Positions 1 through 64,000 of a DNA stretch of 64,000 nt are shown one piece after another. Origin of the DNA: Scylla paramamosain (taxonomy: Eukaryota > Arthropoda > Malacostraca > Decapoda > Portunidae). The stretch spans positions 13,052,501 to 13,116,500 of the forward strand of contig NC_087192.1 of the NCBI RefSeq assembly GCF_035594125.1, written 5' to 3'. A program made the translations under genes and the position numbers. Each line of letters opens with the position of its first letter. Position 1 is the stretch's first letter. A model generated the notes under the pieces. It saw nothing but the letters and a program-made list of their open reading frames with translations. It was not told the origin of the DNA and made no database searches.

Positions 1-312
1 CAAAAACTTGCCTGTGTGGAGAAGTTTCTAAGATACCAAAATGCTGAAACTCATGAATAACACTCTTAATCAAGAAACAGAACAACCTTACTAAATGCGT
101 GTATTTTGAGTGTGTTTTTTTACATTCTTAGTTACCAAAACCCCAAATTCCATGCGAAACTAACTTTATGTGTGAATAAAATGACATTACCAGAAAAGTG
201 TCTTTGAGTGTTTTTGAGCATGTTAGGCAATAAAGCACTAAAAAGCAGGGCAATCACATAACATGGGAATAAAACCAACTTTTACGAAAAACTTGGCTTT
301 TAGTGTTTTTGA
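1..312 (-). repeat. Reverse-orientation HOR end (T subtype)
   Basis: This is reverse-orientation satellite, m6 back to m3. It carries the subtype mark AATCAAGAAACAGAAC (reverse of the TTTCTTGATTAAG form), which in forward orientation is found in T-subtype HORs at about 9470, 32310 and 41210. It ends at the recurrent junction AGTGTTTTTGACACGCATTT, where an R m3 is joined to an F m5. Confidence 0.85.
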
Positions 313-790
313 CACGCATTTAGTAAGGTTGTTCTGTTTCTCAATTAAGAGTGTTATTCATGAGTTTCAGCATTTTAGTATCTAGGAAGCTTTTCCATAT
401 ACACGAGTTTTTGCGTTTTTTGGCTTGTGGTTTTTTTGAACTATAAAACATTCATTATACACTTTTCTCGCAATGTCCCTTTGTTTCCCAATATAGAGTG
501 TTTTGTATCAATTTTGTGTTTTTTTTTTGTATGTAACAAGCTCAAAAACACTCAAAATATATATTTTTGGTAATGTTTTTCTGCTTCTTGATATTGGTTG
601 GTTTGCATCAGTTTTAGCGTTTTTCTACGTAAAAGACTGAGAAGACAAGTTTTCAGTAATTTTCTTTTGGATTCCCACATAGAGAGAGTTCCTTATTATT
701 CATCGTTTTGGTGACTAACATGCTGAAAAACACTCAAAAGACAGTTTTCTGGTAAGGGCTCTTATTTCCTGATATGCGAGGCCTTGCATG
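313..790 (+). repeat. 478-bp inverted module, forward copy inside reverse array
   Basis: This is F-orientation satellite (m5 to the start of m11) bounded by R satellite on both sides. The left breakpoint near 312 and the right breakpoint near 790 (GAGGCCTTGCATG joined to TCTTTTGAGTG) are the reverse complements of the breakpoints at 60165/60166 and 59687/59688, and the length is the same (478 bp). It carries the private form GCTTCTTGATATTGG and CATCAGTTTTAGCG, shared with the other copies of the module. Confidence 0.88.
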
Positions 791-1437
791 TCTTTTGAGT
801 GTTTTTGAGCGTGTTACGCAATAAATCACTAAAAGGAAGGGCAATTACATTACATGGGAATAAAACCAAATTTTTACCACTTTACCACTTGAAGTGTTTT
901 TGAGCTCCTTACATACCAAAACGCTAAGACGCCTGCAAAATACATTTTATGGAGAAACAGAATAATATTACCAAATACATGTTTTTTGAGTGTTTTTGAT
1001 CATATTATCTATAAAAACACTTAAATACATGCACAGAACCTTATGTTTGGGAAACGAAAGGACATTACGGGAAACGTGTATTATGAGTGTTTTTTAAGTT
1101 CCTTCAATACCTAAAAGCTAAAACCCACAAATAACACTCTTTATTTAGAAAAAAATAATAAACAAAAAAAAATTAAAAAATGGGATTTTTTTTTTTTTTG
1201 TTACTCATCCTTATAGGTACCGAGATGCGAAAATTCTGCCAAAATTCAGGGTATTTATGTGGAAAGAAGAACATTACCAAAAAAGTTAATTACAGCTTTT
1301 ATTTTCGGATTGTTAAGTACCAAACCCTAAAGTGCATGCAAAGACACCTATATAGGGAACTTAAACGACTTTATCAGAAACCTGTCTTTTCAGTGTTTTT
1401 CAGCATGTTAGGCACCAACACGATAAATAATATGGAA

Positions 1438-1452
1438 GTCAGTCAATATGTG
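1438..1452 (-). other. C mark (reverse copy)
   Basis: GTCAGTCAATATGTG is the reverse of CACATATTGACTGAC, a private m9/m10 form. It lies 648-662 bp from the module boundary at 790, the same spacing as for the forward module copies. Confidence 0.88.
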
Positions 1453-2453
1453 AATCCAAAACAAAATTACTGAAAACGTGTCTTTTCAGTGTTTTACGTA
1501 GAAAAACACTAAAGCGGATGCAAACCAACCTATATGAACAAATAGAATAACATTACTAAAAAGATATATTTTGAGTGTTTTTGAGCTTGTTACCTACAAA
1601 AAATGCAAAAATGGATGTAAAGCACTCTATATTAGGAAACAAAAGGACTTTACGAGAAACGTGTATAATGAGTGTTTTATAGTTTTAAAACAACCACAAG
1701 GCAATAAACGCAAAAATTCGTGTATATAGAGAAATTTCTTACAAACCGAAATGATGAAATGCATGAATAACACTTTTAATCAATTAACAGAACTACCTTA
1801 CCAAATTGTGTATCTTAAGTGTTTTTCACATTCTTAGTTACGAAAATGCCAAATTACATGCGAAACTACCTTCATGTGGGAAAAAAAATGACATTTCCAA
1901 AAAAGTGTATTTTTAGTGTTTTTGAGCGTGATATGCAACAATGCCCTAAAAAGCAGAACAATCACATTACATGGGAATAAAACCAACTTTTACGAAGAAC
2001 TTGCCTTTAAGTGTTTTTTAACTCCTTACATACCAAATCTCTAAAACGTATGGAAAACACCCTTTATGGAGAAACAGAATAACATTCCCAAAAACATGTA
2101 TTTTGAGTGTTTTTGATCATGTAACCTATAAAAACGCTTAAATACATGTAAAGGACCCTATGTTTGTATAACAAAAGGACATTACGAAAATCGTGTATTA
2201 TGAGTATTTTTAAGTTACTTAAGTACCAAAAAGCTAAAACCCACAAATAACACTCTTTATAGAGATCTTTTTTTTTTTGTTATTCATCTTCATAGTTACC
2301 GAGATGCCAAAATTCTGGCAAAATTCATGGAAATTTTGTGAAAAAAAAATTAGCTTTTTTCCGGGGTTATGTACAAACCCTGAAGTGTATGCAAATCCAC
2401 CTATATGGGGAAATTACACGACTTTACCAGAAACCTGTCTTTTGAGTGTTTTT

Positions 2454-2471
2454 CAGCAATATCAACAATAT
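2454..2471 (-). other. N fusion (m9 joined to m10), reverse copy
   Basis: CAGCAATATCAACAATATT is the reverse of the AATATTGTTGAAATTGCTG join, which removes about 60 bp between the m9 end and the middle of m10. Forward copies are at 11550, 14087, 20155, 25511, 37373, 45873, 52552, 57975 and 62355. Variants at about 21170 and 53580 continue as TTCTGGTACAGG. Confidence 0.88.
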
Positions 2472-2754
2472 TACTGAAAACGTGTCTTTTCAGTGATTTA
2501 CGTAGAAAAACGCTAAAACGGATGTAAACCAACCAATATGAAGAAATAGAATAAAATTTCCAAAAAGATATATTTTGATGTGTTTTTGTGCTTGTTACCT
2601 ACAAAAAATGAAAAAATGGATAAAAAAGCACTTTATATTGGCAAAGAAAAGGACATTACGAGAAACGTGTATGAGTGTTTTATAGTTTGACAAGAATCAG
2701 AAGGAGAAAAACTCAAAAACTCGTGTAAAATAAAGAAGTTTCTTATATACCAAA

Positions 2755-2890
2755 AAGCTGAAACTCATGAATAACACTTTTAATTTTGAAACAGAAATAC
2801 CTTACCAAATGTGTGTATTAGAAAAGTTTCTTACATACCAAAATGCTGGAACTCATGAATAATATTTTTAATTAAGAAATAGAACAACCT
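2755..2890 (-). repeat. D duplication of m5/m6 (reverse copy)
   Basis: The m5-end/m6 segment (GAAACTCATGAATAACAC, AATTAAGAAATAG) occurs twice in tandem, the second copy being entered through TGTGTGTATTAGAAAAG. It is the reverse counterpart of the duplications near 19.7, 37.0 and 57.6 kb. Confidence 0.85.
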
Positions 2891-4703
2891 TACTAAATGC
2901 CTGTGTTTTGAGTTTTTTTTCACATTTTTAGTTACCAAAACCCCAAATTTCATGCAAAACTAGCTTTATGTAAGAAAAAAAAATGATATTACAAGAAAAG
3001 TGTTTTTTGAGTGTTTTTGACCCAGTTATGCAATAAAGCACTAAAAAGCAGGGTAATAACATTACATGGGAATAAAAACAACTTTTACCAAGAACTTGCC
3101 TTTAAGTGTTTTTGAGCTCATTACATACCAAAACGCTAAAACGCATGCAAAACACCTTTTATGGAAAAACAGAATAAAATTACCAAAAACATATATTTTG
3201 AGGGTTTAGATCATGTTATCTATAAAAATGCTTAAATACATACAAAGAGCCTTATGTTTGCGAAACGAAATGACATTACGAAAAAATGTGTATTATAAGT
3301 GTTTTTAAGTTCCTTAAGTACCGAAAAGTTAAAACCCACAAATAACACTCTTTATTTAAAAAAAAAAGGTATTCATCTTCATAGGTACTGAGATTCCAAA
3401 ATTCTGGGAAAATTTAGGGCTACTGTATGATAAAAGAAAATTATCAAAAAAGTTAATTTTAGCTTTTTTTTCCGACTGTTATATACTAAACCCTAAAGTG
3501 CTTCCAAGGACTCCTATATGAGGAAAATAAACGACCTTACCAGAAATCTGTTTTTTGAGTGTTTTTCAGCATGTTAGGCACCAAAACGATAAATAATAAG
3601 GAACTCACTCTATATGAGAATCCAAAACAAAATTGCTGAAAACGTGTCTTTTCAGTGTTTTACGTAAAAACGCTGAAACGGATGCAAACCAACCAATATC
3701 AAGAAATAGAAAAACATTACCAAAAAGGTATATTTTGAGTGTTTTTTGAGCATGTTACCTACAAAAAACGGGAAAATTGATGCAAAGCACTCTATATAAG
3801 AAAAGAAAAGGACTTTGCAAAAAAAGTGTATAATGAGTTGTTTATAGTTCAAACGAACCAAAAGGCTAAAAACATAAAAACTCGTGTATATGGAGAATGT
3901 TCCTAGATACCAAAATGCTGCTCATGAACACCACTCTTAATTGAAAAACAGAACAACCTTACTAAATGCGTGTATTTTGCGAGCTTTTCACATTCTTAGT
4001 TATCAAAACCCCAAATTGCATGCACAACCACCTTTATGTGAGGAAAAAAATGACATTACCAGAAAAGTGTCTTTTAAGTGTTTTTGAGCGTGATAGGCAA
4101 TAAAGCACTAAAAAGCACGGCAATCATATTACATTGGAATAACACCAATTTATAACAAAAAACTTGCCTTTAAGTGTTTTTGAGCTCTTTATATAACAAA
4201 CCGCTAAAACGCATGCAAAACAAACTTTATGGAGAAACCAAAAACATATATTTTGAGCGTTTTTTGATCATGTTATCTATAAAAACGTTTAAATACATGC
4301 AAAGAACATTATGTTTGGGAAACAAAAGGACTTTACGAGAAACGTGTATTATGAGTGTTTTTTTTAAGTTCCTTCAGTACCAAAAAGCTAATACCCACAA
4401 ATAACTTTCTTTATTTAGAAAATTAAAAAAGAAAAATATATAAAATAGGAATTTTTTTTTTTTTCATCTTCATGGTACCGAGATGCCGAAATTCTGGGAA
4501 AATTCAGGGGAATCGTATGATAAAAGAATATTATCAAAAAAGTTAATTTCAGCTTTTTTTTTTCAAACTGTTATGTACCAAACCCTAAAGTGCATACAAA
4601 GCCTCCTATATGAAGAAATTTAACGACCTTTCCAGAAATCTGTGTTTTGAGTGTTTTTTAGCATGTTAAGCACCAAAACGATAAATAATAAGGAACTCAT
4701 CTC

Positions 4704-4735
4704 TATATGGGAATCCATATATATATGGGAATCCA
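4704..4735. repeat. 18-bp tandem duplication
   Basis: TATATGGGAATCCA occurs at 4704 and again at 4722, separated by TATA. Other reverse HORs have it once. Confidence 0.95.
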
Positions 4736-5446
4736 AAGTTACTGAAAACGTGTCTTCTCAGTGTTTTACGTAGAAAAACACTAAACCTGATGGAAAGCAA
4801 CCAATATCAAGGAATAGAAAAATGTTACTAAAAAGGTATATTTTGAGTGTTTTTGAGCTTATTACCTACAAAAAACGCGAAAATTGATGCAAAGCATTCT
4901 ATATTGAAAAACAAAAGGACATTGCAAGAAAAGTGTATAATGAGTGTTTTATAGTTCAAAAGAACCACAAGGCAAAAAACGCAAAATCTCGTGTATATGG
5001 AGAGGTTTCCTAGATACAAAAATGCTAAAACTCATGTATAACACTCTTAATTGAGAAACAGAACAACCTTAATAAATGCGTGTATTTTGAGTGCTTTTCA
5101 CATTCTAAGTTACCAAAACCCCAAATTGCATGGGAAAATAGATTTGTGGGAAAAAAAAGACTTTACCAGAAAAGTGTCTTTTAAGGGTTTATGAGCGTGA
5201 TAGGCAATAAAGCACTAAAAAGGAGGGCAATCACATTACAATGGAGGAAAACAAATTTTTACCAAGAACTTGCCTTTAAGTGTTTTTGAGCTCCTTATAT
5301 ACCAAAACATTAAAACGCCTGCAAAACACTCTTTTTGGTGAAACAGAATAATATTACCAAAAACATATATTTTGAGTGTATTTGATTATGTTACCAATGA
5401 AAACGTTTAAATACATGCAAAGAACACTATTTTTGGGAAACGAAAG

Positions 5447-5470
5447 GAGATTACGAGATTACGAGATTAC
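5447..5470. repeat. Micro-tandem GAGATTAC x3
   Basis: Three exact 8-bp copies, in a place where other HORs have a single ATTACGAGAAACG. Confidence 0.95.
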
Positions 5471-7513
5471 GTGTATTATGAGTGTTTTTAACTTCATTAA
5501 TTACCAAAAAGCTAAAAGCCACAAATAACACTCTTTATTGAGAAACAATAAATAAATAAAAAAAAATACGATATTTTTTTTTCTTTCTTATTCATCTTCA
5601 CTGGTACCGAGATGCCAAAATTCGGGCAAAATTCAGGAAATTATGTGAAATAAGAACATTATCAAAAAAGTTAAATTTAGCTTTTTTTTCGGACTATTAT
5701 GTACCAAACCCCTAAAGTGCATGGAAAGCCACCTATATGGGGAAATTAAACGTTTTTGCCAGAAAACGGTCTTATGAGTGTTTTACAGCATCTTAGGAAC
5801 CAACACGATAAATAAGATGGAAGTCAATATATATGGGAATCCAAAACAATATTACTAAAAACGTGTCTTTTCGGTGTTTTACGTAGAAAAACGCTAAAAC
5901 GGATGCAAACTAACCAATATGAAGGAATAAAATAACATTACCAAAAAGGTATATTTTGAGTGTTTTTGAAATTGTTACCTACAAAAAACGCGAAAACAGA
6001 TGGAAAGCTCTCTATATTGGGAAACAAAAGGACATTACGAGAAACGTGTATAATGTGTGTTTTATAATTTCACAAGAACTACAAGGCAAAAAACGCAAAA
6101 ACTCGTGTATATAGAGAAGTTTCTTACATTCCAAAATGCTGAAACTCTGGAACAACACTTTAAATTGAGAAAAAGAACAATCTTACTAAATGCGTGTATT
6201 TTGAGTGCTTTTCATATCCTTAGCTACCAAAACCCCAAATTGCATGCGAAATCAGCTTTATATGGGAAAAAAATGACATTACCAGAAAAATGTCTTTTGA
6301 GTGTTTTTGAGCGTGTTAGGCAATAAAGCATTAAAAAGCAGGGCAATCACATTACATTGAAATAAAACCAATTTTTAACAAGAAGTTGCCTTTAAGTTTA
6401 TTTGAGCTCCTTATATACCAAAACACTAAAATGCATGCAAAATAAACTTGATGGTGAAACAGAATAACATTACCAAAAACATGTATTTTGAGTGTTTTGA
6501 TAATGTTACCAATAAAAACGCTTAAATACATGCAAAGAAGCCTATTTTTTGGGAAACAAAAGGGCATTACGAGAAACGTGCATTATGAGTGTTTTCAAGT
6601 TCATTAGGTACGAAAAAGCTAAAAGCCACCAATTACACTCTTTATTGAGAAAAAAATAAATAAATAAATAAAAAAATACGATAATTTTTTCATTCTTATT
6701 CATCTTCACAGATAGGGAGGTGCCAAAATTCGGGCAAAGTTAAGGAAATTATATAAAATAAGAACATTATCAAAAAAGTTACATTTAGCTTTTTTTTTGG
6801 ACTGATATGTATCAAACACCTAAATTGCATGCAGAGCCACCTATATGGGGAAATTAAACGTCTTTGCCAGAAAACTGTCTTTTGAGGGTTTTCCAGCATG
6901 TTAGAAACTAACACGATAAAACTCAAGGAAGTCAATCTATATAGGAATCCAAAACAAAATTACTGAAAACGTGTCTTTTTGGTGTTTTAAGTAGAAAACG
7001 CTAAAACGGATGCAAACCAACCAATATGAAGAAATAGAATAACATTAGTAAAAAATATATTTTGTGTTTTCTTGAGCTTGTTACATAAAAATAACGCGAA
7101 AATATATGCAAAGCACTCTATATAAGGAAAAAAAGGACATAACGAGAAACGTGTATAATGAGTGTTTTGTAGTTTTACCAGAATCACAAGGCAAAAAACG
7201 CAAAAACTCGACTATATGGAGAAGTTTCTAAAATACCAAAATACTGAAACTCATGAATAACACTCGTAATCAAGAAACAGAACAACTTTACTAAATGCGT
7301 GTATTTTAAGTGTTTTTTTTTACATTCTTAGTTACCAAAACCCCAAATTCCATGCGAAACTAGCTTGATGTGGTAAAAAAAAATGACATTACCAGGAAAG
7401 TGTCTTTGAGTGTTTTTGAGCGTGTTAGGCAATAAAACAATAAAAAGCAGGGCAATCACATTACGTGGGAATAAAACCAACTTTTACGAAGAACTTGCCT
7501 TTTAGTGTTTTTG

Positions 7514-7811
7514 ACACGCATTTAGTAAAGTTGCTCTGTTTCTCAATTAAGAGTGTTATTCATGAGTTTCAGCATATACACGAGTTTTTGCGTTTTTTGC
7601 CTTGTGTTTTTTTGAACTATAAAACATTTATTATACACTTTTCTCGCAATGTCCCTTTGTTTCCCAATATAGAGTGCTTTGTATCCAATTTCCCGTTTTT
7701 TTTTGTAGGTAACAAGCTCAAAAACACTCATAATATACATTTTGTTTTTGTGCTTCTTGATATTGGTTGGTTTGTATCAGTTTTAGCGTGTTTCTACGTA
7801 AAACACTGAAA
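7514..7811 (+). repeat. Truncated forward copy of the inverted module
   Basis: It opens with the same breakpoint as 312 (CTTTTAGTGTTTTTGACACG) and carries the private TGCTTCTTGATATTGG form, but stops inside m9 instead of running to m11. The right edge abuts R satellite in the same monomer and so forms a hairpin (7785-7859). It corresponds in mirror image to 31769-32066. Confidence 0.87.
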
Positions 7812-7859
7812 AAAATTACTGAAAACGTGTCTTTTCAGTGTTTTACGTAGAAAAACGCT
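7785..7859. repeat. Near-perfect hairpin at F/R junction
   Basis: The arms are 7785-7812 and 7832-7859, 28 bp each with one mismatch (position 7790 G), and the loop is 19 nt. The core is CTACGTAAAACACTG against CAGTGTTTTACGTAG. Weaker complementarity continues outward because both flanks are the same monomer in opposite orientation. Confidence 0.95.
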
Positions 7860-9243
7860 AAAGCAGATACAAACCATCCTATATGAAGAAATAGAATAAC
7901 ATTACCGAAAAGATATATTTTGAGTGTTTTTGAGCTTGTTACCTACAAAAAATGCAAAAATGGATGTAAAAGCACTCTATATTAGGAAACAAAAGGAGAA
8001 ACGTGTATAATGAGTGTTTTATAGTTTTAAAAGAACCACAAGGCAATAAACGCAAAATCTCGTGTATATATGGAAATTTCTTACATACCAAAATGAATAA
8101 ATGCATGAATAACACTTTTAATAGATAAACAGAACTACCTTACCAAATTGTGTATTTTCAGTGTTTTTCCCATCGTTAGTTACGAAAATGCCAAATTACA
8201 TGCGAAACTAGGTTCATGTGGGAAAAAAAAATGATATTACCAGAAAAGTGTCTTTTGAGTGTTTTTTTCAGCGTGATATGGAACAAAGCACTAAAAATAA
8301 GAACGATCATATTACATGGGAATAAAACCAACTTTTACGAAGAATTTTTTAACCCCTTATATACCAAACCGCTAAAACGCATGGAAAACAAACTTTATGG
8401 AGAAACAGAATAACATATACCAAAAACATGTATTTTTAGTGTTTTTGATCATGTTATCTTTAAAAACGCTTAAGTACATGCAAAGAACATTATGTTTGGG
8501 AAAGAAAAGGACATTACGAGAAGCGTGTATTATGAGTGTTTTTTTTTAGTTCCTTAAGTACCAAAAAGCTAAAACACACAAATAAATAAATAAATAAAGT
8601 AAAAAAATATAAAAAATAAATATATATATATTTTTTTTGTTATTCATATTCAAAGGTGCCAAATGCCAAAATTCCAGAAATGGAATGCCAGAGATGCCAA
8701 AATTCTGGGAAAATTCAGAATATTATCAAAAAAGTTAATTTCAGCTTTTTTTTTCGGACTGTTATATACCAAACCCTAAAGTGCATGCAAAATTAAACGA
8801 CCTTACCAGAAATCTGTGTTTTTAGTGTTTTTTAGCATGTTAGGCACAAAAACGATAAATAATAAGGAACTCACTCTATATGGGATTCCAAAACAAAGTT
8901 ACTGAAAACGTGTCTTCTCAGTGTTTTACGTAGAAACACGTTAAAACGGATGGAAACCAACCAATATCAAGAAATAGAAAAACGTTACCAAAAAGGTATA
9001 TTTTGAGTGTTTTTGAGCTTTTTACCTACAAAAAACGCATAAATTGATGCAAAACACTCTATATTGGGAAAGAAAAGGACTTTGCAAGAAAAGTGTATAA
9101 TAAGTGTTTTATAGTTCAAAAAAACCACAAGGCAAAAGACGAAAAAACTCGTGTGTATGGAGAAGCTTCCTAAATACTAAAATGCTGAAACTCATGAATA
9201 ACACTCTTAATTAAGAAACAGAACAACCTTACTAAATGTGTGT
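7812..9243 (-). repeat. Reverse-orientation HOR array up to the main switch point
   Basis: This is a little more than one R HOR, with its linker near 8635-8660 followed by an internal shuffle (8658-8700) that repeats part of the GCCAAAATTC segment. The start matches, in reverse, the HOR that ends near 30940 (CATCCTATATGAAG versus CTTCATATAGGATGG). The end, CTAAATGTGTGT, is joined to forward CAAAAACACTAAAAGGC at 9243/9244. Confidence 0.85.
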
Positions 9244-9721
9244 CAAAAACACTAAAAGGCAAGTTCTTCGTAAAAGTTGGTTTTATTCCCATGTAATGTG
9301 ATTGCCCTGCTTTTTAGTGCTTTATTGCCTAACACGCTCAAAAACACTCAAAGACACTTTTCTGGTAATGTCATTTTTTTCCCACATAAAGTTAGTTTCG
9401 CATGGAATTTGGAATTTTGCTAAGAATGTAAAAAAAAAAACCCAAAATGCATGCATTTAGTAAGATTTTTTTGTTTCTTGATTAAGAGTGTTTCAGCATT
9501 TTGGTATCTTAGAAACTTCTCTACACAGACGAATTTTTGCGGTGTTTGCCTTGTGATTCTGGTGAAACTATAAAACACTCATTATACACGTTTCTCGTTC
9601 TGTCCTTTTTTTTTTTATGTAACAAGATCAAACACACACAAAATATACTTTTCTGGTAATATTATTCTCTTTTTTTTCATATTGGTTGGTTTGCATCAGT
9701 TTTAGCGTTTTTCTACGTAAA

Positions 9722-9733
9722 TCTTTTAAAAGA
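9722..9733. repeat. T-subtype 12-bp palindrome TCTTTTAAAAGA
   Basis: It replaces the ACACTGAAAAGA of m9. Exact copies are at 32597-32608, 41495-41506 and 60302-60313. It marks the HOR that begins at a structural discontinuity. Confidence 0.9.
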
Positions 9734-10611
9734 CACGTTTTCAATAATTTTGTTTTAGATTTCCATATAGAGTGACTTTAATATTATTTATCGTTTTGGT
9801 GCCTAACATACTTTTTGGTGGCTTTTGCCTAACATGCGTAAAAACACTCAAAAGACAGGTTTCTTGTAAAGACGTTAAATTTTCCCAAATAGGTGGCTTT
9901 GCATACACTTTATGGTTTGGTACATAACTCCAAATATTCTTTTTTCAACATAATTTCCATGAATTTTGGCAGAATTTTGGCATCTTGGTATCTATTAACA
10001 TGAATAACAAAAAAACTAAAAATGCTATTTTTTTATTTTAATTTTTTTTTCTCTATAAAAAGTGTTATTTGTAGGTTTTAACGTTTTGGCACTTAAGCAA
10101 CTTAAAAACATTCATAATACACATTTCTCGTAATGTCCTTTCGTTTCCCAAATATAGGGATCTTTGCATGTATTTAAGCGTTTTTATAGGTAACATGATA
10201 AAAAACACTCAAAAACACTTGTTTTTCGTGATGTTATTCTGCTTCTCCATAAAAGAGTGTTTTGCATGCGTTTTAGCGATTTGGTATGTAAGGAGCTGAA
10301 AAACACTTCAAGGCAAGTTCTTTGTAAAAGTTGGTTTTATTCCAATGTAATATGATTGCCCTGCTTTTTAGTGCTTTATTGCCTAACACGCTCAAAAACA
10401 CTCAAAAGACACTTCTGGTAATGTCATTTTTTTCCCTCATAAAGCTAGTTTCCCATGCTATTTGAGGTTTTGCTAAGAATGTGAAAAAACACTCAAAATA
10501 CAGGCACTTGGTAATGTTGTTCTGGTTCAGAATTAAAATTGTTATTCATAAGTTTCAGCATTTTGGTGTCTAAGAAACTTCTTTATATACACGACTTTAT
10601 GCGCTTTATAC

Positions 10612-10635
10612 CTTGTGTTTCTTGTGAACCACAAG
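10612..10635. repeat. P hairpin insertion in m7 (copy 1)
   Basis: Arms CTTGTGTTTC and GAACCACAAG (9 of 10 paired), loop TTGT. It belongs to the P1 subtype, whose linker-side deletion follows near 10885. Confidence 0.9.
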
Positions 10636-10881
10636 TTCTTTTGCCCGAATATAAAAAGACAATCATTATAGACGTTTCTCGTAATGTCCTTCTCTTTCCC
10701 AATAGGGAGTGCTTTGCATTCATTTTCGCGTTTTTTTCTAGGTAACAAGCTCAAAAACACTCAAAATATACCTTTTTGGTACTGTTATTCTATTTCTTCA
10801 TATTGATTGGTTTGCATCCGTTTTAACGTTTTTCTACGTAAAACACCGAAAAAACACGTTTTCAGTAATTTTGTTTTCGAT

Positions 10882-10902
10882 TCCCAAAGAATATTGCCAG
10901 AA
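10882..10902 (+). other. P1 deletion scar (m9 joined to m12), copy 1
   Basis: GATTCCCAAAGAATATTGCC joins m9 to the m12 tail and removes m10, m11 and part of m12 (about 200 bp). The same join occurs near 42588, 45015 and 61455. Confidence 0.9.
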
Positions 10903-11285
10903 TTTTTGCATCTTAGTACCTATGAAGATGAATAACAAAAAAAAATATTTTATTTATTTTTAAGGAACTTAAAAACACTCATAATACTCGTAATGTTCTT
11001 TCGATTCCCAAACATAAGTTTCTTTGCATGTATTTAAGCGTTTTTATAATTAACATTATCAAAAACACTGAAAATTCATGTTTTTGGTAATGTTACTCTG
11101 TTTCTCCATAAAAGGGTGTTTTTGCATGCGTTTTAGCGTTTTGGCATGTAAGGAGTTAAAAAAAAAAACCCTTAAAGGCAAGTTCTTCGTAAAAGTTGGT
11201 TTTATTCCCATGTAATATGATTGTTCTGCTTTTTAGTGCTTTGTTGCATATCACGCTTAAAAACACTCAAAAGACATTTTTTTGG

Positions 11286-11300
11286 TAATATCTAGTTTTT
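11286..11300 (+). other. m4-to-m7 fusion
   Basis: GGTAATATCTAG runs straight into TTTTTTCGTTTTTTGCC, so m5 and m6 are missing in this HOR. Confidence 0.8.
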
Positions 11301-11662
11301 TCGTTTTTTGCCTTGTGGTTCGTATGAAACTATAAAACACTCATTGTACACGTTTCTCGTAATGTTCTTTTGTTTCCCAATATTGAGTACTTTCCATCCA
11401 TTTTCGCATTTTTTCTAGGTAACAAGTTGAAAAACACTCAAAATATATCTTTTTGGTAAAGTTATTCTATTTCTTCATATTTGTTGGTTTGCATCCGTTT
11501 TAGCATTTTTCTTCGTAAATCACTGAAAAGACACGTTTTTAGTAATATTGTTGAAATTGCTGAAAAACACTCAAAAGACAGATTTCTGGTAAAGTCGTGT
11601 AATTTCCCCATATAGGTGGCTTTGCATGCACTTCTGGGTTTGATACATAATTCCGGAAAAAA

Positions 11663-11685
11663 GCTAATTTTTTTTTACATGTCCT
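11663..11685 (+). other. m11-to-m1 fusion, copy 1
   Basis: After CCGGAAAAAAGCTAA and a T-run the sequence jumps to ATGTCCTTTCATTTCACAG, so the whole linker is missing. The same fusion is near 45990-46005. Confidence 0.88.
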
Positions 11686-12907
11686 TTCATTTCACAGACA
11701 TAGGGTTCTTTGCATGTATTTAAGCGATTTTATAGGTAACATGATCAAAAACACTCAAAATACATGGTTTTGGTAATGTTATTCTGTTTCTCCATAAAGG
11801 GTGTTTTACATGCGTTTTAGCGTTTTGGTATGTAAGAAGTTAAAAAAACATTTAAAGGCAAGTTCTTCGTAAAAGTTAGTTTTATTCCTATATAATGTGA
11901 TTATTCTGCTTTTTAGTGCTATTTTTGCATATCACGCTCAAAACACTCAAAAGACACTTTTCTGATAATGTCATTTTTTTCCCACATAAAGTTAGTTTCG
12001 CATGTAATTTGGGATTTTCGTAACTAAGAATGTGAAAAACACTCAAAATACATACACTTGGTAAGGTAGTTCTGTTTCTCAATTAAAAGTGTTATTCATG
12101 AGTTTTAGCATTTTGGTATATAAGAAACTTCTCAATATACACGAGTTTTTGCTTTTTTTGTCTTCTGATTCTTGTGAAACTATAAAACAATCATTATACA
12201 CTTTTCTCTAAATGTCCTTTTGCTTCCCAATATAGACTGCTTTTACATCCATTTTAGCGTTTTTTGTAGGTAAAAAGCATTATAAATGTTTCTCGTAATG
12301 TCCTTTTGTTTCCCAATATAGAGAGATTTGCATCCATTTTCGCTCAAAACACAAAAAATACCTTTTTGGTAATATTATTTTATTTCATGATATTGGTTGA
12401 TTTGCTTTCTCTTTAGCGTTTTTCTACGTAAAACACTGAAAAGACACGTTTTCAGTAATTTTGTTTTGGATTCCCATACGGAGTGATTTCCATATTATTT
12501 ATTGTTTTGGTTTCTAACATACTGAAAAACAGGCAGAAGACAGGTTTCAGGTAAAGTCGTTTAATTTCCCCATATAGGTGGCTCTACATGCACTTTAGGG
12601 TTTGGTACATAACGGTCTGAAAAAAAGCTAAAATTAACTTTTATGATATTCTTTTTTTCACATAATTTCCCTGAATTTTGCCAGAATTTTGGCATCTCGA
12701 TACCTATGAAGATCAATAAAAAAAATGCTATTTTTTCATTTATTTATTTTTTCTCTATAAAGAGTGTTATTTGTGGGTTTAAGCTTTTTGGTACTTAAGG
12801 AACGTAAAAACACTCATAATACTCGTTTCTCGTAATGTCCTTTTGTTTCCTAAAGATAAGGTTCTTTACATAATTATATTATATTGAAGCGTTTTTATAG
12901 GTAACAT

Positions 12908-12930
12908 GATCAAAAACACTCAAAATATAC
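12908..12930 (+). other. m2-to-m8 fusion; shortest HOR (about 540 bp)
   Basis: ACATGATCAAAAACACTC (m2) continues as AAAATATACCTTTTGG (m8). The join is inside the shared box, as expected from unequal exchange between monomers. The linkers on either side (12710 and 13250) are only about 540 bp apart. Confidence 0.85.
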
Positions 12931-15122
12931 CTTTTGGTAATGTTATTCTATATCTTCATATTGGTTGGTTTCCATCCGTGTTTAGCGTTTTTTCTACGTA
13001 AACACAGAAAAGACATGTTTTCAGTAATTTTTGGATTCCCATATAGAGTGACTTCCATGTTATTTATCGTTTTGATGCCTAACATGCTGAAAAACACTCA
13101 AAAGACAGGTTTCTTGTAAAGTCGTTTAATTTCGTTTTGGTTTGGTACATAACAGTCAGAAAAATAGCTAAAATTAACCTCTTTTATAATATTCTTTTTT
13201 CACGTAATTTTCCTGAATTTTGCCAGAATTTTGGCATCTCGTTGCCTATGAAGATCAATAAAAAAAAAATGTTATTTTTTAATTTATTTTTATTTATTTT
13301 TTTTCTGTATGAAGAGTGTTATTTGTGGGTTTTAGCTTTTTGGTACTTAAGGAACTTGTAAACACTCATAATACACGTTCCTCGTAATGTCCTTTTATTC
13401 CCAAACTTAGGGTTCTTTGCATGTATTTAAGCATTTTTATTGGTAACAAGCTCAAAAACACTCAAAATACATGTTTTTGATAATGTTATTCTGTTTTTCC
13501 ATACAGGGTGTTTTGCATGGGTTTTAGCGTTTTAGTATGTAAGGAGCTCAAAAAAACTTAAAGGCAAGTTCTTGGTAAAAGTTGGTTATATTCCCATGTA
13601 TTGTGATTGCCCTGCTTTTTAATGCTTTATTGCCTAACACGCTGAAAAACACTAAAAAGACACTTTTCTAGTAATTTCATTTTTTTCCACAGTTTCGCAT
13701 GTAATTTGGGGTTGGACCACTAAGAATGTGAAAAAAAACACTCAAAATACACTCAATTCCTAAAATTGTTCTGTTTCTCAATTAAGAGTGTTATTCATGA
13801 GTTTCAGCATTTTGGTATCTAAGAAACTTCTCCATATATGCGAGTTTTGCGTTTTTTGCCTTATGGTTTTTGAAAACTATTAATACATTCATTATACAAT
13901 TTTCTTGTAATATCCTTTTGTTTCCCAATATAGACTGCTTTGCATTCATTTTTGCGTTTTTTGTAGGTAACAAACTCAAAAACACTCAACTTTTTTGTAA
14001 TGTTATTCTATTTCATCATATTTGTTGGTTTGCATCCGTTTTAGTCTTCTACGCTAAAACTGAAAAGACACGTTTTCAGTAATATTGTTGAAATTGCTGA
14101 AAACACCCAAAGACACGTTTCTTGTAAAGTCGTGTAATTTCCCCATATAGGTGGCTTTGCATGCACTTCCGGGCTTCGTACATAACTCCAGAAAAAGCTA
14201 AAATAATTTTTTTTATGTTTTTTTCACATAATTTCCCTGAATTTTCTCAGAATTTTGGCACCTCGTTACAAATGAAGATGAATAACAAAAAAAAAAAATC
14301 TATTTTTTTTAGATATTTTTTTCTCTATAAAGAGTGTTATTTGTGGGTTTTAGATTTTTGGTACTTAAGGAACTTAGAAATACTCATAATACACGATTTT
14401 CGTAATGTCCTTTCGTTTCACAAACATAGGGTTCTTTGCATGTATTTAAGCGATTTTATAGGTAACATGATTAAAAACAATCAAAATACATGTTTTTGGT
14501 AATGTTATTCTGTTTCTTCATAAAGGTTGTTTTGCATGTGTTTAGCGTTTTGGTATGTAAGGAGTTAAAAAACACTTAAAGGCAAGTTCTTCGTAAAATT
14601 TGGTTTTATTCCAATGTAATGTGATTGTTCTGCTTTTTAGTGTTTTGTTCCATATCACGCTCAAAAACACTCAAAAGACACTTTTCTAGTAATGTCATTT
14701 TTTTCCACCATAAAGGTAGTTTTGCATGTAATTTGGAATTTTCGTGACTAAGAATGTGAAAAACACTCAAAATACACACATTTGGTAAGGTAGTTCTGTT
14801 TTTCAATTGAAAGTGTTATTCATGAGTTTTAGCGTTTTGGTATGTAAGAATCTTCTCTATATAGACGAGTTTTTGCGTTTTTTGCATTGTGGTTCTTGTG
14901 AAACTATAAAACACTCATTATACACGTTTCTCGTAATGTCCTTTTGCTTCCTAATATAGAGTGCTTTCCATCCATTTGCGCGTTTTTTTGTAGGTAAAAA
15001 GATAAAAAACACTTTTTGGTAATGTTATTCTATTTCTTCATATTTGTTGGTTTGCATCCGATTCAGCGTTTTTCTACGTAAAACACTGAAAAGACACGTC
15101 TTCAGTAATTTTGTTTTGGATT

Positions 15123-15137
15123 CACATATTGACTGAC
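15123..15137 (+). other. C mark CACATATTGACTGAC
   Basis: A private form of the m9/m10 boundary. Exact forward copies are at 26530, 30964, 38428, 46724 and 59031. The next HOR is either P2 or the inverted module. Confidence 0.9.
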
Positions 15138-15960
15138 TTCCATATTATTTATCGTTTTGGTGCCTAACATGCTGGAAAACACTGAAAAGACAGGTTTCTG
15201 GTAAAGTCGTTTAACTTCCTTATATAGGTGGCATGCACTTTAGAGTTTGGAACATAAGAATCCGAAAAAGAGCTATAATTAACTTTTTTGATTATGTTCT
15301 TTTTTCCACATAAATTCCCTGAATTTTGGCAGAATTTTGGCATCTTGGTACCTATGAAAATCAATATAAAAAAAGCTATTTATTTATTTATTTTTTCTTT
15401 CTTTATAAAGAGTGTTATTTATTGGTTTTAACGTTTTGTTACTTAAGCAATTTAAAAACGGTCCTAATACACGTTTTTCGTGATGTCCTTTCGTTTCCCA
15501 AACATAGGGTTCTTTGCATGTATTTAAGCATTTTTATAGATAACATGATCAAAAGGACTTAAAACACATGTTCTTAGTAATGTTATTCTGCTTCTCCATT
15601 AAGGAGTTTTTTTTGCCTGCGTTTTGGTTTGTAAGGAGGTCAAAAATACTTCAAGGCAAGTTCTTGGTAAAAGTTGGTTTTATTCCCATGTAATGTGATT
15701 GCCCTGTTTTTTTTTTTTTTTTTATATAATTTATTTCCTAAAACGCTCAAAAACACTCAAAAGACACTTCTGGTAATGTCATTTTTTTCCAACATAGATT
15801 CGCGTTCTATTTGGGGTTTTGCTAAGAATGTGAAAAACACTCAAAATACACGCATTTGGTAAGGTTGTTCTGTTTCTCAATCAATATTGTTATTCATGAG
15901 TTTCAGCATATTGGTATCTAAGAAATTTCTTTATATACACGAATTTTTTGCGTTTTTTGC

Positions 15961-15984
15961 CTTGTAGTTCTTGTGAACCACAAG
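15961..15984. repeat. P hairpin insertion in m7 (copy 2)
   Basis: Arms CTTGTAGTTC and GAACCACAAG (9 of 10), loop TTGT. P2 subtype, 838 bp after the C mark at 15123. Confidence 0.9.
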
Positions 15985-16435
15985 TTCTTTTGCTCAAAAA
16001 TAATAAGACACTCATTATACACGTTTCTCGTAATGTCCTTTTGTTTCCCAATAGGGAGTGCTTTGCATCAATTTTCGCGTTTTTTGTAGGTAACAAGCTC
16101 AAAAACACTCAAAATGTACCTTTTTGGTAATGTAGTTTTATTTCTTCTTATTGGTTGGTTTGCATCCGTTTAAGCGTTTTTCTACGTAAAACACAGAAAA
16201 GACACGTTTTCAGTAATTTTGTTTTAGATTCCCATATAGAGTGACGCATGTTATTTACCGTTATGGTGCCTAACAAGCTGAAAAACACTCATAAGACAGT
16301 TTTCTGGCAAAGACGTTTAATTTTCCCATATAGGTGGCTTTGCATGCACTTTAGGGTTTGGTACATAACAACACGAAAAAAAAGCTAAAATTAACTTTTT
16401 TGATAATTGACAAATAATTTCCTGAATTTTGCCCA

Positions 16436-16465
16436 AATTTTGCCAAAAACATGCAAAATGTATGT
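16436..16465 (+). other. m12-to-m2 fusion
   Basis: GCCCAAATTTTGCCAAAAAC is followed by ATGCAAAATGTATGTTTTTGG. The linker and m1 are missing, which explains the gap between the linkers at 15350 and 17285. Confidence 0.82.
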
Positions 16466-17894
16466 TTTTGGTAATATTATTCTCTTTCTCCATAAAGTTT
16501 GTTTTGCATGCGTTTTAGAGTTTTGGTAAAATTTATTTTATTGCCATGATTCCCCTGCTTTTTAGTGCTCTATTCCCTATCACGCTCAAAAACATTCAAT
16601 AGACACTTTTCTCGTAATGTCATTTTTTCCCACATAAAGCTGGTTTCCCATGCAATTTGGGATTTTGGTAACTAAGAAAAGCACTTAAAATACGCGCATT
16701 TAGTAAAGTTGTTCTGTTTCTCAATTAAGAGTGTTATTCATGAGTTTCAGCATTTTGGTATCTAGGAAACTTCTCCATATACACGAGTTTTTGCGTTTTT
16801 TGCCTTTTGGTTCTTTTGAACTATAAAACATTAATTATACACTTTTCTCGCAATGTCCTTTTGTTCCCCAATATAAATTGCTTTTTAATCAATTTTCGCG
16901 TTTTTTTATAGGTAACAAGCTCAAAAACACCCAAAATATATCTTTTTGGTAATGTTTTTCTACTTTTTGATATTGGTTGGTTTGCATTCTTTTTAGCGTC
17001 TTTCTACGTAAAACACTGAGAAGACACGTTTTCAGTAATTTTGTTTTGGTTTCCCATATAGAGTGAGTTCCTTATTATTGATCGTTTTGGTGCCTAACAT
17101 GATGAAAAACACTCAAAACACAGATTTCTAGTAAGGTCGTTTAATTTCCTCATATAGGAGGCTTTGCATGTACTTTACTGTTTGGTACATAACAGTCCGA
17201 GAAAAAGCTAATATCAACTTTCTTTTATAATATTCTCTTATCATATAATTGCCCTAATTTTTCCCAGAATTTTGGCATCTCGGTACCTATGAAGGTGAAT
17301 AATAAAAAAAAAGAGTCTTTTTATCTATTTATTTTTTTATTTTTTTTTCTAAATAACGAGTGTTATTTGTGGGTTTTAGCTTTTTATTACTTAAGGAACT
17401 TAAAAACACTCATAATACACGTTTCTCGTAATGTCCTTACGTTTCCCAAACATAAGGTTCTTTGCATGTATTTAAGCTTTTTATAGATAACACAATCAAA
17501 AACACTCAAAATACATGTTTTTGGTAATGTCATTCTGTTTCTCCATAAAGTTTGTTTTCCATGCGTTTTAGCGGTTTGGTATGTGAGGAGCTTAAAAACA
17601 CATATTGGCAAGTTCTTGGTAAAAATTGGTTTTATTCATATGTAATGTGATTGCCCTGCTATTTATTACTTCATTGCCTAACATGCTGAAAAACAATTAA
17701 AACACACTTCTGGTAATGTCATTTTTTTCCCTCATAAAGCTAGGTTCGCATGCTATTTAGGGTACTGCTAACTAGGAATATGAAAAACACTCAAAATACA
17801 TGCATTTGCTAAAGTCGTTCTGTTTCTCAATTAAGATTGTTATTCATGAGTTTCAGCATTTTTGTATCTAAGAAACTTCTTTATATACACGAGT

Positions 17895-17912
17895 TTTTGC
17901 GTTTTTCTACGT
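17895..17912 (+). other. m7-to-m9 fusion
   Basis: CGAGTTTTTGCGTTTTTC (m7) runs into CTACGTAAAACACTGAG (m9) through the shared GCGTTTTT. About 190 bp is missing. Confidence 0.85.
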
Positions 17913-19714
17913 AAAACACTGAGAAGATACATTTTCAGTAATTTTGTTTTGGATTCCCATATAGAGTGAGTTCCTTATTATTTATCGTTTTGGTGCCTAA
18001 CATGCTGAAAAATACTCAAAAGACAGATTTCTGGTAAGGTCGTTTAATTTCCTCATATTGGAGGCTTTGCATGCACTTTAGGGTTTGGTACATAACATTC
18101 CGAAAAAAAAGATAAAATTAACTTTTTTGATAATATTCTTTGGTTCATAAAATTTTCCTGAATTTTCCCAGAATTTTGGCATCTCGGTACCTATGAAGAT
18201 GAAAATAAAAAATTTCTATTTTTTTTTCTAAATAAAGAGTGTTATTTGTGGGTTTTAGCTTTTTGGTACTTAGGAAACTTAAAAAAAAACACTCATAATC
18301 CAAGTTTTTCGTAATGTCCTTCTGTGTCCCAAACATAATGTTCTTTGCATGTATTTAAGCGTTTTTTAGAGATAACATGATAAAAAACACCCAAATTACA
18401 TGTTTTTGGTAATGTTATTCTGTTTGTCCATAAAGTTTGTTTTGCATGCGTTTTAGCGGTTTTGTATATAAGGAGCTCAAAAACATTTAAGGGCAAGTTC
18501 TTGGTAAAAATTGGTTTTATTCCAATGAAAAGTGATTGCCCTGCTTTTTAGTGCTTTATTGCCTATCACGCTCAAAAACATTCAAAGGACATTTTTCTAG
18601 AAATATCATGTTTTCCCATATAAATCTGGTTTTGCATGAAATTTGCGTTTTTAGTAACTAAGAATATGAAAAACACTCAAAACACACGAATTTGGTAAGG
18701 TTGTTCTGTTTCTCAATTAAGAGTGTTATTCATGAGTTTCATCATTTTGGTATCTAGGAAACTTTTCCATATACACGTGTTTTTGCGTTTTTTGCCTTGT
18801 TGTTCCTTTGAACTATAAGACACTCATTATACACTTTTCTCGCAATGTCCCTCTGTTTCCCAATATAGAGTGCTTTGTATCAATTTTAGCATTTTTTTTA
18901 GGTAACAAGCTCAAAAACACTCAAAATATACCTTTTTGGTAATGTTTTTTTCTATTTCTTGGTATTGGTTGGTTTGCATCCATTTTAGCGTTTTTCTACG
19001 TAAAACACTGGGAAGACACGTTTTCAGTAATTTTGTTTTGGATTCCCATATAAAGTGAGTTCCTTATTTATTTATCTTTTTGGTGCCTAACATTTTGAAA
19101 AACACTCAAAAGACAGATTTTTTTTAAGGTCGTTTAATTTCCTCATATAGGAGGCTTTGCATGCACTTTAGGGTTTGGTATATACTAGTCCGAAAAAAAA
19201 AACTAAAATTAACTTTTTTGATAATTTTCTTTTATCATATAATAGCCCGGAATTTCCCTAGAATATTGGCATCTCGGTATCTATGAAGATGATTAACAAA
19301 AAATAAATAAATCCAATTTCTTTATTTTTTATTTATTTAGTTTTTCTAAATAAAGAGAGTTATTTGTGGGTTTTAGCTTTTTAATACTTAAGGTACTTAA
19401 AAACACTGATAATACATATTTCTCGTAATGTCCTTTCGTTTCCCAAACATAAGGTTCTTTGCATGTATTTAAATACATGTTTTTGGTAATGTTATTCTTT
19501 TTGTCCATAAAAGGTGTTTTGCATGCATTTTAGCGTTTTGCTATGTAACGAGCTCAAAAACACCTAAAAGTAAGTTCTTGTTGGTTTTATTCCCATGTAA
19601 TGTGATTGCCCTGCACTCCCAAAAACACTCGAAAGACATTTTCTGGTAATATTATTTTTTTCCCGAATGGAATTTGGGGTTTTGGTAACTAAAAATGTGA
19701 AAAACTCTCAAAAT

Positions 19715-19880
19715 ACAGGCATTTAGTAAGGTTGTTCTGTTTTTTAATTAAAAGTGTTATTCATGAGCTTCAGTATTTTGGTATGTAAGAAACTTCTCTA
19801 ATACACACATTTGGTAAGGTAGTTCTGTTTCTCAATTAAAAGTGTTATTCATAAGTTTCAGGATTTTGGTGTGTAAGAAA
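19715..19880 (+). repeat. D duplication of m5/m6
   Basis: Two successive copies of the AATTAAAAGTGTTATTCAT...GTAAGAAACTTCT segment, joined through CTCTAATACACACATTTGG. Confidence 0.88.
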
Positions 19881-22713
19881 CTTCTTTATGTACACGAGTT
19901 TTTGAGTTTTTTGCCTTGTGGTTCTTGTGAAACTATAAAACACTCATTATACACATTTCTTGCAATGATTTTTTCTTTCCAAATATAGAGTGCGTTTCAT
20001 CCATTTTCGAAATTTTTTGTTGGTAACAAGCTCAAAAACACATAAAAATATATCTTTTTGGTAATGTTATTCTATTTCTTCATATTGGTTGGTTTGCATC
20101 CGTTTTAGCGTTTTTCTACATAAATCACTGAAAAGACACGTTTTCAGTAATATTGTTGAAATTGCTGAAAAAAACACTCAAAAGACATGTTTCTGGTAAA
20201 TTCGAGTAATTTCTCCATATCGGTGGCTTTGCATGCACTTCAGGGTTTGGAACATAACTCCGGAAAAAAGCTGATTATTTTTTTCATAATGATTTTTTTT
20301 TACAAAATTTCCCTGCATTTTCCCAGAATTTGGTATCTCGGTACCTATGAAGATGAATAACAATTTTTTTTTCTCTATAAAGTATTATTTGTGAGTTTTA
20401 GCTTTTTGGTACTTAAGGAACTTAAAAACACTCATAATACATGATTTTCGTAATGTTCTTTTCTTATACAAACATGGGGTTATTTACATGTATTTAAGCG
20501 TTTTTATAGGTAACATGATCAAAAACACTCAAAATACATATTTTTGGTAATGTTATTCTGTTTCTCCATAAAGGGTGTTTTTACATGCGTTTTAGCGTTT
20601 TGGTATGTAAGGAGTTAAAAAACACTTAAAGGCAAGTTCTTCGTAAAAGTTGGTTTTATTCCCAAGTAATATGATTGTTCTGCTTTTTAGTGCTTTGTTG
20701 CATCACGCTCAAAAACACTCAAAAGACATTTTTCTGGTAATGTCATTTTTTTCCCACATAAAGCTAGTTTCGCATGTAATTTGGCAATTTCGTAACTATG
20801 AATGTGAAAAACACTCAAAATACACAATTTGGTAGGGTAGTTCTTTTTCTCGATTAAAAGTGTTTTTCATGCATTTCATCATTTTTGTATGTAAGAAACT
20901 TCTCTATATACACAAGTTTTTGCGTTTATTGCCTTGTGGTTCTTGTTAAACTATAAAACACTAATTATACACGTTTCTCGTAATGTTCTTTTCTTTCCTA
21001 ATATAGAGTGTTTTCCATCCATTTTTGCATTTGTTGTAGGTAACAAGCATAAAAACACTCAAAAAATATCGTTTTGGTAATGTTATTCTCTTTCTTCACA
21101 TTGGTTGGTTTGCATGTTTTAGCTTTTTTCTTCGTAAATCTCTGAAAAGACTCGTTTTCAGTAATTTTGTTGAAATTAATTCTGGTACAGGTTTCTGGTA
21201 AAATTGTGTAATTTTCCCATATAGGTGGCTTTGCATGCACCTTAGGGTTTGGTACATAACTCCGGAAAAAAGCTAAAATTTTTTTTTTTTTTCTTTACCT
21301 AATTTCCCTGAATGTTGCCAGAATTTTGGCATCTCGGTACCTATGAAGATGAATAACAAAAAAAAAAAAAAAAAATTGTATTCATTTATTTTATTTTTTT
21401 TCTCTATAAAGAGTGTTATTTGTGTGTTTTAGCTTTTTGGTACTTAATGAACCTAAAAATTCTCATAATACACAATTTTCGAAATATCCTTTCGTTTCAC
21501 AAACATAGGGTTCTTTGCATGTATTTTAGCGTTTTTATAGGTAACATGATCAAAAACACTTAAAATTCATGGTTTTGGTAATGTTATTTTGTTTTTCCAT
21601 AAAGAGTGTTTTGCATGCGTTTTAGCGTTTTGTTATATAAGGAGTTAAAAACACTTAAATTTTTGGTAAAAGTTGGTTTCATTCCCACGTAATGTGATTG
21701 TTCTGCTTTTTAGTGCTTTGTTGTATATCACGCTTCTAAAACACTCACAAGACACTTTTCTGGTAATGTCATTTTTTTCCCACATAAAACTAATTTCACT
21801 TGTAATTTCGGATTTTCGTAACTAAGAATGTGAAAAACACTCAAAATACTCACATTTGGTAAGATAGTTCTGTTTCTCAATTAAAAGTCTTATTCATGAG
21901 TTTCAGCATTTTGGAATGTAAGAAACTTCTTTATATACACGAGTTTTTGCGTTTTTTGCCTTGTGGTTCCTGTGAAACTATAAAACACTCATTATACACG
22001 TTTCTCGTAATGTCCTTTTGCTTCCCAATATAGAGTGTTTTCCATCCATTTTCGCGTTTTTTGTAGGTAACAATTTCAAAAACACTCAAAATATACTTTT
22101 TTGGTAATGTTATTCTATATCTTCACTTTGGTTGGTTTGCATCCGTTTTAGCGTTATTGTACGTAAAACTCCGAAAAGACACGTTTTCAGTAATTGTGTG
22201 TTGGATTCCCATATAGATTGACTTCCTTGGGTTTTATCGTGTTGGTTCCTAACATGCTGAAAAACACTCATAAGACAGTTTTTTGGCAAAGAGGTTTAAT
22301 TTTTCCATATAGGTGGCTTTGCATGCACTTTAGGGTTTGGTACATAACAATCCGAAAAAAAACCTAAATTTAACTTTTTTGATAATGTTCTTATTTCATA
22401 TAATTTCCTGAACTTTGACCGAATTTTGGCACCTTGTTACCTGTGAATATGAATAAGAATGAAAAAAAATATCGTATTTTTTTATTTCTTTATTTATTTT
22501 TTCTCAATAAAGAGTGTAATTTGTGGCTTTTAGCTTTTTCGTACTTAATGAACTTAAAAACACTCATAATACACTTTTCTCGTAACGTCCTTTCGTTTCC
22601 TAAAAATAGGGTTGTTTGCATGTACTTAAGCGTTTTTATTGGTAACATGATCAAAAACACTCAAAGAACATGTTTTTGGTAATGTTATTCTGTTTCACAA
22701 TAAAGTGTATTTT

Positions 22714-22812
22714 GCATGCGTTTTAGTGTTTTGGTATATAAGGAGCTCAAAAACACTTATAAGCAAGTTCTTATTAAAAATTGGTTTTATTCCAATGTAA
22801 TGTCATTGCCCT
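22714..22812 (+). repeat. Representative monomer (m3, 99 bp)
   Basis: A single monomer shows the family plan: GCATGCGTTTTAG start, GTTTTGGTATATAAGGAG, the GCTCAAAAACACTTA box, the TTCTTATTAAAAATTGG segment, and a T-rich end before the next GC-start. In other monomers the second half reads GGTAATGTTATTCTGTTTC or close variants. Confidence 0.85.
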
Positions 22813-23520
22813 GCTTTTTAGTGCTTTATTACCTAACACGCTCACAAACAGTCAACAGACATTTTTCTGGTAATGTTATTTTTTTCCCATATAAAGCTGG
22901 TTTCGCATGGAATTTGGGGTTTTGGTAACTAAGAATGTGAAAAGCACTCAAAATACACACTTTTAGTAATATTGTTCTTTTTCTCAATTAAGAGTGTTGT
23001 TCATGAGTTTCAGCATTTTGGTATCTAGGAAACTTCGTCATATACACTAGTTTTTGCATTTTATGCCTTGTGGTTCTTTTGAACTATTAAACACTCATTA
23101 TACACTTTTCTTGCAATGTCCTTTTCTTTCCCATTATAGAGTGCTTTGCATCAATTTTCTTGTTTTTTTTTTTATAGGTAACAAGCTCAAAAACACTCAA
23201 AATATACATTTTTGGTAATGTTTTTCTATTTCTTTATATTGGTTTGTTTGCATCCGTTTTAGCGTTTTTCTACGTAAAACGCTGAGAAGACACGTTTTCA
23301 GTAATTTTTTTTTGAATTCCCATATAGAGTGAGTTCCTTATTATTTATTGTTTTGGTGCCTAACCTGCTGAAGAACACTCAAAAGAGAGATTTCTGATAA
23401 TGTCGTTTAATTTCCTCATATAGGTGGCTTTGCATGCACTTTAGTGTTTGGTACATAACAGTCCCCCCAAAAAAATAAAAAGCTAAAATTAACTTTTTTG
23501 ATAATATTCTTTTATCATAT

Positions 23521-23637
23521 AAGTGCGCTAGATTTTTACCAGAATTTTGGCATCTCGGTACCTATGAAGATAAATTTTAAAAAATCCTATTTTTTTTATT
23601 TTTTATTTATTTATTTATTTTTTCTCAATGAAGAGTG
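23521..23637 (+). repeat. HOR linker m12: unique tail plus A-tract and T-tract
   Basis: The linker, shown here in the representative HOR, lacks the CAAAAACACTC box. It contains CAGAATTTTGGCATCTCGG, TACCTATGAAGAT, an A-rich run and then (TTTAT)-rich DNA ending in CTCAATGAAGAGTGT. The GGTACC hexamer recurs in most HOR copies. The A/T tract is the most length-variable part of the HOR; compare 1150-1200, 8580-8640, 21358-21400, 25718-25755 and 35395. Confidence 0.8.
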
Positions 23638-26600
23638 TCATTTATGGGATTTACCTTTTTGGTACTTTGGTACACTCATAATACGCGTTTCTTTAATGTC
23701 CTTTCGTTTCACAAACAAAAGGTTCTTTGCATGTATTTAAGCGTTTTTATAGATAACATGATCAAAAACACTCAAAATGCTAGGTTTTGGTAATGTAATT
23801 CTGTTTCTCCATAAAGTGTGTTTTCCATGCGTTTTAGCAGTTTTGTATATAAGGAGCTCAAAAACAATTATGGCAAGTTCTTGGTAAAAAAATATTTTAT
23901 TCCAATGTAATGTGATTGCCCTGCTTTTGAGTGGTTTATTACCTATCACGCTGAAAAACACTCAAAAGACACTTTTCTGGTAAATTCATTTTTTTTCCCA
24001 CAAAGCTATTTTCACATGTAATTTGGGGTTTTTGGTAACTAAGAATGTGAAAAGCACTTAAAATCCACGCATTTAGTAAGGTTGTTCTGTTTCTCAATTA
24101 AGAGTGTTATTCATAAGTTTCAGCATTTTGGTATCTAGGAAACCTCTCCATATACACGAGTTTTTGCGTTGTTTGGTTTGTGGTTCTATTGAACTATAAA
24201 ACACTCATTATACACTTTTCTTGCAATGTCCTCTTGTTTCCCAATATAGAGTGCTTTGCATCAATTTTCGCGTTTTTGTAGGTAAAAAGATCAAAAACAC
24301 TCAAAATATACCTTTTTGGAAACGTTTTTCTATTTCTTGATATTGGTTGGTTTGCATCCGTTTTAACGTTTTTCTACGTAAAACACTGAGAAGACACGTT
24401 TTCTGTAACTTTGTTTTGGATTCCCATATAGAGTGAGTTCCTTATTATTTATCGTTTCGGTGCGTAACATGCTAAAAAACACACAAAACACAGATTTCTG
24501 GTTAGATCGTTTAATTTCCTCAAAATGAAGGTTTTGCATGCACTTTAGGGATTGGTACATAAGTCCGAACAAAAAAAGCTGAAATTAACTTTTTTGATAA
24601 TATTCTTTTATCACATAATTGCCCTGAATTTTCCCAGAATTTTGGCATCTCGGTACCTATGAAAATGAATAACAAAAAAAAAAAAATCATATTTATTTTA
24701 TTTTTTTATTATTTATTTTTTAAACAAAGAGTGTTAATTGTGAGTTTTAGCTTTTTTAGTACTAAAGGAACTTAAAAACACTCATAATACACGTTTCTTG
24801 TAATGTCCTTTCGTTTCCCAAACATAAGGTTCTTTGCATGTATTTAAGCGTTTTTATAAATAACATGATCAAAAACACTCAAAATACATGTTTTTGGTAA
24901 TGTTTCTCCATAAAGGTTGTTTTGCATGCGTTTTAGCGTTTTGGTATGTAAGGAGTTAAAAAAAACACTTAAAGGCAAGTTCTTCGTAAAAGTTGGTTTT
25001 ATTCCCATGTAAGTTGATTGTTCTGTTTTTTAGTGCTTTGTTGCACATCACGCTGAAAAACATTCAAAACACACTTTTCTGGTAATATCATTTTTTTTTT
25101 CCCACATAGAGCTAGTTTCGCATGTAATTTGGGATTTTCGTAACTAAGAATGTGAAAAACACTTAAAATACACACATTTGGTAAGGTAGTCCTGTCTTTC
25201 AATTAAAAGTGTTATTCATGCATTTCAGCATTTTGGTATGTAAGAAACTTCTCTATATACACGAGTTTTTGCGTTTTTGGCTTGTGGTTCCTGTGAAATT
25301 ATAAAACACTCATTATACAAGTTTCTCGTAATGTTCTTTTGTTTCCCAATATAGAGTGCTTTCCATCCATTTTCGCATTTTTTGTAGGTAACAAGCTGAA
25401 AAACTGTCAAAATATATATTTTTGGTAATGTTATTCTATTTCTTCATATTGGTTGGTTTGCATCCGTTTTAGCGTTTTTCTTCGTAAATCACTGAAAAGA
25501 CACGTTTTCAGTAATATTCTTGAAATTGCTGAAAAACATTCAAAAGACAGATTTCTGGTAAAGTCGTGTAATTTCCCCATATAGGTGGCTTTGCATGCAC
25601 TTCTGGGTTTGGTACATAATTCCGGAAAAAAGTTAAATTTTTTTATAATGTTTTTTTTTACATAATTTCGCTGAATTTTGCCTGAATTTTGGCATCTTCA
25701 TACCTATGTAGTTGAATAAAAAAAAAAAAAAAAAAATTTTGTTATTTTTTTTTTCTCTATTTGTGGGTTTTAGTTTTTTGGTACTTAAGGAACTTAAAAA
25801 TAATCATAATACACGATTTTCGAAATGTCCTTTCGTTTCACAGACATAGGGTTCTTTGCATGTATTTAAGCGTTTTTATAGGTAACATGATCAAAAACAC
25901 AAAATACATGTTTTGGTAATGTTATTCTGTTTCTTCATAAAGGGTGTTTTGCATGCGTTTTAGCGTCTTGGTATGTAAGGAGTTAAAAACACTTAAAGGC
26001 AAGTTCTTCGTAAAAGTTCGTTTTATTCCTATTTAATGTGATTATTCTGCTTTTTAGTGCTTTGTTACATATTACTCTCAAAAACACTCAAAAGACATTT
26101 TTCAGATAATGTCATTTTTTTCCCACATAAAGCTAGTTTCACATGTAATTTGGGATTTTCGTATCTAAGAATGTGAAAAACACTCAAAATACACACATTT
26201 GGTAGGGTAGTTCTGTTTCTCAATTAAAAGTGTTATTCATGAGTTTTAGCGTTTTGGTATATAAGAAACTTCTCTATATACACGTGTTTTTGCGTTTTTT
26301 GTCTTGTGGTTCTTGTGAAACTATAAAACAATCATTATACACGTTTCTCTAAATGTCCTTTTGCTTCCCAATATAGAGTGCTTTTTAAATATTTGCGCGT
26401 TTTTTGTAGGTAAAAAGCTCAAAAACACTTTTTGGTAATGTTATTCTATATTGTTGGTTTGCCTCCGTTTTAGCGTTTTTCTACGTAAAACACTGAAAAG
26501 ACACGTCTTCAGTAATTTTGTTTTGGATTCACATATTGACTGACTTCCATATTATTTATCGTTTTGGTGCCTAACATGCTGAAAAACACTGAAAAGACAG

Positions 26601-27370
26601 GTTTCTGGTAAAGTCGTTTAACTTCCTTATATAGGTGGCATGCACTTTAGAGTTTGGTACATAAAAATCCGAAAAAGAGCTATAATTAACTTTTTTTGAT
26701 AATGTTCTTTTTTCCAGATAAATTCCCTGAAATTTGGCAGAATATTGACATCTTGGTACCAATAAAAATCAATATAAAAAAAATCTATTTTTATTTATTT
26801 TTTTTTTTTTCTCTATAAAGAGTGTTATTTGTGAGTTGTAACGTTTTGGTACTTAAGGAACTTAAAAACGGTCGTAATATACGTTTCTCGTAATGTCCAT
26901 TCGTTTCCCAAACATAGAGTTCTTTGCATGTATTTAAGCGTTTTTGTAGGTAACATGATCAAAAACACTTAAAACACATGTTTTGTAATGTTATTCTGCA
27001 TCTCCATAAAGGAGTTTTTTGCATGCGCTTTAGCGTTTTGATTTGTAAGGAGGTCAAAAACACTTCAAGGCAAGTTCTTGGTAAAAGTTGGTTTTATTCC
27101 CATGTAATGTGATTGCCCTGTTTTTTTTTTTGTGATTTATTGTCTAACACGCTCAAAAACACTCAAAAGAGACTTCTAGTAATGTCATTTTTTTTCCAAC
27201 ATAGTTTCGCGTGCTCTTTCGGGTTTTTCTAACTATGAATGAGTAAAACACTCAAAATACACGCATTTCGTAAGGTTGTTCTGTTTCTCAATTAATATTG
27301 TTATTCAAGAGTTTAAGCATTTTGGTATCCAAGAAACTTCTTTATATACACGAGTTTTTGCGTTTTTTGC

Positions 27371-27394
27371 CTTGTGGTTCTTGTGAACCACAAG
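27371..27394. repeat. P hairpin insertion in m7 (copy 3)
   Basis: Perfect arms CTTGTGGTTC and GAACCACAAG, loop TTGT. P2 subtype, 841 bp after the C mark at 26530. Confidence 0.95.
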
Positions 27395-30300
27395 TTCTTT
27401 TGCTCAAAAATAATAAAACACTCATTATACACGTTTCTCGTAATGTCCTTTTGTTTCCCAATAGGGATTGCTTTGCATCCATTTTCGCGTTATTTGTAGG
27501 TAACATGGTCAAAGACACTCAAAATGTACCTTTTTGGTAATGTTATTTTATTTCTTCCTATTGGTTGGTTTGCATCCGTTTTAGCGTTTTTCTACGTAAA
27601 ACACCGAAAAGACACGTTTTCAGTAATTTTGTTTTAGATTCCCATATAGAAAGACTTGCATGTTATTTACCGTTATGGTGCCTAACAAGTTGAAAAACAC
27701 TCATAACACAGTTTTCTGGCAAAGATGTTTAATTTCCCCATATAGGTGGCTTTGCATGCACTTTAGGGTTTGGTACATAACAGTACGAAAAAAAAACTAA
27801 ATTTAACTTTTTTGATAATGTTCTTATTTCACATAATTTCCTGAATTTTGCCCAAATTTTGGTATCTCGGTACCTGTGAAGATGAAAAAGAAAGAAAAAA
27901 TATCGTATTTTTTTATTTATTTATTTTTTTTCTCAATAAAGAGTGTTATTTGTGGCTTTTAGCTTTTTGATAAATAATGATCTTAAAAACACTCGTAATA
28001 CACGTTTCTCGCAATGTCCTTTAATTTCCTAAAAATAGGGTTCTTTGCATGTATTTAAGCGTTTTTATTGGTAACATGATCAAAAACACTTAAAATATAT
28101 GTTTTTGTTAATGCTATTGTCTTTCTCCATAAAGTGTGTTTTCCATGCGTTTTAGCGCATTAAAGGCAAGTTCTTGGTAAAAATTGATTTTATTGCCATG
28201 TAAAGTGATTCCCATGCTTTTTAGTGCTTTATTGCCTATCAAGCTCAAAAACACTCAAAAGACACTTTTCTGGTAATGTCATTTTTTTCCCACATAAAGC
28301 TGGTTTCGCATGCAATTTGGGATTTTGGTAACTAAGAATGTGAAAAGCACTCAAAATACACGCATTTAGTAAAGTTGTTCTGTTTCTCAATTAAGAGTGT
28401 TATTCAGGAGTTTCAGCATTTTGGTATCTAGGAAACTTCTCAATATACATGAGTTTTTGCGTTTTTTGCCTTGTGGTTCTTTTAAACTATAAAACATTCA
28501 TTATACACTTTTCTCGCAATGTCCCTTTGTTTTCCAATATAGAGTGCTTTGTATCAATTTTCGCGTTTTTTTTTTAGGTAACAACCTCGAAAACACTCAA
28601 AATATACCTTTTTGGTAATGTTTTTCTACTTCTTGATATTTGTTGGTTTCCATCCGGTTTAGCGTTTTTCTAAGTAAAACACTGAGAAGACACGTTTCCA
28701 GTAATTTTGTTTTGGTTTGCCATATAGAGTGAGTTCCATATTATTTATCGTTTTGGTGCCTAACATGTTGAAAAACACTCAAAACACAGATTTCTGGTAA
28801 GGTCGTTTAATTTACTCATATGGGAGGCTTTGAGTGCACTTTAGTGTTTGGTACATAACAGTCCGAAAAAAAGCTAATATCAACTTTTTTTTTATAATAT
28901 TCTCTTATCATATAATTGCCCTAATTTTTCGCGGAATTTTAGCATCTCGGTACCTATGAAGGTGAATAACAAAAAAAGAAAAGAAAAACCTTTCATTTAT
29001 TTTTTGTATTTTTTATTTTTTTTCTAAATAACGAATGTTATTTGTGGGTTTTAGCTTTTTGGTAGTTAAGGAACTTAAAAACACTCATAATACACGTTTC
29101 TCGTAATGTCCTTACGTTTCCCAAACATAAGGTTCTTTGCATGTATTTAAGCGTTTTTATAGATAACATTATCAAAAACACTCAAAATACATCTTTTTGG
29201 TAATGTTATTCTGGTTCTCCATAAAGTTTGTTTTGCATGCGTTTTAGCGGTTTAGTATATAAGGAGCTCAAAAACACTTAAAGGCAAATTCTTGATGAAA
29301 ATTGGTTTTATTGAAATGTAACGTGATTGCCCTGCTTTTTAGTGCTTTATTGCCTATCAGGCTCAAAAACACTCAAAAGATATTTTTCTCGTAATGTCAT
29401 TTTTTTCTCACATAAAGCTGGTTTCGCATACAATTTGGGGTTTTGGTAACTAAGAATGTGAAAAGCTCTCAAAATACACGCATTTAGTAAGGTTTTCCTG
29501 TTTCTCAATTACGAGTGTTATTCATGAGTTTAAGGATTTTGGTATCTAAGAAACTTCTCCATATCCGCAAGTTTAAGCGTTTTTTGGCTTTTGGTTCTTT
29601 TGAACTATAAAACACTCATTATACACTTTTCTTGCAATGTCCATTTATTTCCTAATATAGAGTACTTTGCATCAATTTTTTGCGTTTTTTGTAGGTAATA
29701 AGCTCAAAAACACTCAAAATATACCTTTTTGGTAATGTTTTTAATTTTTTTTATATTGGTTAGTTTGCATCCGTTTTAGCGTTTTTCTACGTAAAACACT
29801 GAGAAGACACGTTTTCAGTAGTTTTTTTTTCCCATATAAAAGTGATTCCCATATAAAGTGAGTTATTTATTTATCGTTTTGGTGCCTAAAATTCTGAAAA
29901 ACACTCAAAAGAAAGATTTCTTTTAAGGTCGTTTAATTTCCTCATATAGGAGGCTTTGCATGCACTTTAGGGTTTGGTACATAACAGTTCGAAAAAAAAA
30001 AGCTGAAATTAACTTTTTTGATAATATACTTTTATCACATAATTGCCCTGAATTTTCCCAGAATCTTGGCATCTTGGTACCTATGAATATGAATTACAAA
30101 AAAAAAATAAATCCTATTTATTTTATTTATTTTTATTTTTTTAAATTTTCTAAAGAGTGTTTTTTTGTGGGTTTTAGCTTTTTGGTACTTAAGGAACTTA
30201 AAAAAACACTCATAATACACGTTTCTTATAATGTCCTTTTGCTTCCCAAACATAATGTTCTTTGCATGTACTTTAGCGTTTTTATAGATAACATGATCAA

Positions 30301-31611
30301 AAAGCACTGAAAATACATGTTTTTCGTAATGTTATTCTGTTTCTCCATAAAGTTTGTTTTGCATGCGTTTTAGCGGTTTGGTATATAAGGGGTTAAAAAA
30401 CACTTAAAGGCAAATTCTTCGTAAAAGTTGGTTTTATTGCCATGTAATGTGATCGTTCTGCTTTTTAGTGATTTGTTGCATATCACGCTGAAAAAACACT
30501 CAAAAGACACTTTTCTGGTAATGTCATTTTTTTTCCCAAATGATGGTAGTTTCCCATGTAATTTGGCATTTTCGTAACTAAGAATGTGAAAAACACTCAA
30601 AATACTCCATTTGGTAAGGTAGTTCTGTTTATGGATTAAAAGTGTTATTCATGCATTTATTCATTTTGGTATTTAAAAAATTTCTCTATATACACGAGTT
30701 TTTGCGTTTATTGCCTTGTGATTCTTTTAAAACTATAAAACACTCATTATACACGTTTCTCGTAATGTCCTTTTGTTTGCTAATATAGAGTGCTTTACAT
30801 CGATTTTTTGCATTTTTTGTAGGTAACAAGCTCAAAAACATTCAAAATATATCTTTTTGGTAATGTAATTCTATTTCTTCATATAGGATGGTTTGTATCC
30901 GCTTTAGCGTTTTTCTACGTAAAACACTGAAAAGACACGTTTTCAGTAATTTTCTTTTGTTTTCACATATTGACTGACTTCCATATTATTTTTCGTTTTG
31001 GTGCCTAACATGCTGAAAAACACTGAAGAGACAGATTTCTGGTAAAGTCCTTTAACTGCCTTATATAGTTGGCTTTGCATGCATTTTAGGGTTTGGTACA
31101 TAACAATCCGAAAAAAAAGCTATAATTAATTTCTATGATAATATTCTTTTTTCCACATAAATTCCGTGAATTTTGGCAGAATTTTAGCATCTCGGTACCT
31201 ATGAAGATGAATAACCAAAAAAAAAAATCCCATTTTTTTTATTGATTTATTTTTCTAAACAGTGTTATTTGTGGGTTTTTGCTTTTTTGGTACTGAAAGA
31301 AATTAAAAATCACTCAATACACGTTTCTCATAATGTTCTTTCGTTTACCAAAAACAAGGTTCTTTACATGTATTTAAGCGTTTTTATACATAACATCATA
31401 AAAAAAACACTCAAAATACATGTATTTTGTAATGTTATTCTGTTTCTCCATAAAATGTATTTTGCATGCGTTTTAGCGTTTTAGTACGCAAGGAGCTCAA
31501 AAACACTTAAAGGTAAGTTCTTGGTAAAATTTGGATTTATTCCCATGTAATGTGATTGCCCTGGCATTTAGGGCTTTATTGCGTAACACGCTCACAAACA
31601 CTTAAAAGACA

Positions 31612-32066
31612 TGCAAAGCCTCCCATATGAGGAAATTAAATACCTAACAAGAAATATGTCTTTTCAGTGTTTTTCAGCATATTAGGCACCAAAATGATAA
31701 ATAATAAGGAACTCACTCTATGTGGGAATCCAAAAGAAAATTACTGAAAACGTGTCTTCTCAGTGTTTTACGTAGAAAAACGCTAAAACTGATACAAACC
31801 AACCAATATCAAGAAGCAGAATAACATTACCAAAAATGTATATTTTGAGTGTTTTTGTGCTTGTTTCCTACAAAAAAAAAAAACGCGAAAATTGATACAA
31901 AGCACTCTATATTAGGAAACAAAGGGACTTTGCGAGAAAAGTGTATAATGAATGTTTTATAGTTAAAAAAAAACACAAGGCAAAAAACGGAAAAACTCGT
32001 GTATATGCTGAAAGTCTTGAATAACACTGTTAATTGAGAAACAGAGCAACCTTACTAAATGCGTGT
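31612..32066 (-). repeat. Inverted module, reverse copy in forward array
   Basis: This is R satellite flanked by F satellite. The left breakpoint joins forward CACTTAAAAGACA to reverse TGCAAAGCCTCCCATATG. The right breakpoint joins reverse CTAAATGCGTGT to forward CAAAAACACTAAAAGGC. At 455 bp it is slightly shorter than the 478-bp copies because of losses near 31995-32020. It carries the private GATACAAACCAACC and ATCAAGAAGCAGAAT forms. Confidence 0.9.
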
Positions 32067-32596
32067 CAAAAACACTAAAAGGCAAGTTCTTCGTAAAAAA
32101 TGGTTTTATTCCCATGTAATGTGATTACCCTGCTTTTTAGTGCTTTATTGCCTAACACGCTCAAAAACACTCAAAGACACTTTTCTGATAATGTCATTTT
32201 TTTCCTACATAAAGCTAGTTTCGCATGGAATTTGGGGTTTTGGTAACTAAGAATGCAAAATAACACTCAAAATACACGCATTTAGTAAGGTTGTTCTGTT
32301 TCTTGATTAAGAGTGTTATTCATGAGTTTCAGTATTTTGGTATCTTAGAAACTACTCCATATAGTCGTGTTTTTGCGTTTTTTGCCTTGTGATTCTGGTG
32401 AAACTATAAAACACTCATTATACACATTTCTCGTTATGTCCTTTTTTTTTTTTTACTTATATAGAGAGCTTTGCATATATTTTCGCATTTTTTTATGTAA
32501 CAAGCTCAAGAACACACAAAATATATGTTTTGGTAATGTTATTCTATTTTTTCATATTGGTTGGTTTGCATCTGTTTTAGCGTTTTTCTACGTAAA

Positions 32597-32608
32597 TCTT
32601 TTAAAAGA
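32597..32608. repeat. T-subtype palindrome, copy 2
   Basis: TCTTTTAAAAGA in m9, 530 bp after the inverted-module boundary at 32067. Confidence 0.9.
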
Positions 32609-32679
32609 CACGTTTCCAGTAATATTGCTTTGGATTTTCATATAGAGTGACTTTCATATTATTTATCGTTTTGGTGCCT

Positions 32680-32715
32680 AAAATGCTCTTTGGTACCTTT
32701 TGCCTCCCAATATAG
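32680..32715 (+). other. Irregular fusion in T-subtype HOR
   Basis: GGTGCCTAAAATGCTCTTTG (m10) is followed by GTACCTTTTGCC and then m7-like TCCCAATATAGAGTGC. The parallel HOR at 9800-9830 has CTTTTTGGTGGCTTTTGCC at the same place, so the intermediate piece predates the fusion. Confidence 0.75.
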
Positions 32716-35700
32716 AGTGCTTTCCATCCATTTTCGCGTTTTTTGTAGGTAACAATATCAAAAACACTCAAAATATACCTTTTTGGTAATGTTATTCTAT
32801 TTCTTCATTTTGGTTGGTTTGCATCCGTTTTAGCGTTTTCTACGTAAAACACCGAAAAGACGCGTTTTCGGTAATTTATTTTTGGATTCCCATATAGATT
32901 GACTTCCTTGTGTTTTATCGTGTTGGTTCCTAACATGCTGAAAAACCCTCATAAGTCAGTTTTCTGGCAAAGACGTTCAATTTCCCCATATAGGTGGCTT
33001 TGCATGCAATTTAAGGGTTTGGTACATAACAGTCCGAAAAAAAAGCTAAATGTAACTTTTTTTGATAATTTTCTTATTTTATATAATTTCCTGAACTTTG
33101 CCCGAATTTTGGCACCTCCTTACCTGTGAAGATAAATAAGAATGAAAAAAAATATCGTATTTTTTTATTTATTTATTTATTTTTTCTCAATGAAGAGTGT
33201 AATTTGTGGCTTTTAGCTTTTTCGTACTTAATGAACTTAAAAACAGTCATAATACATGTTTCTCGTAATGTCCTTTCGTTTACCAAAAATAGGGTTCTTT
33301 GCATGTATTTAAGTGTTTTTATTGGTAACATGGTCAAAAACACTCAAAATACATGTTTTTGGTAATGTTATTCTGTTTCACCCTAAAGAATATTTTGCAT
33401 GCATTTTAGTGTTTTGGTATATAAAGAGCTCAAATACACTTAAAGGCAAGTTCTTGTTAAAAATTGGTTTTATTTCAGTGTAATGTGATTGCCCTGCTTT
33501 TTAGTGCTTTATTGCCTAACACACTCAAAAACACTCATAAGACATTTTTCTGGTAATGTCATTTTTTTCCCACATAAAGCTGGTTTCGCATGCAATTTGG
33601 GGTTTTGGTAACTAAGGATGTGAAAAGCACTCAAAATACACGCATTTAGTAAGATTGTTCTGTTTCTCAATTAAAAGTGTTGTTTCAAAGTTTCAGCATT
33701 TTGGAATGTAAGAAACTTCTCTATATACACGAGTTTTTACGTTTTTTGCCTTGTAGTTCTTGTGAAACTATAAAACACTCATTATACACGTTTCTCGTAA
33801 TGTCCTTTTGCTTCCCAATATAGAGAGCTTTCCTTCTATTTTCGCGTTTTTTGTAGGTAATAATTTCAAAAACACTCAAAATATACCTTTTTCGTAATGT
33901 TATTCTATTCCTTCATATTGCGTGGTTTGCATCCGTTTTAGCATTTTTCTACGTAAAACACCGAAAAAACACGTTTTTAGTAATATTGTTTTGGATTCCC
34001 TTATAGATTGACTTCCATGTTATTTATCGTATTGGTTCCCAAGATGCTGAAAAACTCTCATAAGACCATTTTCTGGCAAAGACGTTTAATTTCCCCATAT
34101 AGGTGGCTTTGCATGCACTTTAGGGGTTTGGTACATAATAGTCCGAAAAAAAAACTAAACTTAACTTTTTGATAATGTTCTTATTTCACTTAATTTCCTG
34201 AATTTTCCCCAAATTTTGGCATCTCGGTACCTGTGAAGATGAATAAGAAAGAAAAAAATTATCGTATTATTTTTTATTCATTTATTGTTTCTCAATAAAG
34301 AGTGTTATTTGTGGATTTTAGCTTTTTAGTAATTAATGAACTTAAAAACACTTATAATACACGTTTCTCGTAATCTCCTTTCGTTTCCTAAAAATAGTGT
34401 TCTTTGCATGTATTTTAGCGTTTTCATTGGTAACATGATCAAAAACACTCAAAATATATGTTTTTGGTAATATTATTCTGTTTCACCATAAAGAGTGTTT
34501 TGCATACGTTTTAGTGTTTTGGTATATAAGGAGCTCAAAAAACACTTAAAGGCAAGTTCTTGGTAAAAATTCCTTTTCCTCCAAAGTAATGTGATTGCCT
34601 TCCTTTTTAGTGCTTTATTGCCTATCACGCTCAAAAATACTCAAAAGACACTTTTCTGGTGGTAATTTTTTTTTTCAACAAATCTATTTTCGTATGCAAT
34701 TTGGGGTTTTGGTAACTAAGAATGTGAATAGCATTCAAAATACACGCATTTATTAAGGTTGTTCTGTTTCTAAATTAGGAATGTTATACATAAGTTTCAG
34801 CATTTTTGTATCTAGGAAACCTCTCCATATACACGAGATTTTGCGTTTTTTGCCTTGTGGTTCTTTTGAACTATAAAACACTCATTATACACTTTTCTTG
34901 CAATGTCCTTTTGTTTTTCAATATAGAATGCTTTGCATCAATTTTCGCGTTTTTTGTAGGTAATAAGCTCAAAAACACTCAAAATATACCTTTTTAGTAA
35001 CGTTTTTCTATTTCTTTATATTGGTTGCTTTGCATCCGTTTTAGCGTTTTTCTACGTAAAACACTGAGAAGACACGTTTTCAGTAACTTTGTTTTGGATC
35101 CCCATATAGAAGTGAGTTTCTTATTATTTATCGTTTTGGTGCTTAACATGCTAAAAACACGCAAAACACAAATTTCTGGTAAGGTCGTTAAATTTCTTCT
35201 TATAGGAGGCTTTGCATGCACTTTAGGGTTTGGTACATAACAGTTCGAAAAAAAAAAGCTGAAATTAACTTTTTTTATAATATTCTTTTATCATACGATT
35301 GCCCAGAATTTTCCCAGAATTTTGGCATCTCGGTACTATGAACATGAATAACGAAAAAAAATCAAATTTTTTATGTATGTTTTTTTTTTTTTTTTTCTAA
35401 ATAAAAGGTGTTATTTGTGGGTTTTAGCTTTTTGTTATTTAAATAACTTAAAAAAAAACACTCATAATACACTTTTCTCGTAATATCCTTTTGTTTTCTA
35501 AACATAATGTTCGTTGCATGTATTTAAATATTTTTATAGATAACATGATCAAAAAACGCTCAAAATATATGTTTTTGGTAATGTTATTCTGTTTCTCCAT
35601 AAAGCTTGTTTTGCATGCGTTTTAGCGGTTTGTTATATAAGGAGCTCAAAAACACTTAAAGACAAGTTTTTGGTATAATTTCGTGTTATTCTAATGTAAT

Positions 35701-36924
35701 TTCATTGCCGTGCTTTTTAGTGCTTTATTGCTTATCACGCTCAAAAACACTTAAAAGACACTTTTCTGGTAATGTCATTTTTTTCTCACATAAAGGTGGT
35801 TTCGCATGTAATTTTGGGTTTTGATAACTAAGAATTTGAAAAGCACGCAAATTACACGCATTTAGTAAGGTTGTTCTGTTTCTCAGTTAAGAGTGTTATT
35901 CATGAGTTTCAGCATTTTGGTATCTAGGAACATTCTCCATATACACGAGTTTTTGTGTTTTTTGCCTTTTGGTTCGTTTGAACTATAAAAAACTCATTAT
36001 ACACTTTCTTGCAAAGTCCTTTTGTTTCCTTATGTAGAGTGCTTTGCATGAATTTTCCCGTTTTTTTGTAGGTAAAAAGCACAAAAAAACTCAAAATATA
36101 CCTTTTTGGTAATGTTTTTTTATTTGTTGATATTGGTTTGTTTGCATCCGTTTTAGCGTTTTTTTACGTAAAACACTGAAAAGTTTTCAGCAATTTTGTT
36201 TTGCATTCTCATATAGGGTGAGTTCCTTATTATTTATCGTTTTGGTGCCTAACATGCTGAAAAACGCTCAAAAAACAGATCGTTTAATTTCCTCATATAG
36301 GAGTCTTTGGATGCACTTTAGGGTTTGGTACATAACAATCCGAAAAAAAAGGCTAAAATTAACTTTTTTGATAATTTTCTTTTATCATATAATAGCCCTG
36401 AATTTTCCCAGAATTTTGGAATCTCGTTACCTATGAAGATGAATAACAAAAAAAAAAAATCCTATTTTTTTATTTTCTTACTTTTTTTCTAAATAAAGAG
36501 TGTTATTTGTGGGTTTTATCTTTTTGGTACTTAAGGAACTTAAAAATACTTATAATACACATTTCTCGTAATGTCCTTTCGTTTCGCAAACAGAAGGTTC
36601 TTTATATGTATTTAAGCGTTTTTATAGATAACATGATCAAAACCCCAAAAAATATGTTTTTGGTAATTTTATTCTGTTTCTCCATAAAAGGTGTTTTGCA
36701 TGCGTTTTAGCGTTTTGGTATGTAAGAAGCTCAAAAACACTTAAAAGCAAGTTCTTGTTAAAAGTTGTTTTTATTCCCATGTTATTACCCTGTTTTTTAG
36801 TGCTTTATTGCCTAACACGCTCAAAACACTCAAAAGACACTTTTCTGGTAATATCATTTATTTCCCACATAAAGCTTGTTTTGCATGGAATTTGGGAATT
36901 TCGTAACTAAGAATGTGAAAAAAA

Positions 36925-37095
36925 AACTCGAAACACAGGCATTAATAAGGTTTTTCTATTTCTTAATTAAAAGTGTTATTCATGAGTTTCAGCATTTTGG
37001 TAGCTAAGAAACTTTTCTAATACACACATTTGGTAAGGTATTTCTGTTTCAAAATTAAAAGTGTTATTCATGAGTTTCATCTTTTTGGTATGTAA
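36925..37095 (+). repeat. D duplication of m5/m6
   Basis: The same tandem pair and the same join (TTTTCTAATACACACATTTG) as at 57.6 kb, 20.6 kb away. Confidence 0.88.
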
Positions 37096-37369
37096 GAAAC
37101 TTCTTTATGTACACGAGTTTTTTAGTTTTTTTTTACCTTGTGGTTCTTGTCAAACTATAAAACACACATACACGTTTCTCGTAATGTCCTTTTCTTCGCC
37201 AATATAAAGTGCTTTCCATCCATTTTTCCTTTTTTTGTAGGTAACAAGCTCAAAAACACATAAAAATATATCTTTTTGGTAATGTTATTCTATTTCTTCT
37301 TATTGGTTGGTTTACATCCGTTTTAGCGTTTTTTTAAGTAAATCACTGAAAAGACACGTTTTCAGTAAT

Positions 37370-37390
37370 ATTGTTGAAATTGCTGAAAAA
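37370..37390 (+). other. N fusion (m9 joined to m10), forward example
   Basis: AATATTGTTGAAATTGCTG. The same join occurs in nine forward HORs (see the reverse copy entry for positions), so the deletion arose once and was spread by copying of HORs. Confidence 0.88.
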
Positions 37391-39219
37391 CACTCAAAAG
37401 GCAGGTTTCTGGTAAAGTCGTGTAATTTCCCCATATAGGTGGATTTGCATGCAGTTCAGGGTTTGTACATAACTCCGGAAAAAGGCTAAAATCATTTTTT
37501 TTATAAAGATTTTTTTTACAAAATTTCAATGAGTTTTGCCAGAATTTTGGCATCTCGGTACCTATGAAGATGAATAACAAAAAAAAAAGTATTTTTTTCT
37601 CTCTATAAAGAGTGTTATTTGTGGGTTTTAGCTTTTTGGTACTTAAAACTTAAAGCTTTTGGAACTTAAAAACACTCAAAATACACGATTTTCGTAATGT
37701 CCTTTTGTTATACAGAACATAGGGTCCTTTACATGGTTTTAAGCGTTTTTATAGGTTAAATGGTAAAAAAAAAACTCAAAATACATGTTTTTGGTAATGT
37801 TATTCTGTTTCTCCATTAAGGGTGTTTTGCATGCGTTTTAGCGATTTGGTATGTAAGGAGTTAAAAAACACTGAAAGGCAAGTTCTTTGTAAAAGTTGGT
37901 TTTATTCCCATGTAATGTGATTGTTCTGCTTTTTAGTTCTTTGTTGCATATCACGCTCAAAAACACTAAAAAGACACTTTTTTGGTAATGTCATTTTTTT
38001 TTCCCACATAAAGGTAGTTTCGCATGTAATTTGGGATTTTCGTAACTAAGAATGTGAAAAACACTCAAAATACACACATTTGGTAAGGTAGTTCTGTTTC
38101 TCAATTAAAAGTGTTATTCATGAGTTTTAGCATTTTGGTATGTAAGAAACTTCTCTATATTCACGAGTTTTTGCGTTTTTTGTCTTGTGGTTCTTGTGAA
38201 ACTATAAAACAATCATTATACACGTTTCTCTAAATATCCTTTTTTCTTCCCAATATAGAGTGCTTTTACATCCATTTTCGCGTTTTTTTTTTTGTAGGTA
38301 AAAAGCCCCAAAACACGTTTTGGTAATGTTATTCTATTTCTTTATATTCGTTGCTTTGCATCCGTTTTAGCGTTTTTTCTACGTAAAACGCTGAAAAGAC
38401 ACGTTTTCAGTAATTTTGTTTTGGATTCACATATTGACTGACTTCCATATTATTTATCGGTTTGGTGCCTAACATACTGAAAAACACTGAAAAGACAGGT
38501 TTCTTGTAAAGTCGTTTAATTTCCTCATATAGGTGGCTTTGCATGCACTTTAAGGTTTGGTAAATAACAATCCGAAAAAAAAGCTATAATTAACTTTTTT
38601 GATAATGTTCTTTTTTCCACAAATTCCCTGAATTTTGGCAGAATTTTTTTTTTCTCTTTAAAGAGTGTTATTTGTGGGTTTTAACGTTTAGGTACTTAAG
38701 GAACTTCAAAACAGTCATAATACACGTTTTTCGTAATGTCCTTTCGTTTCCCAAAGATAGGGTTCTTTGCATGTATTAAAGCGTTTTTTTAGGTAACATG
38801 ATCAAAAACACTTAAAACACATGTTTTTTTGTAATGTTTTTTTCTGCTTATCCATAAAGGAGTGTTTTGCATGCGTTTTAGCGTTTTGGTATGTAAGGAG
38901 CTCAAAAACACATAATGGCAAGGTCTTGGTCAAAGTCGGTTTTATTCCCATGTAATATGATTACCCTGCTTTCTAGTGCTTTATTGCCAAACACGCTCAA
39001 AAACACTCAAAAGACACTTCTGATAATGTCAATTTTTTCTCACATAAAGCTAGTTTCGCATGGTTTTTGGGATTTTGCTAACTAACAATGTGAAAAACAA
39101 TGAAAATACACGCTTTTGGTAAGATTGTTCTGTTTCTCAATTAAGATTGTTATTCATGAGTTTCAGCATTTTGGTATCTAAGAAACTTCTTTATATACAC
39201 AAGTTTTTGCGCTTTTTGC

Positions 39220-39243
39220 CTTGTGGTTCTTGTGAACCACAAG
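39220..39243. repeat. P hairpin insertion in m7 (copy 4)
   Basis: Perfect 10-bp arms, loop TTGT. P2 subtype, 792 bp after the C mark at 38428. Confidence 0.95.
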
Positions 39244-40318
39244 TTCTTTTGCTCGAAAATAATAAGACACTCATTATACACGTTTCTCGTAATGTCCTTT
39301 TCTTTCCCAATAGGGAGTGCTTTGCATCCATTTTCACCTTTTTTGTAGGTAACCAGCTCAAAAATACTGAAAATATAGTTTTTTTGTAATGTTATTCTAT
39401 TTTTTTTTTTCATATTGGTTGGTTTGCATCCGTTTTAGCGTTTTTCTACGTAAAACACCGAAAAGACACGTTTTCAGTAATTTTCTTTTGGATTACCATA
39501 TAGAGTGACTTCCATGTTATTTATCGTTTTGGTGCCTAACAAGCTGAAAAACACTCATAAGACAGTTTTCTTGCAAAGACGTTTGATTTCCCCATATAGG
39601 TGGCTTTGCATGCACTTTATTGTTTGCTACATAACAGTCGAGAAAAAAAAAAGCTAAAATTAACTTTTTTGATAATGTTCTTATTTCAGAAAATTTCATG
39701 AATTTTGCTTGAATTTTGGCACCTCGGTACCTGTCAAGATGAATAAGAAAGAAAGAAAAATATCGTATTTTTTTATTTATTTATTTATTTTTTCTCAATA
39801 GAGAGTTATTTGTGGCTTTTAGCTTTTTGGTACTTAATGAATTTAAAAATACTCATAATACACGTTTCTCGTAATGTCCTTTCGTTTCCCACAAATAGGG
39901 TTATTAGCATGTATTTAAGCGTTTTTATTGGTAACATGATCAAAAACACTCAAAATACATGTTTTTGGTAATGTTATTCTGTTTCTCCATAAAGTGTGTT
40001 TTGCATGCGCTTTAGCGTTTTGGTATATAAGGAGCTCAAAAACACTTAAAGGCAAGTTCTTGATAAACATTGGTTTATTCCCATGTAATGTGATTGCCCT
40101 TCTTTTTAGTGCTTTACTGCCTATCACGCTAAAAAAAACACTCAATAGACACTTTTCTGAAAATGTCGTTTTTTTTTTTTTTACCATATAAAGCTGGTTT
40201 CGCAATCAATTTGGGTTTTGGGTAACTAAGAAGCACTCAAAATACACGCATTTAGTAAGGTTTTTCTGTTTCTCAATTATGAGTGCTATTCATGAGTTTC
40301 GGCATTTTGGTATCTAGG

Positions 40319-40332
40319 AAACTAGCTAGTTT
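40319..40332. repeat. 14-bp palindrome at a monomer join
   Basis: AAACTAGCTAGTTT is a perfect palindrome made where m6 (GGTATCTAGGAAACT) meets the end of m4 (AGCTAGTTTCGG). It begins the rearranged 600 bp before the retroposon fragment. Confidence 0.85.
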
Positions 40333-40938
40333 CGGATGTAATTTGGGATTTTCGTAACTAAGAATGTGAGAAACACTCAAAATACACACATTTTGTAAGG
40401 TAATTCTGTTTCTTAATTAAAAGTGTTATTCATGAGTTTCATAATTTTTTGTATCTAAGAAACTTCTCTAGGTACAGGAGTTTTTGCGTTTTTTGCCTTT
40501 TGGTTCTTGTGGAACTATAAAACAGTCATTATACACGTTTCTCAGAATGTCCTTTTGTTTTGCAATACTTTACATCCATTTTTGCATTTTTTTAGGTAAC
40601 AAGCTCAAAAACATTCAAAATATACATTTTTCGTAATGTTTTTCTATTTCTTCATATTGGTTGGTTTGCATCCTTTTTAGCGTTTTTCTACGTAAAACAC
40701 GGAAAAGACACGTTTTCAGTAATTTTGTTTTGGATTCCCATATTGAGTGACTTCCATGTTATTATCGTTTTGGTGCCTAAAATACTGAAAAAGACTCAAA
40801 AGTAAGAATCTCAAAAACACTCATAATGCACGTTTCTCGTAATATCGTTCTTTTCTTCATATAGGGTGCTTTGCATTCATTTTGGCATTTTTTTCACGTA
40901 ATAGCTGAAAAACACTGAAAATACACGCTTTTGGTAAT

Positions 40939-41089
40939 AAGAACATAAGAACATAAGAAATAAGTAAATCTGCAAGAAGGCATCAGGCCTAAAAGTGCCA
41001 GTACTTGTATGAAATATGCCTACCTATTTCCACCTATCATCCCCAACCATAAATTTGTAATTTTCTCTTACTCTTCCCAAATGCCTCAG
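40939..41089 (-). mobile_element. 3' end fragment of a non-LTR-type retroposon
   Basis: This is the only clear non-satellite sequence in the window. On the plus strand it starts with a short repeat (AAGAACATAAGAACATAAG), then higher-GC unique DNA including GCAAGAAGGCATCAGGCC and CCTATTTCCACCTATCATCC. On the minus strand one frame reads ENYKFMVGDDRWK then stop, like the C-terminal end I recall for reverse-transcriptase elements common in arthropods, with the TTCTTATG repeat as the 3' tail. It is flanked by GGTAAT on both sides (40933-40938 and 41090-41095), possibly a 6-bp target duplication. GGTAAT is also a conserved satellite motif, and the flanks belong to different monomers (m8 left, m4 right), so a simple insertion is not proved. 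Confidence 0.75.
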
Positions 41090-41494
41090 GGTAATTTTTT
41101 TCCCACATAAAACTAGTTTCGCATAGAATTTGGGGTTTTGGTAACTAAGAATGTAAAAAAAGACTAAAAAAACACGCATTTAGTAAGGTTCTTCTGTTTC
41201 TTGATTAAGAGTGTTATTCGTGAGTTTCAGTATTTTGGTATCTTAGAAACTTCTCCATAGTCGAGTTTTTGCGTTTTTTGCCTTGTGATTCTGGTGAAAC
41301 TACAAAACACTCATTATACACGTTTCTCGTTATGTCCTTTTTTTTTGTTCTTATATAGAGTGCTTTGCATCCATTTTCGCGTTTTTTATTTTATGTAACA
41401 AGCTCAAAAACACACAAAATATACTTTTTTGCTAATGTTATTCTATTTCTTCATATTGGTTGGTTTGCATCCGTTTTAGCGTTTTCTACGTAAA

Positions 41495-41506
41495 TCTTTT
41501 AAAAGA
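41495..41506. repeat. T-subtype palindrome, copy 3
   Basis: TCTTTTAAAAGA in m9, about 405 bp after the retroposon fragment. Confidence 0.9.
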
Positions 41507-42321
41507 CACGTTTTCAGTAATTTTGTTTTGGATTTCCATATAGAGTGACTTTCATATTATTTATCGTTTTGGTGCCTAACATGCAGAAAAACACTCAAAA
41601 GACAGGTTTCTTGTAAAGTCGTTAGATTTTATCAGATAGGTGGCTTTTCCATACACTTTATGGTTTGGAACATAACTCCGAAAAAAATGGTAAAATTAAC
41701 TTTTTTGATAATGTTTATTCCACACAATTTCCCTGAATTTTGCAAGAATTTTGGCATCTTGGTACCTATGAGTGTTATTTGTAGGTTTTAACGTTTTGGT
41801 ATTTAAGGAACTTAAAAACATTCATAACACACATTTCTCGTAATGTCCTTTCGTTTCCCAAATATGGGGATCTTTGCATGTATTTAAGCGATTTTATAGG
41901 TAACATGATAAAAAACACTCAAAACACTTGTTATTTATAATGTTATTCTGCTTCTCCATAAAGGAGTGTTTTGCATGCGTTTTAGCGATTTCGTATGTAA
42001 GGAGCTGAAAAACACTTCAAGGCAAGTTCTTGGTGAAAGTTGGTTTTATTCCAATGTAATATGATTGCCCTGCTTTTAGTGCTTTATTGCCTAACACGCT
42101 CAAAAACACTGAAAAGATACTTCTGGTAATGCCATTTTTTTCCCACATAAACCTAGTTTCGCATGCTTTTTAGGGTTTTGCGAAGAATGTGAAAAAAAAC
42201 ACTCAAAATACACGCATTTGGTAATGTTGTTCTGTTTCTCAATTAAGATTGTTATTCATGAGTTTCAGCATATTGGTATCTAAGAAACTTCTTTATATAC
42301 ACGAGTTTTTGCGTTTTTTGC

Positions 42322-42345
42322 CTTGTGGTTCCTGTGAACCACAAG
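42322..42345. repeat. P hairpin insertion in m7 (copy 5)
   Basis: Perfect 10-bp arms with loop CTGT. P1 subtype, with the shared deletion near 42588. Confidence 0.95.
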
Positions 42346-42584
42346 TTCTTTTCCCCGAAAATAATAAGACACTCATTGTACATGTTTCTCGTAATGTCCT
42401 TTTCTTTCCCAATAGGGAGTGCTTTACATCCATTTTCGCGTTTTTTGTAGGTAACAAGCTCAAAAACACTCAAAATATACCTCTTTGGTAATATTATTCT
42501 ATTTCTACATATTGGTTGGTTTTCATGTTTTAGCGTTTTCCTACGTAAAACACCGAGAAGACACGTTTTCAGTAATTTTATTTT

Positions 42585-42605
42585 CGATTCCCAAAGAAAA
42601 TTCCC
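42585..42605 (+). other. P1 deletion scar, copy 2
   Basis: GATTCCCAAAGAAAATTCCC, the same join as at 10882, 266 bp after the P hairpin start. Confidence 0.9.
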
Positions 42606-44235
42606 AGAATTTTGGCATCTTAGTACCTATAAAGATGAATAGCAAAACAAAAAAAGAAATTTTTTTTTTCTCTATAAAGTGATATTTGTGGGTTTTAGCT
42701 TTTTTGGTACTTAAGGAACTTAAAAACACTCATAATACACGTTTTTCGTAATGTCCTTTCTTTTCCCAAAAATAGGGTTCTTTGCATGTATTTAAGCGTT
42801 TTTATTGGTAACATGATCAAAAACACTCAAAATACCAGTTTTTTGTAATGTTATTCTGTTTCACCATTAAGTGTATTTTGCAGGCGTGTTAGTGTTTTGG
42901 TATATAAGGAGCTCAAAAACACTTAAAGGCAAGTTCTTGGTAAAAATTCGTTTTACTCCGATGTAATGTGATTGCCCTCCTTTTTAGTGTTTTATTGCCT
43001 ATCACGCTCAAAAACACTCAAAAGACACTTTTCTGGTAAAGTAATTTTTTTTCCCAACAAATCTATTTTTGCATGCAATTTGAGGTTTTGGTAACTAAGA
43101 ATGTTATAAGCACTCAAAATACACGCATTTAGTAAGGTTGTTTTGTTTCTCAATTAAGTGTTATAGATGAGTTTTAGCATTTTGGTATCTAGGAAACCTC
43201 TCCATATACACAAGATTTTGCGTTTTTTGCCTTGTGGTTCTTTTGAACTATAAAACACTCATTATACACTTTTTCTTGTAATGTCCTTTTGTTTCCCAAT
43301 ATAGAGTGCTTTGCATCAATTTTAGCGTTTTTTTGTAGATAACAAGCTCAAAAACACTCAAAATATACCTTTTTAGTAAAGTTTTTCTATTTTTTGATAT
43401 TAGTTGCTTTGCATCCGTTTCAGCGTTTTTCTACGTAAAACACTGAGAAGACACGTTTTCAGTAACTTTGTTTTGGATTCCCATATAGAGTGAGTTCCTT
43501 ATTATTTATCGTTTTGGTGGCTAACATGCTAAAAAAAACACTCAAAACACAGATTTCTGGTAAGGTCGTTTAAGGAGGCTTTCCATGCACTTTAGGGTTT
43601 GGTACATAACAGTCCGAAAAAAAAAGTTGAATTTAACTTTTTTGATAATATTCTTTTATCATACGATTGCCCTGAATTTTCCCAGAATTTTGGCATCTCG
43701 GTACTATGAAAAATCCTATTTTTTTATTTTTTTAATTTTTTATTTTCTAAATAAAGAGTGTTATTTGTGGGTTTTAGCTTTTTGGTACTTAAGTAACTTA
43801 AAAAACACTCATAATACGCGTTTCTCGTAATGTCCTTTTGTTTCCAAAACATAATGTTCTTTGCATGTATTTAAGCGTTTTTATAAATAACATGATCAAA
43901 AACACTCAAAATACATGTTTTTGTCAATGTTATTCTGTTTCTCCATAAAGTTTGTTTTGCATGCGTTTTAGCGGTTTGTTATATAAGGAGCTCAAAAACA
44001 CTTAAAGGCAAGGTTTTGGTATAAAATGGTGTTATTCCAATATAATATGATTACACTGCTTTTTAGTGCTTTATTGCCTATCACACTCAAAAACACTTAA
44101 AAGACACTTTACTGGTAATGTCATTTTTTTCTCATATAAAGGTGGTTTTGCATGCAATTTGGGGTTTTGGTAACTAAGAATGTGAAAAGCAATCAAAATA
44201 CATGCATTTAGTAACGTTGTTCTGTTTGTCAATTA

Positions 44236-44250
44236 AGAGTGTTAAACTTA
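44236..44250 (+). other. m5-to-m1 fusion
   Basis: TCAATTAAGAGTGTTA (m5 end) is followed by AACTTAAAAAAAACATCC (m1). From here the order of forms matches 10.1-12.3 kb. Confidence 0.85.
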
Positions 44251-44746
44251 AAAAAAACATCCATAATAAACGTTTCTCGTAATATCCTTTCGTTCTCCAA
44301 ATATAGCGATCTTTGCATGTATTTAAGCGTTTTTATAGGTAACATGATAAAAAACACTCAAAACACTTGTTTTTGGTAATGTTATTCTGCTTCTCATGCG
44401 TTTTTTAGCGTTTTGGTATATAAGGAGCTAAAAAACACTTCAAGGCAAGTTCTTTGTAAAAGTTGGTTTTATTCCAATGTAATATAATTGCCCTGCTTTT
44501 TAGTGCTTTATTGCGCAACAGGCTCAAAAACACTCAAAAAACACTTCTGGTAATGTCATTTTTTTCCCACATAAAGCTAGTTTCGCATGCTATTTGAAGT
44601 TTTGCTAACAATGTGAAAAAAAAACACTAAAAATAGACGCATTTGGTAATGTTGTTCTGTTTCTCAATTAAGATTGTTATTCATAAGTTTCAGCATTTTG
44701 GTATCTAAGAAAATTCTTTATATACACGACTTTTTGCGTTTTTTTC

Positions 44747-44770
44747 CTTGTGGTTCTTGTGAACCACAAG
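44747..44770. repeat. P hairpin insertion in m7 (copy 6)
   Basis: Perfect 10-bp arms, loop TTGT. P1 subtype, with the shared deletion near 45015. Confidence 0.95.
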
Positions 44771-45012
44771 TTCTTTTACCCGAAAATAATAAGACACTCA
44801 TTATAGATGTTTCTCGTAATAACCTTTTCTTTCCCAATAGGGAGTGCTTTCCATTCATTTTCGTGTTTTTTTCTAGGTAACAAGCTCAAAAACACTGAAT
44901 ATATACCTTTTTGGTAATGTTATTCTATTTCTTCATATTGGTTGGTTTCCGTCCGATTTACCGTTTTTCTACGTAAATCACCGAAAAAACACGTTTTCAG
45001 TAATTTTGTTTT

Positions 45013-45033
45013 CGATTCCCAAAGAATATTGCC
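45013..45033 (+). other. P1 deletion scar, copy 3
   Basis: GATTCCCAAAGAATATTGCC, 268 bp after the P hairpin start. Confidence 0.9.
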
Positions 45034-45982
45034 AGATTTTTGGCATCTTAGTACCTATTAAGATGAATAACAAAAAAAAATTATTTTATTTATTTTTTTC
45101 TCTATAAAGAGTTTTATTTGTGGGTTTTAGCTTTTTTGGTACTTAAGGAACTTAAAAACACTCATAATACACGTTTCTCGTAATGTCCTTTCGATTCCCA
45201 ACATAAGGTTCTTTGAACGAATTTAAGCGTTTTTTATAAATAACATGATCAAAAACAGTCAAAACACATGTTTTTGGTAATGTTACTCTGTTTCTCCATA
45301 AAAGGGTGTTTTTGCATGCATTTTAGCGTTTTGGTTTGAGAGGAGTTAAAAAAAAAAACTTAAAGGGAAGTTCTTCATAAAAGTTGGTTTTATTAGCATG
45401 TAATGTGATTGTTCTGCTTTTTAATGCTTTGTTGCATATCACGCTCAAAAACAATCAAAAGACACTTTTCTGGTAATATTTTTTTTTCCCACTTAAAGCT
45501 AGTTTCGCATGTAATTTGGGATTTTCGTAACTAAGAATGTGAAAAACACTCAAAATACACACATTTGGTAAGGTAGTTCTGTTTCTCAATTAAAAGTGTT
45601 ATTCATGCATTTCAGCATTTTAGTATGTAAGAAACTTTTCTATATACACACTATATAAAACACTCATTATACACGTTTCTCGTAATGTTCTTTTGTTTCC
45701 CAATATAGAGTGCTTTCCATCCATTTTCGCATTTTTTTTAGGTAACAAGCTGAAAAACGCTCAAAATATATCTTTTTGGTTATGTTATTCTATTTCTTCA
45801 TATTGGTTGGTTTGCATCCGTTTTAGCTTTTTTCTTCGTAAATCACTGAAAAGACACGTTTTTAGTAATATTGTTGAAATTGCTGAAAAACACTCAAAAG
45901 ACAGATTTTTGGTAAAGTCTTGTAATTTCCCCATATAGGTGGCTTTGCATGCACTTCTGGGTTTGGTATATAATTCCGGAAA

Positions 45983-46008
45983 AAAGCTAAATTTTTTTTT
46001 TATATGTC
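45983..46008 (+). other. m11-to-m1 fusion, copy 2
   Basis: Same join as at 11663: AGCTAAA plus a T-run, then ATGTCCTTTTGTTTCACAG. Confidence 0.88.
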
Positions 46009-47565
46009 CTTTTGTTTCACAGACATAGTGTTCTTTGCATGTATTTAAGCGTTTTTATGGGTAACATGATAAAAAACATTCAAAATACATGTTTTTGGTA
46101 ATGTTATTCTGTTTCTCTATAAAGGGTGTTTTGCATGCGTTTTAGCATTTTGGTATGTAAGGAGTTAAACACACTTAAAGGCAATTTCTTCGTAAAAGTT
46201 AGTTTTATTCCTATATAATGTGAATATTCTGTTTATTTAGTGCTTTGTTGCATATCACGCTCAAAAACACTCAAAAGACACTTTTCTGATAATGTCATTT
46301 TTTTCCCACATAAAGCTAGTAACGCATGTAATTTGGGATTTTCGTAACTAAGAATGTGAAAAACACTCAAAATACACACATTTGGTAAGGTAGTTCTGTT
46401 TCTCAATTAAAAGTGTTATTCATGAGTTTTAGCATTTTGGTATGTAAGAAACTTCTCTATATACACTAGTTTTTGCGTTTTTTGTCTTGTGGTTCTTGTG
46501 AAACTATAAAACAATCATTATACACGTTTCTCTAAATGTCCTTTTGCCTCCCAATATAGAGTGCTTTTACATCCATTTTAGAGTTTCTCGTAGGTAAAAA
46601 GCTCAAAAACACTTTTTGGTAATGTTATTCTATTTCTTCATATTTGTTGCTTTGCATCCCTTTTAGCGTTTTTTCTACGTGAAACACTGAAAAGACACGT
46701 TTTCAGTAATTTTGTTGCGGATTCACATATTGACTGACTTCCATATTATTTATCGGTTTAGTGCCTAACATGCTGAAAAACACTGAAAAGACAGGTTTCT
46801 GGTAAACTCGTTTAATTTTCTCATATAGGTGGCTTTGCATGTACTTTAGGGTTTGGTAAATAACAATCCGAAAAAAAAACAATAATTAACTTTTTTGATA
46901 TTGTTCTTTTTTCCACATAAATTCCCTGAATTTTGGCAGAATTTTGGCATCTCGGTACTTATGCAAATCAATACAAAAAAAATGCAATTTTTTATTTTTT
47001 TTTTTTTTTTCTCTTTAAAGAGTGTTATTTGTGGGTTTTAACGTTTTGGTACTTAAGGAACTTAAAAACAGTCATAATACACGTTTCTCGTAATGTCCTT
47101 TCATTTCCGAAAGATAGGTTTCTTTGCATGTATTTAAGCGTTTTTATAGGTAACATGATCAAAAACACTTAGAACACATGTTTTTTGTAATGTTTTTCTG
47201 CTTCTCCATAAAGGAGTGTTTTGCATGCGTTTTAGCGTTTTGGTATGTAAGGAGCTCAAAAACACATAATGGCAAGTTCTTGGTCAAAGTTGTATTCCCA
47301 TGTAATGTGATTGCCCTGCTTTTTAGTGCTTTATTGCCTAACACGCTCAAAAACACTCAAAAGACACTTCTGGTAATGTCATTTTTTTACAACATAAAGC
47401 TAGTTTCGCATGGTATTTGGGATTTTGCTAAGAATGTGAAAAACACTGAAAATACAGGCTTTCGGTAAGGTTTTTCTTTTTCTCAATAAATATTGTTATT
47501 CATGAGTTTGAGCATTTTGGTATCTAAGAAACTTCTTTATATATACGAGTTTTTGCGTTTTTTGC

Positions 47566-47589
47566 CTTGTGGTTCTTGTGAACCACAAG
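47566..47589. repeat. P hairpin insertion in m7 (copy 7)
   Basis: Perfect 10-bp arms, loop TTGT. P2 subtype, 842 bp after the C mark at 46724. Confidence 0.95.
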
Positions 47590-49699
47590 TTCTTTTCCTC
47601 GAAAATAATAAGACACTCATTATACACGTTTCTCGTAATGTTCTTTTGTTTCCGAATAGGGAGTGGTTTGCATCCATTTTCACCTTTTTTGTAGGTAACA
47701 AGCTAAAAAACACCCAAAATATACCTTTTCGGTAATATTTTTCTATTTTTTTTTTCATATTGGTTGGTTTGCATCCGATTTAGCGTTTTTCTACGTAAAA
47801 CACCGAAAAGACACGTTTTCAGTAATTTTGTTATAGATTCCCATATAAAGTGACTTCCATGTTATATATCGTTTTGTTGCCTAACATGCTGAAAAACACT
47901 CATAAGACAGTTTTCTGGCAAAGACGTTTGGTTGATTTTGCATGCACTATAGGGTTTGCGACATAAGAGTCGAAGAAAAAAAAGCTAAAATTTATTTTTT
48001 TTATAATGTTCTTATTTTACAAAATATCATGAATTTTGCCCGAATTTTGTCATCTCGGTACCTGTGAAGATGAATAAGAAAGAAAAAAAAATATCGTATA
48101 TTTTTATTTATTTATTTTTTTCTTTTTTTTTCTCTTTTAGCTTTTTGGTTCTTAATGAATTTCAAAAACACTCATAATACACGTTTCTCTTAATGTCCTT
48201 TCGTTTCCCACAAATAGGGTTCTTAGCATGTATTTAAGCGTTTTATTGGTAAAATTATCAAAAACACTCAAAATACATGTTTTTGGTAATGTTATTCTTT
48301 TTCTCCATAAAGTTTGTTTTGCATGCGTTTTAGTGTTTTGGTATATAAGGAGCTCAAAAACACTTAAAGTCAAGTTCTTGGTAAACATTGATTTTATTCC
48401 CATGTAATGTGATTGCCCTTCTTTTTAGTGCTTTACTGCCTATCACGCTTAAAAACACTCAATAGACACCTTTCTGAAAATGCCATTTTTTTTTTATCAC
48501 ATAAAGCTAGTTTCTCAATGAATTTGGGGTTTGAGTAACTAAGAATGTGAAAAGCACTCAAAATACACGCATTTAGTAAGGTTGTTCTGTTTCTCAATTA
48601 AGAGTGTTATTCATGAGTTTCAGCATTTTGGTATCTAGGAAACTTCTCCATATACACGAGTTTTTGCGTTTTTTGCCTTATTGTTATTTTGAACTATAAA
48701 AGACTCATTATACACTTTTCTCGCAATGTCCCTTTCTTTCTCAATATAGAGTGCTTTGCATCAATTTTCGCGTTTTTTTTTTTAGGCAACAAGCTCAAAA
48801 GCACTCAAAATGTAACTTTTTTGTATTTTCTATTTTTTTCTATTTTTTTTTATATTGGTTGGTTTGCATCTGTTTTAGCGGTTTTCTACGTAAAATACTG
48901 AGAATACACGTTTTAAGTAATTTTGTTTTGAATTCTCATATTGAGTGAGTTCATTATTATTTATCGTTTTGGTGTCTAAGATGCTGAAAAACACTCAAAA
49001 GACAATTTTCTGGTAAAGTCATTCAATTTTCTAATATAGGAGGCTTTCCATGCTCTTTAGAGTTTGGTACATAACAGTCCGTAAAAAAAAAACTAAAAAT
49101 AACTTTTTTGATAATATTCTTTTATCATATAATTGCCCTGAATTTTCCCAGTATTTTGTTATCTCGGTACCTATCAAGATGATTTATTCTAAATAAAGAG
49201 TGTTATTTGTGGGTTTTAGCTTTTTGGTACTTGAGGAACTTAAAAACACTTTCGTTTCCCAAACATAAGGTTCTTTTATGTATTTAAGCGTTTTTATAGA
49301 AAACATGATCAAAAACACTCAATATACATGTTTTTGGTAATGTTATTATGTTTCTCCATAAAGTGTATTTTGCAGGCGTTTTAGTGTTTTGGTATATAAG
49401 GAGCTCAAAAACACTTAAAGGCAAGTTCTTGGTAAAAATTGGTTTTATTCAAATTTAATGTGATTCCCCTGCTTTTTAGTGCTATATATCCTATCATGCT
49501 CAAAAACACTCAAATGACACTTTTCTGGTAATGTCATTTTTTCCCACATAAATCTGGTTTCGTATGCAATTTGGGGTTTTGGTAACTAAGAACGTGAAAA
49601 GCTCTCAAAATACACGCATTTAGTAAGGTTGTTCTGTTTGTCAATTAAGAGTGTTATTCATGAGTTTCAGCATTTTGGTATCTAAGAAACTTATCCATA

Positions 49700-49714
49700 T
49701 ATACAAGGTTTTGG
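49700..49714 (+). other. m6-to-m2 fusion
   Basis: CTTATCCATATATACAAGG (m6/m7) is followed by TTTTGGTAATGTTATTCTG (m2). m2-m6 are therefore repeated. Confidence 0.82.
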
Positions 49715-52700
49715 TAATGTTATTCTGTTTATCCATAAAGTGTGTTTTGCATGCTTTTTAGCAGTTTTGTATATAAGGAGCTCAAAAACACTTAAAGGCA
49801 AGTTATTTGTAAAAAATGGTTTTATTACAATGTAATGTGATTGCCCTGCTTTTGAAAGCTTTATTACCAATCACGCTGAAAAGTACTCAAAAGACGCTTT
49901 TCTGGAAAAGTCTTTTTTTTTCCACAAAGCTATTTTCGCATGTATTTTGGGGTTTTTGGTAACTAAGAATGTGAAAAGCACTGAAAATACACGCATTTAG
50001 TAAGGTTGTTCTGTTTCTCAATTAAGAGTGTTATTCATGAGTTTCAGCATTTTGGTCTAGGAAATATCTCCATATACACGAGTTTTTGCATTGTTTGCTT
50101 TGTGGTTCTTTTGAAGTATAAAACACTCATTATACACTTTTCTTGCAATGTCCTTTTCTTTCCCAATATAGAGTGCTTTGCATCAATTTTCGCGTTTTTG
50201 TAGGTAAAGAGCTAAAAAACACTCAAAATATACCTTTCTGGTAACGTTTTTCTATTTCTTGATATTGGTTGGTTTGCATCCGTTTTAACGTTTTTCTACG
50301 TAAAACACTGAGAAGCCACGTTTTCAGTAACTTTGTTTTGGATTCCCATATAGAGTAAGTTCCTTATTATTTATCGTTTTGGTGCCTAACATGCTAAAAA
50401 AAACACACAAAACACATATTTCTGGTAAGGTCGTTTAATTTCCTCATATTGGAGGCCTTGCATGCACTTTAGGGTTTCGTACATAAAAGTCCGAAAAAAA
50501 GCTGATATTAACTTTTTTGATGATATTAATTTATCACATAATTGCCCTGAATTTTCCCAGTATTTTGGCATCCCGGTACCTATAAAGATGAATAACAAAA
50601 AAAAAAAAAATTCCTATTTTTAATTTTTTTATTTATTGATTTTTCTAAATAAAGAGTGGGTTTTCGGTTTTTGGTACTTAACAAACTTAAAAACACTCAT
50701 AATATACGTTTCTCGTAATGTCCTTTTCATTCCCAAACATAAAGTTCTTTGCATGTATTTAAGCGTTTTTATAGATAACACGATCAAAAACACTCAAAAT
50801 ACATGTTTTTGGTAATTTTATTCTGTTTCTCCATAAAGTTTGTTTTACATGCGTTTTAGTGGTTTAGTATATAAGGAGCTCAAAAACACTTAAAGGCATG
50901 TTTTTGATAAAAATTGGTTTTATTCAAATGTAATGTGATTGCCCTGCTTTTTACTGCTTTATTGCCTATCAGGCTCAAAAACACTCAAAAGACATTATTC
51001 TGGTAATGTCATTTTTTTCTCACATAAAGCTGGTTTCGCATGCAATTTGGGGTTTTGGTAACTAAGAATGTGAAAAGCTCTCAAAATACATGCATTTAGT
51101 AAGGTTGTTCTGTTTCTCAATTAGGAATGTTATTCATGAGTTTCAGCATTTTGGTATCTAGAAAACTTCTCCATATCCAAATCTTTTTGCGTTTTTTGCC
51201 TTTTGGTTTTTTTGAACTATAAAACACTAATTATACACTTTTCTTGCAATGTCCTTTTATTTCCTAATATAGAGTGCTTTGCATCAATTTTCATGTTATT
51301 TGTAGGTAACAAGCTCAAAAAAACTCAAAATATACCTTTTTGGTAGTGTTTTTCTATTTTTTTTTTTATTAGTTGGTTTGCATCCGTTTCACCGTTTTTC
51401 TACGTAAAACACTGAGAAGACACGTTTTCAGCAATTTTGTTTTGAATTCCCATATAGAGTGAGTTCCTTATTTATTTATCGTTTTGGTGCCTAACATTCT
51501 GAAAAAAAAACACTCAAAACACAGATTTCTTTTAAGGTCGTTTAATTTCCTAATATAGGAGGCTTTGCATGCAATGTAGGGTTTGGTATATGAGTCCGAA
51601 AAAAAAGCTAAAATTAACTTTTTTGATAATTTTCTTTTATCATATTATAGCCCAGAATTTTGCCAAAATTTTGGCATCTTGGTACCTATGAAGATGAACA
51701 ACAAAAAAAAAAAATCCATTTTTTTTTATTTTTTATTTATTTATTTTTCTAAATAAAGAGTGTTATTTGTGGGTTTTAGCTTTTCGGTACTTAAGGAACT
51801 AAAAAAACACTCATAATACATATTTCTCGTAATGTCCTTTCGTTTTCCAAACATAAGGTTCTTTGCATGTATTTAAGCGTTTTTATAAATAACATGATCA
51901 AAAACGCTCAAAATACATGTTTTTGGTAATGTTATTGTGTTTGTACATAAAAGGTGTTTTGCATGCGTTTTAGCGTTTTGGTATGTAATGAGCTCAAAAA
52001 CACCTGAAGGCAAGTTCTTGGTAAAAGTTGGTTTTTATTCCTATGTAATGTGATTGCACTGTTTTTAGTGGTTTATTGCCTAACACGCTCAAAAACACTC
52101 GAAAGACATTTTCTGGTAATATTATTTTTTTCCCACATCAAGATAGTTTCGCATGGAATTTGGGGTTTTGGTAACAAATAATGTGAAAAACGCTCAAAAT
52201 ACAGGCATTTAGTAAGGTTGTTCTGTTTCATAATTAAAAGTGTTATTCATGAGTTTCAGCATTTTGGTATATAATAAACTTCATTATGTACACGAGTTTT
52301 TGAGTTTTTTGCCTTGTGGTTCTTGTGAAACTATAAAACACTCATTATACACGTTTCTCGTAATGTCCTTTTCTTTCCTAATATAGAGTGCGTTTCATCC
52401 ATTTTCGCATTTTTTTGTAGGTAACAAGCTCAAAAACACATCAAAATATATCTTTTTTGTAATGTTATTCTATTTCTTCATATTGGTTGGTTTGCATCCG
52501 TTTTAGCGTTTTCTACGTAAATCACTGAAAAGACACGTTTTCAGTAATATTGTTGAAATTGCTGAAAGAAAACAGTCATAAGACAGGTTTCTGGTAAAGT
52601 CGAGTAATTTCTCCATATAGGTGGCTTTGCATGCACTTCAGGGTTTGGTACATAAAGCTAAAGCATAAAGCTAAAATCATTTTTTTATAATGATTTTTTT

Positions 52701-55700
52701 TTACAAAATTTCCCTGAATTTTTTCCAGAATTTTGGTATCTCGGTACCTATGAAGATGAATTACAAAATTTATTTTTTTGTCTCTATAAAGTGTTATTTG
52801 TGACTTTTAGCTTTTTGGTACTTAAGGAACTTAAAAACATTCATAATACACGATTTTCGTAATGTTCTTTTCTTATACAAACATAGGGATCTTTACATGT
52901 ATTTAAGCGTTTTTATAGGTAACATGATCAAAAACACTCAAAATACATATTTTTGGTAATGTTATTCTAGTTCTCCATAAAGGGTGTTTTACATGTGTTT
53001 TAGCGTTTTGGTATGTAAGGAGTTAAAAAACACTTAAAGGCAAGTTCTTCGTAAAAGTTGGTTTTATTCCCAAGTGATGTGATTGTTCTGCTTTTTAGTG
53101 CTTTGTTGTATAACACGCTCAAAAACACTCAAAAGACATTTTTCTGGTAATGTCATTTTTTTTCCCACATAAAGGTAGTTTCGCATGTAATTTGGCAATT
53201 TCGTAACTAAGAATGTGAAAAACACTCAAAATACACAATTTGGTAAGGTAGTTCTGTTTCTCGATTAAAAGTGTTACTCATGCATTTCATCATTTTGGTA
53301 TGTAAGAAACTTCTCTATATACACGAGTTTTTGCGTTTATTGCCTTGTGGTTCTTGTGAAACTATTAAACACTCATATTTTCTCATTTCTCGTAATGTTC
53401 TTTTGTTTCCTAATATAGAGTGCTTTCCGTTCATTTTTGCATTTTTTGTAGGTAACACGCTTAAAAACACTCAAAATATATATTTTTGGTAATGTTATTC
53501 TTTTTCTTCATATTGGTTGGTTTGCATCCGTTTTAGCGTTTTTCTTTGTAAATCTCCGAAAAGACTCGTTTTCAGTAATACTGTTGAAATTCCTTCTGGT
53601 ACAGGTTTATGGTAAAGTCGTGTAATTTTCCCATAGAGGTGCCTTTGCATGCACTTCAGGGTTTGTTACATAACTGCGAAAAAGCTAAAATTATTTTTTT
53701 TGTTAATTTTTTTTCTTTACGAAATTTCCCTGAATTTTGCAAGAAATTTTAGCATCTCGGTACCTATAAAAAAAAAAATATTCATTTTTTTATACATTTT
53801 TTTTTCTCTATAAAGAGTGTTATTTGAGTGTATTAGCTTTTTGGTACTTAAGGAACCTAAAAACTCTCATAATGCATAATTTTCGTAATATCCATTCATT
53901 TCACAAACATAGGGTTCTTTACATGTATTTAAGCGTTTTTATAGGTAACATCATCAAAAACACTTAAATTCATGTTTTTAGTAATGTTATTTTGTTTCTC
54001 CATAAAGGTTATTTTGCATGCGTTTTATCGTTTTCTTATGTAAAGAGTTAAAAACACTTAAAGGCATGTTTTTGGTAAAAGTTGGTTTTATTCCCATGTA
54101 ATGTATTTGTTCTGCTTTTTAGTGCTTTGTTGTATATCACGCTCTAAAACACTCAAAAGACACTCTTCTGGTAATGTCATTTTTTCCCACATAAAACTAG
54201 TTTCGCTAATTTCGGATTTTCGTAACTTAGAATGTGAAAAACACTAAAAATACTCACAATTGATAAGATACTTCTGTTTCTCAATTAAACGTCTAATTCA
54301 TGAGTTTCATCATTTTGGAATGTAAGAAACTTCTTTATATACACGAGTTTTTGCGGTTTTTGCCTTGTGGTTCTTATGAAACTATAAAACACTCATTATA
54401 CTCGTTTCTCGTAATGTCCATTTGCTTCCCAATATAGAGTGCTTTCCATCCATTTTCGCGTTTTTTGTAGGTAACAATTTCAAAAAGTCAAAATATACCT
54501 TTTTGGTAATGTTATTCTATTTCTTCATTTTCGTTGATTTGCATCCGTTTTAGCGTTTTCTACGTAAAACACCGAAAAGACACGTTTTCAGTAATTTTGT
54601 TTTGGATTCCCATATAGATTGACTTTCTTGGGTTTTATCGTGTTGGTTCCTAATATGCTGAAAAACACTCATAAGACAGTTTTTTGGCAAAGACGTTTAA
54701 TTTCTCCATATAGGTGGCTTTGCATGCACTTTAAGGGTTTGGTACATAAGAGCCCGAAAAAATAGCTAAATTTAACTTTTTTGATAATGTTCTTATTTCA
54801 TATAATTTCCTGAACTTTGCCCAAATTTTGGCACCACGTTACCTGTGAAGATGAATAAGAATGAAAAAAAAATACCGTATTTTTTTTTATTTATTGTTTC
54901 TCAATAAAGAGTGTTATTTGTGGCTTTTACCTTTTTGGTAATTAATGAACTTAAAAACACTCATAATACACATTTCTCGTAATCTCCTTTCATTTCCCAA
55001 AAATAGTGTTCTTTGCATGTATTTAAGCGTTTTTATTGGTAACATGATCAAAAACACTCAAAATACATGTTTTTGGTAATGTTATTCTGTTTAACCATAA
55101 AGAGTGTTTTGCATGCGTTTTAGTGTTTTGGTATATAAGGAGCTCAAAAATACTTAAAGGCAAGTTCTTGGTAAAAATGCGTTTTCCTCCAATGTAATGT
55201 GATTGCCACCTTTTTAGTGCTTTATTGCCTATCACGCTCAAAAACACTCAAATGACATTTTTCTGGTAAAGTTTTTTTTTTTTTCCCACAAATCTATTTT
55301 CGCATGGAATTTTGATTTTGGTAACTAAGAATATGAAAAGCACTAAAAATATATGCATTTGTTAAGGTTGTTCTGTTTCTCAATTAAGAGTGTTATACAT
55401 GAGTTTTAGCATTTTTGTATCTAGGAAACCTCTCCATATACACGAGATTTTGCGTTTTTTGCCTTGTGGTTCTTTTGAACTATAAAACACTCATTATACA
55501 CTTTTCTTGCAATGTCCTTTTGTTTCCCAATATAGAGTGCTTTGCATCAATTTTCGCGTATTTTGTAGGTAACAAGCTGAAAAACACTCAAAATATATCT
55601 TTTTAGTAACGTTTTTCAATTTCTTGATATTGGTTGCTTTGCATCCGTTTTAGCATTTTTTCTACATAAAACACTGAGAAGACACGTTTTCAGTAACTTT

Positions 55701-57534
55701 GTTTTGGATTTCCATATAGAGTGAGTTCCTTATTATTTATCGTTTTACTGCCTAACAATACTAAAAAAACACTCAAAACACAGATTTCTGGTAAGATCGT
55801 TTAATTTCCTATTATAGGAGGCTTTGCATGCAGTCCGAAAAAAAAAAGCTGAAATTAACTTTTTTGATAATATTCTTTTATTGCCAGAATTTTGGCATCT
55901 CGCTACCTATGAATATGAATAACAAAAAAAAAACTTAAATATTCCTTTTTTTTTTTTTTTTTTATTTTCTAAATAAAGAGTTTTATTTGTGGGTTTTAGC
56001 TTTTTGGTACTTAAGGAAATTAAAAAAACACTCATAATACAAGTTTCTCGTAATGTCCTTTTGTTTCCCAAACATAATGTTCTTTGCATGTATTTAAGCG
56101 TTTTTATAGATAACATGATGAAAAACATTCAAAATACAATTTTTTGGTAATGTTGTTCTGTTTCTCCATAAAGTTTGTTTTGCATGCGTTTTAGCGGTTT
56201 GGTATATAAGGAGCTCAAAAACACTTAAACGCAAGTTTTTGGTATAAATTGGTGTTATTCCAATGTAATATTATTGCCCTGCTTTTTAGTGCTTTATTGC
56301 CTATCACGCACAGAAACACTTAAAAAACACTTTTCTGGTAATGTCATTTTTTTCTCACATAAAGGTTGTTTAGCATGCAATTTGGGGTTTTGGTAACTAA
56401 GAATGTGAAAAGCACTCAAAATACACACATTTAGTAAGGTTGTTCTGTTCCTCAATTAAGAGTGTTATTCATGAGTTTCAGCATTTTGGTATCTAGGAAC
56501 CTTCTCCATATACACGAGTTTTTGTGTTTTTTGCCTTTTAGTTCTTTTGAACTATAAAAAAACTTATTATATACTTTTCTTGCAAAGTCCTTTTGTTTTC
56601 TAATATAGAAAGCTTTGCATCAATTTTCGCATTTATTGTAGGTAACAAGCTCAAAAACACGCAAAATATACCTTTTTGGTAATGTTTTTCTATTTCTTGA
56701 TATTGGTTGGTTTGCATCCGTTTTAGTGTTTTTTTTTCTACGTAAAACACATAAAAAACAGGTTTTCAACAATTTAGTTTTGGATTCTCATATAAAGTGA
56801 GTTCCTTATTATTTATCGTTTTGGTGCCTAACATGCTGAAAAACACTCAAAAAAACAGATTTCTGTTAAGATCGTTTAATTTCCTCATATAGAAGTCTTT
56901 GGATGCACTTTAGGGTTTGGAACATAACAGTCCGAAAAAAGCTAAAACTAACTTTTTTGATAATTTTCTTTTATCATATAATAGTCCTGAATTTTTCCAG
57001 AATTTTGGCATCTCGGTACATATGAAGATAAATAACAAAAAAAAAAAATCTTATTTTTTTCATTTTCTTAATTTTTTTTTCTAAATAAAGAGTCTTATTT
57101 TTGGGTTTTAGCTTTTTGGTACTTAAGGAAATTAAAAACACCTATAATACACATTTCTCGTAGTGTCCTTTCGTTTCGCAAACATAAGGTTCATTGCATG
57201 TATTTGAGCGTTTTTTATAGATTTATAGATAACATGATGAAAAACACTCAAAATATATGTTTTTGGTAATCTTATTTTGTTTCTCCATAAAAGGTGTTTT
57301 GCATGCATTTCAGCGTTTTGGTATGTAATGAGCTCAAAACACTTAAAAGCAAGTTCTTGGTAAAGTTGTTTTTATTCCCATGTAATGTGATTGCCCTGCT
57401 TTTTAGTGCTTTATTGCCTAACACGCTCAAAAACACTCAAAAGACACTTTTCTGGTAATATCATTTGTTTTCCAACATAAAGCTAGTTTTGCATGGAATT
57501 TGGGGTTTTGGTAACTAAGAATGTGAAAAAAACT

Positions 57535-57705
57535 CAAAACACAGGCATTTAGTAAGGTTGTTCTATTTCTTAATTAAAAGTGTTATTCATGAGTTCCAGC
57601 ATTTTGTTATGTAAGAAACTTTTCTAATACACACATTTGGTAAGGTATTTCTGTTTCAAAATTAAAAGTCTTATTCATGAGTTTCAACTTTTTGGTATGT
57701 CAGAA
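57535..57705 (+). repeat. D duplication of m5/m6
   Basis: A tandem pair joined through TTTTCTAATACACACATTTG, then TTTCTGTTTCAAAATTAAAA, both shared with the copy near 37.0 kb. Confidence 0.88.
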
Positions 57706-58294
57706 ACTTCTTTATGTACACGAGTTTTTGAGTTTTTTACCTTGTGGTTCTTCTCAAACTATAAAACACTCATACACGTTTCTCGTAATGTCCTTTTCTT
57801 TGCCAATATAAAGTGCTTTCCTTCCATTTTTGCATTTTTTGTAGGTAACAAGCTCAAAAACACATCAAAATATATCTTTTTGGTAATGTTATTCTATTTC
57901 TTCATATTGGTTGGTTTACATCCGTTTTAGCGGTTTTCTTCGTAAATCACTGAAAGACACGTTTTCAGTAATATTTTTGAAATTGCTGAAAAACACTCAA
58001 AAGACAGGTTTCTGGTAAAGTCGTGTAATTTCCCCATATAGGAGGATTTTCCTGCACTTCAAGGTTTGTATATAAGTCCGGAAAAAATCTAATAATATTT
58101 TTTATGATGATTTTTTTTTATAAAATTTCCAAGAATTTTGCCAGAAATTTGGCATGTCGGTACCTATGAAGATGAATAACAAACAAAAAAAAATAATTAT
58201 CTCTATAAAGAGTGTTATTTGTGGGTTTTAGCTTTTTGGTACTTAAGAAACTTAAAAACATTCATAATACACGATTTTCGTAATGTCCTTTTGT

Positions 58295-58354
58295 TATAAA
58301 AACATAGGGTTCTTTACATGTTTAAATACATGTAAAGAACCCTATGTTTTTATA
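58295..58354. repeat. Perfect 27-bp-arm palindrome
   Basis: The arms 58295-58321 and 58328-58354 are exact reverse complements (CATAGGGTTCTTTACATGT against ACATGTAAAGAACCCTATG in the core) with a 6-nt loop, TTAAAT. It lies at the m1/m2 boundary and replaces the usual ATTTAAGCGTTTTTATAGG part of m2. The right arm is a local inverted copy of the m1 end. Confidence 0.97.
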
Positions 58355-59687
58355 TAGGTTACATGATCAAAAACACTCAAAATACATGTTTTTCGTAATG
58401 TTTTTCTGTTTCTACATAAAGGGTGTTTTGCATGCGTTTTAGCGATTTGGTATGTAAGGAGTTAAAAAACACTTAAAGGCAAGTTCTTCGTAAAAGTTGG
58501 TTTTATTCCCATGTAATGTGATTGTTGTGGTTTTTAGTGCTTTGTTGCATATCAAGCTCAAAAACACTAAAAAGACCCTTTTTTGTAGTCATTTTTTTTT
58601 CCCACATGAAGGTAGTTTCGCATGTAATTTGGCATTTTCGTAACTAAGAATGTAAAAAACACTCAAAATACACAATTTGGTAAGGTAGTTCTGTTTATCG
58701 ATTAAAAGTGTTATTCATGCATTTCATTTTTTTTTCCATGTAAGAAATTTCTCTATATACACGAGTTTTTGCGTTTATTGCCTTGTGGTTATTTTAAAAC
58801 TATAAAACACTCATTATACACGTTTCTTGTAATGTCCTTTTGTTTCCTAATATAGAGTGCTTTACATCCATTTTTGCTTTTTTTTGTAGGTAACAAGCTC
58901 AAAAACACTCGAAATATATCTTTTTGGTAATGTTATTCTATTTCTTCATATAGGTTGGTTTGCATCCGCTTTAACGTTTTTCTACGTAAAACACTGAAAA
59001 GACACGTTTTCAGTAATTTTATTTTGGATTCACATATTGACTGACTTCCATATTATTTATCGTTTTGGTGCCTAACATGTTGAAAAACACTGAAAAGACA
59101 GGTTTCTGGTAAAGTCGTTTAACTTCCCTATATAGGTGGCTTTGCAAGCACTTTAGGGTTTGGTACATAACAATCCGAAAAAAAAGATATAATTATCTTT
59201 TTTGTTAATGTTCTTTTTTCCAAATAAATTCCCTGAATTTTGGCAGAATTTTGGCATATCGGTACCTATAAAGATAAATAACAAAAAAAAGTCATATTTT
59301 TTTATTTTTTTATTTTATTTTATTTTTCTAAATAAAGAGTGTTATTTGTGGGTTTTAGCTTTTAGGTACTGAAGGAACTTAAAAAACACTCATAATACAC
59401 GTTTCTCGTAATGTCCTTTCGTTTCCCAAACATAAGGTTCTTTGCATGTATTTAAGCGTTTTTTATAGATAACATGATCAAAATACTCAAAATACATGGA
59501 TTTGGTAATATTAGTCGGTTTCTCCATCAAATGTATTTTGCATGCGTTTTAGCGTTTTGGTATGTAAGGAGCTCAAAAAACACTTAATGGCAAGTTCTTG
59601 GTAAAATTTGGTTTTATTCCCATGTAATGTGATTGCCCTTCCTTTTAGTGCTTTATTGTGCAACACGTTCAAAAACACTCAAAAGAC

Positions 59688-60165
59688 ATGCAAGGCCTCG
59701 CGTATGAGGAAATTAAAGACCTTACCAGAAATCTGTCTTTTGAGTGTTTTTCAGCATGTTAGGCATCAAAACGATAAATAATAAGGAAGTCACTATATGT
59801 GGGAATCCAAAAGAAAATTACTGAAAACGTGTCTTCTCAGTGTTTTACGTAGAAAAACGCTAAAATTGATGCAAACCAACCAACATTAAGAAGCAGAAAA
59901 ACATTACCAGAAATGTATATTTTGAGTGTTATTGAGTTTGTTACCTACAAAAAAACGCAAAAATTGATACAAAGCACTCTATATTGGGAAACAAAGGGAC
60001 ATTGCAAGAAAAGTGTATAATGAATGTTTTATAGTTCAAAAAAAAAACACAAGGCAAAAAACGCAAAAACTCGTGTATATGGAGAATTTTCCTAGATACC
60101 AAAATGCTGAAACTCATGAATAACACTATTAATTGAGAAACAGAACAACCTTACTAAATGCGTGT
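59688..60165 (-). repeat. 478-bp inverted module, reverse copy in forward array
   Basis: The left breakpoint joins forward ACTCAAAAGACA to reverse TGCAAGGCCTCGCG. The right breakpoint joins reverse CTAAATGCGTGT to forward CAAAAACACTAAAAGGC. It is exactly as long as the copy at 313-790, shares CAAGGCCTCG with it, and keeps the AAGAAGCAGAA form. Confidence 0.9.
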
Positions 60166-60301
60166 CAAAAACACTAAAAGGCAAGTTCTTTTTTTTTTAT
60201 GTAACAAGCTCAAAAACACACAAAATATACATTTCTGGTAATGTTATTCTATTTTTTCATATTGGTTGGTTTGCATCCGTTTTAGCATTTTTGTACGTAA
60301 A

Positions 60302-60313
60302 TCTTTTAAAAGA
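60302..60313. repeat. T-subtype palindrome, copy 4
   Basis: TCTTTTAAAAGA in m9. It is only 136 bp after the module boundary because m3 is fused to m8 here. Confidence 0.9.
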
Positions 60314-61188
60314 CACGTTTTCAGTAATTTTATTTTGGATTTCCATATAGAGTGACTTTCATATTATCTATCGTTTTGGTGCCTAACATGCGGAAAAACA
60401 CTCAAAAAAGATAGGTTTCTTTTCTTGTAAAGTCGTAAAATTTTCCCAAATAGGTGGCTATGGATACACTTTATAGAAAGGTACATAACTCCGAAAAAAA
60501 GGTAAAATTAACTTTTTCCACATAATTTTTCCACATAATTTCCCTGAATTTTGGCAGAATTTTGGCGTCTTGGTACCTATGAACATCAATAACAAAAAAT
60601 AAAAATGCTAATATTTTATTTATTTTTCTTCTCTATAAAGAGTGTTATTTGTAGGTTTTAACGTTTTGGTACTTCAAAACATTCATAATACACATTTCTC
60701 GTAATGTCCTTTCCATTCCCAAATATAGGGATCTTTGTATGTATTTAAGCTTTTTTATAGGTAATATGATAAAAAACACTCAAAAACACTTGTTTTTGGT
60801 AATGTTATTCTGCTTCTGCATAAAGGAGTGTTTTGCATGCGTTTTAGCGATTTGGTATGTAAGGAGCTGAAAAACCCTTCAAGGCAAGTTCTTGGTAAAA
60901 GTTAAGTTTATTCCAATGTAATATGATTGCCTTGCTTTTTAGTGCTTTATTGCCTAACACGCTCAAAAAACACTCAAAAGACACTTCGGGTAATGTCATT
61001 TTTTACCCACATAAAGCTACTTTCGCATGCTATTTGGGGTTTTGCTAACTAAGAATGTGAAAATAACACTCAAAATACACGCGTTTGGTAATGTTTTTCT
61101 GTTTCCCAATTAAGATTGTTATTCATGAGTTTCAGCATTTTGGTATCTAAGAAACTTCTTTATATACACGAATTTTTGCGTTTTTTGC

Positions 61189-61212
61189 GTTGTGGTTCTT
61201 GTGAACCACAAG
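61189..61212. repeat. P hairpin insertion in m7 (copy 8)
   Basis: Arms GTTGTGGTTC and GAACCACAAG (9 of 10), loop TTGT. P1 subtype, with the shared deletion near 61455. Confidence 0.9.
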
Positions 61213-61453
61213 TTCTTTTACCCGAAAATAATAAGACACTCATTATACACGTTTCTCGTTATGTCCTTTTCTCTCCCAATAAGAAGTGCTTTGCATCCAT
61301 TTTCGCCTTTTTTGTAGGTAACAAGCTCAAAAACGCTTAAAATATACCTTTTTGGTAATGTTATTCTATTTCTTCATATTGGTTGGTTTGCATCCGTTTT
61401 AGCGTTTTTCTACGTAAAACACCGAAAAGACACGTTTTCAGTAACTTTGTTTT

Positions 61454-61474
61454 CGATTCCCAAAGAATATTGCC
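61454..61474 (+). other. P1 deletion scar, copy 4
   Basis: GATTCCCAAAGAATATTGCC, 266 bp after the P hairpin start. Confidence 0.9.
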
Positions 61475-64000
61475 AGAAATTTGGCAACTTAGTACCTATG
61501 AAGATGAATAACAAAAAAAAAAAAAAAATTTTATATTATTTTTTTTTGTCCATAAAGAGTGTTATTTGTGGGTTTTAGCTTTTTTGGTACTTAAGGAACA
61601 TAAAAACACTCATAATACACGTTTCTCTTAATGTTCTTTCGTTTCCAAAACCTAAGGTTCTTTGCATGTATTTAAGCGTTTTTATAAATAAAATGATCAA
61701 AAACACTCAAAATACATGTTTTTGGTAATGTTACTCTGTTTCTCCATAAAGGGTGTTTTGCATGCGTTTTAGCGTTTTGGTATGTAAGGAGTTAAAAAAA
61801 CACTTAAAGGCAAGTTCTTCGTAAAAGTTGGTTTTATTCCCGTGTAATGTGATTGTTCTGCTTTTTAGTGCTTTGTTGCATATCACGCTCAAAAACACTC
61901 AAAAGACACTTTTCTGGTAATATCATTTTTTTTTCTCACATAAAGCTAGTTTTGCATGTAATTTGGGATTTTCGTAACTAAGATTGTGAAAAACACTAAA
62001 AAAACACACATTTGGTAAGGTTGTTCTGTTTCTCAATTAAAAGTGTTATTCATGCATTTCAGCATTTTGGTATGTAAGAAACTTCTCTATATACACGAGT
62101 TTTTTGCGTTTTTTGCCTTGTGGTTTGTGTGAAACTATAAAACACTCATTATACACGTTTCTCGTAATGTTCTTTTGTTTTCCAATATAGAGTGCTTTCC
62201 ATCCATTTTTCTCATTTTTTGTAGGTAACAAACAGAAAAACACTCAAAATATATCTTTTTGGTAATGTTATTCTATTTCTTTATATTGGTTGGTTTGCAT
62301 CCGTTTTAGCGTTTTTCTTCGTTAATCACTGAAGAGACACGTTTTCAGTAATATTGTTGAAATTGCTGAAAAAAAAAACACTCATAAGACAGGTTTCTGG
62401 TAAAGTTGAGTAATTCTCCATATAGGTGGCTTTGCATGCACTTCAGGTTTTGATACATAACTCCGGAAAAATGCTGAAATTATTTTTTTATAATTATCTT
62501 TTTTACAAAATTTCCCGGAATTTTTCCAGAATTTTGGTATCTCAGTACCTATGAAGATGAATAACAATTTTTTTTTCTCTCTATAATGTGTTATTTGTGA
62601 GTTTTAGCTTTTTGGTACTTAAGGAACTTAAAAACACTCATAATACACGATTTTCGTAATGTCCTTTTCTTATACAAACATAGGGTTCTTTACATGTATT
62701 TAAGCGTTTTTATAGGTAACATGATCAAAAACTCAAAATACATATTTTTGGTAATATTATTCTGTTTCTCCATAAAGGGTGTTTTGCATGCGTTTTAGCG
62801 TTTTGGTATGTAAGGAGTTAAAAAAACACTTAAAGGCATGTTCTTCGTAAAAGTTGGTTTTATTCCCAAGTGATGTGATTGTTCTGCTTTTTAGTGCTTT
62901 GTTGCATATCACGCTCAAAAACACTGAGAAGACATTTTTCTGGTAATGTCATTTTTTTTCCCACATAAAGGTAGTTTCGCATGTAATTTGCCAACTTCGT
63001 AACTAAGAATGTGAATAACACTCAAAATACACAATTTAAAAAACTCTCAAAATATACCTTTTTGGTAATGTTATTCTATTTCTTCATTTTGGTTGGTTTC
63101 CATGCATTTTAGCATTTTCTACGTAAAACACCTAAAAGACACGTTTTCAGTAATTTTGTTTTGGTTTCCCATATAGATTGACTTTCTTGGGTTTTATCGT
63201 GTTGGTTCTTAACATGCTGAAAAACACTCATAAGACAGTTTTCTTGGAAACACGTTTAATTTCCCCATATAGGTGGCTTTGCATGCAATTAATGGGTTTG
63301 GTACATAACAGTCCGAAAAAAAAGATAAATTTAACTTTTTTGATAATATTCTTATTTCATATAATTTCCTGAACATTGCCCGAATTTTGGCACCTCGTTA
63401 CCTGTGAAGATGAATAAGAATGAAAAAAAAATATCGTATTTTTTTCATTTTTTTATATTTTTTTCTCAATAAAGAGTGTAATTTGTGGCTATTAGCTTTT
63501 TCGTACTTAAAGAAATTAAAAACACTCATAATACACGTTTCTCGTAATGTTCTTTCATTTCCCAAAAATAGGGTTCTTTGCATGTATTTAAGCGTTTTTA
63601 TTGGTAACATGATCAAAAACACTGAAAATACATGTTTTTGGTAATGTTATTCTGTTTCATCATGAAGTGTATTTTGCATGCATTTTAGTGTTTTGGTATA
63701 TAAGGAGCTCAAACACACTTAAAAAGGCAAGTTCTTGTTAAAAATTGGTTTTATTCCAATGTAATGTGATTGCCCTGCTTTTTAGTACTTTATTGATTAA
63801 CACGCTCAAAAACACTCAAAAGACATTTTTCTGGTAATGTCATTTTTTTTAACACATAAAGCTGGTTTCGCATGTAATTTGGGGTTTTGCTAACTAAGAA
63901 TGTGAAAAACACTCAAAATACTCACATTTGGTAAAATAGTTCTGTTTCTCAATTAAAATTCTTATTCATCAGTTTCAGCATTTTGCAATGTAAGAAACTT

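What the first reader, a model, noticed from the sequence alone, without database searches (positions are those of the whole stretch)
791..9243. Left 9 kb is a mirror-image copy of about 29.5-39.1 kb
Rare marks occur in reverse order with nearly constant coordinate sums (about 39.83 kb for 5.8/34.0, 6.9/32.9, 2.82/37.0 and 2.46/37.37; about 39.6 kb for the module edge; about 38.8 kb beyond it), and a 63-codon frame is translated identically on opposite strands. The inverted module is mirrored too (forward at left, reverse at right). This is a multi-HOR inverted duplication, not a set of independent flips.
Basis: partly seen in the sequence, partly recalled or inferred. Interest (0 to 1): 0.8.

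Follow-up and report, generated by a model that had tools for sequence, protein, structure and literature searches.

The report
Crab satellite array copied in both orientations
The left end of the window is indeed a mirror-image relative of two other stretches, but in this crab's putative centromere DNA most blocks exist in both directions on many chromosomes, which suggests a copying process that ignores orientation.

Summary
The mirror-image observation is real. Window ~1-8.75 kb is the collinear reverse complement of 30.0-38.65 kb (90.0% over its longest piece) and of 53.6-60.2 kb (87.8%); other hits per tile have a median of 81.6%. The window is satellite throughout: 96-bp monomers in ~1,109-bp higher-order repeats (HORs) of a brachyuran crab, probably a portunid.

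The inverted run is -216 to 9243 and starts left of the window. The edge at 791 belongs to a small inverted module whose junctions recur: 21 of 32 head-to-head and 18 of 32 tail-to-tail switches in 264 kb.

A is not simply a copy of 29.5-39.1 kb. Its closest relatives found are same-orientation copies at 95-98%, 20.9 kb upstream and on other contigs, sharing its junctions. Block pairs are inverted about as often as direct: 47-58% in bins from 78% to 95% identity, 49% expected. Orientation shows no memory on trees of block copies.

Best reading: blocks and their strand-switch junctions are copied without regard to orientation, by template switching or ectopic reinsertion. Nearest known case: macro-dyad satellite arrays of Tribolium beetles.

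The parts
1..64000 (.). Satellite array: ~96-bp monomers in HORs of ~1,109 bp, both strands
   Evidence: Autocorrelation and word spacing; 2353 monomer hits in 264 kb; HOR profile covers 99.1% of the window
1..9243 (-). Block A: reverse-oriented run (true start -216, left of the window) with two embedded forward modules; ends at a tail-to-tail junction identical in type to the module's
   Evidence: Strand runs, HOR phases
312..740 (+).
7514..7814 (+). Second, shortened module in block A (phase 683-1014)
9242..9243 (.). Tail-to-tail switch (phase 683- | 474+), right end of block A; spanned in 35 of 35 scored loci on 15 contigs
29913..38647 (+). Block B, mirror-image relative of A (90.0% over 32710-38647)
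31660..32082 (-). Inverted module in block B
   Evidence: region 31300-32400 found in 39 of 40 scored loci over at least 1,096 of 1,101 bases
53601..60190 (+). Block C, second mirror-image relative of A (87.8%)
59737..60165 (-). Inverted module in block C, with an altered right edge (phase 683- | 892+)

Best explanation
The window lies in a putative centromeric satellite array of a crab, probably a portunid. The array changes by copying multi-kilobase blocks of HORs, with whatever strand-switch junctions they contain, to other places in the same array and on other chromosomes, without regard to orientation. Blocks A, B and C are three members of one such block family, A in one orientation and B and C in the other. 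New strand switches arise rarely. One event made the inverted module (phase 590 | 47-bp linker | 1109 to 683 inverted | 474, with a 2-base overlap at the second junction), and it has been copied with its host HORs since. Block A's right boundary is a junction of that type; its left boundary (phase 1109 | 998, near fold-back) is a different junction that has also spread. Shown: homology, junction identity, orientation statistics, spread over contigs. Inferred: the biochemical step, most likely template switching during break-induced replication, or reinsertion of extrachromosomal copies; and that the array is centromeric.
For: Block pairs of at least 1 kb in 264 kb are inverted in 1306 of 2751, 1536 of 3170, 433 of 864, 179 of 337, 45 of 86, 18 of 31 and 7 of 9 cases, from 78-82% up to 95-97% identity; 0.49 is expected for random orientation. 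Trees of block copies need 12 orientation changes where shuffled labels need 13.0, and 11 where shuffled labels need 10.5, without C22 rows and without one arm of the tandem duplication. Listed copies of five probes make 146 same-strand and 160 opposite-strand pairs within contigs. The A opening junction is in 40 of 40 scored loci on 18 contigs, at 95-98% outside the window's own; the closing junction in 35 of 35 on 15 contigs. C22 carries the block collinear with the window at 96-97%. Real junctions cluster in families at 85% identity where five sets of 32 random head-to-head junctions give no cluster.
Against: The one block pair above 97% identity is a direct 11.35-kb tandem duplication, so orientation-keeping exchange also acts. 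Only the fragment of 95-97% pairs (9) is young enough to speak to recent events. Pairs and probes overlap and are not independent. Only one contig was read at length (264 kb of C42, plus 20 kb of C22). Block order is partly kept over tens of kb on other contigs, so much of the spread may be by larger units. No reads and no other individual were seen.
Confidence: 0.58

Rival explanations
1. Inversion in place: blocks are duplicated in direct orientation by unequal exchange and later flipped by recombination between inverted repeats; the small inverted modules, inverted HOR pieces within an array, would be natural partners.
For: Two large tail-to-tail switches near block A (-5624 and 9243) are module-type junctions. 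Inverted copies of a ~750-bp segment lie near both ends of A (1-750 and 8.8-9.55 kb, 90%). The youngest pair is a direct duplication.
Against: Flips would have to be as frequent as duplications even among 95-97% pairs, 7 of 9 inverted. The large head-to-head junctions are not module junctions. In all 9 listed cases A-left and A-right keep the same relative orientation, 0 opposite downstream; one opposite pair was seen on the upstream side.
Confidence: 0.25
2. A single local inverted duplication made A from the 29.5-39.1 kb stretch.
For: Collinear inverted chain at 90.0% with nearly constant coordinate sum.
Against: Closer relatives in the same orientation at 95-98%; tree position; both end junctions shared on many contigs.
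Confidence: 0.05
3. Macro-dyad arrangement kept by selection: inverted arms serve as hairpins or protein targets in the centromere, as proposed for Tribolium.
For: Structural likeness to the Tribolium arrays (PMC13081366, passages); junctions recur at 95-98%.
Against: An ordinary HOR probe of the same length is about as conserved, 94-97%, against 95-98% and 91-97% for two junction probes. Arm lengths vary widely. Only one ordinary probe was tried.
Confidence: 0.08
4. Assembly artefact: fold-back reads or misjoined satellite contigs.
For: Satellite arrays are hard to assemble, and no reads could be checked here.
Against: Mirror arms differ by about 5-12%; the same junctions recur in many loci at 95-98%; no N in 264 kb.
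Confidence: 0.04

Closest known systems
Macro-dyad satellite arrays of Tribolium madens, T. freemani and T. castaneum (PMC13081366; abstract and passages seen)
   Same: A short ancestral unit (~110 bp there, ~96 bp here) built into higher-order repeats; multi-kb inverted subarrays in both orientations; a few inversion-site types that recur; putative (peri)centromeric arrays on many chromosomes.
   Different: Crustacean, not beetle; sequence relation not tested. One satellite family here, not a major/minor pair. A short inverted module inside HORs is the commonest switch. Orientation statistics by age and a control probe of ordinary HOR were made here; the control shows no clear extra conservation of switch sites.
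Alpha-satellite HOR arrays of human and other primates (PMC11062924; passages seen)
   Same: Monomers in higher-order repeats; mosaic blocks; large inversions on some chromosomes.
   Different: There inversions are described as individual large events; here 64 switches lie in 264 kb.
Inverted amplification by template switching in yeast (ODIRA, PMC10766183; abstract and outline seen)
   Same: A mechanism that makes inverted junctions at short inverted repeats and places inverted copies by homologous recombination.
   Different: Shown in yeast; here it is only a candidate mechanism.

Membership tests
Macro-dyad satellite arrays (Tribolium type) | Tandem satellite built from a short ancestral unit | tested here: met
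   96-bp monomer, 1,109-bp HOR, 99.1% of the window
Macro-dyad satellite arrays (Tribolium type) | Multi-kb inverted subarrays | tested here: met
   Large strand runs of kilobases to tens of kilobases; e.g. 56.8-62.3 kb against 72.65-67.2 kb at 95.3%
Macro-dyad satellite arrays (Tribolium type) | Recurrent inversion-site types | tested here: met
   21 of 32 and 18 of 32 switches within 2 phase positions of one type each; family clustering against random junctions
Macro-dyad satellite arrays (Tribolium type) | Inversion sites more conserved than the rest of the array | tested here: inconclusive
   Junction probes 95-98% and 91-97%, ordinary probe 94-97%, among the top 40 scored each
Macro-dyad satellite arrays (Tribolium type) | (Peri)centromeric location | tested here: inconclusive
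   Listed copies of four probes span at most 1.32 Mb per contig on 27 contigs; no CENP-A or cytology
Macro-dyad satellite arrays (Tribolium type) | Confirmation on raw long reads; presence in extrachromosomal circles | not testable with these tools
   No reads available
Transposable element or mobile unit | Long coding frame | tested here: not met
   9 ORFs of at least 90 aa, the longest 116 aa; no family search was run on them
Transposable element or mobile unit | Target-site duplications at block ends | not tested
   Not examined
CENP-B-box satellites | 17-bp CENP-B box | tested here: not met
   0 matches at up to 1 mismatch in the window, 2.73 expected by chance

The most novel reading that the evidence does not exclude
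Centromeric satellite arrays in a crab evolve mainly by orientation-blind ectopic copying of kilobase blocks within and between chromosomes, not by orientation-keeping unequal crossing-over. Macro-dyad architecture, which a 2026 paper says is documented only in Tribolium beetles, is then a general by-product of this copying in arthropods rather than a selected structure.
Probability: 0.4. Interest if true: 0.75.

Novelty: new variant of a known kind. Interest (0 to 1): 0.56.

Why it matters
Standard models of satellite evolution (established knowledge, not from a call) rest on unequal crossing-over and in-register gene conversion, which keep strand orientation. Here the inverted share of block pairs is about one half at most levels of divergence, and copies on several contigs are mixed in orientation. 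That is a simple, countable mark of a different dominant process. A 2026 paper says macro-dyad satellite arrays have been documented only in Tribolium (PMC13081366, passage). A crustacean case, with a control that shows no clear extra conservation of switch sites, lets the 'selected hairpin' and 'by-product of copying' readings be tested against each other in other assemblies.

Tried and rejected
A first clustering of junctions without a strict identity limit put 31 of 32 head-to-head switches in one family. Random pseudo-junctions cluster at 65% too (largest group 16 of 32), so I dropped that claim and kept families at 85% or more, where the five random sets give none. The random sets were of head-to-head type only.

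I considered that block A flips between the inverted copies of one segment near its ends (1-750 and 8.8-9.55 kb). All 9 listed A-left to A-right pairs keep relative orientation, so frequent flipping of A alone is not supported.

I asked whether the flanks of large inverted runs join in HOR phase, as a clean insertion or inversion would demand. Reading by eye, the phase differences were mixed and decided nothing.

A plant origin was made unlikely by no RuBisCO large-subunit match. Mitochondrial COX1, with TGA read as tryptophan, then pointed to a brachyuran crab: Thalamita integra 97% and Charybdis hellerii 96% (98% of the query covered) of residues, other crabs at up to 95%. That these two are portunids is recalled. 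The species is not identified.

No CENP-B-box match. Literature searches aimed at crustacean or inverted satellite arrays showed no crustacean precedent in their listings; the library holds open-licence papers only. PMC10454600 (passages) and PMC13427858 (two reference-list passages) did not bear on it.
Full report
WHERE IT IS. The window is C42:13,052,501-13,116,500 of a 1.21-Gb, 234-contig genome. A mitochondrial COX1 on contig C234 is 97% identical in protein to Thalamita integra and 96% to Charybdis hellerii, with other crabs at up to 95%, so the source is a brachyuran crab, probably a portunid; the species is not identified. A 96-bp periodicity and a HOR of about 1,109 bp account for 99.1% of the window and 98.4% of the 264 kb around it. 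Block A's HOR units have a median of about 86% identity to 32 forward units of the window, so this is a divergent, old array. The listed hits of five probes lie on 29 contigs. For the four probes mapped they span at most 1.32 Mb on each of 27 contigs, which is why I call the array putatively centromeric.

THE OBSERVATION. It holds. Self-alignment gives 1230-7123 against 38647-32710 at 90.0% and 287-6878 against 60190-53601 at 87.8%. 30 of 33 tiles starting at 251-8251 have their best in-window hit on one of these chains; the exceptions start at 251, 1751 and 6751. A 65-residue identical reading on opposite strands exists at sum 39,825; I take it for conserved DNA, not a gene.

ANATOMY. HOR phase shows what the marks are. 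Block A is a reverse run from -216 to 9243 with small forward modules at 312-740 and 7514-7814. In forward arrays the same module is reverse. It is HOR phase 683-1109 inverted, placed after phase 590 with a 47-bp linker and followed by phase 474 with a 2-base overlap. These two junctions recur within 2 phase positions in 21 of 32 head-to-head and 18 of 32 tail-to-tail switches of the 264 kb; with looser limits, 23 and 22. 19 linkers and 16 tail-to-tail joints printed side by side are visibly alike. At 85% identity over the junction, 21 of 32 and 19 of 32 switches form one family each, against no cluster in five sets of 32 random head-to-head junctions. Most large switches are of other kinds. 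Block A opens at -248 with phase 1109 | 998, shared in this stretch only with the mirror junction at -48.7 kb, and closes at 9243 with a module-type junction.

BEYOND THE WINDOW. The genome searches score at most 40 candidates each, so counts are lower bounds. Block A's left 2.2 kb has 27 other places covering at least 2,167 of 2,210 bases at 94-98%, on 14 contigs counting the window's own, and 6 more over nearly its full length at 90-91%. The opening junction is in 40 of 40 scored loci (own included; others 95-98%) on 18 contigs. The closing junction is spanned in 35 of 35 (others 90-95%) on 15 contigs, although the main alignment of all 34 others starts at base 210 or later of that probe. 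The module region is in 39 of 40 over at least 1,096 of 1,101 bases (others 91-97%) on 19 contigs. An ordinary 701-bp HOR probe gives 94-97% for its other 39 copies on 14 contigs, so switch sites are not clearly more conserved than the rest. On C22 the block is collinear with the window from -2638 to 6031 at 97.5%, then 6895-7813 and 7812-10339 at about 96.5%, with about 0.86 kb missing and about 0.79 kb added. Orders recur on other contigs: A-left to A-right 9 same orientation and 0 opposite; module to B 12 and 0; A-right to module 10 and 5; A-right to B 6 and 1 (own locus counted in each). On the wrong side, as a control: module upstream of A-right 3 and 0, B upstream of A-right 1 and 2, A-right upstream of A-left 0 and 1. 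The mirror arrangement of A against B is thus found, at 18-26 kb spacing, on C15, C113, C49 and C47 as well.

ORIENTATION IS NOT REMEMBERED. In the 264 kb, block pairs of at least 1 kb are inverted in 1306 of 2751 (78-82% identity), 1536 of 3170 (82-85), 433 of 864 (85-88), 179 of 337 (88-91), 45 of 86 (91-93), 18 of 31 (93-95) and 7 of 9 (95-97). The one pair above 97% is a direct 11.35-kb tandem duplication (99.2%). 0.49 is expected under random orientation. These pairs overlap and are not independent. A tree of 39 copies of window 3370-6878 (4 of them from C22) needs 12 orientation changes, 11 forced by well-supported branches; shuffled labels need 13.0 on average, with 179 of 500 as low. 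Without the C22 rows and one arm of the tandem duplication, 33 copies need 11, 10 forced; shuffled labels need 10.5, with 374 of 500 as low. On other contigs, listed copies of five probes make 146 same-strand and 160 opposite-strand pairs within contigs (C42 included; several probes are linked).

MECHANISM. Unequal sister exchange and in-register gene conversion keep orientation (established knowledge), so they cannot be the main source of this pattern, though the tandem duplication shows that such exchange acts too. Copying blocks into either orientation explains the pattern in one step. Candidates are break-induced replication with template switching (my inference), inverted amplification followed by homologous integration (PMC10766183, abstract and outline), or circular intermediates, which the Tribolium authors report for T. 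freemani (PMC13081366, passage). Inversion in place, perhaps seeded by the modules, is the main rival: it would have to be as frequent as duplication even among 95-97% pairs, and it does not explain why the large head-to-head junctions are not module junctions.

COMPARISON. The nearest known kind is the macro-dyad satellite arrays of Tribolium, which that paper says have been documented only in that genus. This crab meets the structural features. Extra conservation of inversion sites and centromere identity are inconclusive here, and read support could not be tested. A paper on human and ape centromeres describes large inversions in some alpha-satellite arrays (passages). My searches listed no crustacean precedent in an open-licence library.

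VERDICT. A true observation with a wider cause. The left 9 kb is a mirror-image cousin of two other blocks, inside an array whose blocks appear to have been copied in both directions many times and on many chromosomes.

Noticed in passing
right of the window, window-relative 73345-95894 (C42:13125845-13148394): A recent direct tandem duplication of an 11.35-kb block at 99.2% identity, the youngest pair seen in the 264 kb.
   Followed up: partly
window 56800-62307 against window-relative 72650-67209: A younger mirror pair than A/B, 95.3% over 5.5 kb, largely outside the window; the reverse run goes on as a mirror of 48629-44252 at 95.5%.
   Followed up: partly
C134:348033-352976: Two copies of block A's left 2.2 kb in opposite orientations, about 0.7 kb apart: a near palindrome.
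   Followed up: no
genome G000, many contigs: 87 matches to mitochondrial COX1 pieces, four of them full length on nuclear contigs or C234: many nuclear copies of mitochondrial DNA.
   Followed up: no
window-relative -5196 to -4567: A 630-bp stretch not covered by the HOR profile, the longest of five over 100 bp in the 264 kb.
   Followed up: no
window 49322-50088: A local direct duplication of a 377-bp unit (2.0 copies, 85% matches) inside the HOR array.
   Followed up: no
window 6031-6895 and 7813: The C22 copy lacks about 0.86 kb and has about 0.79 kb more than the window at these places.
   Followed up: no
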